A stretch of 64,000 nt of DNA from Levilactobacillus zymae. GTDB taxonomy: Bacteria > Bacillota > Bacilli > Lactobacillales > Lactobacillaceae. Both the position numbers and the translations under genes were made by a program. Of this stretch, positions 1 through 64,000 are shown piece by piece. The notes below the pieces were generated by a model. The model made no database searches. It worked only from the letters and a program-made list of their open reading frames with translations, and was not told where the DNA came from. How positions within the stretch are numbered: position 1 is the first letter of the stretch; the number at the start of each line of letters is the position of its first letter. The DNA lies in assembly GCF_032190635.1 (NCBI RefSeq), contig NZ_JAVLAS010000001.1, positions 248,001 through 312,000 of the forward strand, given 5' to 3'.

Positions 1-1127
1 GCCGTGAACAGGTTCTTTAAAATCTTGGTTTCCAGGGTGGGCCGTAACTGGTACGGTGCCACAACGTCATATTCGATGGCGTAGCCGGGCCGCATCATTT
101 GGGCGTCTTCCAACCCCTGAATGGAGTGTAAGATCTTTTGTTGAACTTCTTCGGGCATCGAAGTCGACAGACCCTGAACGTACCATTCGTCGGTATTGCG
201 GCCTTCTGGCTCCAGGAAGAGCTGGTGACGTGGCTTATCGGCGAAGCGCACGATCTTGTCCTCGATGGATGGGCAGTACCGCGGCCCGACCCCTTCGATC
301 ACCCCGGTAAACATCGGCGCGCGGTCGAGGTTGGCCTTGATGATCTCGTGGGTCTTGGTATTGGTGTAGGTCAACCAGCAGGACAGCTGGTTCTTCAGGT
401 CCAAGTAGGCGCTATCCGGCGTGGTGAAGCTAAAGTGATTAGGCTTTTCATCCCCCGGTTGTTCGTCGGTTTCGTCGTAGTGGATGGTGTTACCGTCCAC
501 CCGCGGCGGCGTCCCGGTCTTGAACCGTTCCAATTCGAACCCGTACTTGGGCAGGTTCGCCGTCAACTTGTTGGCGGGTTGGGAGTTGTTGGGACCGGAC
601 GAATACATCAGTTCCCCGATGATAATCTTCCCGCGAGCGGCGGTGCCGGCGGCAATCACCACGGCCTTGGCCCGGTAACGCGCCCCGGTGTTGGTGATGA
701 CCCCTTTACATTCGTTGTCTTCCACGATCAAATCATCGACGATTCCCTGGCGTAACGTCAGGTTGGGTTCTTGTTCGATGGTGTGTTTCATTTCGGCGTG
801 GTAGGCGTGCTTATCGGCTTGTGCCCGTAAGGCCCGGACCGCCGGACCCTTCCCGGTGTTGAGCATCCGCATCTGGACGTAGGTCTTATCAATGTTTTTG
901 CCCATTTCGCCACCCAGCGCGTCGATTTCGCGAACCACAATCCCTTTGGCTGGTCCCCCGACTGACGGGTTACATGGCATAAATGACACCATGTCTAGGT
1001 TAATGGTCATTAACAGGGTCCGGTTGCCCATCCGTGCGGCCGCTAAAGCAGCTTCGCTACCGGCATGCCCGGCCCCTACGACGATGACGTCGTAGTCGTC
1101 GCCAGGATATTGTTTTACTTCCGTCAT
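1..1127 (-). CDS. mnmG: tRNA uridine-5-carboxymethylaminomethyl modification enzyme MnmG (GidA), 3' part cut by window edge
   Basis: About 375 codons of the N-terminal part of MnmG are present; the rest lies outside the window. MnmG with MnmE forms the cmnm5 (or related) group on wobble U34 of several tRNAs, using FAD and folate. The protein begins [20 protein letters not shown], so the FAD-binding Rossmann motif [10 protein letters not shown] is seen at about residues 17-26, followed by the family signatures [11 protein letters not shown] and [15 protein letters not shown]. The ATG at 1125-1127 follows a purine-rich stretch (GGGAAAC region upstream). It is codirectional with and downstream of mnmE, a near-universal pairing next to oriC in Firmicutes. 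The reading frame is open to base 1. Confidence 0.97.
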
Positions 1128-1206
1128 GGTTACTGTTTCCCTCCATGCCTGAGCCGGCGATTGCCGCACTCAAGCGCCTTTTTATCGTTTTTTCGCTGAA
1201 CAAGCC

Positions 1207-1280
1207 AAGTCTATCCACAAGGGGATCATTGCGTTTAACCGGCGGACGCCGTTCAAAAGTTGTCCACAAGTGGATAAACC
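1207..1280. promoter_or_regulatory. DnaA-box-like sites between mnmE and mnmG
   Basis: Three near matches to the DnaA box TTATCCACA are seen: CTATCCACA at 1211-1219, TTGTCCACA at 1260-1268 and AGTGGATAA (reverse orientation) at 1269-1277. They lie 4 kb from oriC in the only gap between mnmE and mnmG. Function is inferred from sequence only. Confidence 0.4.
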
Positions 1281-2672
1281 CTATTTACCTAAGCAGAACT
1301 GACTGAATAGCTGATCGAGCAGCTCGTCTTGGTAGCTATCACCGGTAATCTCTCCCAGCAAGTCCCAGGCGCGCGTCATATCGATCTGCACCAGGTCCAC
1401 CGGCATCCCGACGGCGATCCCGTGCTTGACGTCGTCTAAGGCCGTGCTGGCCTGATGTAACAGGCCAATGTGCCGGGCGTTGGTGACCATTACCGTGTTT
1501 TGACTGGACTCAATGCCCTCGTCGAAGAACAGGTGGGCAATGGTGCTTTCCAGCTGATCCATCCCCGTGCGCTGCAGAATCGAGGTTTCGATCAACGGAC
1601 TATCGCTGGCCGCCGCCTTGACCGCCGCCAGGTCCAACTTCCGCGGTAAATCGGTCTTGTTTAGAATCAAGATACGCTGGGTGTGCGCCGTGGCGGTCAA
1701 CAGCTCGCGGTCTTCGGCGGTCAACGGTTCGCTGGCGTTTAAGACCAGCATCACCAGATCGGCCGTGTTGATGGCCTTACGCGATCGTTCGACCCCGATT
1801 TTTTCGACCTTATCGTTCGTTTTACGAATCCCAGCGGTGTCGATCAACTTCAACGGCACCCCCTTGACGTTCACGTATTCTTCGATGACGTCCCGGGTGG
1901 TCCCGGCCACGTCGGTCACGATGGCTTTGTCTTCGTGTAGTAGGTGGTTGAGCAGGCTGCTCTTCCCCACGTTAGGCCGACCCACGATGGCGGTCGCTAA
2001 CCCGTCACGCAGGACCTTGCCCTGCTTCGCCGTGGCTAAGAGGGTCTTGATCTGGGCCTGCACTTCGGTGGCCTTTTCCAACAACATCTTGGTGGTCATG
2101 GTTTCCACGTCGTCGTATTCGGGGTAGTCGATGTTGACCTCCACCTGGGCCAACGCATCCAAGATGTCCTGGCGCAAGTGGCGAATCAGGTGCGATAGAT
2201 CACCATCGAGCTGGTCTAAGGCGACTTTCATGGACTTATCGGTCTTGGCCCGAATCAGGTCCATCACGGCTTCGGCTTGCGACAAATCAATCCGGCCGTT
2301 TAAAAAGGCCCGTTTAGTGTACTCGCCGGGTTCGGCCAAGCGTGCGCCATAGCTTAAACATAGCTGTAAAATCCGGTTGGTGGCCACGATACCCCCGTGA
2401 CAGTTGATTTCAATAATATCTTCTTTGGTGTACGTCTTGGGTGCGCGCATCACCGATACCATCACTTCGTCGACTTCCTCGCCCGTCTCCGGGTCGTAGA
2501 TGTGCCCGTAATTAATGGTGTGCGTCGCGACCTGCCGCAGGTCCTTGCCCTTAAATAACTTCTCGATGACGTCAAAGACGGCTTCACCGCTTAAGCGGAT
2601 AATCGCGATGCCCCCCTCACCAGGTGGTGTCGAAATTGCCGCAATCGTATCAAATTCTGTGGTCGTTGCCAT
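1281..2672 (-). CDS. mnmE: tRNA modification GTPase MnmE (TrmE)
   Basis: 463 codons, the usual length. MnmE is the GTPase partner of MnmG in wobble-uridine modification. Seen in order: N-terminal folate-binding domain ([24 protein letters not shown] start), central helical domain, Ras-like G domain with P-loop GRPNVGKSS at about residue 227, DTAGIRKT (G3), NKTD (G4), and the C-terminal FCLGK, which contains the conserved CxGK with the catalytic cysteine. A strong ribosome-binding site (AAAGGGAGGA) lies just before the ATG. It is transcribed leftward, away from oriC, with jag upstream and mnmG downstream. A structured element with a terminator-like end lies between jag and mnmE and could control it. 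Confidence 0.97.
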
Positions 2673-2726
2673 GCTGATCCTCCCTTTACTTGTTCAAGCC
2701 AACTACCCTGGCGTGTCATTTAACGC

Positions 2727-2834
2727 CATAAAAAAAAGCACCCACTCCACGCCACCTAACAGACGTGGATAAAGTACTTTCACTACTTTATCGTAAACTT
2801 GATAAGAATGATTGTCTTCACTATAAGGTGCTTT
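2727..2834 (-). ncRNA. Structured leader/terminator element between jag and mnmE
   Basis: Read on the minus strand, AAAGCACC (2834-2827) can pair with GGTGCTTT (2742-2735), which runs straight into a T tract (2737-2730). Enclosed within this long-range stem are a perfect 9-bp hairpin, GATAAAGTA/TACTTTATC (2768-2776 and 2784-2792), and a CCACG/CGTGG stem (2747-2751 and 2764-2768). The layout, a multi-branched RNA closed by a terminator helix ahead of mnmE, resembles a cis-acting attenuator. I do not recognise it as a named family. Confidence 0.45.
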
Positions 2835-2857
2835 GCCTGATTTGTCAATCCCGACGA

Positions 2858-3649
2858 CTAGGCCGGTTCAATCACCACGGCTCGATGGGGTTCTTTCCCC
2901 GCCGAATACGTAGTCACGTAACGGTTTTTCGCCAACGCCGCGTGAATCTGTTTGCGTTCAAATGACGGCATCGGGTCCAAATAAATTGGCTTACCGGACG
3001 CCACCACCTCCCGGGCCGTGTTGTCGGCCAGACGAGCCAGGGTCGCCTGCCGCCGTTCACGATAATCCGCGACGTCGAGTTCCACGATCACGTGGGCGGC
3101 GCCATGATGGTTCAAAAAGAGTTGGGCCAAACTCTGGAGCGCGTTGATGGTCCGCCCATGCTTCCCAATCAACAGGCCTTCCTTATCGGTGGTTAGCACC
3201 AGTCGGACCTGACGACGAGCGGGTTGTTGCACGGCAACGGTGGCCTGGATCCCCAACTGGTCAACGATGGTCGCCACATAATCGGCCACCGCCGTGATGG
3301 CCGCTTGGCGCTGCGCACTGTTTTGCGCGGACTGGGCCGGGTGGGCTGGCTGTTCAGACGTCGCTGTGGCGGCCACTGCCGGTTCAACCCGCGGGGTAGT
3401 ACTAGCGGAACTAGCCGCCTTAGGATTTTCACTGGCTGGGGCTTGCGGGGCACGACTAGTCGTGGGCGCGACCGCCGCGGCCGGAACCTTGAGTTGCACA
3501 TCGATTTGGGCTTCGCGGTGGCCGATCCCCAGCCACCCCTTACGTGCGGCGGTCACAACCTGCACCGTCACCTGCTCGCGTGTCGCGTTTAGCGCGGCCA
3601 ATCCCGCCGCAATGGCGGCTGCTTCCGTTTTCCCCGTAAAGATCGTCAT
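2858..3649 (-). CDS. jag: Jag/KhpB-type RNA-binding protein (Jag-N, KH, R3H)
   Basis: 263 codons. Jag (SpoIIIJ-associated protein, also EloR/KhpB) is a cytoplasmic RNA-binding protein that works with KhpA and affects cell elongation in streptococci and lactobacilli. Seen: Jag-N domain at residues 1-55 (MTIFTGKTEAAAIAAGLAAL with KGWLGIG), an Ala/Pro/Ser/Thr-rich linker at about 56-115, a KH domain with GLLIGKHGRTINALQSLAQL at about 160-180 and an R3H domain with RxxxH-type SFERKQIHAAL at about 229-239. The RBS GGAGGAAG precedes the ATG. It follows yidC in the same direction, the standard arrangement. The linker is longer and richer in alanine than in many relatives. Confidence 0.95.
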   Translation of the reverse strand: MTIFTGKTEAAAIAAGLAALNATREQVTVQVVTAARKGWLGIGHREAQIDVQLKVPAAAVAPTTSRAPQAPASENPKAASSASTTPRVEPAVAATATSEQPAHPAQSAQNSAQRQAAITAVADYVATIVDQLGIQATVAVQQPARRQVRLVLTTDKEGLLIGKHGRTINALQSLAQLFLNHHGAAHVIVELDVADYRERRQATLARLADNTAREVVASGKPIYLDPMPSFERKQIHAALAKNRYVTTYSAGKEPHRAVVIEPA

Positions 3650-3750
3650 GGTTCTTCCTCCGTTCTACGTTTCAATCATTTGTTAGTATACCATTCTCTT
3701 TTCGTAGCGTCAGAGAAAAACGGCCCCCGACGCCAACTGCGTGATCCCCC

Positions 3751-3792
3751 GGTGGATAACTTTTTAGAAAAATCATGCGCTAGTTATCCCCA
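3751..3792. promoter_or_regulatory. DnaA-box-like sites between yidC and jag
   Basis: GGTGGATAA at 3751-3759 and TTATCCCCA at 3784-3792 each differ by one base from a DnaA box in opposite orientations. They sit in the 208-bp gap between yidC and jag, which otherwise holds only the yidC terminator and the jag RBS. Confidence 0.35.
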
Positions 3793-3798
3793 AGGCCT

Positions 3799-3836
3799 AA
3801 AAAAGCCGCTCCAGCTTTAACGGCTGAGCGGCTTTA
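3799..3836 (-). terminator. Rho-independent terminator after yidC
   Basis: On the minus strand GCCGCT pairs with AGCGGC across a 15-nt loop region and is followed by TTTTTT. It begins about 20 bp after the yidC stop codon. Confidence 0.8.
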
Positions 3837-3857
3837 AAATGCATTTAATGTTGCGTC

Positions 3858-4691
3858 TTATTTACGACGACTTTGTTTAGCCTTACGAATGGCACGCCGA
3901 ACGGCGCGTTCGTGATCGGCTTGTGCCTTTTCTTTGGCGTCACGTTCGGCTTGAATCTTCCACGGGTTTTGAATCAAGAGGGTTTGCCCCACTTGGAACA
4001 CGTAGGAGATCGTCCAGTATAGTGACAGGGATGACGGCACGTTCAAGGCAGTGAAGAAGACCACTACCGGCATCCCGAAGACCATCATGGTGTTCATCGA
4101 GCTAGTTTCTGGTGCCGACTTAGTCGTTAACCAGGAACTGGCCATCGTGGCTAATGCCGCGAGGATTGGCAGGATGAAGTACGGGTCCTTGTGACCTAAT
4201 TGTAACCACAAGAAACTCCCCGACCGTAAAATCTCGGTCCGCCAGATGGCTTGGTACAGCGCCCAGATAATGGGCAACTGGACCAGGGCAGGTAAACACC
4301 CCAATAACGGGTTAATCCCCGCTTCGGAGTACAGCTTTTGCTGCTCTGCTTGTAATTTTTGGACCGTTTCCCGGTCCTTAGATGAATATTTCTTTTGTAA
4401 GGCCTTGACCTTGGGTTGAATCTCCTGGGTCTTCCGCATGCTGCGCGTTTGGAAGATCATTAACGGCAAGAGGATAATCCGGATGATAATGGTAAAGAGG
4501 ATAATCCCCATCCCGTAACTATTGCCGAAGAAATGCGCCAACCAGATAATCGCCCGCGAGAAGTTTAAGACGATCAAGCCGTCCCAAATCCCCGTACTTT
4601 GATTAGTGATTGGTTTATTACTACAAGCGGAGAGAATGAACACCAGGCTCACGATACCTAACATCAGTAGGGTACGTCTGTACTTTTTCAC
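3858..4691 (-). CDS. yidC: Membrane protein insertase YidC (OxaA), lipoprotein type
   Basis: 277 codons, typical for Gram-positive YidC1. It inserts proteins into the cytoplasmic membrane with or without Sec. Residues 1-23 form a lipoprotein signal peptide ending in the lipobox LSAC, so the mature protein should begin at Cys23. The 60KD_IMP/YidC core follows with five predicted membrane segments (for example IILFTIIIRIILLPLMIF and LLGCLPALVQLPIIWALY) and a hydrophilic groove arginine in the first of these. The C-terminal tail is highly basic (RAVRRAIRKAKQSRRK), as usual for ribosome contact. The start is GTG at 4691, two bases after the rnpA stop, so it is translationally coupled to rnpA. Confidence 0.96.
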   Translation of the reverse strand: MKKYRRTLLMLGIVSLVFILSACSNKPITNQSTGIWDGLIVLNFSRAIIWLAHFFGNSYGMGIILFTIIIRIILLPLMIFQTRSMRKTQEIQPKVKALQKKYSSKDRETVQKLQAEQQKLYSEAGINPLLGCLPALVQLPIIWALYQAIWRTEILRSGSFLWLQLGHKDPYFILPILAALATMASSWLTTKSAPETSSMNTMMVFGMPVVVFFTALNVPSSLSLYWTISYVFQVGQTLLIQNPWKIQAERDAKEKAQADHERAVRRAIRKAKQSRRK

Positions 4692-4693
4692 AG

Positions 4694-5050
4694 TTATTCC
4701 TCGCTATAGTTGGAATCTAGCAGTTGTGCCAATTTGAGTACGTGAACCATACTCTGCTTGGCATCCGCCATGGAAATCCCGTCTGCTCTAGGCCGGGCGA
4801 TCACGAGGAAATCCACATCTTGTTTTAAGAAGGGCTTTAACTCGAGAAGGCTCTGGCGAATTCGCCGTTTGACCCAGTTGCGGTGCACGGCATTCCCAAT
4901 CTTCTTGCCGACGGATACGCCGACCCGAAAATGCTTTTGCCCTGGCTTGGCCATTGAATACACCACAAACTGCCGATTAGCGACTGAATTTCTGGTTTCA
5001 AAGACCTGCTGAAATTCCGCTTCTTTCTTAATGCGGTAAGATTTTCGCAT
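4694..5050 (-). CDS. rnpA: Ribonuclease P protein component
   Basis: 118 codons, normal length. RnpA is the protein subunit of RNase P, which matures tRNA 5' ends. The signature [17 protein letters not shown] at about residues 52-68 contains the conserved basic RNR-type helix that contacts RNA. The N-terminus [17 protein letters not shown] is typical. It lies downstream of rpmH in the same direction, the almost invariant Firmicutes order rpmH-rnpA-yidC-jag. A hairpin with a T tract lies between rpmH and rnpA, so rnpA may be partly attenuated relative to rpmH. Confidence 0.97.
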
Positions 5051-5156
5051 GGAGCATCTCCAAAATTTTCACGATCTTAATGATCAGAATTGACGTCCAG
5101 TCGGCTGACTGGCACAAACAGTCCGAGGGGCATTGGGGTCCCAGTACCGACTCAGA

Positions 5157-5189
5157 TAAAATAAAAAGACCACTGAACCCTCAGCGGCC
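5157..5189 (-). terminator. Terminator/attenuator between rpmH and rnpA
   Basis: Minus strand: CCGCTGA pairs with TCAGTGG (one G-U), then TCTTTTTAT. It starts at the rpmH stop codon and lies 107 bp before rnpA, which would lower rnpA expression relative to the ribosomal protein. Confidence 0.65.
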
Positions 5190-5323
5190 TATGCAGACAA
5201 TACTTTACGTCCCTTTTGACGGCGACGTGCTAAGACGTGACGGCCGTTACTAGTACTCATCCGTTTGCGGAAACCGTGTACACGTGAACGGTGACGCTTC
5301 TTTGGTTGGTAAGTGCGCTTCAT
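5189..5323 (-). CDS. rpmH: 50S ribosomal protein L34
   Basis: 44 codons. The translation starts [18 protein letters not shown] and ends GRKVLSA, with the characteristic arginine/lysine-rich make-up of L34. The ATG at 5321-5323 is preceded by GAAGGAGGTGTCACG, a perfect Shine-Dalgarno. It is the first leftward gene next to oriC and heads the rpmH-rnpA-yidC-jag cluster. Confidence 0.98.
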
Positions 5324-5861
5324 CGTGACACCTCCTTCATATCAAGTTTTTGATTGGTTGTCCGACACAAGGTCGAACAGACTAAATGCATTTCTTGACC
5401 ATATTAGCATAAAACCACCGGAATGAAAACCAGAAGTTACAATTTCCAGCAAAAAGTTCTCCTCAATTTGAAGTTGTTTCATGCACATTTGCTGTGGATA
5501 ACCGCGTTAGGCTGGAAAAGTTATCCCGGACTTGCTCACCGGGTTATCCCCAGTTTCACAGCGTGTGAATTGCCGATTTTTTCGATTTGTTGAAAATGTG
5601 GATAACTTGTGAAACACGCAACGCAATAATGTTTCTCAGCATATCGTCTATGTGGATAACTCGGAATAACTTTCTAAATCCACAGAAATCAGCATCCTGT
5701 GGGTAACTGTTATGAACTTGTTGTGAAACAATTAGTCACAGGTTGAATTTGCCTGTGGAAAACTTTTTTTCTTCATGCTACACTGAATATACGTTTTCCA
5801 CTGACTCGTTTTTGGCGGTCAGGGGACATCGTCAAATTTGTATTTTAGGGGGATCCCATTA
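5324..5861. other. Replication origin oriC (DnaA-box array upstream of dnaA)
   Basis: The region between divergent rpmH and dnaA holds three perfect DnaA boxes TGTGGATAA (5493-5501, 5597-5605, 5651-5659) and several one-mismatch sites (TTATCCCCA at 5544, TGTGGGTAA at 5699, TGTGGAAAA at 5753), followed by an AT-rich stretch near 5761-5775. Genes on the left run leftward and genes on the right run rightward, as expected for bidirectional replication. A weak dnaA promoter -10 (TACACT, 5779-5784) is visible. Confidence 0.93.
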
Positions 5862-7217
5862 GTGCCAGATATGTCAACTTTATGGACTGATATCCAAGAG
5901 TCGTTCAAGCAGAGCTACTCGAAGACGTCCTACGCGACTTGGATCGCATCTGCCAAGCCGATTTCCCTAGTGGGGAATAAATTGACGTTGGAACTACCGT
6001 CACCCCTGCATCGTGATTACTGGACTAATCAACACCTAGACCAGCAATTGGTAGAGTACGCCTATCAAGCCACTCACGAAGATGTTCAACCCGTTTTGAT
6101 TCTAGAAGGGGAGCGTCAGCAACAGGCCGCACTTAAGGCCCAAAGCAACGATGATGCCACGGCATCACGCGAACCCACGCCCACTTTTATGAAGGAAACG
6201 ACCTTGAATCCCCGCTACACGTTTGATACTTTCGTTATCGGTAAGGGCAACCAAATGGCCCACGCCGCCGCTTTGGTGGTCTCCGAAGAACCCGGTGTGA
6301 TGTACAATCCACTGTTCTTCTACGGGGGCGTCGGATTGGGCAAAACCCACTTGATGCACGCCATCGGCAACAAAATGCTGGAGGACCATCCCGCAACGAA
6401 AGTTAAATATGTGACCAGCGAAGCCTTCACGAATGACTTCATTAACGCGATCCAAACACGAACGCAGGAAAAATTCCGACAGGAGTACCGCAACGTCGAC
6501 CTACTACTCGTCGATGATATTCAGTTCTTCGCTAATAAGGAAGGAACCCAAGAGGAGTTCTTCCATACATTTAATGCCTTATATGATGAAGGCAAACAGA
6601 TTGTCTTAACTTCCGACCGTTTACCCAACGAGATTCCCAAGCTCCAGGACCGGTTAGTGTCCCGGTTTGCTTGGGGCCTCTCCGTGGATATCACCCCGCC
6701 GGACCTCGAAACGCGGATTGCCATCCTGCGGAATAAAGCGGATGCCGACCAGGTCGATATTCCCGACGACACGCTCAGTTACATCGCCGGGCAAATCGAC
6801 TCCAACGTCCGGGAACTCGAAGGCGCCCTGGCGCGCGTCCAGGCCTACCACCGTTTGATGCGGCAACCGATTACCACGGACTTAGCCGCCGAGGCCTTGA
6901 AGGGGCTCAACCTCGCAAATAATGAAGTGACCTTGACGATTCCAACCATTCAGGACTGCGTGGCACGGTATTTTGACGTGTCCTTAAAGGACCTTAAAGG
7001 AAAGAAACGAAAAAAAGCCATCGTGATTCCCCGCCAAATTGCCATGTACTTGTCCCGCGAGTTAACCGATTCGTCGTTACCCCGCATCGGCAACGAATTT
7101 GGCGGTAAGGACCACACGACCGTCATCCACGCCTACGATAAAATCGCGGCGTCGCTCAAAGACGATGTCGACTTACAAAAAGACATCGCCGATTTGAAGG
7201 AAGAATTACGCCACTAA
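5862..7217 (+). CDS. dnaA: Chromosomal replication initiator DnaA
   Basis: 451 codons from the GTG at 5862. DnaA binds DnaA boxes, melts the origin and loads the helicase. Domain I (about 1-80, binding other initiation proteins), a linker, AAA+ domain III with Walker [10 protein letters not shown] (about residue 155) and Walker [11 protein letters not shown], and domain IV with the DNA-binding signature [15 protein letters not shown] at the C-terminus are seen. The GTG is chosen because AGGGGGA lies 8 bases upstream; the in-frame TTG at 5838 is upstream of that RBS. The gene heads the dnaA-dnaN cluster and is flanked on both sides by DnaA boxes, consistent with autoregulation. Confidence 0.98.
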
Positions 7218-7440
7218 CGTCCGGTTAGGGGCCGGGGACTTTAAACGATCTCACGGTCCTTTTTAACGGCGTTAGTGTATGATAGACTTACCCGCGTCAA
7301 GCGGCATGTGGATAGCCAAGTCAAAAGTCGTCGGGTTATCCACAAGTTTTCCACAGGTGGATAAGCTGATTGCCCGTGTGTTCCGCACGATTATCCACAT
7401 TATCCACCGGTCTACTACGACTACTGTTTTTTCTTTTAAT
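7218..7440. other. Second DnaA-box array between dnaA and dnaN
   Basis: Perfect boxes TTATCCACA at 7336-7344 and 7391-7399, plus TGTGGATAG near 7306, GGTGGATAA at 7357-7365 and TTATCCACC at 7400-7408. Together with the upstream array this gives a bipartite origin flanking dnaA, as in Bacillus subtilis. No coding gene is seen here. Confidence 0.85.
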
Positions 7441-7452
7441 TAAGTTAAACCC

Positions 7453-7470
7453 TGGTCTCCACGGAGACCA
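7453..7470. promoter_or_regulatory. Perfect inverted repeat just before the dnaN RBS
   Basis: TGGTCTCC-AC-GGAGACCA is a perfect 8-bp-arm palindrome ending 7 bases before the AAGGAG of dnaN. It could be an operator or an RNA hairpin next to the ribosome-binding site. Role unknown. Confidence 0.4.
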
Positions 7471-7493
7471 TCAAAAAAGGAGTGTCATCTCGT

Positions 7494-8633
7494 ATGCAAT
7501 TTACGATTAACCGGGCATCCTTCGTTAAAGAACTCAATAACGTTTCCCGGGCAATTTCATCTAAAACCACGATTCCCATCCTGACGGGGCTCAAGATCGT
7601 GGCCAGTGACGCCGGTCTGGTCTTGACCGGTTCTAACGCCGACATTTCGATTGAAACCCTGATTCGCGCCGACGATCCCGACAATGGCTTGACCATCGAG
7701 GATAACGGGTCAATTGTCTTAACCGCCCATTTCTTTAGTGAAATCGTTAAGCGGCTCCCCGAGAAAACCATGACGGTCACGGTTAAGAACGGCTTCCAGA
7801 CGGAAATTACGTCCGGCTCGGCGGCCTTCAACATCAACGGCCAAGACGCTAACAATTATCCCCACCTGCCGGAAGTGGATGCGGAGGATTCTGTGGTGCT
7901 ATCCGGAGCGGTGTTCAAGGAACTGATCAGCCAAACCGTTATTGCGGTGTCTAATCAGGAAAGTCGTCCAATTTTAACCGGGGTGCACTTCGTCTTAAAC
8001 GACAACCAATTCTTAGCGGTGGCCACGGATAGTCACCGGTTGAGTCAGCGGCAGATTGAATTACCGACGCCCACTAACGCCAACTTTGACGTGATCATTC
8101 CCGGGAAGAGTCTGACCGAATTGTCCCGGATGATTGGTGACGAAGACGATGACGTGAAGATGCAATTCTCCGAAAATCAGGTCTTATTCCTCTTGGGGGA
8201 CACTTCGTTTTACTCTCGGTTATTGGAAGGCAATTACCCCGATACGTCGCGGCTGATTCCTAAGACCGCTTCGACCACGGTCGAAATCGAAGCGCCAGAA
8301 TTGTTGGCTGCCGTGGAACGGGCGTCACTGCTGTCCCACGAATCGCGGAACAACGTGGTCAAGTTGACCTTGAAGCCGGAAACTAAAGAAGTGACCATCT
8401 TCAGTAATTCCCCTGATGTCGGGAACGTTGAAGAAGAGTTAACGCCTAAGGATATGGATGGGGCTGATCTGGAAATTTCCTTCAACCCGGACTACATGAA
8501 AGATGCCTTACGTTCCTTCGGCCAAACCGCGATTCGCGTGGCATTTACCTCGCCGTTACGGCCGTTCACGTTGGTTCCAACTGAAGATACCAGTAACTTC
8601 ATTCAACTGATTACGCCAGTACGGACGTTCTAA
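7494..8633 (+). CDS. dnaN: DNA polymerase III sliding clamp (beta subunit)
   Basis: 379 codons, matching the family. The homodimeric ring tethers DNA polymerase III and many repair proteins to DNA. The N-terminus MQFTINRASFVKELNNVSRA and the C-terminal motif ending in LITPVRTF (the clamp C-terminus that lies beside the partner-binding pocket) are characteristic. The ATG at 7494 is chosen because AAGGAG at 7478-7482 lies 11 bases upstream; the GTG at 7482 overlaps this RBS. Expression is probably shared with dnaA, and the gene is followed by a strong terminator, separating it from yaaA-recF. Confidence 0.98.
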   Translation: MQFTINRASFVKELNNVSRAISSKTTIPILTGLKIVASDAGLVLTGSNADISIETLIRADDPDNGLTIEDNGSIVLTAHFFSEIVKRLPEKTMTVTVKNGFQTEITSGSAAFNINGQDANNYPHLPEVDAEDSVVLSGAVFKELISQTVIAVSNQESRPILTGVHFVLNDNQFLAVATDSHRLSQRQIELPTPTNANFDVIIPGKSLTELSRMIGDEDDDVKMQFSENQVLFLLGDTSFYSRLLEGNYPDTSRLIPKTASTTVEIEAPELLAAVERASLLSHESRNNVVKLTLKPETKEVTIFSNSPDVGNVEEELTPKDMDGADLEISFNPDYMKDALRSFGQTAIRVAFTSPLRPFTLVPTEDTSNFIQLITPVRTF

Positions 8634-8635
8634 AA

Positions 8636-8660
8636 GTTATCCCCGAAAACGGGGGATAAC
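8636..8660 (+). promoter_or_regulatory. GTTATCCCC inverted repeat directly after dnaN
   Basis: GTTATCCCC (8636-8644) and GGGGATAAC (8652-8660) form a perfect 9-bp inverted repeat around a 7-base loop. Each arm is a one-mismatch DnaA box (TTATCCCCN). It is the first of a series of such palindromes in the dnaN-yaaA gap. Confidence 0.5.
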
Positions 8661-8720
8661 TGCAGTGGTTTAGCCGTTCTGGGCACCAGGGCTGGGGATA
8701 ACCGCCGGCAAAATGTGATT

Positions 8721-8757
8721 AACGTGACTCACCTGAACGGGTGGGTCACGTTTTTTT
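8721..8757 (+). terminator. Rho-independent terminator after dnaN
   Basis: CGTGACTCACC pairs with GGGTGGGTCACG around a short loop, followed by seven T. It ends the dnaA-dnaN transcript. Confidence 0.9.
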
Positions 8758-8879
8758 GTCAGCAAAAATGGAAATCGGTGTTGTGAGCGGCTGGTTTAAG
8801 GGATAATTACTGAAAAATTGGGGTGAAAAAACGAACACCACGGAGCGTTGCCTAATTTTGGGGCCGGCGGCGTTGCCTA

Positions 8880-9050
8880 ATCAGCTAGGGGGTGCAAGGC
8901 CCGGCACCGTGGGGGATCTCCCCCTAAAGTTATCCCCAGAAGAGCGGATTGTTGGTCGTTTGATGATGTTAGCGCCGGATGACCGTGATTAGGCGCATAA
9001 GTTATCCCCTAAAGTGCCATGGTTATCCACTTTTAGGGGATAACTCTGGT
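8880..9050. repeat. Palindrome cluster with DnaA-box-like sites in the dnaN-yaaA gap
   Basis: The gap of about 700 bp after the terminator holds no gene but several palindromes: GGTGC/GCACC near 8891-8907, GGGGGATCTCCCCC at 8910-8923, TTATCCCCA at about 8930, and a long hairpin whose arms AGTTATCCCCTAAAGTG (9000-9016) and its near complement (9028-9045) enclose a further GGTTATCCAC in the loop. These combine hairpins and near-DnaA boxes, suggesting a DnaA-responsive or structural element of the origin region. Confidence 0.5.
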
Positions 9051-9383
9051 GACGAGTTGCCAGCCGGATTCGTCCGCTTGACCGTGGTAGCCGAGTTATT
9101 TAGCAGCGAAAAATAGGGCCGCTTTCATTTGGGCCAACGGTTTTCAGTGAATTTTCAATATCGCCGCGTTAAACCGGGAAGTATAACGATTTACATCGTG
9201 AAAATTCCCGGATTTGCGGGCGCAATCTTTTCACAAAAGGTTGCTGGCTGAAATTTCGCTAAAAATCAGTTTATTTTGGCCAGATGGCGTTGTTGCGGTT
9301 TCTGAGCAGATTTACCCGCTTTTTGGCAAAAATATCAAAAATGCTAATAACGGGCTTAAAACGCCGAAATCAGGCGGTGAACC

Positions 9384-9411
9384 TGTACTTTTTGCGCAAA
9401 AGCGGTATAAT
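9384..9411 (+). promoter_or_regulatory. Promoter of yaaA-recF-gyrB-gyrA
   Basis: TGTACT (9384-9389), 16-base spacer, perfect -10 TATAAT (9406-9411), about 30 bp before the yaaA start. From 9050 to 9380 I see no gene or clear site. Confidence 0.6.
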
Positions 9412-9440
9412 ATAAGTAAAGAAAATGAAGGGGTGAAGTT

Positions 9441-9668
9441 GTGAAAAAAGCAATTTTCATTGAGACGCCCTACATCACACTAGGTCAGATGCTCAAGGAA
9501 GAATCCATTATCAGTACGGGTGGTCAAGCTAAGTGGTACTTGCGGGAAAACACCGTAACGGTGAACGACGAGCCGGATAACCGGCGTGGTCGCAAGTTGT
9601 ACCCGGGCGATAGCATTGCCGTACCTGATGCCGGATTATTTTTTATACGCTCAAAGCAGGGTGAATAA
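9441..9668 (+). CDS. yaaA: S4-domain RNA-binding protein YaaA
   Basis: 75 codons. Members are small S4-like RNA-binding proteins of unclear function that sit almost always between dnaN and recF. The sequence shows the S4 pattern: [23 protein letters not shown] then [21 protein letters not shown]. The start is GTG at 9441, preceded by GAAGGGG. The stop codon TAA at 9666-9668 overlaps the recF ATG at 9668 by one base, so the two are translationally coupled. Confidence 0.93.
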
Positions 9669-10810
9669 TGTATTTGCAAGAGTTGCAGCTCCAAAATTTT
9701 CGGAATTACGCGTCGGCGGATTTACAGTTAGGTCACGGGATTAACGTCCTGTTGGGCGAAAACGCGCAGGGGAAGACCAACCTCTTGGAGGCCATTTACG
9801 CGTTAGCCCTGACTCGCAGCCACCGAACGGCTAATGACCATGATCTGATTAACTGGCAGGCCAAGACGGCCCGCATCAGTGGTCGGGTGGTCAAGGCCAG
9901 CGGCACGACGCCTTTGGAGCTGACTTTTTCACGTCAAGGTAAACGTGCCAAAATCAATCACTTAGAACAGGCCCGCCTCTCCCAGTATGTGGGTCAGCTC
10001 AACGTGATTTTATTTGCGCCGGAAGACCTGGCGATTGTTAAGGGGGCGCCCACCGTGCGGCGGCGGTTCATGGACATGGAATTTGGTCAGATGAACCCGC
10101 GGTATCTGTATAACCTGAGTCAGTACCGGACGCTGTTGAAGCAGCGCAACCAGTACCTGAAGGATTTGCAGCATCACCGCCAACACGATCTACTGTTACT
10201 CGACGTGTTGACCGACCAGCTGGCGGCATACGGCGCCGACATTATTCATCAACGATTGGTCTTGCTGCACCGCTTGGAGCGGTGGGCCCAGTCGATTCAC
10301 GCTGAGATTTCCCAGCACCGAGAGACCCTAACCTTTCACTACGCGACACAGGTGGCCGAGTCAGCGTTAGGCGATCCCAAGACCATCTGTGATGCGCTTA
10401 CGGCGCTCTATCAGAAGCAACGTGATAAGGAACTCTATCAGGGCACCACGCTGATTGGGCCGCACCGGGATGATTTGCGGTTCCAGGTCAATGACAAGAA
10501 CGTGCAGACGTTCGGGTCACAGGGCCAACAGCGGACCACGGCGTTGAGTGTCAAACTCGCAGAAATTGATTTAATGAAAGCTGAGACCGGGGAATATCCG
10601 GTCTTATTACTTGATGACGTCCTGTCCGAATTGGACGATGCGCGGCAAACGCACCTATTGACCGCCATTCAGGACAAAGTACAAACGTTTATAACCACCA
10701 CCAGCTTGAGCGGGATTACCCGCCAGTTGATCAAGGACCCGACGATTTTTCACGTCACCGCCGGGACCGTGGTGGCCGATGGGTCGACCGACACTGCGTC
10801 GGCCGAGTAG
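9668..10810 (+). CDS. recF: DNA repair and replication protein RecF
   Basis: 380 codons. RecF is an SMC-like ATPase that acts with RecO and RecR to load RecA at single-strand gaps. Walker [14 protein letters not shown] is at about residues 31-43, the RecF signature [18 protein letters not shown] at about 279-296 (ABC-signature region) and Walker [16 protein letters not shown] at about 315-329. The N-terminal [14 protein letters not shown] is typical. It overlaps yaaA by one base and is 21 bp from gyrB, so it is part of the yaaA-recF-gyrB-gyrA operon. Confidence 0.97.
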
Positions 10811-10831
10811 TCTGTTAAGGAGGATTAGACT

Positions 10832-12778
10832 GTGGCTGAAAACGAAAATGAAACCAAGGAAGAACGTGCCCGTGAATATGATGCCAGCCAAATCCAGGTC
10901 CTAGAAGGTCTGGAAGCGGTTCGTAAACGTCCCGGGATGTACATCGGGACCACGAGTTCCCAAGGTCTCCACCACTTGGTGTGGGAAATTGTGGATAACG
11001 GGATCGATGAAGCCTTAGCGGGCTTTGCCGACGCCATTCACGTTACGGTGGAAAAAGATAACAGTATCACCGTGACCGATAATGGCCGGGGGATTCCGGT
11101 GGATATCCAGAAGAAGACGGGGAAGCCCGCCCTGGAAACCGTCTTTACTATCCTGCATGCCGGCGGAAAGTTCGGCGGTGGTGGGTACAAGGTTTCCGGT
11201 GGTCTGCACGGGGTCGGGGCGTCCGTAGTGAACGCGTTGTCCTCTGAATTGGACGTTCAGGTTATTCGGGGCGGTAAGTGCTACGCCATGGACTTTACCC
11301 GCGGCCACGTCAAGACACCGATGCACGTGACTAAGACTGGATTACCGGAGGACCAACACGGGACGATCGTGCACTTCCTGCCAGATCCTGACATCTTCCG
11401 GGAAACCACGACCTACGACATTAAAACGCTGACCACGCGGATTCGTGAGCTGGCCTTCTTGAACAAGGGCTTACGGATTACGATTCGCGACGAACGGCCA
11501 GAAACGCCGACCGAAGACGACTTCCACTACGAAGGTGGGATTCGCCACTACGTTGACTACCTAAACGAAAATAAAACCACGCTGTTTGAACCCCCGATTT
11601 ACGTGGAAGGTCAAGAAAACGGGATTACCGTGGAAGTTGCCTTGCAGTACACTGACGACTACCACAACAATCTGCTGACCTTTACCAACAACATTCACAC
11701 TTACGAGGGGGGGACCCACGAGGAAGGCTTCAAGCGTGCTTTGACTCGGGTAGTGAACGACTACGCCCGGCAAAACAAGTTGATGAAGGATAACGAAGCT
11801 AACCTGACCGGGGATGACGTCCGTGAAGGGCTCACCGCCGTGGTTTCGGTCAAGCACCCGAACCCGCAGTTCGAAGGCCAGACCAAAACCAAGTTGGGGA
11901 ACTCCGATGCCCGGACGGCCGTGGATCACACCTTTGCCGACCACTTCATGCGTTTCTTGATGGAACACCCTGACGTGGCGCGTAAGATTGTGGATAAGGG
12001 GACCTTAGCCTCCAAGGCCCGGGTCGCCGCTAAACGTGCCCGGGAAGTGACCCGGAAGAAGAGTGGTCTGGAAATCAGTAACCTTCCCGGGAAATTGGCG
12101 GATAACACCTCCAAGGATCCGGAAATCTCGGAACTCTTCATCGTCGAAGGGGACTCCGCCGGTGGGTCGGCCAAGCAAGGTCGCTCCCGGTTGACGCAAG
12201 CCATTCTCCCCATTCGAGGGAAGATTTTGAACGTGGAAAAGGCCTCGATGGACCGAATCTTGGCTAACGAGGAAATTCGCTCGCTGTTCACGGCCATGGG
12301 GACCGGCTTCGGTGACGACTTTGACGTCGCTAAGGCCAACTACCATAAGCTGATCATCATGACCGATGCCGATGTCGACGGGGCCCACATTCGGACTCTG
12401 TTGTTAACGTTGATCTACCGCTACATGCGGCCGCTCCTAGATGCCGGCTTCGTGTACATTGCCTGCCCGCCGTTGTACCGGGTTCGTCAAGGAAAGTACC
12501 AACGGTATATCGATTCGGACGATGAGTTGAAGGAAGTCTTGGGTCAGTTGTCACCATCACCGAAGCCCCAGATTCAACGGTACAAAGGGCTCGGGGAAAT
12601 GGATGCGGAACAACTGTGGGAAACCACGATGAACCCAGATAACCGGCGACTCTTGCGGATGGACGCTAAGGATGCCATCAACGCCGATCAGGTCTTCAGT
12701 ATGTTGATGGGTGATAAAGTGGCGCCCCGGCGGGAGTTCATCGAAGACAATGCCACCTTTGCCGATCTGGACGTTTAA
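10832..12778 (+). CDS. gyrB: DNA gyrase subunit B
   Basis: 648 codons. GyrB supplies the ATPase and TOPRIM parts of gyrase, which introduces negative supercoils. Seen: GHKL ATPase motifs ([33 protein letters not shown]), the transducer region, TOPRIM with [18 protein letters not shown] (about residues 428-445) and the metal-binding [12 protein letters not shown], and the C-terminal [19 protein letters not shown]. The GTG start follows AAGGAGG with 8 bases of spacing. It lies directly before gyrA. Confidence 0.98.
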
Positions 12779-12844
12779 GCGTCACGCAAAGAGCCGTCGC
12801 GTCTCGACGGTTGGCACACGGAAGTAGGAACGGAGGATAAAAAT

Positions 12845-15370
12845 TTGGCTGATCAAGATTTGACCCATACGCGAATTACCGACGTGGACCTGTCGCAAAC
12901 CATGCGCAGTTCCTTCTTGGATTACGCGATGAGTGTCATCGTGGCCCGGGCGCTTCCCGATGTGCGGGATGGACTCAAGCCAGTACACCGGCGGATTCTA
13001 TACGATATGCACGAACTGGGGATTACCCCCGATAAACCTTTCCGGAAGTCGGCCCGGGTGGTCGGTGACGTGTTAGGGAAGTATCACCCCCATGGGGATA
13101 CCGCGGTCTACGAATCCATGGTGCGGATGGCGCAAGACTTCTCGTACCGCTACATGTTAGTGGACGGTCACGGGAACTTCGGCTCCGTCGATGGGGACGG
13201 GGCGGCCGCCATGCGGTATACCGAAGCGCGGCTGAGTAAAATCGCGCTGGAAATGCTGCGCGACATCAATAAAGATACGATCGATTATCAAGATAACTAT
13301 GATGGCAGTGAACGCGAACCGGTGGTCCTACCATCGCGGTTCCCGAACCTCTTAGTTAACGGGGCGTCCGGGATTGCCGTGGGGATGGCCACTAACATTC
13401 CGCCGCATAACCTGACGGAAGTGATTAGCGCCCTGCACATTCTGATGAAGAACCCCGATGCGACGCTGGCCGACTTAATGGAGGTCTTACCGGGTCCTGA
13501 TTTCCCAACCGGGGGAATCGTAATGGGCAAGGCCGCCATTCGTCGGGCTTACGAGACCGGGAAGGGGACCATTACCTTACGGGCCAAGGTCGACATCGAA
13601 GAAGAAAAGAATGGCAAGCAACGCATCGTGGCCACCGAAATTCCGTACATGGTGAACAAGGCTAAGTTGATCGAACGGATCGCTGAACTGGCCCGTGACA
13701 AGCGGATTGAAGGCATTACCGACGTCAACGATGAATCTGACCGGACCGGGATGCGGATCGTGGTCGACGTCCGGCGCGATGCCAGTGCCGAAGTCATCTT
13801 GAACAACCTGTACAAGATGACCTTGATGCAGACGTCCTTTGGGATCAACATGCTGGCGATCGTGGATGGGGCACCGAAGGTCTTGGGCCTGAAGTCCATT
13901 CTGCAACACTACTTGGACTTCCAGCTGCAAGTGATCCAACGACGGACGGCCTTTGACCTGAAGAAGGCCGAAGCCCGGGCCCACATCCTGGAAGGGTTGC
14001 GGATCGCGCTGGACCACATTGACGAGATCATCACGATCATTCGCCAATCCCAGACGGCCGAGCTCGCCAAGAACGAACTGATTTCGCGCTTTAGTCTCTC
14101 CGACAAGCAATCGCAAGCCATTTTGGACATGCGGTTGGTGCGTCTGACCGGTCTGGAACGCGAAAAGGTCGAGAAGGAATACAAGGACTTACAAGCAGCC
14201 ATTGCTGACTACAAGGCCATTTTGGCTTCACGCGAACGGCAACAAGAAATCATCTACCAAGAACTGCTGGACATCCAAAACAAGTTTGGCGACAAGCGCC
14301 GGACCGAATTAATGGTCGGCGAAGTCTTGAGCTTGGAAGATGAAGATCTGATCGCCGAAGAAGACGTGGTGGTCTCTCTGACCCACAACGGCTACATCAA
14401 GCGGTTACCGACCACTGAATTTAAGACCCAAAATCGCGGTGGTAAGGGCGTTCAGGGGATGGGCGTGCACGAAGACGACTTTATTGAACACTTAGTTGCC
14501 ACGTCGACGCACGACATGCTCCTGTTCTTCACCAACACCGGAAAGGTCTACCGGATGAAGGGGTACGAAATCCCCGAGTACGGCCGGTCGGCCAAGGGGA
14601 TTCCGGTGATCAACCTCCTCGGCATTAACACCGACGAGCACGTTCAGGCGGTTATCAACGTGGCCAATCCGGGACAAAACGCCGACAGCGACCTGTTCTT
14701 CACTACGGTTCACGGGACGGTTAAGCGGACGCCAGTGGACGAATTCGCCAACATTCGGAGTAACGGTCTGAAGGCGTTGAACCTGAAGGACGGCGACGAA
14801 CTGATGAACGTGGCAATCGTGCAGGATGATGCCAACATGATCATTGGGACGCACTTAGGCTACGCGGTCAGCTTCGCGGCAGCCGACGTCCGATCGATGG
14901 GTCGTTCGGCAACCGGGGTTCGCGGGATTCGCCTGCGTGATCACGATTACGTGATTGGCGCCAGTGTCTTGAAACCCACGGATCACGTCTTCGTGATTTC
15001 CGAAAAGGGTTACGGAAAGCAGACCGTCGCTACCGACTACCCAATTAAAGGTCGGGGCGGTAAGGGGATCAAGACCGTCAACGTGACCGCCAAGAACGGA
15101 CCGTTAGCGGGACTGACCACGGTTTCTGGTGATGAAGACATCATGTTAATCACCAACAAAGGGGTCATGATCCGCTTCAGCGTGGCCGACGTGTCGGAAA
15201 CGGGTCGGGCCACCTTAGGGGTTCACCTGATTCGGTTGAACGATGACGCGGAAGTGGCCACTATGGCCAAGGTCGCCAAGGAAGACGAGGACGACACCGA
15301 CGCTGAGTCGTCGACCGCCGAGGGGACCGAAACGGCACCGACAACCGACGAGTCACCAACTGAAAACTAA
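12845..15370 (+). CDS. gyrA: DNA gyrase subunit A
   Basis: 841 codons. GyrA carries the DNA-breakage tyrosine (in [13 protein letters not shown]) and a C-terminal beta-pinwheel for DNA wrapping, which contains the GyrA box QNRGGKG (about 523-529) and repeated pinwheel motifs. The TTG start at 12845 follows CGGAGGA. In the quinolone region the protein reads [10 protein letters not shown], so Thr86 stands where E. coli has Ser83 and Glu90 where it has Asp87. The C-terminal tail (about 815-841) is acidic and Thr/Ser/Glu-rich. It is the last gene of the operon and is followed by a hairpin terminator. Confidence 0.98.
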
Positions 15371-15386
15371 CTTGATTTGAGTGATG

Positions 15387-15419
15387 AAGAGCCTGGGACA
15401 AAAGCCCCGGGCTCTTTCT
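15387..15419 (+). terminator. Terminator after gyrA
   Basis: AGAGCC pairs with GGGCTCT around an A-rich loop and is followed by TTTCT, 17 bp after the gyrA stop. Confidence 0.65.
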
Positions 15420-15465
15420 ACGTTTAGTCAAGGGCAGATTGTGGAAATTATCCGCCTTACCGGTT

Positions 15466-15599
15466 GGTCCTGAAGAGGCTGGAACGTGGTGGGCACGACT
15501 TGAAGCCCTGAAAGTACCAGGTCTTCAAGCTCGGCCTTTGGGTAATCCGGGAAAGAACCCCGAATAACCCAAACGACACCACTGAGCCCCTTCAGGACC
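15466..15599. repeat. Structured intergenic repeat with three-way-junction folding
   Basis: Outer arms GGTCCTGAAGAGGCT (15466-15480) and AGCCCCTTCAGGACC (15585-15599) are complementary but for one position. Inside are two hairpins: CTTGAAG/CTTCAAG (15499-15505, 15523-15529) and TTTGGGT/ACCCAAA (15537-15543, 15567-15573). The motif GGCTGGAACG-N-GGTGGGCACG within it recurs at about 44148-44168. This looks like a dispersed structured element (MITE-like or ncRNA); orientation is not resolved. Confidence 0.55.
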
Positions 15600-15704
15600 G
15601 CCCTCACGGCTAAATTGAGCGTACACGAAATAGTGTCTCGCGGTGATTGAAATTGGAAATATCAACGTGAGACTGTTAGAATTTAATTCATAAGGTGCAA
15701 AACC

Positions 15705-15833
15705 TTATTGGACCTTGAGTCCGTGGTATGAGTAATCATACAATTGGTTGGCTTTCACCATGGCTAAAAGACATTTGACGGTCTTATTCATGCAAGCCAC
15801 CACTGCGACCTTATCTCGTTTGGGATGAGGTCT
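15705..15833 (-). pseudogene. C-terminal remnant of an IS110-family transposase
   Basis: The minus strand encodes about 40 residues, RPHPKRDKVAVVACMNKTVK and then CLLAMVKANQLYDYSYHG before a stop. The VAVVACMNK...LLAMVK pattern resembles the C-terminal end of IS110/IS116/IS902 transposases. No start, no upstream transposase sequence and no DEDD residues are present, so it is a fragment. The rest of 15371-15990 holds no gene. Confidence 0.45.
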
Positions 15834-15840
15834 TTTTTTT
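15807..15840 (+). terminator. Terminator-like hairpin
   Basis: GACCTTATC and GGGATGAGGTC pair imperfectly around TCGTTT, followed by eight T. It may belong to the decayed insertion element or to an unmarked transcript. Confidence 0.45.
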
Positions 15841-15990
15841 CTAGGGCCTAGCTAGGCCTCTAACGGCCGACGACCAAGCGAATTTGCTTTGTTATAACCA
15901 ATTAAATATTTATTTAGTTATGTAAAGGGTTTCCCCACTTGCCTTGCAGGTACCTGCTGGCTACACTGGGGCCATTAGGAGGCGAGGCGT

Positions 15991-16476
15991 ATGACGCCAG
16001 CAGAGATTCAACGCTGGGCGGTCGCGGCATTGGGCGAAGCGGCCGTGTTAACCACACAAACGCAGGGCATGGAGATTGATCTTGCGTTACATATTTCTCG
16101 AGTGGCACAGTTTTGCGTGTTTTTTGATCAATTGGGGCGGTGGCATCAGCGATTTACTACCAACGACTTGGTAAATGAACGGGGGGAGATTCTATCCTTT
16201 CAAGTTCACGTGGATTGTCGGCCCACGCCGCCCCCCATCGCCAACTTACGGGTCACGGAGATTAAAACGGCCTTGCAGTTTCTGTTGGACACCCACGCCC
16301 CGCTAACCATCTCTACCCAGCCGGCGGAGGGGGTCATGACTTGGCGCCCGCAACACCTGCGGGAATTAAGTGCGCTAGTTAACTTTTTGGGGAGCGTCCA
16401 GGTGACCTATCAGTTATTGGCCCGAGCCAACCGGTGGGTGCAACTCCGGGTGGATCTGAACGATTTTCCCCGGTAA
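15991..16476 (+). CDS. Hypothetical protein, 161 aa
   Basis: 161 codons starting with ATG at 15991, preceded by TAGGAGGCGAGGCGT, a good Shine-Dalgarno. I do not recognise the family. It has no signal peptide or membrane segment and is predicted cytoplasmic and mixed alpha/beta (for example MEIDLALHISRVAQFCVFFDQL; VTEIKTALQFLLDTHAPLTI). It stands alone between gyrA and rpsF, transcribed with the same strand as both but separated from rpsF by a promoter. GC-rich third positions match the core genes, so it is probably resident rather than recently acquired. Confidence 0.7.
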   Translation: MTPAEIQRWAVAALGEAAVLTTQTQGMEIDLALHISRVAQFCVFFDQLGRWHQRFTTNDLVNERGEILSFQVHVDCRPTPPPIANLRVTEIKTALQFLLDTHAPLTISTQPAEGVMTWRPQHLRELSALVNFLGSVQVTYQLLARANRWVQLRVDLNDFPR

Positions 16477-16568
16477 GCGGAAATTTTTTAGTGACGTGGC
16501 AAAAATCGAGCCGCTCCCGTCGGAGTTAACGGTGTATCGTCAGTCACGCCCAGTCGGTCGGCCCCGAT

Positions 16569-16597
16569 TTGCGTCGCAATTGTTTTTATGCTATACT
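16569..16597 (+). promoter_or_regulatory. Promoter of rpsF-ssb-rpsR
   Basis: TTGCGT (16569-16574), exactly 17 bases, TATACT (16592-16597), about 90 bp before rpsF. Confidence 0.8.
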
Positions 16598-16603
16598 ACT
16601 AGC

Positions 16604-16676
16604 TTGTGAGTATCTGGCTTACGCTAGTGACTCTCCTTGCTTCCGCACAAGAGGCGGGGGCCTGAAGTCCATAAGG
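16604..16676 (+). promoter_or_regulatory. Leader of rpsF operon, possible S6:S18-binding RNA
   Basis: A structured 5' leader with TTCCGC and GGCGGGGG able to pair around an ACAAGA loop. In many bacteria a comparable leader carrying a CCG bulge is bound by the S6:S18 complex for autoregulation. The match here is by position and a simple hairpin only. Confidence 0.4.
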
Positions 16677-16689
16677 AGGTGTACGATTC

Positions 16690-16986
16690 ATGGAAACTAC
16701 GAAATACGAAATTACCTACATCATTCGTCCAGATCTTGACGACGCTGCTAAGACTGCTTTGGTAGAACGTTTTGACAAGATCGTTACGGATAACGGTGCA
16801 GAAATCATCAGTTCGAAAGACTGGTCAAAGCGTCGTTTTGCTTACGAAATCGGCGGTTACAACGAAGGTATCTACCACGTTATCACGTTGAACACTAACG
16901 ATGACGAAGCTTTGAACGAATTCGACCGTTTATCCAAGATCAATGGCGATATCTTACGTCATATGATCGTTAAGTGCGAAGACTAA
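16690..16986 (+). CDS. rpsF: 30S ribosomal protein S6
   Basis: 98 codons. S6 binds 16S rRNA with S18 on the 30S platform. The sequence [18 protein letters not shown], the [14 protein letters not shown] segment and [15 protein letters not shown] end match the family. The RBS AAGGAGGTG lies 8-9 bases before the ATG. It is first in the rpsF-ssb-rpsR operon, driven by the promoter at 16569. Codon use is strongly biased, as expected for a highly expressed gene. Confidence 0.98.
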
Positions 16987-17026
16987 TTCTAACTTTAACT
17001 TTTAATTTGAGAGGAGTTATTCAGCA

Positions 17027-17617
17027 ATGATCAACCGAGTAGTACTTACTGGCCGACTGACACGGGACGTTGACTTACGATACACCCAAGGCGGTGCTGC
17101 TGTTGCCACGTTTACTTTGGCCGTTGATCGGCGGTTCACCAACCAGCAAGGTGAGCGGGAAGCTGATTTCGTTAGTTGTGTGATTTGGCGCAAATCCGCG
17201 GAGAATTTTGCCCAATACATGCATAAGGGATCTTTGGTCGGCATCGAAGGCCGGATTCAGACCCGAAACTACGAAAACCAGCAGGGCCAACGGGTCTATG
17301 TGACCGAAGTGGTCGTCGAAAACTTTTCCTTCTTGGAACCACGTTCGAGCAATCGTAACGCGGCGCCCCAAGGTGGGAATAACTACGGCGCTCCTGTGAA
17401 TAACGCCCCTCAGAATAATCAGAATCAAAATAACAATCCGTTTACCAGCGGCACCAACAACGGCGCCCAAGGTAACGCTAATCCGGCAACGAGTGCGCCG
17501 AGCACACCGGCCGGGAATAACCAGTCCAACAACGGGAACCAGGGTAGCAATACCAACGATCCGTTTGCGAACACTGGGGATTCGATTGATATTTCCGATG
17601 ATGATTTACCGTTCTAA
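17027..17617 (+). CDS. ssb: Single-stranded DNA-binding protein
   Basis: 196 codons. The N-terminal OB-fold (about 1-105) is recognised by [20 protein letters not shown] and [19 protein letters not shown] long disordered Asn/Gln/Gly-rich linker (about 110-180, [15 protein letters not shown]) follows, and the protein ends with the acidic tip DISDDDLPF, which recruits repair and replication partners. The RBS GAGAGGAG precedes the ATG. Its place between rpsF and rpsR is universal in Firmicutes. It protects single-stranded DNA at replication forks. Confidence 0.98.
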
Positions 17618-17648
17618 AAAAACTCACTAAACGAGGAGGGAATTATCC

Positions 17649-17885
17649 ATGGCAGGACAACGTCGTGGCGGCCGTCGCCGTCGTAAGGTTGACTTCATCG
17701 CAGCCAACCACATCGAATACATTGATTACAAAGACACTGACTTATTACGTCGATTCATTTCCGAACGGGGCAAGATTTTACCTCGCCGGGTAACTGGTAC
17801 GAGTGCCAAGAACCAACGTAAGTTAACCATTGCTATCAAGCGTTCACGGATCATGGGCTTAATGCCATTCGTCAGCGAAGACTAG
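17649..17885 (+). CDS. rpsR: 30S ribosomal protein S18
   Basis: 78 codons. The basic start [16 protein letters not shown], the motif [20 protein letters not shown] and the end [16 protein letters not shown] define S18. The RBS CGAGGAGGG precedes the ATG. It is the last gene of the operon and is followed by a terminator. Confidence 0.98.
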
Positions 17886-17892
17886 CTTTGAA

Positions 17893-17926
17893 GAACGACA
17901 CCTATTAACGGGTGTCGTTTTTTTTA
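17893..17926 (+). terminator. Terminator after rpsR
   Basis: AACGACACC and GGGTGTCGTT form a strong stem followed by seven further T. Confidence 0.93.
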
Positions 17927-17943
17927 TCCCCCAAAATTAAGAG

Positions 17944-18190
17944 TTATGCACAGAAAATGGTGGATAACTACCATATTTAGTGGATAACTGACTCAAAACC
18001 ACTAAATGTTGCACTATCTGCTGAAGCTATACAAGTAGGTGCTGATTTATGCAGTTGCGAGTCACCAGCGAACGAATTGATAAGTTAGTTTAGTAAAATA
18101 ACTATATGCGAAAATACAAGTTATGAGCACTTAGAAATCTTGACTATTTTTCGTGTTGTTATCCCCATCTGTGGACAATTCTGTGCATAA
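17944..18190. promoter_or_regulatory. DnaA-box-like cluster downstream of rpsR
   Basis: Six near-consensus sites in about 250 bp: TTATGCACA (17944), GGTGGATAA (17959), AGTGGATAA (17979), TTATCCCCA (18159), TGTGGACAA (18170) and TGTGCATAA (18182). The 449-bp gap has no gene. The sites are 12 kb from oriC. Confidence 0.5.
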
Positions 18191-18334
18191 CTTCATTTCT
18201 GAGGAAACTATTTTGTCTAGCTTAAACCGGCTATCAGCTGGATAATTGGACGTTAAGTCTTGAACGGTCACGACTTGCGTTTCCCCCGGGACTTCCCTTA
18301 TGCTGGGGATATCATGAAAACGGGAGGAACGGCT

Positions 18335-19027
18335 GTGGGACGCTATCAAACGACACAGATTTTTCAACTCAGAGAAATCGGTCTGGGGCTCACCTTTATT
18401 GGGGGATTTATTGACGCCTATACCTTTGTGCAGCGCGGTGGGGCGTTGGCGGCGGGGCAGACCGGTAACCTGATCTTCTTGAGTGTCGACGTGGCCCAAC
18501 GTGATTTACCGGGGGCGTTGACCAAGTTGGCTACCGTCTTAGCCTTCATGCTGGGGGTCATGGCGGTCCGCGTCTGGGAATACCGGCTGCGGCCCCGGTC
18601 ACACTATTGGCGCCTTTTGAGCCTGGTTGCCGAACTAGTGGTTTGTGGTGTGGTGGGCGCCTTACCCGCGAACGTCCCCAACTACCTGATTACCCCACCC
18701 CTAGCGTTGGTCATGGCCATGCAAACCACGGCCTTTGGGACGATTGCCGGTCACGGTTACAATAACGTCTTTTCGACCGGCAACCTCAAGAAAGCAACCA
18801 GCGCGCTGGCAGCGTACGGCATGAGTAGTGATCCGGATCAGTTGATGATCAGCCGCGTGTACTTTGAACTGGTGGGCGCCTTTGCCGGTGGGGCGATGGT
18901 CTCGGCGCTCTTACAAACGCTGTGGGGAACCCGGACCATTTGGGTCGCCATGGGTGTGATTGGCCTGGTGGGTGGGTACTACATTTGGTTATTGTTTCGG
19001 CGCTCCCGAGCAACTCGATCGTCATAA
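18335..19027 (+). CDS. DUF1275 (YoaK-like) integral membrane protein
   Basis: 230 codons from GTG at 18335, selected because GGGAGGA lies 6 bases upstream; longer in-frame starts precede this RBS. DUF1275 proteins are six-segment membrane proteins of unknown function. Visible are GGFIDAYTFVQRGGALAAGQTGNLIF split over the first helices (G-x-x-D-A motif and QTGN, typical of the family), NVFSTGNLKKATSAL and a C-terminal pair of hydrophobic helices ending RRSRATRSS. It is a single-gene unit closed by a bidirectional terminator. Confidence 0.85.
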   Translation: MGRYQTTQIFQLREIGLGLTFIGGFIDAYTFVQRGGALAAGQTGNLIFLSVDVAQRDLPGALTKLATVLAFMLGVMAVRVWEYRLRPRSHYWRLLSLVAELVVCGVVGALPANVPNYLITPPLALVMAMQTTAFGTIAGHGYNNVFSTGNLKKATSALAAYGMSSDPDQLMISRVYFELVGAFAGGAMVSALLQTLWGTRTIWVAMGVIGLVGGYYIWLLFRRSRATRSS

Positions 19028-19035
19028 AACGAGTC

Positions 19036-19088
19036 AAAAAAGCCCGACCAGTTACCGGAGTTACCAGTAACTAGTCGGGTTTTTTTGA
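19036..19088. terminator. Bidirectional terminator
   Basis: AAAAAAGCCCGAC and GTCGGGTTTTTTT flank further pairing AGTTAC/GTAACT. It serves the DUF1275 gene on the plus strand and the amidohydrolase on the minus strand. Confidence 0.9.
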
Positions 19089-19089
19089 C

Positions 19090-20271
19090 TTAGAATTCGC
19101 GGTGGCCGCCGAGGTAGACCTGTTTATCGGCCTGCACAACGGCGTGAACGTCAGCGACGGGATCGGCCTTCAGTACTTGGAAGTCGGCGAACTTGCCCAC
19201 TTCCAGGGTGCCGTAATCGGCAGCAACTCCCAGGAGTTGGGCGGAATTGATGCTTGAGCATTGGTAGGCCTGCGCGGGGGTCATCCCAATCTTAGTGAGC
19301 ATTCTAAATTCTTCGGGGGTCTTGTCGAACCCGTTGAACGGGGTGCCGGCGTCGGTCCCACAGGTAAACTTAACGCCAATCTGGAAGGCCCGCGAGAGGT
19401 TCACGTAGGTATCGTCTAGAGCGTCTTCGGCCTTCTTGATTTCCCAGGCGGGCAATACGCCAATGCCATCCTTGGCGGCCGCCCATTCGGCGATTAACGT
19501 CGGGGTGAGGTAGGTCCCTTGGGCCACCATCTGCTGGGCCTCCTGCTCATTCACGTAAAAGCCGTGTTCGATGGAGTCAACGCCGGCATCAATCGCGTTT
19601 TGAATCCCGGGATTGCCTTCGGCGTGAGCCGCAACGATGCGCCGTTTGTGGTGGGCTTCTTCCACGGCCACGTGCATCTCGGCGACGGAAAGCTGAGGAT
19701 CTTCCATGAAGTCGTTAGGGGTCATCACCCCACCGGTTGCCATGACTTTGATGCTTTCGGCCCCGTTTTTAAACGCCGTGCGGACGGCCTTACGCATCTC
19801 ATCGGGAGAATCGACCGCATGGCCACCGTGCGGGGAATCACCGTGACCACCCGTCATGGAGAAGGCCTTACCCGAGGTCATCATGTGTGGGGTGTGGGGC
19901 AATTTACCGTCGCACTGCATCCGTTTGAGGGCGATATCCACGTCGTATTCGGTGCCGCATTGCCGGATGTAGGTGACACCGGATTGGAGCAATTGATGGA
20001 GGTTTTGCGTGGCAAAGACCGCCGATTCAGCTTCGGTATGCCCGTATGACCCATCAGGAGTGTCGGGACCCGCGGTAATGTGGGTATGGACGTTGAAGAA
20101 GCCGGGCATCACGTATTGTCCGTGAAAGTCAACGCGCTGGTCAGTGCTGGTGGGGGTACCGGTCCCCCGGGCCGTGATGCGGCCAGTCTGATCGTCGACC
20201 GTGAACCAGGCATTTTCCGTATTGTGATCGGTGGTACCGTCAAAGAAGTTGCAATTGTAAAAAGTTGTCAT
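19090..20271 (-). CDS. Metal-dependent amidohydrolase (imidazolonepropionase/prolidase-like)
   Basis: 393 codons from ATG at 20271; GGAGGAA lies just upstream, and the in-frame TTG further up overlaps this RBS. Amidohydrolase superfamily enzymes hydrolyse C-N bonds with one or two metals in a TIM barrel. Metal ligands visible: HTH in GFFNVHTHITAG (about residue 65), a lysine in SIKVMATGGV, histidines in VAAHAEG and SIEHGFY and the aspartate in CGTDAGTPF. Relatives act on N-acyl or Xaa-Pro dipeptides; substrate cannot be fixed here. The neighbour on the same strand is an oligopeptide-binding protein controlled by a T-box, consistent with peptide use. Confidence 0.85.
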   Translation of the reverse strand: MTTFYNCNFFDGTTDHNTENAWFTVDDQTGRITARGTGTPTSTDQRVDFHGQYVMPGFFNVHTHITAGPDTPDGSYGHTEAESAVFATQNLHQLLQSGVTYIRQCGTEYDVDIALKRMQCDGKLPHTPHMMTSGKAFSMTGGHGDSPHGGHAVDSPDEMRKAVRTAFKNGAESIKVMATGGVMTPNDFMEDPQLSVAEMHVAVEEAHHKRRIVAAHAEGNPGIQNAIDAGVDSIEHGFYVNEQEAQQMVAQGTYLTPTLIAEWAAAKDGIGVLPAWEIKKAEDALDDTYVNLSRAFQIGVKFTCGTDAGTPFNGFDKTPEEFRMLTKIGMTPAQAYQCSSINSAQLLGVAADYGTLEVGKFADFQVLKADPVADVHAVVQADKQVYLGGHREF

Positions 20272-20351
20272 AACAGATTCCTCCAAGTTTTTTTAAGATA
20301 CGGGGTGTGTTGCGTGGGACAGATTGGTCACTTCCTCGGTTGGGCTGGGCG

Positions 20352-21953
20352 TTACTTCCAATAAGCGTATTGATAGTGGGCTTCGTTCAACAGCGAGTAT
20401 GTCAGGCCGCCGACCTTGTCGCTCACCAACTTGGCTTCGGAAGGTTGATAGACGGGAACGTACCCCTTGACGCTCATCAGGTACTTATCCGCGGCAATCA
20501 AGCCATTGTACCGAGCGCTCCCGGTTTGGGCGTTGGCGCTTTGCAGGAGCTGGTTGTATTGCGAATCGTTCCAATTGGTGAAGTTGACGGAGTTGCCTTT
20601 AGCGGCTAATTCCAAATAGTCGTCGGCGTCCAGCCAACTGGTCGACCAACCAATCAAATTAATGTCGAACTTCTCGGCGAAGTCGCGGGCGACGTGTTGG
20701 GCGTGGGGCAAAGCGGTGATGTTGACGGTCAAGCCCTTGAAGTTCTTTTCCATCACGGATTGGATGTAGGTGCCCACGTGTTTATCGTCGTCACTATCGT
20801 CGGTCAGAATGTTCAACGTGACTTTGGACTTGCCGGTTTCCTTCAGATACTTTTGCCAGTAGGCCTTGGCTTTGGTCACGTCGTGAGGCAACAGGTTCCC
20901 CACTTCCTTGGCCATGTCTTCACCGGTCTTGGGGTTGGCTTGGTCACCATAGGGAACGGCGCTCGTAGCGGCCTTGGAGCCATCACCCAAGACGTGATTG
21001 ACCAGTTGATTGCGGTCGATCACGTAGGAAACGGCCTGCCGCAGGTTCTCGGAACTCGTCTTAGCTTGCTTGCTGTTGAAGACCAAAAGACTCATCCGGC
21101 CCAGCAAATGGGTTTTCAGTTGTTTTTCGTTGCCGTTGGAGCGAACGTATTGGCCACTAACCGTGGTTTCTTGGATCTTACCGGACTTGAACAGGTTGGC
21201 CGCTGTGGTTTCATCCTTGGTGACGCTGACCTTGATGTTGTTGATCTGGACGTTCTTGGCGTTCCAGTAGTGCGGATTCTTGACGTAGTGCCAGCTGGAA
21301 TTGCTGCCGGTCCAACCGACCAACTTGTAGGGACCGTCACTCATGGTCTTGGCGGCGCTAGTCCCGTACTGCGCACCGTACTTCTTTACGGTGGCGGTGT
21401 TCAACGGGTAGTAGTCGCTGGCCACTAGGCTGTTGAAGTACGGTACGGCCTTAGTCAGCTGGATTTGAAGCTTGGTCTTACTCAGGGCCTTAATGCCTAA
21501 TTTTGAAGGGGCCAGCTTGCCGTGCTGGACCGCGTCGTAATTCTTGAAGGCCGACAGGAGACTGGCGTATTGAGCCTTGGTCTTGGGGTTCGCCATCCGT
21601 TGAAGGGACGTGACGAAATCCTGGGCCGTGACGCGCTGACCATTGGCCCACTTGGCATTCTTCTTAAGGGTGAAGGTGTAGGTTTTCCCATGGTTTGTAG
21701 GTTGCACGATTTTGGTCGCTACGCCGGGGATAATCTTGTTCGATTTGCTATAGGTGTAGAGGCCTTCCATGGTCTGCGAAATGACGCTACCACTGTTGGT
21801 ATCGGTGGATTTGTTCGGGTCGGCCGTAGCCGGTTCGTCGGCTAAGGTGACGTTTAACGTTCGGTTCTTGGTCTGGCCGTTGGCTTGACCGCAGGCGCTT
21901 AACGTGACCGCCAACAGAAAAGCGGCGGGAATCATAAATAGTGAACGATGCAT
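20352..21953 (-). CDS. oppA: Oligopeptide ABC transporter substrate-binding lipoprotein (OppA family), copy 1
   Basis: 533 codons from ATG at 21953, after AGGAGG with 9 bases spacing. The signal peptide MHRSLFMIPAAFLLAVTLSA ends in lipobox LSAC, so the protein is a surface lipoprotein. SBP_bac_5 features: LNVTLADEPATADPNKSTDT, DGPYKLVGWTG, WKYxKNPHYWNAK-type segment and C-terminal GYVPVYQPSEAKLVSDKVGG. It should bind peptides for import by an Opp ABC transporter encoded elsewhere. A complete T-box riboswitch precedes it, so expression should rise when a tRNA is uncharged. It is paralogous to the protein at 34323-35945. Confidence 0.93.
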   Translation of the reverse strand: MHRSLFMIPAAFLLAVTLSACGQANGQTKNRTLNVTLADEPATADPNKSTDTNSGSVISQTMEGLYTYSKSNKIIPGVATKIVQPTNHGKTYTFTLKKNAKWANGQRVTAQDFVTSLQRMANPKTKAQYASLLSAFKNYDAVQHGKLAPSKLGIKALSKTKLQIQLTKAVPYFNSLVASDYYPLNTATVKKYGAQYGTSAAKTMSDGPYKLVGWTGSNSSWHYVKNPHYWNAKNVQINNIKVSVTKDETTAANLFKSGKIQETTVSGQYVRSNGNEKQLKTHLLGRMSLLVFNSKQAKTSSENLRQAVSYVIDRNQLVNHVLGDGSKAATSAVPYGDQANPKTGEDMAKEVGNLLPHDVTKAKAYWQKYLKETGKSKVTLNILTDDSDDDKHVGTYIQSVMEKNFKGLTVNITALPHAQHVARDFAEKFDINLIGWSTSWLDADDYLELAAKGNSVNFTNWNDSQYNQLLQSANAQTGSARYNGLIAADKYLMSVKGYVPVYQPSEAKLVSDKVGGLTYSLLNEAHYQYAYWK

Positions 21954-21998
21954 AAGCAAGGACCTCCTAGGTGTGTCAATCGATGCGGTGGCCAACGA

Positions 21999-22318
21999 CA
22001 AAAAGCGCCCTTACGGAAAATGTTTCTCCGTAAGGGCGCAAGTTTTTGCACGGTACCACCTTAGTTGGTTCTTAACATGAACGGCGGCTCCTAGAGGCAA
22101 TTTCTCACAGGCTAGGTCCTGTGGGGGCCACACCGCGATTCAAGTGCAGGGATAACGGCTGCGGCCGGTCGGGCTTACTAGAATTCAGCTGACAGTTCGG
22201 AAGGGAGTTCACGTGGTGTCGGGGTTCCCGCTCACACTAAACCGGGATCGCTTAACGCCCAAGGCCACGTTACTAGTCTTCTTCATAACTTTTTAATTTT
22301 CTCATCGATTGTTAATGA
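21999..22318 (-). promoter_or_regulatory. T-box riboswitch of oppA copy 1
   Basis: On the minus strand the T-box AAGGTGGTACCG (22062-22051) is followed by a strong terminator (GCGCCCTTACGG / CCGTAAGGGCGC, then TTTTT; 22040-22000). Upstream is a stem I with an AGTA bulge strand and a facing GAA followed by CTC (22210-22205), where the specifier codon should lie. I do not assign the amino acid with confidence. Confidence 0.95.
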
Positions 22319-22323
22319 TTGCT

Positions 22324-22352
22324 AGTTTAGCGAGGCGACCGTAAAATGTCAA
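22324..22352 (-). promoter_or_regulatory. Promoter of the T-box/oppA 1 transcript
   Basis: Minus strand: TTGACA (22352-22347), 17 bases, TAAACT (22329-22324). Confidence 0.85.
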
Positions 22353-22419
22353 CCGTTTTTAAAAAATTAATTGCTGACTGAATGGGTAAATCCCGGGTGG
22401 CTGTAAGTAAATTTAGCTC

Positions 22420-22457
22420 AAAAAAATTCCGCAACAATCGGCTGATTGCTGCGGAAC
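22420..22457 (-). terminator. Terminator after nitroreductase
   Basis: Minus strand: TTCCGCAGCAATC pairs with GATTGTTGCGGAA and is followed by TTTTTT. Confidence 0.9.
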
Positions 22458-22465
22458 CATTGAAT

Positions 22466-23110
22466 TTACTGGCGAACCTGCAAGATGTTGTCGAGTGGGG
22501 CTCGTTTAGGTCGTAATTGATTCAGCTGGTTGTCTTTAGGGTATCCTAGTGCGATTCCCATGAAGAGGGCTTCGTCGGTGGGAATGTCGAATGCTTGGCG
22601 AATTTCGGCGGGATACCGGACCAGTTCGTAGGCCGGCACGCCGCTAACCCCGTGGGCTTGCGCAGCCAGTAAGATGCCGTACCCGAAGGCGCCGACATCG
22701 TAAGCCGAATAGGCCGAAGCGTCCCGCGGCATGGGCAGGTACACGATGGCCGGCGCGTTGAAGAGGTGCTTTTGGCTGCTAACGAAACGGGTCTGTTCTT
22801 TAGCGGAGAAAAACGCCAACATGTTGGCCCGCCACGCATCTAGATTGGCTTGGGGGGCCGCCGCCCAGGTCTTCGGGGGCACGACTTCGGTCCAACTCTT
22901 GGTGCCCTGACTGGCTAATTCGAAGTGATGTTGGCGAATTCGTTGCACCACGTCGCCCAAGGCCAAGTAAGCCTTCCAAGGTTGGGTATTCTCCCACGAC
23001 GGTGCGTTTTGGGCGGTGTAGAGGATAGCCTTTAACGTCTCCAAGTTTACGGGGCGGTCGCTAAAGTCCCGGGCGGAATGCCGGTTGGTTAAAAGATTTT
23101 GATCGCTCAT
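22466..23110 (-). CDS. Nitroreductase-family FMN oxidoreductase
   Basis: 214 codons. Nitroreductases are FMN-binding, usually homodimeric, NAD(P)H-dependent enzymes. Seen: NRHSARDFSDRPV (FMN-phosphate-binding Arg-Ser motif, residues 9-21), APSWENTQPWKAYL, and FGYGILLAAQAHG plus ALGYPKDNQLNQLRPKR at the C-terminus. The RBS GAAAGGAAG precedes the ATG. It is separated by 85 bp from the MerR gene upstream, which points the same way, so the regulator could control both. It is related to the nitroreductase at 51321-51971. Confidence 0.9.
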   Translation of the reverse strand: MSDQNLLTNRHSARDFSDRPVNLETLKAILYTAQNAPSWENTQPWKAYLALGDVVQRIRQHHFELASQGTKSWTEVVPPKTWAAAPQANLDAWRANMLAFFSAKEQTRFVSSQKHLFNAPAIVYLPMPRDASAYSAYDVGAFGYGILLAAQAHGVSGVPAYELVRYPAEIRQAFDIPTDEALFMGIALGYPKDNQLNQLRPKRAPLDNILQVRQ

Positions 23111-23195
23111 CTGCTAACTTCCTTTCAGCATGTCATAGTGGTTGTATCCCCATTTTATCGTGCTGAACGCAGAAAACAACCTTGATGCTTCCAAG

Positions 23196-23957
23196 CTAGG
23201 CGGTGAAGTGTTCGATGATGGCCGCCAAAGTTACACCGGCATTGGGCTGGTTGGTCTTACGGTCGTAGTAGGCTTGAAAACGCGGATCGGCACGGTAGAG
23301 TTGGGCCAAACCCCGGTGCTGCGCAGTCGTGTAATTGTTCCACGTGAAACATAGCCAGTCTTTGTGCGCCGTAAAAATCCGTTGGGCAATCGGACCAGTG
23401 GTGTCTTGGGTCTGAGCCACCTGGGCTAAATCGGTGAGCAAATGTTGTTCGATGGTCTGCATGGCCTGGTAATCGGCGGCACTCAGGTGGGCGAACCGTT
23501 GTTGACTGGCGGTGACGGCGGCTTGGCCGTAGCGTTGGCGGGCTTCGGCACCGTATTGCTGGTCGTTAGTGGTGAGGGCTTGCTGCTTAAATGCGGCAAA
23601 TTTTTCTGAATCGGTCATTTGGGGACCTCCTTGATGGGCCGCTAACGTGCGGTCCAGTTGTTGGAGCAACTCAGTTAGGCGCAGTTGTTCAGCACGCAAC
23701 GCGTTCCGTTGTCGGCGGAGCGCCACGTCTTGGTCCGCTAAAGACTGGGTCAATAATTCTTGAATTTCGGCCAAGGTAAAGCCAAAGGCCTGCCAGTAAC
23801 GAATTCGTTGGAGTTGATCGACCTGCGCCGCGGAATACTCGCGGTAACCGTTTTGGGGATTGCGTTGCGCGGGTAACAGACCAATCTGATCATAATACCG
23901 AAGAGTTCGTGGACTAAGGCCTGCCAGCTGGGCGAGTGCTTGAATCGAATAAGACAT
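23196..23957 (-). CDS. MerR-family regulator with TipAS ligand-binding domain
   Basis: 253 codons from ATG at 23957 (MSYSIQALAQLAGLSPRTLR), preceded by GGGAGGTCC. The frame extends far upstream but without RBS support. N-terminal MerR HTH with the wing (RTLRYYDQIGLLPAQRNPQNGYREY, written here across residues 17-41), a dimerisation helix (about 70-105) and a C-terminal TipAS domain (about 115-253) with LSAADYQAMQTIEQHL and QHRGLAQLYRADPRFQAYY. TipA-like proteins bind hydrophobic drugs or antibiotics and activate a target promoter. A perfect parS-like sequence lies inside this gene. Confidence 0.9.
   Translation of the reverse strand: MSYSIQALAQLAGLSPRTLRYYDQIGLLPAQRNPQNGYREYSAAQVDQLQRIRYWQAFGFTLAEIQELLTQSLADQDVALRRQRNALRAEQLRLTELLQQLDRTLAAHQGGPQMTDSEKFAAFKQQALTTNDQQYGAEARQRYGQAAVTASQQRFAHLSAADYQAMQTIEQHLLTDLAQVAQTQDTTGPIAQRIFTAHKDWLCFTWNNYTTAQHRGLAQLYRADPRFQAYYDRKTNQPNAGVTLAAIIEHFTA
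23336..23351. promoter_or_regulatory. parS centromere-like site
   Basis: TGTTCCACGTGAAACA matches the 16-bp Bacillus parS consensus TGTTNCACGTGAAACA exactly. It lies inside the merR-tipAS gene, as parS sites often lie in genes near oriC. Confidence 0.85.
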
Positions 23958-24088
23958 GGAAAGGACCTCCCTGAGTTGCTTAAGTTCTAGTGTAAAGGTT
24001 GTCGTGACGTCAAGGTCAAGGGGGAAGCTGGTTAAATTTAAAGTTCGGCGTAACCGCGTCAGACCGGGATTTAAGCGAGAATCAAATT

Positions 24089-24116
24089 TTGTGAACGGCC
24101 GGGGTTGTGATAAAAT
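24089..24116 (+). promoter_or_regulatory. Promoter of gdpP
   Basis: TTGTGA (24089-24094), 16 bases, TAAAAT (24111-24116), about 95 bp before the gdpP ATG. Confidence 0.55.
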
Positions 24117-24210
24117 AAAAGTATTCTTTAGTGCGGTCAGGCTCACCGCTTTTTGACCGGGTGATACCGCCGTGGATAGACTTTTTGTACGAATCAGATG
24201 AGGAGTAAGT

Positions 24211-26226
24211 ATGCACAAACTATTTTCGCGGGCAAACGTCCCCGAGTTCTTACAGAACCGGCGGCTCCGGGGGCTCGCAATCATGACGGCTGGCTTAGCC
24301 ATTCTTGGGATAGTCCTGTCGTTCCTACTTAATTGGATTTTTGGTATCGTCATTTTAGTCTTAGTCGGCATTGGGATGTTCGGGGTGTTTAACACCATGG
24401 CAGAAATCGGTGCCGACACCGCTCAGTACATCTCCGATCTCTCCTACCGGATTCAACAAGGTGAGCAGGAGTCGTTGATTCGCATGCCGCCTGGTGTGAT
24501 GATCTTGGGCACCAGCAACCAAGTCGAATGGCTTAATCCCTACTTACAACGGTACTTTGATGACCAAAACGTGTTGGGGCGGTCGTTGGATACGGTCGAT
24601 GCCGAATTAGCGAAGTTGGTAGCGACCACCAAACCGGAAACGTTGACCACGGTTAAGTGGCGCGATTACCGGTTTTCGATGTACGTTCAGCCCGATTTTC
24701 ACGCCGTGTACCTCTACGATATCACGCATTACCAGTTGATTCAGGAGCAATACGACGATGAAAAGATTGCCATTGGGCAGATTTTCTTGGATAACTATGA
24801 TGAAATTACGCAATCGATGACCGACCAAGACATTTCGAACCTCCGTAATTATGTGACCAACGAATTATCTTCGTGGGTTCAACAGTTCGATATGTACTTG
24901 AAACAGCTCGACGATGATCACTACTTCATTTTAGCCTACGCGAAGTCGTTAGCGGCAATTGAAGCCGATAAGTTCAAGATTTTGGACACCATTCGGGAGA
25001 GTACGTCGAAACAGAACTTCCCATTAACGTTAAGTATCGGGATTGCCTACGGGGACCCGAACTTAAACAAACTGGCCGACCAAGCTCAGAGTAACCTGGA
25101 CCTGGCGCTGGGCCGGGGTGGGGATCAGGTCGTGGTCAAGGCTGCCGATCAGGAAGCCCGCTACTACGGCGGGAAGACCAACCCCATGGAGAAACGAACG
25201 CGGGTCCGTGCCCGGATGATTTCGCAAGCCCTACAAGAGCTGATGAACGAGTCCGACCAGATTTTCGTCCAGGGGCACACCCAACCGGATATGGATTCGC
25301 TGGGGGCTTGCCTGGGGATTCGTCGGATCGCCAAGATGAACAACAAGACCTGTTGGATTGTCTTAGACCAGGAAATGGTCCACTCCGACGTTCAGCGGTT
25401 GCTGGATGACCTGAAAGGCTATCCCGACATTGCGGCGACCATCATTTCGCCGGAAAAGGCACTGGAAAAGGCCACCGACCAAAGCATGTTGATCATGGTC
25501 GACCACTCCAAGCCGTCGATTACCATTGCGCCGGACCTGTATCACCGGATGGAAAATCGAGTGATGATCCTTGACCATCACCGGCGGGGTGAAGAGTTCC
25601 CCGAAAATCCGTTATTGGTCTACATCGAACCGTACGCCAGCTCGACCTGTGAACTGATTACCGAAATGTTCGAGTACCAGTCCCAGGAGGGTGAACCCAT
25701 CAACAAGGTGGAGGCCACGGCCATGTTAACCGGGATCTTCGTGGACACCAAGCACTTCTCGTTACGGACCGGGACGCGGACCTTCGATGCCGCCAGTTAC
25801 CTGCGTTCAGCGGGAGCCGATGCCATCGAGATGCAACAGTATATGAAGGAAAACGTCGATAGTTACCTCCAACGCAACCACCTGATTGAGCTGGTCGAGT
25901 TCGTCAACGAGGACATGGCCCTGGTGGCTGGCGAAGAGGACCAAACCTACGATCCGGTCACCGCGGCTCAGGCCGCTGACGACCTGTTGAATATGTCGGG
26001 GGTTGATGCGTCGTTTGTGATTACGCGGCGTGATGACGGTCGGGTCGGCATTTCCGCCCGGTCGTTAGGTCGGATTAACGTGCAACTGACCATGGAAGCC
26101 ATGGGCGGTGGGGGGCATCTCTCCAACGCGGCGACCCAAATTGCCGATAAATCCGTGGCCGAGGTCAAGCAACAATTATTAGATATTCTGAACCATGCCG
26201 ATGACCCAGAAACCGTTGAACAGTAG
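24211..26226 (+). CDS. gdpP: Cyclic-di-AMP phosphodiesterase GdpP (YybT)
   Basis: 671 codons. GdpP hydrolyses c-di-AMP to pApA and so sets osmotic balance and cell-wall homeostasis. Two N-terminal membrane segments (about 23-60), a degenerate PAS domain, a degenerate GGDEF domain (about 175-310), a DHH domain (DMDSLGACLGIRR; DHHRRGEEFPEN) with metal-binding aspartates and histidines, and a C-terminal DHHA1 domain (MGGGGHLSNAATQI) are seen in order. The RBS GAGGAG precedes the ATG. It lies 63 bp from rplI and the order gdpP-rplI-dnaB is standard. Confidence 0.97.
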   Translation: MHKLFSRANVPEFLQNRRLRGLAIMTAGLAILGIVLSFLLNWIFGIVILVLVGIGMFGVFNTMAEIGADTAQYISDLSYRIQQGEQESLIRMPPGVMILGTSNQVEWLNPYLQRYFDDQNVLGRSLDTVDAELAKLVATTKPETLTTVKWRDYRFSMYVQPDFHAVYLYDITHYQLIQEQYDDEKIAIGQIFLDNYDEITQSMTDQDISNLRNYVTNELSSWVQQFDMYLKQLDDDHYFILAYAKSLAAIEADKFKILDTIRESTSKQNFPLTLSIGIAYGDPNLNKLADQAQSNLDLALGRGGDQVVVKAADQEARYYGGKTNPMEKRTRVRARMISQALQELMNESDQIFVQGHTQPDMDSLGACLGIRRIAKMNNKTCWIVLDQEMVHSDVQRLLDDLKGYPDIAATIISPEKALEKATDQSMLIMVDHSKPSITIAPDLYHRMENRVMILDHHRRGEEFPENPLLVYIEPYASSTCELITEMFEYQSQEGEPINKVEATAMLTGIFVDTKHFSLRTGTRTFDAASYLRSAGADAIEMQQYMKENVDSYLQRNHLIELVEFVNEDMALVAGEEDQTYDPVTAAQAADDLLNMSGVDASFVITRRDDGRVGISARSLGRINVQLTMEAMGGGGHLSNAATQIADKSVAEVKQQLLDILNHADDPETVEQ

Positions 26227-26289
26227 TTAATTGCGTTCATTAGGGATTCGGCGTAGGATAAAATTATGAACTATTGAGGAGTGACCGAC

Positions 26290-26748
26290 GTGAAAGTGAT
26301 TTTTACCAAGGACGTCCGCGGCAAAGGTAAACGCGGTGAAATTAAGAACGTGCCTGACGGGTACGCGCAAAACTTTTTGATCAAGCGGGGCATGGCTAAA
26401 GAAGCTAACCAATCCGCGATGAGTCAACTCAACGCGGAACGGAAGGCCGAACAGCGGCGCGAAGCTGAGGAATTAGCCGAAGCTAACCAGTTGAAGACCC
26501 ACTTGGAAGACGATAAAACGGTGGTTGAAATCCTCGCCAAGGCCGGTGAAGACGGTCGGTTGTTCGGATCCATCCCCAGCAAGCAAATCGTCCAAGCCTT
26601 AGACAAGCAGTTCAACTTGAAGTTGGATAAGCACAAGGTTGATTTGCCGGAACCAATTCGTTCATTAGGCTACACCAACGTACCAGTTAAATTACACGCC
26701 GACGTGACCGCCAAGATTCGGGTTCACGTGGCCCAAAAGCAAAAATAA
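26290..26748 (+). CDS. rplI: 50S ribosomal protein L9
   Basis: 152 codons from the GTG at 26290 ([19 protein letters not shown]); AGGAG lies 8 bases upstream, and the in-frame GTG at 26281 overlaps this RBS. L9 has an N-terminal globular domain, a long connecting helix (about 40-80: KKAEANQ-rich) and a C-terminal domain, all present. It follows gdpP and ends in a strong terminator, so dnaB has its own promoter. Confidence 0.97.
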
Positions 26749-26783
26749 ACTAAACGGGTGGTTTCACTAAGCCCTTGATATCA

Positions 26784-26826
26784 ACCGGTCCCCCAAGATC
26801 TTTGGATTTTGGGGGACCGGTTTTTG
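26784..26826 (+). terminator. Terminator after rplI
   Basis: ACCGGTCCCCCAA and TTGGGGGACCGGT form a 13-bp stem followed by TTTT. Confidence 0.93.
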
Positions 26827-26832
26827 TCCCCC

Positions 26833-27136
26833 AGATTTGGTATAATTCTAACCAAAGTTCCCACTTGGCGCGGGCCTTGAGCGCGGGCGTTTACGGGTGG
26901 GAAGGTCATCGGTCTTTTCGTGCCCCCACGCATGTGTTAAGATTGATTTCTGATAGACAACAGCAGTTGTAAAAAAATATCAAAGTTAATTGAGAAAAGT
27001 CCGAGGCTAAGGATTTCGATTAACCTAGATGGGCTAGTTTATCCGCCCCACTAGTTGTTAAATCTCGTTGAATTATAGCGGAGGTTTAGGAGAGGTATTC
27101 GCCAAGTTTTAGTTAAGGAGTTAGTGAGGATTAAGA
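26833..27136 (+). promoter_or_regulatory. dnaB promoter and long untranslated leader
   Basis: An extended -10, TTGGTATAAT, ends at about 26843. It would give a leader of about 285 nt before dnaB. The leader has GC-rich CGCGGGC/GAGCGCGGGCG segments, then AT-rich sequence, several RBS-like GGAG motifs (27080-27120) and no coding frame that I can support. It may be structured; no known riboswitch recognised. Confidence 0.45.
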
Positions 27137-28531
27137 ATGGACAATAGTGCACTAACAGACCACACACCACCACAGAACCTCGAAGCCGAAAAGGCCGTCT
27201 TAGGGGCGATCTTTTTGAGTACCGACGCGTTGGTGGATGCGCTGGAATACCTAAGCCCGGAAGATTTCTATCGCCGGGAACATCAAATTATTTTTCAAGC
27301 CATGATGGATCTAAACGACCGCGATGAAGCCATCGATGTCGTGACCATCACGGACCTATTGACCGCCAAGAACCAATTGGATGACGTGGGCGGCGTGACC
27401 TACATTGCCGAACTGGCCGGCTCCGTGCCGACCGCGGCCAACGCCACCTACTACGCCAAGATTGTGCAAAATAAGGCGGTCCTGCGGCGGTTGATTCAAA
27501 CCGCGACCAACATTGTGACGCAAGGGTACCAACAAGACGGCGACGTGACCGAAATTTTGGACAACGCCGAAAAAGACATCATGAACGTGGCTGAGATGCG
27601 GAGTCAATCCGGCTTTAAGCAGATTCGCGAAGTTCTGAGTCAGACCTTCGAGGACATCAACGAGTTGGCCGAAAAGGGCGACACGATTACCGGGCTATCC
27701 ACCGGGTATGCCGAACTGGATAAGATGACCACCGGATTACACGACGACGAATTGATGATCCTCGCCGCGCGGCCGGCCGTCGGGAAGACCGCCTTTGCGC
27801 TGAACATCGCGCAAAACGTGGGGACCCGAACCGATAAGACCGTCGCCATCTTTAGTCTGGAAATGAGTGCTGAATCGTTGGTTAACCGGATGTTATGTGC
27901 GGAAGGCTCCATCGACGCCAACCACTTACGGACCGGGCAACTGACCGAAGACGAGTGGAACAATTTGGTGATGGCCATGGGCAGCCTGTCCAAGGCCAGC
28001 ATCTACATCGATGACACGGCCGGCAACAAGATTACCGAAATTCGGGCCAAGTGTCGGCGGTTAGCCAAGGAAAAGCAAAACCTAGGCCTCATCGTGATCG
28101 ATTACCTGCAACTGATTGAAGGGACCAACCACGAAAGCCGGCAACAAGAAGTGTCTGATATTTCGCGGCAGCTTAAGAAGCTGGCCAAGGAATTGCACGT
28201 GCCCGTCATCGCGCTTTCACAGCTATCACGGGGCGTGGAACAGCGGCAAGATAAGCGGCCGGTACTGTCCGATATCCGGGAATCTGGGTCGATCGAACAG
28301 GATGCCGACATCGTGTCGTTTCTCTACCGGGACGATTATTACGAACGCGAAGGCGGCGATGAGGACAATAACGACAGTGATCCCCGCGAAGAGGGCAACG
28401 AAGACGTGGGGGAAGTCGAAGTCATTATTGAAAAGAACCGGTCGGGTCCGCGGGGCACGGTCAAGTTGCTTTTCGTCAAGTCCTTCAATAAATTCTCATC
28501 CGTGGCCTACGTGCCGGACGGACAGGGATAA
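27137..28531 (+). CDS. dnaB: Replicative DNA helicase DnaB (DnaC in Bacillus)
   Basis: 464 codons. The hexameric helicase unwinds DNA at the fork. N-terminal domain with QNLEAEKAVLGAIFL (about 13-27); RecA-like C-terminal domain with Walker A ARPAVGKTAFALNIAQN (about 213-229), IFSLEMSAESLVNRM, Walker B LIVIDYLQLI and the arginine-rich EQDADIVSFLYRDDYY segment. The ATG lies after TTAAGGAGTTAGTGAGGA. The C-terminus contains a run of acidic residues. It is monocistronic between two terminators. Confidence 0.98.
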   Translation: MDNSALTDHTPPQNLEAEKAVLGAIFLSTDALVDALEYLSPEDFYRREHQIIFQAMMDLNDRDEAIDVVTITDLLTAKNQLDDVGGVTYIAELAGSVPTAANATYYAKIVQNKAVLRRLIQTATNIVTQGYQQDGDVTEILDNAEKDIMNVAEMRSQSGFKQIREVLSQTFEDINELAEKGDTITGLSTGYAELDKMTTGLHDDELMILAARPAVGKTAFALNIAQNVGTRTDKTVAIFSLEMSAESLVNRMLCAEGSIDANHLRTGQLTEDEWNNLVMAMGSLSKASIYIDDTAGNKITEIRAKCRRLAKEKQNLGLIVIDYLQLIEGTNHESRQQEVSDISRQLKKLAKELHVPVIALSQLSRGVEQRQDKRPVLSDIRESGSIEQDADIVSFLYRDDYYEREGGDEDNNDSDPREEGNEDVGEVEVIIEKNRSGPRGTVKLLFVKSFNKFSSVAYVPDGQG

Positions 28532-28538
28532 GCTAAAG

Positions 28539-28577
28539 CAGGTGAGTCGGCGTTACGCCGGGGCTCGCCTGTTTTTA
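28539..28577 (+). terminator. Terminator after dnaB
   Basis: CAGGTGAGTC and GGCTCGCCTG pair around a GC-rich internal stem (GGCGT/ACGCC), followed by TTTTT. Confidence 0.85.
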
Positions 28578-28714
28578 TTTGGGGTGTTAATTCGTCCGGA
28601 TAAGTAAAAACTGAACGAAAATCTGTGGTTTTATCAGCAAATTCGGTAAAATTCATACGGATGTGCTAGAAAGTTCACACTTTCGTCATATTTACCAGCT
28701 AATATATACAACAT

Positions 28715-28961
28715 AGAAGTTAACCAAATGGTTGCTTCTACCAAAGATTAACAATCTTTTTTCATGTACTCCTCCTCCCCTGGAATAATGAAAAAATAGT
28801 TAACGTCATTTTTATGACGTTACCCCTACTCCGATGACCATCGCTTTCCCCGAGCGATGGTTTTTCTTTTGGTTAAAAAGAGTGCGAACAGGGGCGGTTA
28901 ACTGGCGAGCATTAACGTCATTCGGAGAATTCACCCTGAACCTGGGTGAATTTTCCGAATG
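28715..28961 (+). ncRNA. Series of five hairpins in the dnaB-ABC transporter gap
   Basis: In 250 bp without a gene: AGAAG-TTAACC/GGTTG-CTTCT (28715-28739); AAGATT/AATCTT with T run (28744-28762); TAACGTCA/TGACGTTA (28801-28822); CCATCGCT/AGCGATGG with TTTTTCTTTT (28838-28870), a clear terminator; and an 18-bp stem at 28919-28961 (CATTCGGAG... ...CCGAATG) without a T tract. A small RNA ending at about 28870 would fit. The name of any such RNA is not recognised. Confidence 0.4.
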
Positions 28962-29036
28962 GGGTTAAGCGGAACCAGTTGCCCCCAGTAAGCACGTTTC
29001 GGCACCATCCAGAAAAAAACTTTCAATCAGCAAATC

Positions 29037-29077
29037 ACGCGGTAACCCAGTCACCACCCGGGTTACCGCGTATTTTT
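29037..29077 (+). terminator. Terminator-like hairpin before the ABC transporter
   Basis: ACGCGGTAACCC and GGGTTACCGCGT form a 12-bp stem followed by ATTTTT. Confidence 0.8.
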
Positions 29078-29083
29078 CGTAAA

Positions 29084-29127
29084 TTAGTTAGAAAAATAGT
29101 TAGTTTTAGTTGTATTTATCTAACTAA
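29084..29127 (+). promoter_or_regulatory. Inverted repeat operator candidate upstream of ABC transporter
   Basis: TTAGTTAGA (29084-29092) and TCTAACTAA (29119-29127) are perfect complements, with further TAGTTAG and TAGTTG copies between them. Such TAGTT-rich repeats fit a MarR- or TetR-type operator. No adjacent regulator gene is present. Confidence 0.35.
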
Positions 29128-29239
29128 AGGGTTAAGATAATGGCCATGCAGTTGAAGTTAAGCAGCCGGTCCGCGACTCGCTCGCGCCAACCACGCCGCA
29201 ATTAATCATTAAACTTAACCAAGTTAGAGGGGATTTAAT

Positions 29240-31009
29240 ATGGAACGTCGCGTCACCGCGCCGCGCACGGCGCCAACCCGGTCCGCCGGGAAATTTAACC
29301 TGAAAGCATTTTTACACCTGATTCGGCAAACTCAACCGAAATATTGGCAACTCTGGGTGGGTTTGGCGCTAGGACTAGTCGCCACCGGGGCCCAACTAGC
29401 TGCCCCGAAGTTTGCCCAGACCCTGATCAACGGCTTCAGTCATGGGATTAATCAAGGATTGCTGGGCCTGATCATTGGCCTGTTCGTCCTGAGTGCCCTG
29501 ATTAGTGCCCTTTCCGGAGCCTTGCTGGGGATCTTTGGCGAAAACGTGGTCGCCAACCTGCGGAAGACTTTGTGGCAAAAGCTGGTCCGACTGCGGGTCA
29601 GCTACTTCGATAGCGTCAAGACTGGGGAGATGACCTCTCGGCTGGTCAATGATTCGACGCAGATCAAAGATCTATTGGCTAATTCGTTTCCCCAGATGGT
29701 CACATCGCTACTTCAATTGTTAGGGGCGTTGGTCATCATGGCATTGATGGATTGGAAGATGACGGCCATCATGTTTATCGCCTTACCGTTACTGATGGCG
29801 ATCATGTTGCCGGTGATGCGGCTGAGTAGTAAGGTCGGTCGCCAACGCCAAGACGCGCTGGCCACCTTTAGCGGTAGTGCGAACGATACGTTAAGCGAGA
29901 TTCGCTTGGTCAAGTCGTCCAACGCCGAAACCTACGAAACGCAAAGCGGATTTGCCCAAATCCAAAAACTCTACCGCATTGGCCTCAAAGAAGCCGTGTA
30001 TGATTCCATCGCGAGTCCAATCATGACGGCCGGTATGTTGGCATTGTTTGTCGGCGTATTGGTCTACGCCGCAGCCCGGGTGGCCGACGGGTCGATGAGT
30101 ATGGGGACGTTGGTCTCCTTTCTGATGTACCTGTTCCAAATCGTGGGTCCCGCCGGCATGCTGGCCCGGTTCTTCACCGACCTGTCCAAGGCCAACGGGT
30201 CGACCGAACGGGTCCGCGACCTGCTTAACGAACCCGAAGAAGCCTTGACGCTCGGCACGACCCAGCCCATCACCAACCACACGTTGCGCTTAGAGCACGT
30301 CGACTTCGCTTACGAAGACGACGGTCAACCCGTGTTGCACGACATCAACATCGAAGCCAAGCCCAACACGGTGGTGGCCTTTGCCGGGCCTTCCGGTGGG
30401 GGGAAGTCGACCATCTTTGGCCTGTTAGAGCGCTACTACCAACCAACCGCCGGCAAGGTCTTACTGGACGACCAGGACGTCAACGACCTGAGCCTGATGG
30501 ATTGGCGTTCCCAAATCGGTTACGTTAGTCAGGACTCTGCCATCATGGCCGGGACGATTCGCCACAACCTGACCTACGGCTTGACCCAGGACTTTACCGA
30601 CGAACAACTCTGGCACGTCCTGCAGCTGGCCTATGCCGATCAATTCGTCCACGAGATGCCGGACGGCCTGGACACCCAGGTGGGTGAACGGGGCGTCAAG
30701 GTTAGCGGTGGCCAACGGCAACGCTTGGCGATTGCGCGGGCCTTCCTGCGTGATCCCCAGATCCTGATGCTCGACGAAGCCACGGCCAGTCTAGATTCCG
30801 AATCCGAGGCCATGGTGCAAAAGGCGCTGGGCCAACTGATGCAGGGGCGGACGACGTTGATTATCGCCCACCGGTTGAGCACCATCGTGGATGCCGATAA
30901 CATCTACTTCATCGACCACGGGCAGGTCAGCGGTCACGGCACGCATCAGGAACTGATGGACCGGTTACCGTTGTACCGCGATTACGTTAAGATTCAGTTT
31001 AAAGATTAA
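29240..31009 (+). CDS. ABC multidrug exporter half-transporter (BmrA/LmrA-like)
   Basis: 589 codons, the same size as BmrA and LmrA. Membrane domain (about 30-330) with six hydrophobic segments, for example LWVGLALGLVATGAQL and LLGLIIGLFVLSALIS; nucleotide-binding domain with Walker A GPSGGGKST (about 385-393), signature VSGGQRQRLAIARAFL, Walker B ILMLDEATASLD and the switch histidine in IIAHRLSTI. It should homodimerise and export drugs or lipids. The ATG follows AGAGGGGA. It is monocistronic, with a possible operator upstream and a bidirectional terminator downstream. Confidence 0.9.
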   Translation: MERRVTAPRTAPTRSAGKFNLKAFLHLIRQTQPKYWQLWVGLALGLVATGAQLAAPKFAQTLINGFSHGINQGLLGLIIGLFVLSALISALSGALLGIFGENVVANLRKTLWQKLVRLRVSYFDSVKTGEMTSRLVNDSTQIKDLLANSFPQMVTSLLQLLGALVIMALMDWKMTAIMFIALPLLMAIMLPVMRLSSKVGRQRQDALATFSGSANDTLSEIRLVKSSNAETYETQSGFAQIQKLYRIGLKEAVYDSIASPIMTAGMLALFVGVLVYAAARVADGSMSMGTLVSFLMYLFQIVGPAGMLARFFTDLSKANGSTERVRDLLNEPEEALTLGTTQPITNHTLRLEHVDFAYEDDGQPVLHDINIEAKPNTVVAFAGPSGGGKSTIFGLLERYYQPTAGKVLLDDQDVNDLSLMDWRSQIGYVSQDSAIMAGTIRHNLTYGLTQDFTDEQLWHVLQLAYADQFVHEMPDGLDTQVGERGVKVSGGQRQRLAIARAFLRDPQILMLDEATASLDSESEAMVQKALGQLMQGRTTLIIAHRLSTIVDADNIYFIDHGQVSGHGTHQELMDRLPLYRDYVKIQFKD

Positions 31010-31013
31010 ATCG

Positions 31014-31052
31014 AAAGCGCCACGGAGACCGGTGAGTCTCCGTGGCGCTTTT
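31014..31052. terminator. Bidirectional terminator
   Basis: AAAGCGCCACGGAGAC and GTCTCCGTGGCGCTTTT form a 16-bp stem between the convergent ABC transporter and ogt genes. Confidence 0.92.
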
Positions 31053-31058
31053 GACGAG

Positions 31059-31562
31059 TTAACGGGTGAACGTGGCCGCGTCGTGACCTTCCAGGGTCAA
31101 TAGCGCGATCTTACGGTCGAGAGCACCGGCATAGCCGGTCAATTCCCCGTGCCGACCGAGTACGCGGTGACAGGGAATGACGATGGACAACGGGTTGTGA
31201 CCAACGGCGCCGCCGACTGCGCGGACCGCGGTGGGCTGGCCCAATTGGTCGGCAAGTTGTTGGTAGGTCACCGTTTGGCCGTAGGGAATCTGCGTCAATC
31301 CCTGCAGGACTCGGGCCCGAAAGTCGGTGACTTCCGGATGGAGCGGCAGGTCGAACGGCGAGGGCGCTTGGCCGGCGAAGTAGGCCCGCAACCAATCCAG
31401 AGCCAGGTTAAGCGGCGCGGAACTACCGGTGGGCATGGCGGCTAAGTCGTAGTCGGCCCCGAAGTGTTGTTGGTCGGCGAACCACAGGCCGTACAGGGCT
31501 TGGTCGTCGCCTAACAGGGTCAAAGGCCCTAACGGCGACGGAGTGGTGAGTTGGTAACGCAT
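31059..31562 (-). CDS. ogt: Methylated-DNA--protein-cysteine methyltransferase
   Basis: 167 codons. It removes O6-alkyl groups from guanine by transfer to a cysteine in a single-use reaction. The active site IVIPCHRVLG (about residues 128-137, nucleophile Cys) is seen, with the helix-turn-helix LTQIPYGQTVTYQQLADQLG and arginine finger RAVGGAVGHNP before it. N-terminal domain about 1-80 is the usual variable part. The RBS AAAGGAGGAAC precedes the ATG. It is probably cotranscribed with the flavodoxin-fold reductase just upstream (13-bp gap). Confidence 0.95.
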   Translation of the reverse strand: MRYQLTTPSPLGPLTLLGDDQALYGLWFADQQHFGADYDLAAMPTGSSAPLNLALDWLRAYFAGQAPSPFDLPLHPEVTDFRARVLQGLTQIPYGQTVTYQQLADQLGQPTAVRAVGGAVGHNPLSIVIPCHRVLGRHGELTGYAGALDRKIALLTLEGHDAATFTR

Positions 31563-31575
31563 GGTCGTTCCTCCT

Positions 31576-32112
31576 TTAGTCGGTGGTGAGGGTTAAAATC
31601 TGCCGGAGCTTTTGCGCGTCGGCTGGTAGAGTGGGTAACTTTTGGATGTCGCCGGGGAGATCGGCCACGGCGGTGGCGGTGCCCAGGAAGGTCATTTTAA
31701 GCCAGTCACAGGATAACTTGACTGACTGTTCAATCACGGGCTGAGCCTTGTGGACCGGGTCATCGGCCCCCACAATCAATAGGGAGAGCCGATGACCGGC
31801 AAACGAGACGCCGTGGGTGAAACTGTCGAACCAACGGTCGAGAAAGACCTTGAGCTGGCCACTCATGTTGTACCAGTAGACCGGCGTACTGAGGACGATG
31901 GTCTCGGCGGCTAGAAACTGCGCCATCAGGTGGTCGTAGTCGTCGCTAGGGTCGCCCTGGGGGTGATTGGTTTCGCGGTAATCGTGTTCAAAGTTAAGGT
32001 GAGCGCTAGCCAGGTGAATGGTCTGGTGGGGTAACCCGACCAGCAGTCGTTCCCCGAATGCCGCAGAATTACTGTTGGGCCGTGAAGACCCGTCAATCAA
32101 AAGTATCGTCAT
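31576..32112 (-). CDS. NAD(P)H-dependent FMN reductase / flavodoxin-fold oxidoreductase
   Basis: 178 codons from ATG at 32112; GAAGGAGG lies 11 bases upstream and the in-frame TTG further up overlaps it. Flavodoxin-like fold: phosphate-binding loop IDGSSRPNSNSAAFGERLL at the N-terminus, ETIVLSTPVYWYNMSGQLKVFLDRW (written over about 80-105), the last part being the NQO1/FMN-red signature, and SLLIVGADD. Likely reduces quinones or azo compounds or supplies reduced flavin. It forms an operon with ogt. Confidence 0.87.
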   Translation of the reverse strand: MTILLIDGSSRPNSNSAAFGERLLVGLPHQTIHLASAHLNFEHDYRETNHPQGDPSDDYDHLMAQFLAAETIVLSTPVYWYNMSGQLKVFLDRWFDSFTHGVSFAGHRLSLLIVGADDPVHKAQPVIEQSVKLSCDWLKMTFLGTATAVADLPGDIQKLPTLPADAQKLRQILTLTTD

Positions 32113-32348
32113 GGGTAAATCGGCCTCCTTCAATTAAGCCTAGTGTAGAAAATCCCCGCACAAAAAGCAATGCTAACGGGGCTGAGGGGGGCTGGTCGAA
32201 AGGCGGGGTCCCGTGATAGAATGGGTCTTAATCTTAATCTCATTTAAATTTAATTTTTAGTAAACGCTTTAGTTCGCGTCATAGCGGGCATTATGGGGCG
32301 TTTTTTCCAATGTTAAATTTAATCAATAAACGAAAGGGAGGCTATCAG

Positions 32349-33524
32349 ATGCGAGAAATTCGGCTGCGCTGGCTATTACTGGGAGAACTTTTCAGTAGTA
32401 TCGGCATGAGTTTTATCTGGCCATTAACGACCATCTACTTACATAACCACCTGGGAATTTCGCTAACCCAGGTCGGTGTCATCTTACTATTTTATTCCTT
32501 AGCCAACGTGATTGGCAGTGTCATCGGGGGCCGACTTTTCGACCGCCTGAATCCCTTCTACTTGACGGTGGGTGGGGTCAGCGTGTCACTGATCACCATG
32601 TTAACGTTGATCTTTAACCACGGTTGGCCCGCGTTCCCAATTGCCCTGCTCTTCTTGGGGTTTGCCTCGGGGTGGACACTAACCATGGTTAACTCACTGG
32701 GGACCACGATTCACAGCCGCGATGGGCGCTACATCTTCAATATGTTGTACTTCTCGCAAAACTTCGGGATCGTCATCGGGACCGCCATGGTCGGATTCAT
32801 TTACAGCATTAGCATCACCCTGCTGTTTAGTATCGCGACTAGCTTGTTCGTGGCCTTCATGCTAGTGGTGTTAAGCACCTACCACGTGCCGGCCGTGACG
32901 CAACGGCAGGTGCGGACCAAGGAGACCCAGAAGGTGGCGTTACCCAAGGCAAACCGCTTCATTATGGGAAGCTTTTTCATCTCGCTGGTGATCATCTGGA
33001 TTATGTACGAACAATGGAACTCGAACCTGTCCGTTTACATGACCGGGATGGGTATCCTGATGCGCGACTACAGCTTGTTATGGACGATTAACGCCACGCT
33101 GATCGTGGTTTTTCAGGCCTTACTCAACTGGTTGTCCAGTTTCTTCACCAACCTGTATCTGCAGGTGTACGCTGGGATCTTTTTCGTGGCGCTATCGTTT
33201 GTGACCCTGATCTTTGCGAAGGATTACCTGCACTTCGTGATTGCCATGGTGATTCTGACCATGGGTGAAGCGACGGCCTTTCCGGCCATTCCGGCGATTG
33301 TTAACAGCCTGACGCCCAACGTGGTGAAGGGTAAGTACCAAGGCATGGCCAACGCGTGGGCGTCGTTAGGTCGGGCACTAGGTCCCTTATTCGGGGGACT
33401 GGTCATCGATTACGTATCCTATACGGCACTCTTCGTGGTGGCGGCGGTCGCCAATTTGTTAGTTCTCGGGCTAAACGTCTTGGTGATTACGGGAAACCGG
33501 CGGAAGGTCGAAGTTTATAAGTAA
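32349..33524 (+). CDS. MFS transporter
   Basis: 391 codons from ATG at 32349 (MREIRLRWLLLGELFSSIG), preceded by AAAGGGAGG; the earlier ATG at 32310 has no RBS. Twelve hydrophobic segments and the major-facilitator motif A-like loop GGRLFDRLNPFY (between segments 2 and 3) are seen. It resembles MDR-type proton antiporters of the DHA1 group, but the substrate cannot be set. It stands alone, 220 bp from the divergent reductase gene. Confidence 0.85.
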   Translation: MREIRLRWLLLGELFSSIGMSFIWPLTTIYLHNHLGISLTQVGVILLFYSLANVIGSVIGGRLFDRLNPFYLTVGGVSVSLITMLTLIFNHGWPAFPIALLFLGFASGWTLTMVNSLGTTIHSRDGRYIFNMLYFSQNFGIVIGTAMVGFIYSISITLLFSIATSLFVAFMLVVLSTYHVPAVTQRQVRTKETQKVALPKANRFIMGSFFISLVIIWIMYEQWNSNLSVYMTGMGILMRDYSLLWTINATLIVVFQALLNWLSSFFTNLYLQVYAGIFFVALSFVTLIFAKDYLHFVIAMVILTMGEATAFPAIPAIVNSLTPNVVKGKYQGMANAWASLGRALGPLFGGLVIDYVSYTALFVVAAVANLLVLGLNVLVITGNRRKVEVYK

Positions 33525-33588
33525 AATAATATTGGTTGGGTGTATAATAAACTAAGAGCATCGGAATATTGTAATTAGGGGAATGAAC

Positions 33589-33864
33589 ATGAAAAAAATT
33601 ATCCGGGGAATCAGCGGGCTGTTACTGGGCTTGGTGGCTGGGTTTTTCCTATGGGAAACTCACACCGCGCAGAACCAGTCGACCGTGACGGACTCGGTAG
33701 TCCAGCCGACATCCGGCCAAACGGCGGTCCAGTTGACGAATTCAAGTGGGCGCCATGGTCACGTTGAGATGAAGACGCAAACGACCACCAGTCAGGCGGG
33801 GAAGACGGTCAGTCGCGAAACCACAACCATGACGTATCAGCACAAGCAACCATGCCATCATTAA
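33589..33864 (+). CDS. Small exported hypothetical protein, 91 aa
   Basis: 91 codons from ATG at 33589; AGGGGA lies 7 bases upstream, too close to the ATG at 33583. The N-terminus MKKIIRGISGLLLGLVAGFF is a signal peptide or membrane anchor; the remainder is Thr/Ser/Gln-rich (QTTTSQAGKTVSRETTTM) and ends with HKQPCHH, a possible metal-binding tail. No family recognised. A promoter-like TGTATAATAA precedes it at 33542 and a terminator follows. Confidence 0.6.
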   Translation: MKKIIRGISGLLLGLVAGFFLWETHTAQNQSTVTDSVVQPTSGQTAVQLTNSSGRHGHVEMKTQTTTSQAGKTVSRETTTMTYQHKQPCHH

Positions 33865-33916
33865 TGAATATTGCGGAAAATAAGTCGATTAATTTGGAAT
33901 AAAACAGCTTTTATAC

Positions 33917-33957
33917 AAAACGACGGTCCTAGTGTTACAAGGGATCGTCGTTTTTTT
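33917..33957 (+). terminator. Terminator after the small exported protein
   Basis: AACGACGGTCCT pairs with AGGGATCGTCGTT, then six more T. Confidence 0.88.
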
Positions 33958-34005
33958 ACGCGAATATTCAAAATATATGCACAAAATTGAATGTTTATAA
34001 AACGT

Positions 34006-34034
34006 TTGACACTAAAAATGAATGGTGATACCTT
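34006..34034 (+). promoter_or_regulatory. Promoter of the T-box/oppA 2 transcript
   Basis: Perfect -35 TTGACA (34006-34011), 17 bases, TACCTT (34029-34034). Confidence 0.7.
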
Positions 34035-34044
34035 ATATATAAAT

Positions 34045-34300
34045 TAAAAGTAAAGAGCAAGTCGAGAAGAGTAACGGGGCGGAGCCGCCCAGCAAGTTCG
34101 GAGAGCTGACAGCCGAACCCGCGAACCCCCGCGAAGCGCATCTCGGCGTCGTCATGGTGAACCCGAAGTAGCCGTGGCCGGTTCGTGGTCGTTACCCCAC
34201 GCGCACTTTTGAGGAGTGCATTGAGTAAAAAAACAAGGTGGTACCGCGACGCATTCGCCCTTGTTGACCAGCGATGGTCAACAAGGGCGGGTGCGTTTTT
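34045..34300 (+). promoter_or_regulatory. T-box riboswitch of oppA copy 2
   Basis: T-box motif AAGGTGGTACCGCG at 34235-34248, then a terminator whose arms CGCCCTTGTTGACCA and TGGTCAACAAGGGCG are complementary, ending in GTGCGTTTTT. Stem I: CGAGA pairs with TCTCG, with an AGTA bulge facing GAA, which is followed by GCG (34136-34138) where T-box 1 has CTC. The two T-boxes may therefore read different tRNAs. Confidence 0.96.
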
Positions 34301-34322
34301 GGGTAATTAAGGAGCGATGACG

Positions 34323-35945
34323 ATGAATAAACACGTGATGGGATTAGGATTGAGTTTAGGCTTATTAGCCATTGTTGGTCTGGCTGGCTGTGGCACGACG
34401 CAGGCCCAAAGTAAGAGTAAGAACGCGACGTTAGGGGTTACCTTGGTGGGCAATCCCGCCACGGCGGACCCGGCCATTTCCGGGGACGTCAATAGTTCCA
34501 GCATGATTGCGCAGACCGAAGAAGGCCTGTACACCCTGGATAAAAACGGTAAGGTCGTGGCCGGGGTGGCCGAAAAAGTGGTCAAGCCTACGCAGAATGG
34601 GACCGTCTACACCTTTAAAATTAAAAAGAACGCCAAGTGGCAAAACGGGGACCCCGTGACTGCCCAAGACTTTGTGACCTCGTTCGAGTGGCAGGTCAAT
34701 CCTAAGTCGAAATCCCAGGTGGCCAACAAGCTGAAGTACTTGAAGAATTACGATGCCGTGCAAAGCGGCAAGTTAGCTCCTAGTAAGTTAGGCGTCAAAG
34801 CCCTTGATGCGCACACGTTACAGTTAACCCTCTCCAAGCCACAGCCCTGGCTACCCGATATTTTGGCTACGGCCGAATACCCGATGAAGACGGACCTCTT
34901 CAAGAAGTATGGCAGTCACTACGGAACCTCGGCCGCCAAGACCATGTCCGAAGGGCCTTACAAACTGGTCGGTTGGAGTGGCAACAGTGATAGTTGGACC
35001 TACGTGAAGAACGACCACTACTGGAACGCCAAGAGTGTCCAGATCCCGAAGGTTAGCGTCCAGGTCGTCAAGGATGCCGGGACGGCGGTCAACCTGTTCA
35101 AGTCGGGCAAGGTGCAAGAAACCTACCTGACCGGTCAATATATCAAGCAGAACGCCAAGAACCCGGAAATGACCACCACGTTGAACAGTTCGATGCGGTT
35201 CCTGGAATTTAACGACAAACGGACCGTGACGCACAACACCAAGGTGCGGCAAGCCTTCTCGTACATCGTCAACCGGAAACAGGTGACCGATAACGTCTTA
35301 CAGGACGGCTCACAGGCCGCTAAAAGCTTGATTCCAACCGGTGACGGGAACGACCCGCAGACCGGTGAAGACTTCGCCAAGGAAGTCGGCAACCTGGTCA
35401 GTTACAATCCGCAGAAGGCTACGACCCTCTGGAACCAGGCGAAAAAGGAATTGGGCATCAAGAAAGCGAGTCTGGAGCTCCTGACGGCCGACACGGACGA
35501 ACAGCAGCACGTGGCCCAATATCTGCAACAACAGGCCCAAAAGTACATGCCAGGTCTGAAGATTACCATCAAGGCCTTACCACTGGCCCAACAGATTAAC
35601 AAGGGTTCGCAAGGCAACTACGATATCGACCTGGACGGCTGGACCACCGGTTGGCGGGACCCCGCGGACTTCTTACAGATGGCCGACGGGACCAGTTCGG
35701 TCAACTTCACCAAGTGGAAGAACGCCCATTTCACCAATTTAATGAGTGAGATCGACAACACGGCCAAGTACACCACGCAACAACGGTGGAATTTAATGAA
35801 GAAAGCCGATACCTACGTGACGCAGCAAGCGGGCTTAGTCCCACTGTATCAGCAGGCGAAGGCCCACTTAGTTTCTAAGCAAGTTGGCGGATTGAAGTAC
35901 ACCATGATGAGCGACGCGCAATACAAGTACGCTTACTGGAAGTAA
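34323..35945 (+). CDS. oppA: Oligopeptide ABC transporter substrate-binding lipoprotein (OppA family), copy 2
   Basis: 540 codons from ATG at 34323, 8 bases after GGAG; the ATG at 34317 is too close. The signal peptide MNKHVMGLGLSLGLLAIVGL ends at lipobox LAGC. SBP_bac_5 features: LGVTLVGNPATADPAISG, FKIKKNAKWQNGDPVTAQDF, SEGPYKLVGWSG and the C-terminal GLVPLYQQAKAHLVSKQVGG. It is clearly paralogous to copy 1 over its full length. The dedicated T-box links uptake of peptides to amino-acid shortage. No permease or ATPase genes are adjacent, so it must work with transporter parts encoded elsewhere. Confidence 0.94.
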   Translation: MNKHVMGLGLSLGLLAIVGLAGCGTTQAQSKSKNATLGVTLVGNPATADPAISGDVNSSSMIAQTEEGLYTLDKNGKVVAGVAEKVVKPTQNGTVYTFKIKKNAKWQNGDPVTAQDFVTSFEWQVNPKSKSQVANKLKYLKNYDAVQSGKLAPSKLGVKALDAHTLQLTLSKPQPWLPDILATAEYPMKTDLFKKYGSHYGTSAAKTMSEGPYKLVGWSGNSDSWTYVKNDHYWNAKSVQIPKVSVQVVKDAGTAVNLFKSGKVQETYLTGQYIKQNAKNPEMTTTLNSSMRFLEFNDKRTVTHNTKVRQAFSYIVNRKQVTDNVLQDGSQAAKSLIPTGDGNDPQTGEDFAKEVGNLVSYNPQKATTLWNQAKKELGIKKASLELLTADTDEQQHVAQYLQQQAQKYMPGLKITIKALPLAQQINKGSQGNYDIDLDGWTTGWRDPADFLQMADGTSSVNFTKWKNAHFTNLMSEIDNTAKYTTQQRWNLMKKADTYVTQQAGLVPLYQQAKAHLVSKQVGGLKYTMMSDAQYKYAYWK

Positions 35946-35968
35946 ATTTTTAAATCAAGTGTGTGGGC

Positions 35969-36005
35969 AAGGCGGTGACGACCAGTGAGTCGGCGCCGCC
36001 TTTTT
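35969..36005 (+). terminator. Terminator after oppA 2
   Basis: AAGGCGG and the GCCGCCTTTTT tail pair around an internal stem (GAC...GTC). Confidence 0.75.
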
Positions 36006-36105
36006 GTGACCAGTTAGCGACCTAATTGACCGATTAGCGGGAAAGACTAGGCGGTAGCGCGTGAGTTAGCTAAACTGAAAGGTGTTCAGGAGAGGAGACG
36101 ATGAC

Positions 36106-36720
36106 GTGCAAGTCATGGTTGAAGTGGCGACTAAATTAAAGCAGGCCTTTCTAACGATTCACGCGCCCGCTGAGACCCCGGAAATTGCCCAACTCAAGAC
36201 GACGTTGGAGCAAGTGACGCAACCATTGTGGTTGGTGGGGTATCAAGAGAAGCGAACTACGCAATTAGCCGTGCTGACGGTGACGCGATTTTATACCGCC
36301 GATAAGCAGGTCTGGGCGGAAACGCCCACGGGGACCTATTTGATTCACTGGCGGTTATACGAATTAATGGCGCGGTTACCGGCACCGCCGAGTTACGTTT
36401 CCCGGTTCACCACGCCGCTACTAGCCACGGTGGTCTCGGCTGGGTTGTGGGTGTTGATTGGGGAGCTGTGGACGTGGACCAGCTTGTTCTTCACGGTGGA
36501 GCGATGGAGCATTACCCGCGCCACCGGGTGGCATTTGGTCGTTTCCTACCTGGGGATGACCACGCTAGCCATCCTGTGTGGCTGGTTCCCGCTGAATGTG
36601 CTCTGGCTGAGTTTTTACACCGGAATCTACACGGTGGTTTACCTGGTTGTGTGGTCATTAGAAATGGGAGCCGCACGCCGAGAGATTGCCCGGTTGAACC
36701 AAACGTTGAAGCAACGCTAA
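36106..36720 (+). CDS. Hypothetical membrane protein, 204 aa
   Basis: 204 codons from GTG at 36106; GAGGAG lies 8 bases upstream. The ATG at 36101 is out of frame and opens only a short peptide. The N-terminal 100 residues are soluble and end with GTYLIHWRLYELMARLPAPP; four hydrophobic segments follow (about 107-125, 140-150, 155-175, 180-195) with a short basic tail RREIARLNQTLKQR. The layout (soluble domain then a small membrane bundle) resembles LytTR-DUF3021-type products, but no motif proves this. Single-gene unit closed by a bidirectional terminator. Confidence 0.65.
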   Translation: MQVMVEVATKLKQAFLTIHAPAETPEIAQLKTTLEQVTQPLWLVGYQEKRTTQLAVLTVTRFYTADKQVWAETPTGTYLIHWRLYELMARLPAPPSYVSRFTTPLLATVVSAGLWVLIGELWTWTSLFFTVERWSITRATGWHLVVSYLGMTTLAILCGWFPLNVLWLSFYTGIYTVVYLVVWSLEMGAARREIARLNQTLKQR

Positions 36721-36750
36721 AGCATCGTCTATCTAAAAATGATGCGTAAA

Positions 36751-36794
36751 ACAATACGCCTGCTAAGACCGGTTGAGTCTTAGTAGGCGTATTT
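36751..36794. terminator. Terminator
   Basis: AATACGCCTGCTAAGAC and GTCTTAGTAGGCGTATT are complementary but for one position, followed by T on the plus strand and preceded by A on the left. Confidence 0.85.
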
Positions 36795-36859
36795 AGTCGG
36801 TGGGCCGAGTTGGGTGATTTTGAATAAGCATTCTTAAAATGGATAAATACTCGGGACAC

Positions 36860-36891
36860 AAAAAAACCGCCATCATCACTGATAGCGGTTT
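36860..36891 (-). terminator. Terminator of tRNA-Lys (first copy)
   Basis: Minus strand: AACCGCTATCAGTGATGATGGCGG (given here by pairing ACCGC/GCGGT) followed by TTTTTTTG, 10 bp beyond the tRNA. Confidence 0.8.
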
Positions 36892-36900
36892 TCGATATGA

Positions 36901-36973
36901 TGGGCAGTCAGGGGATCGAACCCTGGACCCACGGATTAAGAGTCCGTTGCTCTGCCAGCTGAGCTAACTGCCC
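36901..36973 (-). tRNA. tRNA-Lys (anticodon CTT)
   Basis: A full cloverleaf on the minus strand: acceptor GGGCAGT/ACTGCCC, D-arm AGCTCAGCTGGCAGAGC, anticodon loop ACTCTTAAT (anticodon CTT), T-arm with GGTTCGATCC, discriminator A. The 3' CCA is not encoded. An identical gene lies at 38608-38680. Confidence 0.97.
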
Positions 36974-37041
36974 ATATCTTTTCAACGAAAATAATCATAG
37001 CATGTCAGCCGGGGGTGATGCAAGTCTTTTTTGAAAAAAAT

Positions 37042-38515
37042 GGCTCTATACTTTTTCCTGTTGATGAACTACCAATGTGGTAATCTATTAACAGGATTTT
37101 TTTGAAAAAAAAAGAGGCCCACAGGTCCCCACACACAAAAAAATCCACCCACTACAGCATCATCAAAGGATGTGAGAAACCATGAACCCTATAGATAATA
37201 ATATAAAATTTTCACTCAGTATTAAAGACCCAAATGTTATTTTTTTCAGTTATAAGCATCAATTCATAAAATCAAAACCTGCTAAAGTCTATGTTGCCAA
37301 TGTAAAAGCCACTTATACAAGGTGTCCTCAATGTGGTTTTGAAAACTTTAGTCATAACGGACACTATGTGTCACGCGTTTCATATCCGTCGGCCAACGCT
37401 AGTGAGCCCGTCTATCTTGAACTTCATAAAGAACGATTAATCTGTAAAAATTGTGGAAACTCGGTAATGGCAACAACAGACCTCGTCAATAAGTATTGTA
37501 ATATTTCCAAAGCTACCAGACAAAAAATATTCATGCATCTTCAGGATGATCGTACTCAGACTAGTATTGCTTTAGATAATAGTGTTTCTCCCAGTACCGT
37601 TTGTCGCTATTTAGACAACTATGATGATCTATTTCGGAGAAATTATCATTCTTTACCTGAGCACTTATCTATGGATGAATTTCGTGGTGTTGGCGGCGAT
37701 TTCCACTTTCTTTGTATTAACGGTGATGGTGATCATGAAATTCAACAGATCCTACCGGATCGCTTTAAACAAACTATTATTGATTACTTTAATAAGTTTG
37801 ACAGCACCGCTAGAAAGCAAGTAAAGACAGTTTCTCTGGACCTTAATAGTTACTATCAAGATATCGCCAGATTGGTATTTCCAAATGCCAAAATAATTGT
37901 CGATCGTTTTCATATTGTTGCGATGATGACTAGATCTTTTAACCAAAGTCGCGTTCAAATTATGAAAGAATACAAGAAACAATCCAAGGAATATCGGATG
38001 CTTAAATTCTCCTGGAAACTTTATTTAAAACACTTCGATGAGCTTGAGATTAAAAAAACATTTTTCGATCGACACCTTAGGAAACAAGTAACTCAACTCG
38101 AAAGAGTTCAGTTAGGTCTAGATGTTGATGAAAGACTGTTAAATACTTATAACGCCATGCAAGGCATTATGATATGTCTTAAAAATCACGACAAAGATGG
38201 TCTTGTTCAATATTTATATAACAACGATAAGCTTAGCTCGCAAATGAAAGATGTTTTAACCACATTTAAAAAGAATCTTGAAATAGTCCTCAATGCCAGT
38301 GAATCAAAGTATTCTAATGGTCCAATTGAAGGGATCAATAGAATGATTAAGCAAATTCAAAGAACTGCCTTCGGTTTCCGAAATTATCACCACTTAGTTT
38401 CAAGAGTTAAATTACAACAAATGAGAACCAAACCAAACAAAAAGACACTGTTAGAAGTTGCATAACTTCTAACAGTGTCCCAAATTCATCTATCAACAGG
38501 ATTTGACAAAGAGCC
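37042..38515 (+). mobile_element. Complete ISL3-family insertion sequence
   Basis: 1474 bp with imperfect terminal inverted repeats (GGCTCTATACTTTTTCCTGT at the left; complement of ATTTGACAAAGAGCC at the right). It is flanked by the 8-bp direct repeat AAAAAAAT (37034-37041 and 38516-38523), the target-duplication size of ISL3 elements. The element sits between two tRNA-Lys genes. It is AT-rich compared with the core. Confidence 0.93.
37182..38465 (+). CDS. ISL3-family transposase
   Basis: 427 codons, full length. An N-terminal zinc-ribbon (CPQCGFENFSHNGHY ... CKNCGNSV, about residues 49-90), an HTH region, and a DDE catalytic core with LSMDEFRGV (D), KTVSLDLNSYY (D) and GPIEGINRMIK (E). The RBS is weak (GGATGTGAG). 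The frame has no interruption and both ends of the element are intact, so it should be active or recently active. Confidence 0.95.
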   Translation: MNPIDNNIKFSLSIKDPNVIFFSYKHQFIKSKPAKVYVANVKATYTRCPQCGFENFSHNGHYVSRVSYPSANASEPVYLELHKERLICKNCGNSVMATTDLVNKYCNISKATRQKIFMHLQDDRTQTSIALDNSVSPSTVCRYLDNYDDLFRRNYHSLPEHLSMDEFRGVGGDFHFLCINGDGDHEIQQILPDRFKQTIIDYFNKFDSTARKQVKTVSLDLNSYYQDIARLVFPNAKIIVDRFHIVAMMTRSFNQSRVQIMKEYKKQSKEYRMLKFSWKLYLKHFDELEIKKTFFDRHLRKQVTQLERVQLGLDVDERLLNTYNAMQGIMICLKNHDKDGLVQYLYNNDKLSSQMKDVLTTFKKNLEIVLNASESKYSNGPIEGINRMIKQIQRTAFGFRNYHHLVSRVKLQQMRTKPNKKTLLEVA

Positions 38516-38545
38516 AAAAAAATTGATTTTTATACATTCACGGAA

Positions 38546-38592
38546 TAAAAAAATCAGCAAGCACGAAGCCAATTCTTCGTACAAGCTGATTA
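38546..38592 (-). terminator. Terminator of tRNA-Lys (second copy)
   Basis: Minus strand: AATCAGCTTGTACGAAG pairs with CTTCGTGCTTGCTGATT, then TTTTTT. Confidence 0.88.
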
Positions 38593-38607
38593 ATGGTAAA
38601 GATATGA

Positions 38608-38680
38608 TGGGCAGTCAGGGGATCGAACCCTGGACCCACGGATTAAGAGTCCGTTGCTCTGCCAGCTGAGCTAACTGCCC
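38608..38680 (-). tRNA. tRNA-Lys (anticodon CTT), second copy
   Basis: Identical over 73 nt to the gene at 36901-36973. The sequences beyond about 10-20 bp on each side differ, so this is an old tandem gene pair rather than a recent duplication. The ISL3 element lies between this gene and the other copy. Confidence 0.97.
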
Positions 38681-39019
38681 ATATCTTTTCGACGAGAACT
38701 ATCATAGCATGTCAGCTATGGGGATGCAATCCTTTTTGTCAAAAAATTTGATTTAAATTGGCGATTTTTTAAATAAGCCGTAACCAATTCGGATGGAATC
38801 CCCGAGAAATCAGCATTTCGGGCTAATTTAATTAACGATTGAACTTTTAACGGTCAATGGACCAACTCACCGAACAACCGGTGCATGATAGATGAAATAA
38901 TTAGGCTAATGTTTGAGTAACAACTACAATCGTTCACTTGGATTGACTAATGGGAGTATTTCCTGGGAAATTTCAAGTTAAGGAGAGCTTAAGGCCGGGA
39001 TGGAACGGGCCTGAAACCT

Positions 39020-39288
39020 GCTGCCGGATGTGTTATAATTCAAGTAGCGCCCGAATTGTATCGTTTACCGGAAGTTTATCGGGACGAACGGCGCACTTGA
39101 GATTCACGTGGGTCATCCTGGTGGTGGCCCCCACATTCCTTGACTTTAAACGAACGTAACACCAAGCACAACTTAATTGGAGTGGTCCCACCGACGATGG
39201 TTTTGTGACATCCGGTGGTTGACCTGCCGATAATCCTGCAATTATCGGATTGATCTGTCTTTTTTCCTTAAGGAGGAAATTTTTAATT
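39020..39288 (+). promoter_or_regulatory. walR promoter and leader
   Basis: TGTTATAAT (extended -10, 39031-39039) would start a leader of about 240 nt. It holds a perfect 8-bp hairpin, CCGATAAT/ATTATCGG (39228-39249), with a T run 11 bases further on (39260-39266), ahead of the AAGGAGG of walR. From 38700 to 39020 I see no gene; the sequence is AT-rich. Confidence 0.5.
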
Positions 39289-40005
39289 ATGGCCAAAAAA
39301 ATTCTAGTAGTCGACGACGAAAAGCCCATCTCAGATATCATGAAGTTTAGCCTGGAAAAGGAAGGCTACGAGGTCGATGTCGCTTATGACGGTGAAGCCG
39401 CCCTACAACACGTTGAAGAAAACACCCCGGATCTGGTGATCTTGGATCTGATGTTACCGAAAGTTGATGGCCTGGAAGTGGCCCGAGAAATTCGGAAGAA
39501 GCACGACATGCCGATCATTATGGTGACGGCTAAGGATTCCGAGTTAGATAAGGTCTTAGGCCTGGAATTAGGGGCCGACGATTACGTGACCAAGCCATTC
39601 TCCAACCGAGAACTTGTGGCTCGGGTCAAGGCCAACTTGCGGCGGCAAAATACCGCGGCGCACGCTCAGCCCGAAGAACCGGAAAATCAAGACATCGAAA
39701 TTGGGGATTTGACCATTCACCCCGAAGCCTACTCCGTGTCGAAGCGGGGGGCTAACATTGAGTTGACCCACCGGGAGTTCGAACTCTTGCACTACTTAGC
39801 GCAACACATTGGGCAAGTCATGACGCGAGAACACTTACTCCAGACCGTCTGGGGCTATGATTACTTCGGTGACGTGCGAACCGTTGATGTGACGGTCCGG
39901 CGGCTCCGAGAAAAAATTGAAGACAGTCCTTCGCACCCGATTTGGCTGGTGACGCGCCGGGGGGTTGGGTACTATCTACGCAACCCTGATTCCGATCAGG
40001 CATAA
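39289..40005 (+). CDS. walR: Cell-envelope response regulator WalR (YycF)
   Basis: 238 codons from ATG at 39289 ([16 protein letters not shown]), 8 bases after AAGGAGGAAA. OmpR-type regulator: receiver domain with Asp10/Asp11-type acidic pocket (VVDDE), phospho-acceptor Asp53 (VILDLMLPK), Thr and Lys ([14 protein letters not shown]), and a C-terminal winged helix ([23 protein letters not shown]). WalR with WalK controls cell-wall hydrolases and is generally essential in low-GC Gram-positives. First gene of the walRKHIJ-htrA cluster. Confidence 0.97.
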
Positions 40006-40049
40006 GCTAGCGATCACGCTAAATCTTTGGCGGAGGAGTATGTAACTTC

Positions 40050-41906
40050 GTGAATAGCAAAATTAGATTCTTTCAATCGATTCATTTTAAAATCGCGCTG
40101 GTCTTTGCGCTGCTGCTGTTACTGACGTTGGAAATCGTTGGGGCCGTTTTCGTGCGGCAATTGGAACACCAAAACCTCAACACGTTCAAGGCCCAACAGG
40201 TGGTGCAGACTTACATCGTCAACCGCTTGTCCGACGAACTGGCGGAAACCAATACCACTAAGTCGGATAAACAGATTAAGTCGACGCTGTCCGAAATTAC
40301 CAACACCAACAACGCCCAGATTCGGGTGATCGATAACAAAGGGACCATCCGGGGCACTAACGAGGTGGATAACCAGGGAATTGTCGGTCAGAAGACCACC
40401 GATAGTGACATTAAAAATTCGATTTATAACAACCGCGACGTGGTCCGGACGACCTATAACTCGCAGAACAATAGCCGCTACTACACCACGATTACCCGGA
40501 TCATTCGGACCCAGGGCAACAACAGTGATTTGGTCGGGGTTATTTATATGCGGGCTAGTCTGGACTCCGTCTACCAAAACATTAACCAAATCACGCTGAT
40601 TTACGTGTCGGCGACGTTCGTGGCCATCATCTTAGGGTTGGTCATGGCGATTATTATTTCCCGGGCAATTACCCGGCCCATCGATGAAATGAAGAAACAG
40701 ACGCTGCGGATTGCCCGGGGGGATTACTCCGGCCACGTGCACGTCTACGGTAACGATGAGCTGGGACAGTTGGCCAGTGCCGTCAATAACCTGTCCGTGC
40801 GGGTCGAAGAGGCTCAAGAATCCACGGAATCGGAACGACGCCGTTTGGACTCCGTGATGGCCCACATGACCGATGGGGTCATTGCCACCGACCGCCGCGG
40901 GAACGTCACGATTATCAACGAAACCGCCAGCAGCTTCTTGGATACCGATGGCGACGATGCGGTTGGCAAGTCTATCTTGGACCTGTTGGCCATTCGGCAG
41001 GATTACACCTTACGGGAACTGCTCGAAGATCCCGATGATTTAGTCTTGGACTTCTCGACCAAGGACCATGACCTGATTTTACAGGCCTACTTCTCCTTGA
41101 TTCAGCGGGAATCCGGGTTTATTTCCGGGATTGTGTGCGTCCTGCATGATGTCACCGAACAACAAAAGATTGATCAGGATCGTAAGCAATTCGTGTCCAA
41201 CGTGTCACACGAGCTGCGAACGCCACTAACCAGTGTGCGCTCGTACATCGAAGCGTTGTCCGAAGGGGCCTGGAAGGATCCCAAGGTGGCCCCGGATTTC
41301 TTGAAGGTCACCCAGGAAGAAACCGACCGGATGATCCGCATGATTAACGACTTACTGACGTTGTCACGGATGGACTCCGGGACGCAGAAGCTGGACCTGG
41401 AAATGGTCAACTTAAACGAGCTCTATAACTACGTCTTGGACCGGTTCGACATGATGATCAAGCAAGACGACCATCCCGAGAAGACCTACACCATCAAGCG
41501 CGAATTTACCAAGCGCGACTTGTGGGTCGAAATCGATACCGACCGGTTCACCCAGGTACTGGATAACTTGATGAATAACGCCATCAAGTATTCCCCGGAC
41601 GGTGGAGTCATTACCTGCCGGCTGTTGGAGACGCACAACAACGTGATTTTAAGCGTGTCTGACCAAGGTTTGGGGATTCCGCGGGCCGATATTCCGCGGA
41701 TCTTCGACCGGTTCTACCGGGTCGATAAAGCCCGTTCTCGGGCCCAAGGTGGGACGGGACTAGGGTTAGCCATTTCCCGGGAAGTTGTCCAAATGTTAGG
41801 CGGCCGGATTTGGGTCGATAGTCGCGAAGGTCGCGGCTCGACGTTCTACATTTCCTTACCTTACAAGCCGTACGAAGAGGAGGATCTCTGGGATGAAGAT
41901 AACTAA
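40050..41906 (+). CDS. walK: Cell-envelope sensor histidine kinase WalK (YycG)
   Basis: 618 codons from GTG at 40050 after GCGGAGGAG. Two membrane segments (about 14-34 and 182-203) flank an extracellular Cache-like domain; then HAMP (204-255), PAS (about 260-370), HisKA with SNVSHELRTPLTS (phospho-acceptor His387) and the HATPase domain with NLMNNAIKYSPDGG, DQGLGIP, and GGTGLGLAISREVV. The 3' end overlaps walH by 14 bp, so the two are translationally coupled. Presence of both the extracellular domain and WalH/WalI matches Lactobacillus rather than streptococcal WalK. Confidence 0.97.
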   Translation: MNSKIRFFQSIHFKIALVFALLLLLTLEIVGAVFVRQLEHQNLNTFKAQQVVQTYIVNRLSDELAETNTTKSDKQIKSTLSEITNTNNAQIRVIDNKGTIRGTNEVDNQGIVGQKTTDSDIKNSIYNNRDVVRTTYNSQNNSRYYTTITRIIRTQGNNSDLVGVIYMRASLDSVYQNINQITLIYVSATFVAIILGLVMAIIISRAITRPIDEMKKQTLRIARGDYSGHVHVYGNDELGQLASAVNNLSVRVEEAQESTESERRRLDSVMAHMTDGVIATDRRGNVTIINETASSFLDTDGDDAVGKSILDLLAIRQDYTLRELLEDPDDLVLDFSTKDHDLILQAYFSLIQRESGFISGIVCVLHDVTEQQKIDQDRKQFVSNVSHELRTPLTSVRSYIEALSEGAWKDPKVAPDFLKVTQEETDRMIRMINDLLTLSRMDSGTQKLDLEMVNLNELYNYVLDRFDMMIKQDDHPEKTYTIKREFTKRDLWVEIDTDRFTQVLDNLMNNAIKYSPDGGVITCRLLETHNNVILSVSDQGLGIPRADIPRIFDRFYRVDKARSRAQGGTGLGLAISREVVQMLGGRIWVDSREGRGSTFYISLPYKPYEEEDLWDEDN

Positions 41907-43185
41907 AGTCCTGTTACCGCTGGGGCTCACCGTTGCGGTGGCCATCAGCATCACCTTCTCGGCCTTGATTTGGACCAACCCGGCGCAATACGAGCATAAC
42001 CGGCAACGCAGTTCTAACGCGCAGACCACGGAGATTAACGCGCGGCCGCAACGCGACGTCTTTTTGCCGACCCAGGTGGTGGCAACCGACGCCACGGGGA
42101 CGCAGAAACTCCTGAATAACCGGAAGATTAACCTGACCACCGAGTTACGAGAAGCGCTGGCGAAATGGAAGCTGGGGCGGTTAGCGCGGGTGAATGGGGT
42201 GACGCACGCCGACTATCTGGGTTATCTGCAACACAAGGATAGCTTGTTGCTGTCGTACGCCAGTCCGATTAACGTCAAGACCTTCAATACGGTCTTTGGC
42301 AGTCAGTTGAAAAGGACCTCGACGCAGTTCTCTAGGATCATGGTTCCCTTAAGCGATGCGAAGTCCCTGTATTTACTGGATGACCGCAAGCAAACCGTTT
42401 ACCGGATTCGCGTTAGCCACCCCGACGTGCAGGATTTACGCAAGATTTTGAAAGAAAACCTCTTTCGGATCAACGTTAAAATGCAGTGGTTGACCAATAC
42501 GGCGATGGCGTACGTTACCAGTCAGGTTACGGTCCCGTCGTACAGCTACCTGGTGAACCAGCAATCGAGTGACTACTTCACGACGCGGTTGTTGAATAAC
42601 GGGGAATCGACCAACGTGACGGCCAAGAAGAACAAAGACAACACCATCTATAGTGATGGGACGTCGCGGCAGTTGACGATTTATAACAAGCTGGGCATGG
42701 CTTTGTTTGAGGATTACAGTGCGTTACAGACCTCGCTAAGCTTTGGCCAACAGTTGACCACCAGTTACAAGGCCGTTAAGTCTATCGGGATTCCCATGGA
42801 AAACCTGCGCTACTACGGGTACAGTGCGTCCAATCGGACCATGATCTACCGCAGCTTCGTGGAAGGGTTCCCGATCTTTAACCAGAGTAACTACGGTGCG
42901 GCGCGGATTCAGCTGCTCTCGCAAGGGGTGCGGCGGTATAACTTCTCGCTGTACAGTCTCCAGGTTCCGGTCCCGAACGATAAGCGGTCGGTGGTCTTAC
43001 CGGGAACGCAGGCCGTGATTGACCAGCTGAGTGCGGCCGGGTATAGTAAGAAAAAGATTAGTAGCATCCAGTTGGGCTACCAGTGGGCGACCTCGTCGGC
43101 TTCTGACAAGGTGGTTGACCTGACGCCGACCTGGTACGTTTACTACAACGGCAGTTGGAAGGATTACAAGCAGCTGCTGAAATAG
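41893..43185 (+). CDS. walH: WalRK regulatory membrane protein WalH (YycH)
   Basis: 430 codons. WalH is a bitopic membrane protein whose extracellular part, with WalI, modulates WalK. One N-terminal membrane segment (about 6-27: VLLPLGLTVAVAISITFSAL) and a long extracellular region follow. The family is weakly conserved, and identification rests on length, topology and place between walK and walI. The start overlaps walK by 14 bp and an RBS (AGGAGGATC) lies inside walK. Confidence 0.92.
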   Translation: MKITKVLLPLGLTVAVAISITFSALIWTNPAQYEHNRQRSSNAQTTEINARPQRDVFLPTQVVATDATGTQKLLNNRKINLTTELREALAKWKLGRLARVNGVTHADYLGYLQHKDSLLLSYASPINVKTFNTVFGSQLKRTSTQFSRIMVPLSDAKSLYLLDDRKQTVYRIRVSHPDVQDLRKILKENLFRINVKMQWLTNTAMAYVTSQVTVPSYSYLVNQQSSDYFTTRLLNNGESTNVTAKKNKDNTIYSDGTSRQLTIYNKLGMALFEDYSALQTSLSFGQQLTTSYKAVKSIGIPMENLRYYGYSASNRTMIYRSFVEGFPIFNQSNYGAARIQLLSQGVRRYNFSLYSLQVPVPNDKRSVVLPGTQAVIDQLSAAGYSKKKISSIQLGYQWATSSASDKVVDLTPTWYVYYNGSWKDYKQLLK

Positions 43186-43209
43186 GCAGGCAAGGAGGGA
43201 CGGTCCGGC

Positions 43210-44067
43210 ATGGATTTTCGGCGCATTGAGTGGTTATTTTTAGTCGCCTTTATCGCCATCGATATTTTCCTGTTTGCGGCTTTTCAGCGCGATACCACCA
43301 GTCAGTCGGATGCGGCCTCGAGCCGTTCGGCCGATAGTGATACCACGATTGTCAAGGAGATGCGCGCAGACAACATTACGTTTAAAACGCCCTCCAAGCA
43401 AAGTAGCGAGGGGTATTACATCTCCACGACCAATAGTGCCACGCAGATCAAGGCAAGCTTGACCAGTCTGACGGACCAGACCGTGCGGTACGCCGATGGG
43501 TTGATTACGGCGACGTTTAAGACGCCCATCACCAATGTGGATACCCAACACCCCAACAAGGTCATGGATACCGTGGTGAGCAACAGTGCCTTGATTCTCG
43601 ATGGGGCCGACTACCAATACAACGCACAGTTGTCGAGTCGCAACACGGTGGTTTACACGCAGCGGGTGGCCGACGGGCAGATCTATTCGCGCTACGGGCA
43701 GTTGCGCTTCAGTCTGACCAATGACGGGGCTGTGACCGGCTACACGCAAGGGTATCTAGCCGACGTCAAGACGTTGCGGGAAAAGACCGAGACAATTTCG
43801 GAACGTAAGGCGTTAATCGGGCTCTATCAATATAACCAGATTCAAAATAACACCAAGGTCGTGTGGACCAAGTTGGCGTACACGCGTTACTTCACCTTGA
43901 AGAACAGTAGCGTGTACATTCCAACCTGGGTCATCGCGGTTAAACCCACTAGTGGCAACAACGCGGGGGTCTTACAGCTCAAACGCGTGAACGCCTTTAC
44001 GGGGACCATCCTGACGTCGGATAGCAACGTCAAGACGGTCAGCGGGAGCACCACGACCAGTAGTTAA
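43210..44067 (+). CDS. walI: WalRK regulatory membrane protein WalI (YycI)
   Basis: 285 codons. N-terminal membrane segment (residues about 6-22, WLFLVAFIAIDIFLFAAF) followed by the extracellular YycI domain, with the family pattern IDIFLFAAFQ and near the C-terminus YIPTWVIAVKPTS. WalI forms a heterodimer with WalH in the membrane. The RBS AAGGAGGG precedes the ATG. Last gene before a terminator, although walJ follows 350 bp later in the same direction. Confidence 0.92.
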   Translation: MDFRRIEWLFLVAFIAIDIFLFAAFQRDTTSQSDAASSRSADSDTTIVKEMRADNITFKTPSKQSSEGYYISTTNSATQIKASLTSLTDQTVRYADGLITATFKTPITNVDTQHPNKVMDTVVSNSALILDGADYQYNAQLSSRNTVVYTQRVADGQIYSRYGQLRFSLTNDGAVTGYTQGYLADVKTLREKTETISERKALIGLYQYNQIQNNTKVVWTKLAYTRYFTLKNSSVYIPTWVIAVKPTSGNNAGVLQLKRVNAFTGTILTSDSNVKTVSGSTTTSS

Positions 44068-44075
44068 TGGATAAT

Positions 44076-44107
44076 GAAAAAGCGGCCAGTGATGGTCGCC
44101 TTTTTTA
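44076..44107 (+). terminator. Terminator after walI
   Basis: AAAGCGGCCA and TGGTCGCCTTTTTT pair imperfectly around GTGA, ending in six T. Confidence 0.65.
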
Positions 44108-44114
44108 TTGGAAA

Positions 44115-44225
44115 GAAAACTGGCCGCTTCCGGTCCAGTCAAAATGGGCTGGAACGGGGTGGGCACGGCTGGCTGGGGTTTATGGTGTGGCCGCCGGTTA
44201 AAGCGACGGTCCGCCAACCATGATT
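44115..44225. repeat. Relative of the gyrA-downstream repeat
   Basis: The gap between walI and walJ holds GGTCC then GGCTGGAACG-G-GGTGGGCACGG (about 44134-44170), matching the core of the element at 15466-15599, with further CCGGT/GGTCC-rich palindromic sequence. The rest of the gap (44225-44420) holds a promoter-like GGTATTATAGCGGTATTAGG region but no gene. Confidence 0.4.
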
Positions 44226-44420
44226 CCCGCTTGTCATCGTGAAAAAAATTCGGTAAAATTTGGGAGAATTATTTTGCGCATCGCCGGTTACGCGGCGTAA
44301 GGAAGACCGGTCGGGACGGTTTTGTGACGATGGTGGTCGGTCACGGTTACGTAAAACGCGTTACAAGCGTCCCGGAATGCGGTATTATAGCGGTATTAGG
44401 TCAAGAGAGGGTTCGATAAA

Positions 44421-45236
44421 GTGAGTACGCAACAAGTAGACGACTTACGCATCAGCATTTTGTCCAGTGGCAGTACGGGCAATGTCTGTTATGTGGAAAG
44501 TCCCAACGAACGCCTGCTGATCGATGCAGGCTTGAGTGGTAAGAAAATTGAAAAACTGATGGGCGATATCGACCGGAGCTTGACCGACGTCAACGCGTTA
44601 CTGGTGACCCACGAGCACACGGATCACCGCAAGGCCGTGGGCATTCTGGCCCGCCGCTACGAACAATTAGACGTCTACGCCAACCAGGGGACCTGGGACG
44701 CGATGGCGCCACGGATCGGTAAGGTCGATTTAGCGCAAAAGCATTTGTTTGCGCCGGATACGGTCCAAACCTTTGGCGACATCGACGTGGAGAGCTTCTC
44801 GGTCTCCCATGACGCCGCCGAACCCCAGTTTTACGCGTTGCACTACCACGACAAGACCTTCGTGATCTTGACGGATACCGGCTACGTGTCTGAGCACGTG
44901 GAGGGCGTCATCAAGGACGCCGACGCCTACCTGTTAGAATGCAACCACGACGTCGAGATGCTGCGGATGGGTGACTATTCGTGGCCGTTGAAGCAACGGA
45001 TCTTGGGCGACAAGGGGCACCTGTCCAACGAGGAAGGCGCCGACGTGCTGATGGACGTGCTGGGTAACCGCACCAAGAAAATCTACCTGGGGCACCGCAG
45101 CCTGCACAATAACATGAAGTCGCTGTGTCATCTGACCGTGGCCTCGATGATGGAAAACCAGGATTTCGGGGTGGGCAACGACTTCAAGTTGATCGACACC
45201 AATCCCGAAGAGGCCACTCCACTGGAAGCCATCTAA
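44421..45236 (+). CDS. walJ: MBL-fold metallo-hydrolase WalJ (YycJ/VicX)
   Basis: 271 codons from GTG at 44421 after AAGAGAGGG. The metallo-beta-lactamase fold is shown by VTHEHTDHRKAVG (HxHxDH metal motif, about residues 61-67), SVSHDAAEP, LTDTGYVSE and GHRSLHNNM. WalJ is a 5' nuclease-type protein linked to coordination of division with replication and to mismatch repair in Bacillus. It belongs to the wal cluster. Confidence 0.94.
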   Translation: MSTQQVDDLRISILSSGSTGNVCYVESPNERLLIDAGLSGKKIEKLMGDIDRSLTDVNALLVTHEHTDHRKAVGILARRYEQLDVYANQGTWDAMAPRIGKVDLAQKHLFAPDTVQTFGDIDVESFSVSHDAAEPQFYALHYHDKTFVILTDTGYVSEHVEGVIKDADAYLLECNHDVEMLRMGDYSWPLKQRILGDKGHLSNEEGADVLMDVLGNRTKKIYLGHRSLHNNMKSLCHLTVASMMENQDFGVGNDFKLIDTNPEEATPLEAI

Positions 45237-45289
45237 AACTTTAAGGACTTCCACGAACTTTCATCGCAAAAAATTCACACTCGCCCGCT

Positions 45290-45467
45290 AAAATAAGAGG
45301 TATAAAATTTTAGATTACCAGTAATGGGGGTCGAGACTCCGCGCTGAACTCGGGCACGTGACACAGCGTTGCCTGGGTGGCCGGTGAGCCAATCAGTACG
45401 CGGAACGACACCCCAACGCTGTGTGTGATCAGAATATGAGGAGGGTTAGCGCAGACGCGCAAAGACG
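45290..45467 (+). promoter_or_regulatory. htrA leader with long inverted repeat
   Basis: A TATAAA (about 45301) may be the -10. The leader holds the perfect inverted repeat ACACAGCGTTG (45361-45371) and CAACGCTGTGT (45414-45424). The only good Shine-Dalgarno, AGGAGGG (45440-45446), is 21 bases from the htrA ATG, much more than usual; an in-frame TAG between them rules out an earlier start. Confidence 0.5.
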
Positions 45468-46811
45468 ATGGCTGATAATAACAATAACAACACACAAAAC
45501 CAATTTAATGATCAATCACAACCGACGCCGGAGCCAACGCCGCAACCCCGGAAGCGTGGTCAGATGACCATGACCAAGGTGGCCGTGACGGCGGCAATTG
45601 CCGGACTGTTAGGTGGTGGGGTTGCTTATGGGGGCATGAATTACCTCAATAATAGCGGCGTCACCTCGACGGCGGTGCCCGCGGGCTCTAACAAGACGGG
45701 TAACACCAAGACGTCCAACGTGACGGTCAACGTGAACACCCAAGCCACCAAGGCCTTTAATCAGGTCAAGGGCGCCATGGTGTCCGTGATTAATTTACAA
45801 AAACAAAGCAGTAGTAGTGGCACGTTAGGGGAACTCTTCGGTCAGAGTTCGTCGTCGGGTTCGACGTCGAAATCCGCTTTGGAAGAGGCCTCCGAGGGGT
45901 CCGGGGTGGTCTACAAGAAGAGCGGCAATACCGCCTACATCGTGACCAACAACCACGTGGTGTCGGGGTCCTCGGCGCTGCGGGTGGTCACCAGTAGTGG
46001 CCAACAACTCCAGGCTAAGCTGGTTGGGAAGGATTCCGTGACCGACCTGGCCGTGTTGAAGGTTAACGGGTCGTCGTTAAAGACGGTGGCCTCCTTTGGC
46101 GACTCGGATAAGATCAAGGTCGGTGAAACCGCCCTGGCGATCGGGTCACCGCTGGGCAGCCAGTACGCAACCTCGCTGACGGAAGGGATCGTTTCCGCCA
46201 AGAAGCGGACGATTGAAACCACCAACTCGGCCGGCACCCAAACCGGGAACGCCACGGTTATCCAGACCGATGCTGCCATCAACCCCGGGAACTCCGGTGG
46301 GGCGCTGATCAACGTCGGTGGTCAGGTTATCGGGATCACGTCCTCGAAGATCGCGAGCGACACCTCGGGGACCAGCGTCGAGGGGATGGGTTTTGCCATT
46401 CCGTCGAACGAAGTGGTCAACATCATCAACCAACTGGTCAAGAAGGGTAAAGTGGTGCGGCCGGCGCTGGGGATTACCTACGTCGACTTAGCCAACGTTT
46501 CGTCGTCGCAACAGAAGTCGGTCTTGAAGTTGCCGTCTAGCGTCGACGCCGGGGTCGTGGTGATGAGTACCTCGTCCGACTCGCCGGCCAAGAAGGCGGG
46601 CTTGACCAAGTACGACGTAATCACCGAACTGGGTGGCCACAAGATTAGCGGCCAGTCCACGTTGCGGGACCTGTTGTACAAGTACAAGTTGAATGATTCG
46701 GTCTCGATGACGTACTACCACAACGGTAAGAAGAAGACTACGACTGTGAAATTAACGGAAACGTCGTCCCAATTGAAGAGTTCGTCGACCACGGCTAACT
46801 CGGAAAGCTAA
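45468..46811 (+). CDS. htrA: HtrA-like membrane-anchored serine protease/chaperone
   Basis: 447 codons. Surface quality-control protease. N-terminal Asn/Pro-rich cytoplasmic part (1-35), one membrane segment (about 37-60), a Thr/Ser/Asn linker, trypsin-like domain with catalytic His163 (VTNNHVVSG), Asp193 (DSVTDLAVL) and Ser276 (NPGNSGGAL), and a C-terminal PDZ domain (about 335-425: SPAKKAGLTKYDVITELGG). The tail is Ser/Thr-rich. It follows walJ as in most lactobacilli and streptococci, and is closed by a terminator. Confidence 0.96.
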   Translation: MADNNNNNTQNQFNDQSQPTPEPTPQPRKRGQMTMTKVAVTAAIAGLLGGGVAYGGMNYLNNSGVTSTAVPAGSNKTGNTKTSNVTVNVNTQATKAFNQVKGAMVSVINLQKQSSSSGTLGELFGQSSSSGSTSKSALEEASEGSGVVYKKSGNTAYIVTNNHVVSGSSALRVVTSSGQQLQAKLVGKDSVTDLAVLKVNGSSLKTVASFGDSDKIKVGETALAIGSPLGSQYATSLTEGIVSAKKRTIETTNSAGTQTGNATVIQTDAAINPGNSGGALINVGGQVIGITSSKIASDTSGTSVEGMGFAIPSNEVVNIINQLVKKGKVVRPALGITYVDLANVSSSQQKSVLKLPSSVDAGVVVMSTSSDSPAKKAGLTKYDVITELGGHKISGQSTLRDLLYKYKLNDSVSMTYYHNGKKKTTTVKLTETSSQLKSSSTTANSES

Positions 46812-46826
46812 ATCTAACGTTAATAG

Positions 46827-46860
46827 AAGCGGATCTCACGGAGAGTGGGGTCCGCTTTTT
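46827..46860 (+). terminator. Terminator after htrA
   Basis: AAGCGGATC and GGTCCGCTT pair (one G-T), followed by TTT. Confidence 0.75.
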
Positions 46861-46989
46861 GCGTGGCTGGAAAAGCCGAAAATTTAGAACGGTTAGAAGC
46901 GGTGCAAGCCGGATGGGACCGTCACCACTCCGAACGAAAAAAGGGGATAGATGGGGGTAATTCAGGTCGCTAAAAAGTGACGAAAATTC

Positions 46990-47317
46990 TGTGGATAACT
47001 TGTGGATAAGTCGATTCACAAACTTGAGCGAAAAATGAGGAATGGTGGAAAACTGGGGATGGTAGCGGTTATTAAGTTATCCACAGGTTGGCAAAATTCG
47101 TGGGGATAAGTTAGGATAATTGTGAACCATATGGCTAGAAATGCTGTTATGACGGGAATTAGTCTTTGTGCGAACAAACATATGTTTTTGTGGATAACTG
47201 TGGATAAGTCGAAAACGATTGACAAATCGAAAAGAAATAGATGTGGGGGTGGGGAAATTTGCAACCCCCTATATCTGGCATTTTGGCGATTGAGCCTGTG
47301 GATAACTTTGTGAATAA
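46990..47317. other. Dense DnaA-box cluster between htrA and rlmH
   Basis: Six perfect DnaA boxes in 316 bp: TGTGGATAA at 46990, 47001, 47189, 47199 and 47297, and TTATCCACA at 47077, plus TGTGAATAA at 47309. That is more perfect boxes than either array flanking dnaA. Most face the same way and two pairs are spaced 10-11 bp (one helical turn). No gene is seen in 46862-47813. The cluster is 41 kb from oriC and may titrate or regulate DnaA. Confidence 0.75.
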
Positions 47318-47484
47318 GTCGGGCTGATTGGAAGCGGTGGGTGGTTGAGTGATGCGGGTGCGAAAGTGACCGCTCGGTGTGTGCTACTGGGATTTGAGGC
47401 GGGAATGAGTGCTGAATTCGGGGGTCAATGGGACGAAAACAGCGGAATTACCGTGGTAGTGGGACAAGGTTAACGGTAGAAAGC

Positions 47485-47532
47485 AAAAAAACGGGTGACG
47501 GCCGGTGGGATTACCGGGGTCACTCGTTTTTA
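47485..47532. terminator. Bidirectional terminator-like hairpin in the htrA-rlmH gap
   Basis: AAACGGGTGAC and GTCACTCGTTT pair around an inner CCGGT/ACCGG stem, with A and T tracts on the two sides. Confidence 0.8.
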
Positions 47533-47588
47533 ACAGGATTGAGGAAGAGAGTCGAATTACGGAACGTGGTGTGGGTCGAGTGTGGGAA

Positions 47589-47604
47589 TGTTTCATGTGA
47601 AACA
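47589..47604. promoter_or_regulatory. parS-like site upstream of rlmH
   Basis: TGTTTCATGTGAAACA is a perfect 16-bp palindrome but for the central A/T pairing and differs at one position from TGTTNCACGTGAAACA. Confidence 0.7.
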
Positions 47605-47711
47605 TCGGGGGCGAGCGGTTAACGAATTCGGGTGGAAATCCGTGATAATGGTGCTTTCAATCTACCCTGGGGGGTATCTAGAAAACAACTAATAACGGCC
47701 TTGGCGGGGAT

Positions 47712-47741
47712 TTGCCGAGATGGTGAGATTCGGGGTATAAT
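47712..47741 (+). promoter_or_regulatory. rlmH promoter
   Basis: TTGCCG (47712-47717), 18 bases, perfect TATAAT (47736-47741), about 70 bp before the rlmH start. Confidence 0.7.
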
Positions 47742-47813
47742 CAACCATAAAGTAGTCGGTTCCGAGAGCGTAGAACGTTATGCACCTGGGGATAACTGAA
47801 ATTGGAGGACGTT

Positions 47814-48293
47814 ATGAACATCAAGTTTGTGGTGGTAGGTAAGTTGAAGGAGAAGTATTTTAAGCAGGGCATTGCGGAGTACGCCAAGCGGCTTTCCCGC
47901 TTCTGTAAGTTCTCGATTGTGGAGGTTCCCGATGAGAAGGCCCCGGAGAGTCTCTCCCAGGCACAAATGGACCAGGTGATGCAGGCGGAAGGCGACCGGA
48001 TCTTAGGGAAGATTAAGGACCGCGAATACGTCTTTGCATTGGCCATTCTGGGCAAGGAACGCTCCTCGGAGGAGTTCGCCAAGGAAATTAAGGACCTGAC
48101 CACCTATGGGCACTCGGATTTAACTTTCGTGATCGGTGGCTCGTTAGGTCTGGCGCCGGAAGTTCTGAAGCGCGCGAACACGCAGATCTCCTTTGGTCGG
48201 TTCACGTTACCCCACCAGTTGATGCGGTTGGTGTTGACGGAGCAGGTGTACCGGGCGTTTATGATTAATGAGGGGTCTCCATATCACAAGTGA
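47814..48293 (+). CDS. rlmH: 23S rRNA (pseudouridine1915-N3)-methyltransferase RlmH
   Basis: 159 codons from ATG at 47814 ([16 protein letters not shown]); TTGGAGGAC precedes it, and the upstream in-frame start overlaps this RBS. RlmH methylates pseudouridine 1915 in helix 69 of 23S rRNA. SPOUT fold signatures: [17 protein letters not shown] (SAM-binding knot) and the C-terminal [13 protein letters not shown]. The final codons TAT CAC AAG TGA are the same site that SCC elements and some integrative elements use as attB. The 3' end is intact because insertion restores it, and repeats of the site follow downstream. Confidence 0.98.
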
Positions 48294-48298
48294 TGCGG
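48276..48298 (+). repeat. att-like repeat 1 (rlmH 3' end)
   Basis: Core TATCACAAGTGATGCGG spans the last three codons, the stop codon of rlmH and 5 bases beyond. It is nearly the same as the staphylococcal attB core TATCATAAGTGATGCGG. A T run follows, so the site may also act in termination. Confidence 0.85.
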
Positions 48299-48336
48299 TT
48301 TTTTCAGTCAGGAACCGCTGTGTAGGGTGTTACGGG

Positions 48337-48358
48337 AGTCCGTATCACAAGTGATGCG
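48337..48358 (+). repeat. att-like repeat 2
   Basis: CCGTATCACAAGTGATGCG, 61 bp after repeat 1. It is preceded by GAACCGCTGTGTAGGGTG-TTACGGG, a segment that also precedes repeats 3 and 4 and therefore looks like the inner end of a cassette. The 60 bp between repeats 1 and 2 would be a relic cassette. Confidence 0.8.
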
Positions 48359-48468
48359 TTTGATTTTTTAAAATTATGAAAATAAACAAAAACACTTTTG
48401 TGGAAATAAATGATAGGTGTATATCTTACTAAAAATAATAGACGTTTACAGTGATGGGAGAAATACTA

Positions 48469-49236
48469 ATGAGTTCTAAGATTGTGATGCAAGATTTCAT
48501 CAAGGACTTGGCGGATCATATAAATCAATTGAGTATTGATAGTGCGCAAGGCAGCCTGGAAGTAGCAAAAAAATATCCGGTGTCACCTAATGACTATTTA
48601 CGATACGCAAAAGTAGAATTGAATGCGATTAAAGGTAAAGAATTAAGTGATGATAATGTTCGTCATGGGATAAATTGTGTTAATCATTTAAAACGCGCGG
48701 CGGATGAAATGATGAATGTTTTTTTAAACCGACTAGGTCTTCTAAAGTTAAGCAACAAGAGAAATTTAAAGTTTAAGAACAAAACTCAATTTTTTGTCGA
48801 TATAGGTGTGCTACAAAATTATTCTGCGGATAAGCTTAATACTATTAGGAATGGGATTGAACATGACTTTTCTGCACCTGATATAGAAACTATTCATTTG
48901 TATTACGACATTGTGTGGTTTGTCGTCCAAAATTTAAAATTACATTTACAGATAATGGCTAGATATGAATCTATGGAAGGTTATATCTATGGGGACATAA
49001 ATATAGCTCATAGTAAACACTTTGATTTGGAATATAACAGTGCAGAACGAGAATTTCTATTCAAAACGGAGTTAGATAATAAAGAAAAAAATGGGGAAGT
49101 AATTTTTAATTTTAATGACAAAGAGAATATGTACGCAAAAATGTTTTTAGTTTATTGGAAATTAATTGAATTTTTTGGAGATTTTGATTTGGAATCGGCT
49201 AAAGAAGATATTGTAAGAATTAGTACTATATTGTGA
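48469..49236 (+). CDS. HEPN-like protein with RxxxxH motif (putative defence protein)
   Basis: 255 codons from ATG at 48469, 8 bases after GGGAG. The protein is mainly helical and cytoplasmic. A HEPN-type bundle is suggested by LKRAADEMMNVFLNRLGLL (about 69-87), QFFVDIGVLQNYSADKLNTI and then RNGIEHDF at residues 127-134, where R127-x4-H132 fits the HEPN RNase motif. It is strongly AT-rich, unlike the core genes, and lies between att-like repeats 2 and 3 as the first gene of the cassette. HEPN proteins are common RNase effectors in phage-defence and toxin systems. The family assignment is inference. Confidence 0.6.
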   Translation: MSSKIVMQDFIKDLADHINQLSIDSAQGSLEVAKKYPVSPNDYLRYAKVELNAIKGKELSDDNVRHGINCVNHLKRAADEMMNVFLNRLGLLKLSNKRNLKFKNKTQFFVDIGVLQNYSADKLNTIRNGIEHDFSAPDIETIHLYYDIVWFVVQNLKLHLQIMARYESMEGYIYGDINIAHSKHFDLEYNSAEREFLFKTELDNKEKNGEVIFNFNDKENMYAKMFLVYWKLIEFFGDFDLESAKEDIVRISTIL

Positions 49237-49318
49237 TGTTAGGTGTTTTACATATAGTATATAAGTAAATAATGAGATTCGCTTTGTAACTTAAAATGTA
49301 GAGAATATGGAGGCGCAT

Positions 49319-49711
49319 ATGGACGTAGAAGATTTTGGGAGAAGAATAAGTATGATCGATACCCAGACTTCTAAGGCGAATGCATACGATTTGAGATGGG
49401 GACAGCACCATGATAGGTGGTGGACTGGACAGCGAGAACATTTGGGCGTGTGGTGCATGTTTCAGCCCACCGGGGGTGTTCTGGGATATCCACACAGACC
49501 CAATCATTCTGCCAGAACAATGTATATAAATTTCGGTAGGCCTGAGACCTTGGTTTGGTTAGCTGAGGCAGCGGGAGTTGATGATGATCTTTTAGACAGA
49601 GTGATAGCCAGTATTTCTAATGATTTTCCCGCTAGAACAAGATGCGGCATATTGAGACAAATAATATCGTTTGAGATGATTGCAGGTAAATTATCTCAAG
49701 TATTGGTATAA
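49319..49711 (+). CDS. Hypothetical protein, 130 aa
   Basis: 130 codons from ATG at 49319 after GGAGG with 5 bases spacing. The family is not recognised. It is rich in tryptophan and histidine in its first half (LRWGQHHDRWWTGQREHLGVW, split at residues 25-45), then has PHRPNHSARTMYINFGRPETL and a helical C-terminal part. It is codirectional with the HEPN-like gene but 82 bp away. Placed on the same cassette, it could be a partner or a separate cargo gene. Confidence 0.6.
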   Translation: MDVEDFGRRISMIDTQTSKANAYDLRWGQHHDRWWTGQREHLGVWCMFQPTGGVLGYPHRPNHSARTMYINFGRPETLVWLAEAAGVDDDLLDRVIASISNDFPARTRCGILRQIISFEMIAGKLSQVLV

Positions 49712-50011
49712 GTAAAATTATTCTTCATAGTTTGTAAACTTGATTCTGAAAAGCATATTCTATATGTACTTATTATGTGAGTAAAAAATTATAAAAGTAG
49801 AAATTTAAAGCGAACGGACAGTGGCGTTTGTCTTGTGATTCGGGATTGCGGGAGAACTGCGGGGTGACAGGGTGCTTGGTGTGACAGGGATGACAGCTAG
49901 TTGACCCGTTTTCCCGTTAGTATTTATTATAGGTTTTGCTTTATGTATTTATGTCTTACTCGCTTTTTTAGCGGGTTTTCGGGGTATTGTTGATTTGATT
50001 ATGTTTATGAA

Positions 50012-50053
50012 CAAAAATCGGCGGGGCCTTTGGGGGGCTCCGCCGATTTTTTC
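50012..50053. terminator. Strong bidirectional terminator
   Basis: AAAAATCGGCGGGGCC and GGCTCCGCCGATTTTTT form a long stem with A and T tracts. Confidence 0.85.
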
Positions 50054-50309
50054 TTGCTGTGTTATTGATACTTGGATTGGCCGTTATGCGGCCTAGGGGC
50101 CTGTCTACTAAGCACGCTGTTCCAGCTGTGCTGCTCCTTGCAAGCATGAACTAGGGGCGTTCATGCTCTTAGGTCGCTTGTTACTGAGGTTGGTAGTCTG
50201 TTTGTATCTCTTTTTGAAAGAGGTATTTTTGATGATTGTTATTAGGTGAATGGGTATTTGCTGGTAGGGAGCGTCGGTCGGCCACAAGTCGCTGCGTTCC
50301 CGTGACAAC

Positions 50310-50325
50310 TGTTTCACGTGAAACG
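50310..50325. promoter_or_regulatory. parS-like site in module 1
   Basis: TGTTTCACGTGAAACG differs from the parS consensus only at the last base. It lies between att-like repeats 2 and 3, so it may have arrived with a cassette or predate it. Confidence 0.75.
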
Positions 50326-50452
50326 TTTCGTAGCATGTTATTATTGAGTTGATCAGGATGGGTGTCTCGGAGAACGGCAGTGTATTTTATTTCTGATGTA
50401 TGATTAGAATCAGTTGTGTACAATTAGGAACCGCTGTGTCGTGTGTTACGGG

Positions 50453-50475
50453 TCTCCGTATCATAAGTGATGCGG
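50453..50475 (+). repeat. att-like repeat 3
   Basis: TCTCCGTATCATAAGTGATG followed by CGG and five T. TATCATAAGTGATGCGG is identical to the staphylococcal core. Preceded by GGAACCGCTGTGT and TGTTACGGG as in the other copies. Confidence 0.85.
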
Positions 50476-50639
50476 TTTTTGCGACCTCTCGGAATAATCG
50501 TACTGTTCGAAGCACCTTTTAGGCGCTTAGGCGAATTACTATGGAAATCAATGATTGTGCTTGGACGAGCGGCCAGATCAAAACGGCGGATCCCATTGGG
50601 GGTCCGTCGCTTTGACTTCTTCATCGATTTTTAGCTGGT

Positions 50640-51305
50640 TTACATGTTCGGGTCAAACCCGTTTCCAGTCATCACAGCGACCCGAGGCCGGTCTCCATTC
50701 GTACCGGGCTTGCTAACGCCGACGGAATCGCGAACGTCTAAAGTCGGATTCTGAATCAGGCTGACCGCGTAAGCCGCAATGCTTTGCCGGGAGACCTCGG
50801 TTCCCACGAAGGCATCGTGGCGGTGTGTCGTGGTATAACTGACCTCGTCATCGTTCGTCAGCCAGGCGGGACGAACGATGGTGTAATCCAGGTCACTGGC
50901 TTCGATGACGTCTGCCGCGGCCCGGTAGGTCTTTAAATAGTCGGGCAATGCCCGGTTATTTAGCTCGCCAAATTTGCCGGGGACCTCATCGTAGATGCCC
51001 AGTGAGGAGGTCCAGATCAGCCGTTTAACGTTTTGCTGGTCCATCACCGTCACTAAGGTTTTCGCCGCCGTGACGACATCGCCCCCTAGACTGGCGTACA
51101 CAACGTCCTGTCCCTGAATCGCTGACGTCAATTGCGCCGGATCGGTGGCATCACCGACCAGAATCTTAGCGGCTTGCAAATCGGCGGGGAGCTTTGCCCG
51201 ATTGCGCAAGAACAGGGTTAACTGAATAGTCTTGTCGCGTAACAAGGTTCGTTCCGCCCATTGAGCAATGCGACTGGTAGCACCAATAATTAAAATATTT
51301 TTCAT
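50640..51305 (-). CDS. NAD(P)H-binding atypical short-chain dehydrogenase (NmrA-like)
   Basis: 221 codons. N-terminal Rossmann fold NILIIGATSRIAQWAERTLL (GATSxIA variant of GxxGxxG), LVGDATDPAQLTSAIQGQDVV and the active-site-like region WTSSLGIYDE with TIVRPAWLT. Likely a redox sensor or quinone/flavin reductase. It lies 15 bp after the nitroreductase on the same strand, forming an operon. GC content resembles the core, unlike module 1. Confidence 0.87.
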   Translation of the reverse strand: MKNILIIGATSRIAQWAERTLLRDKTIQLTLFLRNRAKLPADLQAAKILVGDATDPAQLTSAIQGQDVVYASLGGDVVTAAKTLVTVMDQQNVKRLIWTSSLGIYDEVPGKFGELNNRALPDYLKTYRAAADVIEASDLDYTIVRPAWLTNDDEVSYTTTHRHDAFVGTEVSRQSIAAYAVSLIQNPTLDVRDSVGVSKPGTNGDRPRVAVMTGNGFDPNM

Positions 51306-51320
51306 GGTTAGACGACCTTT

Positions 51321-51971
51321 CTAGTCAGTTATGGTAAGGTAACGGTCAAGGGGCATTCGTTCGGAGCGAAACTGGTTGATTCTAGCTTGCTCATCGCGAT
51401 AGCCCAGCCCAATCCCCATCCCAAATTGGTAGTCGGCTGGGACGTTTAAAATCGTGTGTAATTGTTGCGGGTCAGCGACGAATTCCGCGGCCGGCATTGA
51501 GTCGACCCCCAGCGCCGTCGCGGCCAACATGAGCGTCTGACCGAAGGCGCCAAGGTCGTAGGCGGTCCACAGAGAGGCCTTAGCGGGCATCAAGAGGTAG
51601 GCAATGGCGGGCGCTGAAAAGAGCTGTGCCGAAGCGGTGGTCATCTGCCCGTATTGGGCCCCGAGAAACGACTGCAGGTCAGTTGACCAAGTCCGCACGT
51701 TGGACCGGCCTTGCGCGGCCATAGCGTCGCGATGAAGGGGTGGAAATTCGGAATTTCCGGAGCGCCCTGATTGCAGGGCTGCTAGGTGGGCCCGTTTGAT
51801 TTGCGTGAGGTGTTCACCGGTTGCCACCACGACCCGCCAAATTTGATCGTTGGCCCACGATGGGGTGGTCCCGGCAGCTTGTACGATTTTGGTAATCGTG
51901 TCGGTAGGTAACGGCCGTTGGCTGAACGCTCTGACTGAATGCCGATTTGCTAAAACAGTTTGAAAGTCCAT
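51321..51971 (-). CDS. Nitroreductase-family oxidoreductase, module 2
   Basis: 216 codons. FMN motif NRHSVRAFSQRPLPTD at residues 9-24, TTPSWANDQIWRVVVA, SLWTAYDLGAFGQTLMLAA and the C-terminal GLGYRDEQARINQFRSERMPLD. It is paralogous to the nitroreductase at 22466-23110, with the same domain order and length. Divergently transcribed from an HxlR regulator, whose operator-like repeats lie between the two, so regulation by that protein is likely. Follows the usual redox-stress layout. Confidence 0.9.
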   Translation of the reverse strand: MDFQTVLANRHSVRAFSQRPLPTDTITKIVQAAGTTPSWANDQIWRVVVATGEHLTQIKRAHLAALQSGRSGNSEFPPLHRDAMAAQGRSNVRTWSTDLQSFLGAQYGQMTTASAQLFSAPAIAYLLMPAKASLWTAYDLGAFGQTLMLAATALGVDSMPAAEFVADPQQLHTILNVPADYQFGMGIGLGYRDEQARINQFRSERMPLDRYLTITD

Positions 51972-52029
51972 CGTTTCATAACCTTCTTTATGACGAATTT
52001 TAGGAACGAGGCTATCATAACCGTATTAG

Positions 52030-52079
52030 TTACTTTTAGTAAGAGACCACTTTTTTGTTAGCTAGCCACTTAAAAGTAA
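52030..52079. promoter_or_regulatory. HxlR operator candidate
   Basis: TTACTTTTA (52030-52038) and TAAAAGTAA (52071-52079) are perfect inverted copies in the gap between the divergent nitroreductase and hxlR genes. Confidence 0.6.
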
Positions 52080-52118
52080 GAATTGGACAACCATAGGACT
52101 TTGAGGAGATAAAAAATC

Positions 52119-52523
52119 ATGAAGAAAGATGAGCCGATGTCGATTTGCCCGTGTGCTATTACCATTGCGATGCTGAGCAGTAAGTGGAAGATTTTGATTC
52201 TGCGTGAATTACTTAAGGGAACGTGTCGCTATCGCGATTTGCGCGAACGGGTCTTTGGTGTTAGTCAAAAAATGTTGACGCAAAGTCTAAAAGAGCTAGA
52301 AGCGGATGGGCTAGTTAGTCGGCGAATTTATCCGGAAGTGCCGCCACGGGTTGAGTATAGTCTGACGGACGATGGGAACAGTCTGCGACCCGTGATTCAG
52401 GTTCTGGATGACTGGGGCGCCCATTACGTTGCCGAAAAGGATCCTGATTATGTCGCCACCCGGTTCAATCTGGACGCACCGAAAAACAATTGGATGAAGA
52501 TTCCGTATAATGAGTCGCTTTAG
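52119..52523 (+). CDS. HxlR-family transcriptional regulator
   Basis: 134 codons. Winged helix of the HxlR type: MSICPCAITIAMLSSKWKIL (the Cys near the N-terminus is used for redox or aldehyde sensing in HypR/YodB relatives), LRELLKGTCRYRDLRERV, VSQKMLTQSLKELEADGLVSR and a wing VPPRVEYSLTDDG. The ATG follows GAGGAG. It is divergent from the nitroreductase operon and probably represses it until electrophile or disulfide stress. Confidence 0.93.
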   Translation: MKKDEPMSICPCAITIAMLSSKWKILILRELLKGTCRYRDLRERVFGVSQKMLTQSLKELEADGLVSRRIYPEVPPRVEYSLTDDGNSLRPVIQVLDDWGAHYVAEKDPDYVATRFNLDAPKNNWMKIPYNESL

Positions 52524-52565
52524 TTGCTGGTTAACAGGCATAGATGAGGCTAACTGATCTGTTAC

Positions 52566-52608
52566 TAAAAAAACGACGAGTTCCCCAGTAGAGGTGCTCG
52601 TCGTTTTA
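52566..52608. terminator. Bidirectional terminator
   Basis: AAAAAACGACGAG and CTCGTCGTTTT pair between convergent hxlR and the hydrolase. Confidence 0.88.
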
Positions 52609-52615
52609 AGTTGGA

Positions 52616-53623
52616 TTAGAGATTTTCTTTAAAGAAACTAGAGAATTTGTCGAATGGAATTTTGTCCAGCTGGTCGTACAGGTCCACGTGATCCGCGCCG
52701 GGAACGATGATCAGTTCCTTGTGATCCTTCAACCGGTGGTAGGATTCCTCCGCCATATAGCGGGAGTGGGCGTTTTCACCGGTGACAATCAGGACTGGCC
52801 GTGGGGAGATTTCATCGATGTGGGCCTGCAAATGGAAGTTGTAATAGCTCCACGGAGTCGTGGCGGTCCAACTACTCGTCGAATTGATGGACCGGGGATG
52901 GAACGCCCGTTGCTTGTAGTACTTAAAGAACGCCGTGGTGATGGGGTCGGCGTTGTCGGGGAGTTGATCGGGTAAGATGGTTGGGAATAGCAGTGGGTGG
53001 TTCTGGTCGTCAAACATCAATTCGTGGGGGCCCCGACCAGTAGTACCATTTTCGGCATCTTGCCAGCGCTGGTTGGCGAGATAGTCCTTCTCCAAGTTGC
53101 GCTGTTCGTCGGTCTTGGTGTTGCCAACACCCTTCCACATCGAATCCGACATGTCGTACATGACCGAGGTGGCCACGGCCTTGATTCGCGTGTCGATGGA
53201 CGCTGCGGTCAGGACGTGAGAGCCAAGACCACAGATGCCAATCGCCCCAATTTTTTCGCGACCAACAAAGGCCTGAATCCCAATAAAGTCAACGGCTGCG
53301 GAGAAGTCTTCCACGAAGATGTCCGGGGAGGCCACGTTACGAACCGTGCCAGAGCTTTCACCGGTGGTCGATTGATCGAAGGCCAAGGCGACAAACCCAC
53401 GTTCGGCCAGCGTCTGGGCGTAAAGTCCACTGGATTGTTCCTTTACGGCTCCGAACGGTCCGGAAATCACGATGGCCGGGTAGGTCTGCTGGTCATTAAA
53501 GTCAAGGGGGAGGTAGAGGTGGCCGGCCAGGGTAAAGCCGTACCGGTTGTTAAAGCGGACGTTATGAACGTCGATGGCGGGGTTGATCTTGAAGACGCGC
53601 GTATCGTTGGCTAATTTTGACAT
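52616..53623 (-). CDS. Alpha/beta-hydrolase (DLH/X-Pro dipeptidyl-peptidase-like fold)
   Basis: 335 codons from ATG at 53623; GAAAGGA lies 9 bases upstream. Alpha/beta fold: oxyanion region YPAIVISGPFGAVKEQSSGL (about 41-60), AFDQSTTGESSG, nucleophile-elbow-like GICGLGSHVLTAA (Cys in place of the usual Ser, as in dienelactone-hydrolase-type proteins), aspartate region ISPRPVLIVTGENAHS and late histidine GADHVDLYDQL. Likely an esterase or dienelactone-type hydrolase. It lies directly after a truncated MerR-like gene on the same strand. Confidence 0.85.
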   Translation of the reverse strand: MSKLANDTRVFKINPAIDVHNVRFNNRYGFTLAGHLYLPLDFNDQQTYPAIVISGPFGAVKEQSSGLYAQTLAERGFVALAFDQSTTGESSGTVRNVASPDIFVEDFSAAVDFIGIQAFVGREKIGAIGICGLGSHVLTAASIDTRIKAVATSVMYDMSDSMWKGVGNTKTDEQRNLEKDYLANQRWQDAENGTTGRGPHELMFDDQNHPLLFPTILPDQLPDNADPITTAFFKYYKQRAFHPRSINSTSSWTATTPWSYYNFHLQAHIDEISPRPVLIVTGENAHSRYMAEESYHRLKDHKELIIVPGADHVDLYDQLDKIPFDKFSSFFKENL

Positions 53624-53624
53624 A

Positions 53625-53870
53625 TTAGTGGGTCCTTTCATCAATCAATTGGTAACGGAGGTAGTCCAGACGGTCTAACTGGTCCTGAGCAACGTGGAGC
53701 TGGGCGAGGGTCGCTGAGCGTTCTTCGTTCAACCGTTGGGCTTGCTGTGCCCGGGGGAGCTGTAGAAATTGGGTAATCCAAGTTTTTGAAAATCCGATTT
53801 CTTGTAATGTGGTTTGCGTTTCACTAGGTGTTAGCGTATCGAACGACCTCCCTTCTATGCTAGTTATCAT
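53625..53870 (-). pseudogene. MerR-like C-terminal fragment
   Basis: 81 codons open. The segment LQEIGFSKTWITQFLQL followed by a coiled-coil-like QRLNEERSATLAQLHVAQDQ ending LDYLRYQLIDE matches the part of a MerR regulator after the DNA-binding helix-turn-helix (GFS-x-x-x-I motif, then dimer helix). The HTH itself is missing and no start codon follows the GGGAGG at about 53845, so it is probably a broken regulator. It ends 2 bp from the hydrolase start. Confidence 0.5.
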
Positions 53871-53953
53871 ACGAGGAAACGCCTATAATGTTAAATACTA
53901 ATTGTGAATGGCGAGTCATAACTTGAACACATGACTAGAAAGGGCGGATGATG

Positions 53954-54835
53954 ATGGATTTACAACAGCTGCAAAACTTCTTGGTGGTGGCCCAGGAAGA
54001 AAACATTACCCACGCGGCGGACTATCTCCATCTCTCACAACCGGCGCTTTCTCGCCAAATTAAGGCACTGGAACGGGAATTTGGAAAACCGTTACTCGTT
54101 CGTGAGGCCAAAAAGGTCCGGTTGACCAGAGATGGGGTGCTGCTCCGGAAGCGGGCGGCGGAAATTACTAAATTGGTAACGAAGACCAGTGATGAGCTCC
54201 GAACCAATCAGCATGAGTTAGACGGCGATATTCTCCTAGGCGTTAGTGAGACGGATGCGGTTCGGTTCATTGGTCAGGTCGCGGCGGACTTGATTCAACG
54301 CCACCCCAAGATTACGCTGAAACTGCACAATGGAAACAACGAATCAATCTTGAACATGGTTAATAGTGGTCTGGTAGACCTGGGGTTATACTTTGGTCGA
54401 GTCGATCAGAATGTCTTTAACAGCCTGCCGTTGCCCCAGTTGAATCGTTTTGGAGCGTTGTTGCCCAGTGACCATCCGTTGGCCGCTAAAGCGGTGCTCA
54501 CTCCGGCTGATTTAGTCCAGGAATCCCTGATTCTTTATCAGGAAGCGTTAACTGACGGCTCGCTAGCCAAATGGTTTCAGCGGGATTTAACTGATTTGCG
54601 AATTGCGGGAACGTTTGACATGTACCTCAGCGCGCAGAAGCTGGTGGAGAGTGGATTAGGGATTGCGTTGGTCTTTGACGACTTGGTGGGGTATCATGAT
54701 GCAGAATTGACCTGTCGGCCCATTACACCAGAAATCGCGGTTCCCGTGAATCTGATTTGGAAGAAGTACCAGATCTTTTCGGACACGACTCAGGCGCTAT
54801 TAACGGCGGTGAAGGCAGCAATAGGAAGAGATTGA
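53954..54835 (+). CDS. LysR-family transcriptional regulator
   Basis: 293 codons from ATG at 53954 (53948 and 53951 are alternatives); AAAGGG lies about 9 bases upstream. N-terminal HTH MDLQQLQNFLVVAQEENITH with LSQPALSRQIKALEREFG, then a type 2 periplasmic-binding-like sensor domain (about 90-293; GDILLGVSETDAVRFIG, SGLVDLGLYFGR). Divergent from the hydrolase and therefore its likely regulator. It is the last gene of module 2; the stop codon lies about 10 bp before the repeat that leads to att-like repeat 4. Confidence 0.93.
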   Translation: MDLQQLQNFLVVAQEENITHAADYLHLSQPALSRQIKALEREFGKPLLVREAKKVRLTRDGVLLRKRAAEITKLVTKTSDELRTNQHELDGDILLGVSETDAVRFIGQVAADLIQRHPKITLKLHNGNNESILNMVNSGLVDLGLYFGRVDQNVFNSLPLPQLNRFGALLPSDHPLAAKAVLTPADLVQESLILYQEALTDGSLAKWFQRDLTDLRIAGTFDMYLSAQKLVESGLGIALVFDDLVGYHDAELTCRPITPEIAVPVNLIWKKYQIFSDTTQALLTAVKAAIGRD

Positions 54836-54871
54836 TGGAGCAGGATGAACCGCTGTGTAGGGTGATACGAG

Positions 54872-54894
54872 TCTCCGTATCACAAGTGATGCAG
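54872..54894 (+). repeat. att-like repeat 4
   Basis: TCTCCGTATCACAAGTGATG then CAG. It is preceded by GAACCGCTGTGTAGGGTGAT (54847-54866), the same inner-end sequence as repeats 2 and 3. It separates module 2 from module 3. Confidence 0.83.
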
Positions 54895-55040
54895 TAAGTA
54901 ATGTTAAGGAGGAAAACTAATTATGGGTGCAACGGAAATGGCAGCACTATCAGGGCTTATTATGGCCGTAAAAAGTGCTGCTCCGGCAGTTGTAGAATCG
55001 TTAAATAATGCTTATGATTTTGCGGTGGGTGATTGGATAC

Positions 55041-56382
55041 GGGAGCGTAAAATATCTTGTGTAAACGCTGATTCATTTATGTAATAGAAAAGGGAACGTC
55101 TTCCCTGTATGATTAAAGGTACCTACACCACAATCACAAAGGAGACGTTCCCATATGAATGAGCTTAGCACAGAAATCATGTCAGCACTAGCGAAAAAGG
55201 AAGATGTTGGTGAAATTATTCGTCAGGCCGTTGAGCAAGCCGTTAATGGCTTGCTTAAAACTGAACTCACAGCCTTCCTAGGCTACCAGGCATACCAACG
55301 TCCAGATCAAGCTACTAATTACCGTAACGGTGTTTATGAACGCCAATTGACGACAAAATACGGTGAGATTACCGTTCAGGTCCCACGGGACCGAGCAGGT
55401 CAATTTGAGCAACAAACGATTGATCGTTATCAGCGACGGACTGACAGCCTGGAAGATATGGTCATTCATCTGTATCGTCGGGGAATTACGACGAAAGAAA
55501 TTGCCGAACTGATGGAAAAGATGTACGGCAGCTATTACACCCCAGCCACCATGTCGAACATTACGCAGAATGTGGCCGAACAGGTCGAACGTTTCCATCA
55601 GCGAAAGTTAGCTGATAAGTACGCAGTCGTGTACGTCGATGCGACTTACGTGCATCTACGGCGGGATACGGTGGAGAACGAAGCGGTCTACATCATGATT
55701 GGCATTCGTCCCAATGGACGTAAGGAAGTTCTCAACTACACTATCGCACCAACCGAATCAAAGACTATCTGGGAGGAACAACTCCAAACAATCAAAGACC
55801 AAGGCGTCCAGCAAGTCCTTTTATTTGTGGCCGACGGTGTCATTGGCTTAACCGATGCAGTCACACAATACTTTCCCAAAGCAAAGCTCCAGCGTTGTCT
55901 CGTCCATGTAGCTCGTAACTTTACAGCCAAGGTTCGGGTCAGTGACCGTAAGCCGATCAATGATGCCTTTCGTGATGTTCGCCAATCAGCTACGGCAGTA
56001 GCTGCAAAACAAGCCTTAACGGTTTTTATCGATAAGTGGGGTAAAAAGTATCCTAGCCTTAAGAAGCTTGCGCAAGAGGAGAATTTATTTACCTATTACG
56101 CTTTCCCCAAGGCCGTTCGTCATAGTATTTACTCAACCAACCTAATCGAATCTTTTAACAAGGTCTTCAAATCCAATCTCAGGAAGAAGCAACAATTTCC
56201 AAACGAGGATTCTCTAGCAAGGTTTACCGTCACTCAGTGTTTAGATTATAACGACCGCAATACCAATCGGACGCATCGCGGTTTTGCCAGTTGCCGGGAC
56301 ACTTTCGACTCAATGTTTGAGTAAACTAACTTAGAAGACTAGTCATACAAAGACGAGTTTACACAAGATTCTTGACACACCC
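55041..56382 (+). mobile_element. IS256-family insertion sequence, copy 1 (complete)
   Basis: 1342 bp. Ends GGGAGCGTAAAATATCTTGT and (complement) GGGTGTGTCAAGAATCTTGT share TCTTGTGTAAAC. Flanked by an 8-bp target duplication TTGGATAC (55033-55040 and 56383-56390), the usual size for IS256. A second identical copy, inverted, starts at 63160. Confidence 0.95.
55155..56324 (+). CDS. IS256-family transposase, copy 1
   Basis: 389 codons, full length, ATG preceded by AAAGGAGACG. DDE catalytic residues: VVYVDATYVHLRR (D), LLFVADGVIGLTDAV (D) and STNLIESFNKVFK (E), with the N-terminal DNA-binding part ending YGEITVQVPRDR. Conserved C-terminal SLARFTVTQCLDYNDR. The frame is uninterrupted and, as both termini are intact, it could be active. 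Confidence 0.96.
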   Translation: MNELSTEIMSALAKKEDVGEIIRQAVEQAVNGLLKTELTAFLGYQAYQRPDQATNYRNGVYERQLTTKYGEITVQVPRDRAGQFEQQTIDRYQRRTDSLEDMVIHLYRRGITTKEIAELMEKMYGSYYTPATMSNITQNVAEQVERFHQRKLADKYAVVYVDATYVHLRRDTVENEAVYIMIGIRPNGRKEVLNYTIAPTESKTIWEEQLQTIKDQGVQQVLLFVADGVIGLTDAVTQYFPKAKLQRCLVHVARNFTAKVRVSDRKPINDAFRDVRQSATAVAAKQALTVFIDKWGKKYPSLKKLAQEENLFTYYAFPKAVRHSIYSTNLIESFNKVFKSNLRKKQQFPNEDSLARFTVTQCLDYNDRNTNRTHRGFASCRDTFDSMFE

Positions 56383-57477
56383 TTGGATACGTTCATGGAA
56401 TGATAAACGAAAGGTTAAACTACAATATAATCTTGATGAATATAAATTGGCATTATATAAGAATATAAACCAAATTCCTAATGATGAAATGAAAGAGCCA
56501 GATTTAAGTATCTTGGGTCCTGCATTAGATGCTACTAAGTATTATATTGAGGATAAAACGATGCGGGATTTATTTGCTCATGTTGCTGCCGGTGCGATGG
56601 ACTCTCGACTAGATGGCATAAATCGGTCAGCATTTGTCGAGTTTATTAAACAGATGACGCCTTTGGATGCAAGAATATTGAGACAGATGCAAACGGAAGT
56701 GTTGATTAAAAACGGAGATAAGACTTTACACATTGCAGCAGGAGGGCCAATACCGATAATTGATGTTAGTTCCAGAGATGATAGAAGTATGCAGATAATA
56801 AATGAAAACATTGTTCCTGATTCTCTGGTAGATACACTAAAGGTAAAAGGATTTTCTGAGGTGGCATCTTCAATTGATAATCTTAGTAGATTATCAATTA
56901 TTGAAAAGCATATTGGTGGATTAAGTAGTTGGAGAATGAAATCTATTACAGAGTGGTTTAAAAATAACAGTGCTGTCATGTTAGCACAGGAAAACTTAGA
57001 AAAAGAGCGTGAACAATATAGATCAGATATTCATAAGCGAGATAATAGAGAAATTGTCGAAAAAGACGGTGTAAAGACAATAAAGACCTATGCGTTCACG
57101 GAAGACCTAGATGCTGGATTACGACAAGCTGAACAACGAAGAATTGTTAAAGAGAATGCATTTATAAGGTAGATTGCAAATTTAATCCGAATTTTTGGAC
57201 AAATTGGTCAGCATAACCTGATACGGTGTTTGCCAGTCGAGTATTTTAAGCGGTCGCTGGTTAATTTGGAGTAACGTCGTCGTTAAATCTTGAGCACTAA
57301 TGTGCTCAAAACGAGTCCCCTTAGGATAAAAATAACGTAAATTCCGATTAAAGCGTTCATTACTACCACGTTCAGCTGGCGTATAAGCATGACAGTAATA
57401 GGTCTTAATACCATATTTGTCAATAGCGGCGTAGAAATGTTGGAAAATGGCGGTTTAAAAATGTAGGTTTTTGGCGG

Positions 57478-58215
57478 TTAGTTTGTTGCTTTTAGGCGGT
57501 ATGATTTTCCAGTTATCTTGATGATATGGGAATGATGAACTAAGCGGTCTAGAATGGCAGCGGTGACTGTTGGATTCTTGAAAATCTCGACCCATGTTGA
57601 AAGCTCGCTATTGCTAGTAATTATCGTTGAGTGTCGTTCATATCGCGCATTAATTAACTGAAAAAGAAGGTTGGCTTCGTCATGTTCTACTGGTAAATAG
57701 CCGATCTCGTCGATAATCAATAAGTCATATCGTGCATAACGGTTAATACAACGGTCTAGGGCGCCCTTCTCGTAAGCCGTATGCAGCCTTAGTAAGAGGT
57801 CATGACAGTTGATAAATAGGGTTCGTTTTCCTTGCTGACAGGCCGCCATGCCTATTCCAATGGCTAGATGCGTCTTACCGACGCCCGGACTACCGATAAA
57901 GACTAAGTTTTCTTGTTTCTCCAAGAACGCTAAGTCGCTAAAACTCTTTATTTTCTGCTGATTAATACTGGGCTGAAATGAGAAGTCAAAAGTTCTCAAA
58001 GATTTATTCTGGGGGAACCTTGCTCGTTCAACTATTCGTTGAACTTGACGTTGTTCTTGCCATTCAAGCTCCACGTCAGTGAGCTTAAGCATAGCCTCTG
58101 TAAATGAGAGTTCTTGCTCGTTGATTTGATCAAGAAAGTTTGGTAAGTACGCATGCATCTTGGCTAAACCCAAAGTATCTAAGTTGGTCATTAATTCCTG
58201 GAATTTACTATTCAT
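57478..58215 (-). CDS. istB: IS21-family helper ATPase IstB
   Basis: 245 codons. DnaC/DnaA-like AAA+ ATPase that assists IstA and gives target immunity. Walker A GSPGVGKTHLAIGIG (about residues 108-122), Walker B LLIIDEIGYLP and sensor STIITSNSELSTW. The start ATG follows GAGGAG and lies 12 bp after istA. Complete, no frameshift. Confidence 0.95.
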   Translation of the reverse strand: MNSKFQELMTNLDTLGLAKMHAYLPNFLDQINEQELSFTEAMLKLTDVELEWQEQRQVQRIVERARFPQNKSLRTFDFSFQPSINQQKIKSFSDLAFLEKQENLVFIGSPGVGKTHLAIGIGMAACQQGKRTLFINCHDLLLRLHTAYEKGALDRCINRYARYDLLIIDEIGYLPVEHDEANLLFQLINARYERHSTIITSNSELSTWVEIFKNPTVTAAILDRLVHHSHIIKITGKSYRLKATN

Positions 58216-58226
58216 TTATTTACTCC

Positions 58227-59444
58227 TCACACTTCGTCATATTGAGATAGATGTTCTGCGATAAATGCCTTAATTTCTTGATCATTCCGACCTTTAAGGA
58301 GGTCGGATTTTAGGATTTGAACGCGGTCATCCTCATGATAATTTAAGGCTTGAGTCGTAATGTCGTGCGAACGGATTGGTTCTCCGTTATAATAGATTTG
58401 AAGTTGGCGTGCATTATCAGATAGTTCAATGTTGACTGTCCGACCTATGTAACGCGGATCTACAGAGTACTTGCACTTACGGAAGTTAACCATCGATTCC
58501 TTCGATACGACACGGGTAATGTCTTCTTCGAAGAAGGAATCTAGCAGGTTAGCCGGTAGTTCGTGGAGGTACTCTTTTTCTTCGTACTCAAATTTATCTA
58601 AAGGAACTTGGTTCGTTGATTGTGACACTTCGTGATTTAAATCATCGCAGAGTTCATCGACGATATGAATCAAATCTACGCCATCATCGAACTCATAATT
58701 ATATGGCCGGAGACGTTCGATGGTTCGTGCCAAGGCTTCCACGACTCCTTTTGTTTGTGGCCTTAACGGCCGACAAGCAATTGGTTTATAACCGGCATCT
58801 TGACAGAATTGTTTAAATCGTTCGTTGAACACGGCCCTTCCAAAATTAGACTTTGAGTGATCAACGACTTGCTTCATGTTATCGAACCAGATTTCATGAG
58901 GAACGCCACCAGTTGCTTCGAAGGCATCATCTAAGCAACTGAACAGGGTATCCTGACTCCGATCGAAGACTAACGTAATGAATTTCAACTTTGAAAATGG
59001 TAAAACATACAGGAAGACATTGAAGTGATGTGGCTTCCCATCGCGTGAATATAGCGTCATTTCTTCCTTCCAATCCACTTGAGCTGATAGTCCAGGCGTG
59101 TGTTCAACACGTATTGTAGCTTTATGAACTTTTTCTTTTTTGAGACCGGCGCAGTAGTTACGGACAATCGTGTATTGGCCAGTAAATCCCTTCTTCTGAA
59201 TGAATTTGAAGATAGCCATCGCTGAACAGTTAAGCTCAATCTTATCTTCAATAATGTCTCGGTAAGCGTCAAGCTTACTGGGACGCTTAGTCGTTTTCTT
59301 CAACGCTATTGGGGCTTGGGCCTCTTGAAATGCTCGTTTGGCGGTGCGGTAATCAACCCCGTATTGTCGGGCTAGGGCAGCGTAGTTAGGCTTTAAATTA
59401 TTTTTCACGTAAGTCTGCACTCCTTCTCGAATATCGTATCTCAC
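58227..59444 (-). CDS. istA: IS21-family transposase IstA
   Basis: 405 codons. N-terminal HTH (ALARQYGVDYRTAKRAFQEA), RNase H-fold DDE core with SAQVDWKEEMT (D), EIWFDNMKQVVDH (D) and GVVEALARTIERL (E), then a beta-barrel C-terminal domain. ATG at 59444 follows CCAAGGAGG. It is complete and upstream of istB in the usual order. Confidence 0.96.
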   Translation of the reverse strand: MRYDIREGVQTYVKNNLKPNYAALARQYGVDYRTAKRAFQEAQAPIALKKTTKRPSKLDAYRDIIEDKIELNCSAMAIFKFIQKKGFTGQYTIVRNYCAGLKKEKVHKATIRVEHTPGLSAQVDWKEEMTLYSRDGKPHHFNVFLYVLPFSKLKFITLVFDRSQDTLFSCLDDAFEATGGVPHEIWFDNMKQVVDHSKSNFGRAVFNERFKQFCQDAGYKPIACRPLRPQTKGVVEALARTIERLRPYNYEFDDGVDLIHIVDELCDDLNHEVSQSTNQVPLDKFEYEEKEYLHELPANLLDSFFEEDITRVVSKESMVNFRKCKYSVDPRYIGRTVNIELSDNARQLQIYYNGEPIRSHDITTQALNYHEDDRVQILKSDLLKGRNDQEIKAFIAEHLSQYDEV

Positions 59445-60532
59445 ATCGATAACCTCCTTGGTTCCAATGTGATTTATGATATCAAAAAATGTAGGAAAAC
59501 CGACAATTTCTAATTGCCATTTTCCTACATTTTACGACCGCCATATACACATATTGTGATTCAAATGATACTAGCCCACTAAACTCAGTACCACGGTCCA
59601 CAGTAAAACTGTGCACCGGTCCATTAAAAGTTGTTAGGAACTTAGTCAGTGCTTCATTAACACTCGCTGTCGTTCGATCTTTTAACCGGTATGCCCAAAG
59701 GAACCGTGATTTTCGATCGATTAAAGTTAATAAAACTGCCTTACTATGCCCACGAGGACCAACGACTGTATCTAGTTCAAAATCGCCGATGCGATTACGT
59801 TGATTAATCATCATGGGACGCTGTTCAATTGATCGCCCCAAAGATTGATTATATTTGGATCGTTGGTCAACGTTACGCCGTTGGCGTACGCCATGTTCAG
59901 GTAGATCATTCAAGGAGAAATCAATTCTCCCCTGATTTAGCCAATTATAAATAGATTTAGTAGCTAGTTTAAATTCGTGAGCAATCATTCCTGGTGACCA
60001 GCTTAGACGTAAATGGTTGAGAATTTTTTGCTTTAACTCATCGCTCAGCTTAGTTTTCCGACCACATCGTGATCGCTTGTATTCGGCATCTGTTTGTGCT
60101 AATTCAGCCTGATAAGGTTGACATCGAGATAATTCATAAGAAATTGTTGACGGTGATCGGTTCAGCCGAACGCCCATTTGGATATTGGACAGCCCTAGTT
60201 CACAAAAGGTTTCGATTTTAATTCGTTCGGAATAGGTTATACTAGACAAAAGATCAGCTCCTAAAAGATGGGTTTGTGGTAAACACCATTTTAAAGGAAG
60301 CTGATCTTTTTTGTCCGAACAGCGTTCGGATTAATTTTACAATCTACCATAAAACTAACTTCTCTGGGGGAGAATTTTTGTAAAGTGTGTTTGCCCAGTG
60401 CTAATGATAAATAGTTAGTGTTGTTAGGACCTATAATAAATGTAAAAATATTAGCAGTGATAGTTAGAAAGCACTATGTATATTACGGTGTTCTGTACCA
60501 TATAATGGTGCAATTTTTAAAATCTACACGTA

Positions 60533-60567
60533 AGAGGCCATTCAGCGTTAGCGGGATGGCCCATTTT
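60533..60567 (+). terminator. Terminator ahead of the hsd genes
   Basis: AGAGGCCAT and ATGGCCCATTTTT pair as a stem with loop, then T tract. It would close transcription from the Abi_alpha side. Confidence 0.75.
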
Positions 60568-60656
60568 TGGTTGCATTGTGGTTGCTATAGGGCCGTTATA
60601 ATTTATCAATTGGGTATCGCATAGGATTCGATTTTTGTAATTCTATAGAATAACGA

Positions 60657-60685
60657 TTGACATTAATAAATCAACTTGATATACT
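60657..60685 (+). promoter_or_regulatory. Promoter of the hsd genes
   Basis: Consensus TTGACA (60657-60662), 17 bases, TATACT (60680-60685), 46 bp before the first hsd start. Confidence 0.88.
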
Positions 60686-60731
60686 TACACCATTAAGTGA
60701 AGTAATTCAAAAGACTAACAGGAGGAAACTT

Positions 60732-61283
60732 ATGAAATATGAAGAGCATAGACTGGGGGACCTTGTTAAATTTACTACAGGGAAGCTATTACCAAGAATT
60801 ACGGATACCATTGATGAAATACCGAGTCGTCGAATGATATACAATCCGTTAGCGGAGACAACTAAGTATATCCATGGAGATTCTGATTTACCAGTGATTA
60901 CGTCAGAGCAGGTTGGTATCTCCATGCTTCAACGGGAAGCTTACTTAGTTGAAGACTATCCTCAGGTAGATGAGCAAGTTTTAACTGCAAATTTTACTGC
61001 TGTTACATTTAATAGCCAATTAGACCGAGGCTATTTTGTATGGTGGTTTAACCATAGTATTGAGGCTCAACGCCAACTTAAAGCTTCTGGGCAGTTGGGC
61101 CGTCGAGTAGTAGCCAGTGATTTGCGTAAAGTCACTATTTCTGTACCTGATTTATTATTACAAAAAGATATTGGATGCCTTTATGCTATTGGTCAGAAAC
61201 AGGCACTTACTTTAAAAGAAAAAGCTGATTTAATGGAAGAGCACACCTTACAATTTATTAGTCAAAAAATGATGAAGGAATGA
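60732..61283 (+). CDS. Short type I restriction specificity (HsdS-like) protein, single half
   Basis: 183 codons from ATG at 60732 after CAGGAGGAAAC; upstream in-frame starts lack an RBS and overlap the promoter. HsdS-type signs: YEEHRLGDLVKFTTGKLLPR at the start, FTAVTFNSQLDRGYFVWWF, ASGQLGRRVVASDLRKVTIS and VPDLLLQKDIGCLYAIGQKQ followed by a helical region, the typical target-recognition domain plus conserved spacer helix. It is half the usual length with one recognition domain, so it would have to dimerise to specify a palindromic site, or is a modification-only partner. It lies 78 bp before hsdM. Confidence 0.75.
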   Translation: MKYEEHRLGDLVKFTTGKLLPRITDTIDEIPSRRMIYNPLAETTKYIHGDSDLPVITSEQVGISMLQREAYLVEDYPQVDEQVLTANFTAVTFNSQLDRGYFVWWFNHSIEAQRQLKASGQLGRRVVASDLRKVTISVPDLLLQKDIGCLYAIGQKQALTLKEKADLMEEHTLQFISQKMMKE

Positions 61284-61361
61284 TACGAAGATTTCGAAAA
61301 AATTTAACGTAATTTTGTAGTAGATGTGGTGCGTTAATAAATATAAGGAAGCAGGTGGGCT

Positions 61362-62888
61362 ATGATGGTATTAACAACTGAAAAAAAAGCATTAATCTGG
61401 AAGTCTTTAAATGACACTCGAGGAGGAATTGAACCATCAGAATATAAAAACTATATTTTTGGGATAATGTTTTATAAGTTTTTATCGGAAAAGGCACAAA
61501 CTTGGTTAGAAGGTGTGGACCATAAAAAAAGCCAAATTCAAAATTCCGACGAGTTGTTCAAGGCTATGCAAAAGAAATTGGGGTACATCATTCGGCCGGG
61601 AGAAATGTTTTCCGATTGGAAGAAAGCTATCGATGAGGGTAAATTTAATATAGCAATGGTTATTGATGCGTTAAGTCACTTTGATCAAGGTGTTAGTCAG
61701 GATGCTAAAGAGAATCTTGCTGGTATTTTTGATGGTATGGATTTGGTATCGTCGCGACTAGGCCCTAGTAACCAAACACGAACTGCGACGTTAGTATCTT
61801 GGATTAAATTGTTAGATAAAACTAAACTTGATACTCAAGACAATGTATCGGGGGATTTATACGAATATTTAATTGAAATGTTTGCGAACAATTCCGGCGC
61901 AAAATCAACAGATTTCTATACACCACATCAGGTATCGGATATTATGGCTCGAATCTTAACCGAAGGATGCGAGCGCCAGAGAGAGCATACATTGTACGAT
62001 CCGGCGATGGGGTCAGGTTCATTATTACTAACCACCTCATCTTATATGCATAATATAGTTGCCAAGGAAGGTATTAAATTCTATGGTCAGGAAATCATTA
62101 CGACAACTTATAACTTAGCACGAATGAATCTCATGATGCACGGTGTTGATTATAAGGATATTGATTTACGGAATGCTGACACACTGCAAAATGACTGGCC
62201 GAATGGTCCTATAAACGGAGTTGATACGCCACGATTGTTTGATACGGTTATGGTTAATCCGCCTTACTCCTTAAGATGGGATAATACTTCTAGAGAAGAT
62301 GATCCTCGCTTTAGATACGGTGTTGCGCCTAAGTCTAAAGCTGATTATGCCTTTTTGTTGCACGGCCTTTATCATCTGAAATCCAATGGGCGAATGGCAA
62401 TTGTCTTACCGCATGGGGTGTTGTTCCGTGGTGCGGCTGAAAAGAAGATTCGTAAACAATTATTGGAACATCACAATATTTCTGCAATCATTGGGTTGCC
62501 TGCCAATATCTTCAATAATACTGCGATTCCTACAGTAATTATGGTGCTAGAGAAAGATCGGGAAAGTGATGATATTCTCTTTGTAGATGCATCCAAGGGA
62601 TTTGAAAAGTATAAAAATAAAAATATCTTTCGCCAGGAAGATATTGATAAGATCATTGAGACATACCGTAAACGGGAAGACGTTAGTCGTTATTCACATG
62701 TTGCGACGATGGCTGAGGTCATTGAGAACGATTATAACTTGAACATTCCCAGATATGTGGATACTTTTATTCCACCTAAAATCATTCCTTTAATGGACCT
62801 TGAAGATCAATTAAACCAGCTAAATAAACAGTTATCTGTCTTAGAGGAAGATGGACAACGTATTATGACAAAGTATCAGGAGAACTAG
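61362..62888 (+). CDS. hsdM: Type I restriction-modification methyltransferase subunit HsdM
   Basis: 508 codons. N6-adenine methyltransferase. N-terminal HsdM_N helices (WKSLNDTRGGIEPSEYKNYI), SAM motif I DPAMGSGSLLLTTS (about residues 212-225) and catalytic motif IV NPPYS (about 299-303); FYTPHQVSDIMARIL precedes motif I. C-terminal part ends with a coiled-coil segment (LEDQLNQLNKQLSVLEEDG) as needed for HsdS contact. The ATG follows a weak GCAGGTGG. No hsdR is visible in the window; the M and short S are therefore either a modification-only pair or the first genes of a longer locus cut by IS256 downstream. Confidence 0.95.
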   Translation: MMVLTTEKKALIWKSLNDTRGGIEPSEYKNYIFGIMFYKFLSEKAQTWLEGVDHKKSQIQNSDELFKAMQKKLGYIIRPGEMFSDWKKAIDEGKFNIAMVIDALSHFDQGVSQDAKENLAGIFDGMDLVSSRLGPSNQTRTATLVSWIKLLDKTKLDTQDNVSGDLYEYLIEMFANNSGAKSTDFYTPHQVSDIMARILTEGCERQREHTLYDPAMGSGSLLLTTSSYMHNIVAKEGIKFYGQEIITTTYNLARMNLMMHGVDYKDIDLRNADTLQNDWPNGPINGVDTPRLFDTVMVNPPYSLRWDNTSREDDPRFRYGVAPKSKADYAFLLHGLYHLKSNGRMAIVLPHGVLFRGAAEKKIRKQLLEHHNISAIIGLPANIFNNTAIPTVIMVLEKDRESDDILFVDASKGFEKYKNKNIFRQEDIDKIIETYRKREDVSRYSHVATMAEVIENDYNLNIPRYVDTFIPPKIIPLMDLEDQLNQLNKQLSVLEEDGQRIMTKYQEN

Positions 62889-63159
62889 AATAGTTATCAA
62901 CGGGTTACTGCTCGAGATTACAAATGGAATTACATTATGCTACTTCAAAGAAAATAGAATTTTAATACAAACAGAAATAAGATTTGAATCAAAAATAAAA
63001 ACCATATATTTAAGTGAGCCTTTTTCTGGTATAAATTATGCAAATGATTAACACCAATCACTTAAACGAAAAATTTGCTTGTATAATAAAAGCTTAGAGC
63101 GGATGGTATGTACGTTAGTCGTCAATTAGTCAACGAAAGTAGGAAAAAAGTAAATGGCC
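62889..63159 (+). pseudogene. Promoter and first codons of a gene interrupted by IS256 copy 2
   Basis: A 271-bp AT-rich gap with a TTGTATAAT-type -10 (about 63078-63086). Further on, AGGAAAAAAG is followed by ATG at 63154 and GCC, and then the IS256 end begins at 63160. This is the start of a gene cut at codon 3; its identity is unknown, but hsdR or hsdS fits the position. Confidence 0.5.
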
Positions 63160-64000
63160 GGGTGTGTCAAGAATCTTGTGTAAACTCGTCTTTGTATGAC
63201 TAGTCTTCTAAGTTAGTTTACTCAAACATTGAGTCGAAAGTGTCCCGGCAACTGGCAAAACCGCGATGCGTCCGATTGGTATTGCGGTCGTTATAATCTA
63301 AACACTGAGTGACGGTAAACCTTGCTAGAGAATCCTCGTTTGGAAATTGTTGCTTCTTCCTGAGATTGGATTTGAAGACCTTGTTAAAAGATTCGATTAG
63401 GTTGGTTGAGTAAATACTATGACGAACGGCCTTGGGGAAAGCGTAATAGGTAAATAAATTCTCCTCTTGCGCAAGCTTCTTAAGGCTAGGATACTTTTTA
63501 CCCCACTTATCGATAAAAACCGTTAAGGCTTGTTTTGCAGCTACTGCCGTAGCTGATTGGCGAACATCACGAAAGGCATCATTGATCGGCTTACGGTCAC
63601 TGACCCGAACCTTGGCTGTAAAGTTACGAGCTACATGGACGAGACAACGCTGGAGCTTTGCTTTGGGAAAGTATTGTGTGACTGCATCGGTTAAGCCAAT
63701 GACACCGTCGGCCACAAATAAAAGGACTTGCTGGACGCCTTGGTCTTTGATTGTTTGGAGTTGTTCCTCCCAGATAGTCTTTGATTCGGTTGGTGCGATA
63801 GTGTAGTTGAGAACTTCCTTACGTCCATTGGGACGAATGCCAATCATGATGTAGACCGCTTCGTTCTCCACCGTATCCCGCCGTAGATGCACGTAAGTCG
63901 CATCGACGTACACGACTGCGTACTTATCAGCTAACTTTCGCTGATGGAAACGTTCGACCTGTTCGGCCACATTCTGCGTAATGTTCGACATGGTGGCTGG
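63160..64000 (-). mobile_element. IS256-family insertion sequence, copy 2 (cut by window end)
   Basis: Starts GGGTGTGTCAAGAATCTTGT and is the same as the complement of copy 1 through base 64000 so far as I compared. Its 8-bp duplication would be AAATGGCC (63152-63159); the other side is outside the window. Confidence 0.95.
63218..64000 (-). CDS. IS256-family transposase, copy 2, C-terminal part
   Basis: The last 261 codons of a transposase with the same sequence as copy 1; the first 128 or so codons lie outside the window. The three catalytic residues (DATYVHL, VADGVIG, NLIESFNK) are all within the visible part. Orientation is opposite to copy 1, so the two copies form an inverted pair about 6.8 kb apart. 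Confidence 0.95.
   Translation of the reverse strand, partial: PATMSNITQNVAEQVERFHQRKLADKYAVVYVDATYVHLRRDTVENEAVYIMIGIRPNGRKEVLNYTIAPTESKTIWEEQLQTIKDQGVQQVLLFVADGVIGLTDAVTQYFPKAKLQRCLVHVARNFTAKVRVSDRKPINDAFRDVRQSATAVAAKQALTVFIDKWGKKYPSLKKLAQEENLFTYYAFPKAVRHSIYSTNLIESFNKVFKSNLRKKQQFPNEDSLARFTVTQCLDYNDRNTNRTHRGFASCRDTFDSMFE

Follow-up and report, generated by a model that had tools for sequence, protein, structure and literature searches.

A probable composite of SCC/ECC-type cassettes without recombinase genes at the 3' end of rlmH in Levilactobacillus

The region downstream of rlmH is most probably (probability about 0.88) a composite built from site-specific SCC/ECC-type cassettes, which carry no recombinase of their own and are moved by Ccr in trans. 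In staphylococci, the resistance cassette of MRSA uses the site at the end of rlmH. The window, that is the whole 64-kb stretch of DNA analysed here, contains direct repeats with right ends, elements with ccr genes and such ends are found at this site in the genus, the content between repeats varies with the species, and no ccr gene was found in the own genome. A previous sequence-only reading had proposed an SCC-like cassette array, and this is supported, as Ccr-type recombinases do occupy the site in the same genus. The host is a Levilactobacillus as judged by its relatives (rlmH 99% to that of L. zymae and L. spicheri) and not a member of the Staphylococcus group.

Attachment cores and right ends

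The sequence TATCAYAAGTGATGC occurs in four exact copies in the window, all on the + strand, starting at 48282, 48343, 50459 and 54878. The same four were found when up to two mismatches were allowed (100 shuffled sequences gave a mean of 0.16 and a maximum of 2), and a genome-wide search (2.89 Mb) that allowed one mismatch gave no copy elsewhere. The repeats and their common orientation had been recognised previously, with positions (48276, 48337, 50453 and 54872) that were off by six bases. Core 1 (TATCACAAGTGATGC, 48282-48296, + strand) overlaps the last codons of rlmH (47814-48293, + strand), which read TAT CAC AAG TGA at 48282-48293, so the first repeat is indeed the end of the gene. The repeat scan placed core 2 at 48343-48357 and core 3 (TATCATAAGTGATGC) at 50459-50473, and core 4, at 54878-54892, is the last on the + strand ahead of the conserved flank. 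The insertion is therefore at the 3' end of rlmH and is flanked by direct repeats of that end, as is characteristic of SCC/ECC-type cassettes.

The repeat might instead be a conserved feature of rlmH, such as a terminator-like element, unlinked to mobility, and the GCGGTT...AACCGC that follows core 1 is a candidate hairpin as read from the sequence. The confinement of all four genomic copies to this region, and the variation between species in what lies between the copies, make that scarcely credible. The sequence-only reading had named two results that would speak against a cassette array, namely repeats at many unrelated loci, and the same repeats and content in every relative; neither appeared, as the relatives differ from the window in both the content and the spacing between copies.

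Repeats 2 to 4 each close a unit which carries a common right-end sequence of 34 nt, located by matrix search at 48309-48342, 50425-50458 and 54844-54877 (all + strand). The matrix was trained on 16 ends from other genomes, with the own genome excluded. Its three highest scores in the window were those at copies 2 to 4 (62.1, 61.4 and 57.6), the next being -1.0. When the core was left out the same three ends still led with 31.4, 30.1 and 27.6, compared to 11.7 for the next on the + strand and 12.8 for the best on the - strand. The inner-end sequence previously noted before repeats 2 to 4 is thus borne out, and an element-specific sequence is present at attR, as in SCC/ECC-type elements. In 21 Levilactobacillus regions, on which the matrix was partly trained, there were 30 matches above 11 on the + strand and one on the - strand; scores up to 11 were not taken as ends. 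Several observations count against the best reading. A single score of 11.8 occurs on the - strand of the own region, near 60471, which indicates that matches barely above 11 can be noise, and the left end of cassette A is GCGTTT, not GCGGTT. The blocks AACCGC..GCGGTT and TACGG..CCGTA are visible at the sites, but in a dyad count over 24 pairs the best centre had 10-12 against a random mean of 10.6, and because this is not above random, dyad symmetry is given only as a visible motif.

Units of the array

The first unit (48297-48357, + strand) is 61 bp long and free of cargo, consisting of a GCGGTTTTTT-type left end, the right-end motif and core 2. A double core of this kind, with 57-61 bp between cores, is present in 10 of the 21 Levilactobacillus regions, the own region included. 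Cassette A (48358-50473, + strand; 2116 bp) ends in core 3 and has 37.1% G+C, compared to 53.0% upstream of rlmH. Its first gene (48469-49236, + strand, with the start read from the sequence; 48475-49233 was used in searches) gave no match in Pfam, NCBIfam or PADLOC. The product has a conserved RNxxEH motif, which we take to be HEPN-like. The second gene (49319-49711, + strand) encodes a protein of 130 aa with no match in the family searches. The tail of the cassette (49814-50479) aligns with L. acidifarinae at 82.6% identity, and the alignment extends six bases beyond the core; since the tail is also present at two more places in L. acidifarinae, this match does not by itself imply a shared cassette.

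Cassette B (50474-54892, + strand; 4419 bp, 51.8% G+C) ends in core 4. Family searches identified an NAD(P)H-binding oxidoreductase (NAD_binding_10; 50640-51305, - strand), a nitroreductase family protein (51321-51971, - strand), an HxlR-type regulator (52119-52523, + strand), an S15-like alpha/beta hydrolase (52616-53626, - strand) and a LysR-type regulator (53948-54835, + strand); an 81-aa protein (53625-53870, - strand) had no Pfam match. The hydrolase and the LysR-type regulator are 90% and 76.6% identical in amino acids, respectively, to their counterparts in an L. namurensis cassette. At the nucleotide level, 52611-54892 is 75% identical to L. namurensis over 2292 bp, and in both species the final base of the core is where the homology stops. 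The left part of the cassette (50554-52513) has its match in L. acidifarinae, at 88% identity and 22.9 kb downstream of rlmH. Neither cassette had a match in the genome taken, from the coordinates of its rlmH, as that of L. zymae DSM 19395 (G034). Both have an attachment core on each side and no ccr, which is the arrangement of a pseudo-SCC.

The segment after core 4 (54893-64000) is open and rich in IS elements. An IS256-type (Transposase_mut) element at 55155-56324 apparently interrupts an Abi_alpha gene, the start of the Abi gene and the Abi C-terminal part being presumably one gene, and a second copy of that element starts at 63218. Type I R-M genes lie at 60657-62888, and two further kinds of transposase are presumably IS21- and IS30-like. 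On the + strand, no closing repeat or right end follows repeat 4 over the 49.6 kb to the conserved flank. Nor was the array's original right border found: MerR and SDR genes, which come after the last site in several relatives, are missing from the own region, and for that reason the helicase gene at 49.6 kb was used as the anchor. The previous claim of captured tandem cassettes is supported for cassettes A and B, but not for the 61-bp unit or for the segment after repeat 4. Of the defence cargo also claimed, the recognisable genes (Abi_alpha and type I R-M) are in the open segment and not in the closed cassettes.

The abundance of IS elements after repeat 4, the cargo-free 61-bp unit, and the longer stretches of rlmH 3' sequence that are repeated at such sites in some relatives (loci L066, L060 and L083) could suggest that the repeats arose when the rlmH end was copied by ordinary duplication and IS activity, with no site-specific recombination. 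However, the 34 bases before repeats 2 to 4 do not follow rlmH, yet match one another and the ends in other species, and the exact halt of cassette B homology at the repeat argues in the same direction. We consider duplication highly improbable.

Recombinases at the rlmH site

No PF07508 match was obtained in the own genome by profile search, and no CcrB relative at E<=1e-30. The five PF00239 matches, on contigs C2, C3, C5 and C6, are in open frames of 92-223 aa. A ccr-type recombinase was therefore found neither in the window, as had been noted, nor past 64000 or elsewhere in the genome, a place beyond the window having been one of three possibilities suggested for it. Because of this, cassettes A and B are filed as recombinase-less rather than as complete SCC/ECC elements.

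Close relatives (genomes G031 and G012) have a ccr pair at this very site, with ends of the same kind. The element at the rlmH site is 13.5 kb in L. brevis CD0817 and 10.9 kb in L. huananensis, and each has this kind of right end and the genes cch-ccrA-ccrB. In L. brevis the best NCBIfam matches were SCCmet_CcrA (E 1.7e-50, 172 bits against an equivalog cut-off of 700), SCCmet_CcrB (E 1.2e-154, 516 against 900) and SCCmet_Cch1 (E 2.8e-56, 191 against 700); as all three are under the cut-offs, the element is not classed as SCC proper. Its helicase matches PDB 5dgk (E 6.4e-46). Of 397 family genomes, which include that of the query, seven have a CcrB relative of at least 38% identity, and all seven relatives lie 4.7-12.3 kb downstream of rlmH, one (G186) having been placed there through a named locus. 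More distant relatives (<=37% identity) are found in 16 family genomes. Across the order, 10 of 20 stretches with a CcrB relative have rlmH upstream of it (ccrB on the same strand in eight, inverted in two); the other ten, some of them short, have no rlmH inside the stretch. L. namurensis has a C-terminal piece of ccrB 3.6 kb past rlmH, beyond its cassette. The empty-site comparison previously proposed gave no strict empty site in a near relative, with one genome per species compared.

Another enzyme, for example a tyrosine integrase, could have moved cassettes which target rlmH. In another genus, a 13-kb stretch bounded by rlmH (L062, G242) encodes a DUF3173 protein and a tyrosine integrase (PF00589, E 4.1e-21), a Y recombinase is listed for one Pol-SSB island in the part of PMC10061031 consulted, and the own genome has four PF00589 matches. 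None of these four, however, is near rlmH, which lies at 0.296 Mb: they map to contig C8 and to 1.52-1.63 Mb of the chromosome, and the chromosome has no tyrosine integrase closer than 1 Mb to the site. A search for relatives of the L062 integrase gave one weak match (27%) in the 21 Levilactobacillus regions, in G019, and at other downstream loci only L062 itself. In this genus, right ends of the same kind close ccrAB elements. A tyrosine integrase was rejected as the mover, the sole rlmH case being in the other-genus locus, and this explanation is regarded as very unlikely.

Under the preferred reading of Ccr acting in trans, a Ccr-type pair of large serine recombinases would recombine a cassette circle with the core that ends rlmH (attB). 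In the process the last rlmH codons would be rebuilt, and the far side would have a core together with the right-end sequence that belongs to the cassette (attR). If integration recurred, at rlmH or at the second core 61 bp further along, cassettes would line up in one direction. With both ends but no recombinase, cassettes A and B would depend on ccrAB brought by other elements at the same site, such as those of the L. brevis CD0817 and L. huananensis types. We infer the action of the relatives' ccrAB on the ends in the window, excision as circles and the order of insertion. More tentatively, and with the odds somewhat against it, Levilactobacillus may have a built-in double docking site (cores 57-61 bp apart), at either core of which small recombinase-less cassettes are stacked and reshuffled in trans when a rare ccrAB element passes, an integron-like use of SCC.

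Relation to known islands

The array resembles SCC, in its composite and pseudo-SCC forms, in the insertion at the rlmH end, the TATCAYAAGTGATGC-type core, the tandem units in one direction and the units without recombinase, and cch-ccrA-ccrB is present in full-length Levilactobacillus relatives. It differs in its Lactobacillaceae host, in the 46-47% identity of the relatives' CcrB to staphylococcal CcrB, under the NCBI equivalog cut-off, in the own genome with no ccr found, and in the recurrent double site with its 57-61 bp spacing. As described in the part of PMC6222049 consulted, ECC is alike in its ccrAB pair, rlmH site, central TATCATAA motif and variable cargo, and 16 of 32 ECC elements have, like the array in the window, several attR sites. 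In contrast, those elements are from Enterococcus, and their circles and transfer were demonstrated by experiment, while the present array is known from sequence alone. The rlmH-linked Pol-SSB islands with large serine recombinases, as far as the consulted part of PMC10061031 goes, mostly share the site and also form tandem composites with conflict genes as cargo; unlike them, the L. brevis element has a helicase of the DUF927/Cch type. Table 1 of that paper, in the same part, includes no Lactobacillaceae. A host outside the staphylococci, as the sequence-only reading had it, is thus confirmed, but is not new in itself according to these parts of both papers. Such islands are already published for several Gram-positive genera; judged at the level of literature listings, no Lactobacillaceae island of the SCC/ECC kind was met.

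With this finding, the Lactobacillaceae would join the hosts of the rlmH cassette machinery, which is best known for carrying methicillin resistance in staphylococci: cch-ccrA-ccrB occurs in the same genus, and many Levilactobacillus species have arrays of attachment sites. The construction of such cassettes and their movement in trans could then be studied in food bacteria, and the origin of SCC could be placed on a wider tree.

Cores, right ends and the units between them

The 15-bp core TATCAYAAGTGATGC was found as four exact copies in the window (search with 0 mismatches), at 48282, 48343, 50459 and 54878, each on the + strand; with up to 2 mismatches allowed, 0.16 copies would be expected by chance. 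The sequence-only reading had reported four repeats in one orientation, which stood, but the true sites lie 6 bases downstream of the positions it gave. Copy 1 ends rlmH (47814-48293), as that reading had it. It had also considered repeats at many unrelated loci; a search of all 8 contigs of the genome (2.89 Mb), with up to 1 mismatch allowed, found no fifth copy.

A 34-base right end is common to copies 2-4 and lies directly before each. These three were the top matches in the window to a matrix built from 16 right ends of other genomes, own genome excluded, also with the core removed, which bears out the shared inner-end sequence claimed earlier. Their AACCGC/GCGGTT and TACGG/CCGTA blocks resemble inverted repeats of the ECC attR in the accessible part of PMC6222049. 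Complementary pairs around the sites numbered 10-12 of 24 versus a random mean of 10.6, so dyad symmetry is without statistical support. Across 21 Levilactobacillus regions, on which the matrix was partly trained, 30 + strand matches and one - strand match scored above 11, and 14 of the regions had at least one such right end. So did 27 of 80 named rlmH loci, many of them short contigs and some from the same species. Some sites in relatives, at loci L066, L060 and L083 (+5379, +14186 and +553 from the rlmH end, respectively), copy more of the rlmH 3' end than the 15-bp core.

Unit 1 (48297-48357) is 61 bp long and has no gene. Cassette A (48358-50473, 2116 bp) has 37.1% G+C, compared to 53.0% upstream of rlmH. 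Its first gene (48469-49236) encodes a protein with an RNxxEH motif, invariant among 14 sequences, which we take from that motif to be HEPN-like and possibly a HEPN nuclease; 13 homologs were found besides its own cluster, the best having 38% identity (Lactiplantibacillus carotarum). The second encodes a 130-aa protein, and neither product had a match in Pfam, NCBIfam or PADLOC. Cassette B (50474-54892, 4419 bp, 51.8% G+C) carries genes for an NAD(P)H-binding oxidoreductase, a nitroreductase, an HxlR regulator, a hydrolase, a small protein and a LysR regulator.

After core 4, no + strand position scored above 2 on the matrix up to the flanking helicase gene (G000:C1:345885-347162 in the own genome), 49.6 kb past rlmH; one - strand position, near 60471, scored 11.8. 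This open segment begins with the apparent start of an Abi_alpha gene (54923-57172), which an IS256-type element seems to separate from the C-terminal part at 56372-57172. Type I R-M genes lie further along, and the IS256-type element occurs again from 63218 on.

A possible docking site and cassette turnover

The flanking helicase gene is 7.5-60.6 kb past rlmH in the 21 Levilactobacillus regions, own included. It was found at 0.8-5.8 kb in 14 of the 80 named loci, all from other genera; these loci reach at most 10 kb downstream of rlmH, so larger distances are not visible there. An empty site had been proposed as a check, and the nearest case, Lentilactobacillus sp. Marseille-Q4993 (L161), still has one decayed end in its 0.8-kb gap between rlmH and helicase. 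Two cores 57-61 bp apart occur in 10 of the 21 regions, adjoining rlmH in our genome and in comparison genomes G012, G022, G030, G031 and G032, and farther downstream in G001, G012, G015, G029 and G033. In G015 and G012 MerR and SDR genes follow immediately after the pair, whose second core is decayed. Such spacing fits a chromosomal double docking site, though the pair may instead be a cassette stripped of all its cargo.

DNA of cassettes A and B was searched in 35 genomes of the genus, with 8 candidates scored per genome. The same content in every relative, which would have counted against the earlier reading, was not seen: some match was present in 16 of the 35 (own included), mostly short. 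By these matches cassette B is a mosaic: 50554-52513 has 88% identity to L. acidifarinae, where it lies 22.9 kb past rlmH, and 52611-54892 has 75% over 2292 bp to the L. namurensis cassette after rlmH, where in both species the homology ends with the final base of the core. At the end of cassette A, 49814-50479 aligns with L. acidifarinae at 82.6% identity through 6 bases past the core, but parts of this tail recur at two further places in that species. G024, taken as L. spicheri, has only 58 bp of the right end in common, 3.4 kb past rlmH. No cassette A or B match was found in G034, taken as L. zymae; in L. zymae the contig that carries rlmH extends 981 bp beyond the gene.

Recombinases in the genus and family

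The absence of a ccr gene, first noted for the window, extends to the whole genome, where a profile search gave no PF07508 protein and a search at E 1e-30 gave no relative of CcrB; none was thus found beyond the window either. Its five PF00239 matches all fall outside the rlmH contig, in open reading frames 92-223 aa long. A tyrosine integrase past the window had also been suggested; the genome has four (PF00589), all far from rlmH.

PF07508 was present in two of 35 genus genomes, L. brevis CD0817 (G031, CP032931.1) and L. huananensis 151-2B (G012), in both downstream of rlmH and ahead of a right end, which stands at 13.5 kb in the first and 10.9 kb in the second. The L. brevis locus (L061) encodes, in order, a Mor-like protein, DUF1643, a DUF927 helicase with a Cch helix-turn-helix domain, and CcrA-like and CcrB-like recombinases. 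The best NCBIfam matches of the last three were SCCmet_Cch1 (191 bits, cut-off 700), SCCmet_CcrA (172 bits, cut-off 700) and SCCmet_CcrB (516 bits, cut-off 900); scores below cut-off mark them, judged by sequence, as relatives of the staphylococcal proteins rather than equivalogs. The CcrB shares 46-47% identity, across 96-98%, with proteins annotated as cassette chromosome recombinase CcrB, and the helicase matches PDB 5dgk (6.4e-46), presumably the SCC Cch helicase.

CcrB matches at E 1e-30 occurred in 23 of 397 family genomes, seven at 38-100% identity (query's own genome included) and 16 at 37% or less. All seven of the former sit 4.7-12.3 kb downstream of rlmH (the G186 position being taken from named locus L193). 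In a tree of 29 rows the Lactobacillaceae CcrB-like proteins group with staphylococcal CcrB and relatives from Vagococcus, Trichococcus and Carnobacterium, and three other large serine recombinases fall outside that group; support was moderate (87/95 for the joint group, 85/95 for Lactobacillaceae), with a long-branch warning from the program. At E 1e-80, 20 of 395 genomes of the order matched, and among the 20 stretches of DNA around these matches rlmH was upstream of ccrB in 10, on the same strand in eight. L. namurensis has a C-terminal ccrB piece (residues 297-484, 65%) on the far side of its cassette, at 3.6 kb past rlmH.

Two other arrangements were seen. Apilactobacillus ozensis (L203) has a CcrB-like stretch (32%, residues 223-440) at +2027 from the rlmH end, with a further core at +4691; this may be an element with a single recombinase. 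Locus L062 (G242), from a different genus of the family, has genes for a tyrosine integrase and a DUF3173 protein at 3222-4615, within a 13-kb stretch past rlmH that is closed by a right end of the window's type. Either one element is nested in another there, or the site is served by a second enzyme.

Probable movement of the cassettes and prior reports

Most likely, the cassettes are moved at the cores by Ccr-type recombinases acting in trans, a reading drawn from sequence comparison: enzymes supplied from elsewhere would integrate them there, and the same enzymes would excise them. SCC-type islands at rlmH are described for Enterococcus (PMC6222049) and other genera (PMC10061031), in the accessible parts of those papers, and that of PMC10581047 names several genera, Lactobacillaceae not among them. 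Among the matches listed in the open-licence literature, judged by titles and abstract openings, no paper on SCC-type elements in Lactobacillaceae was found.
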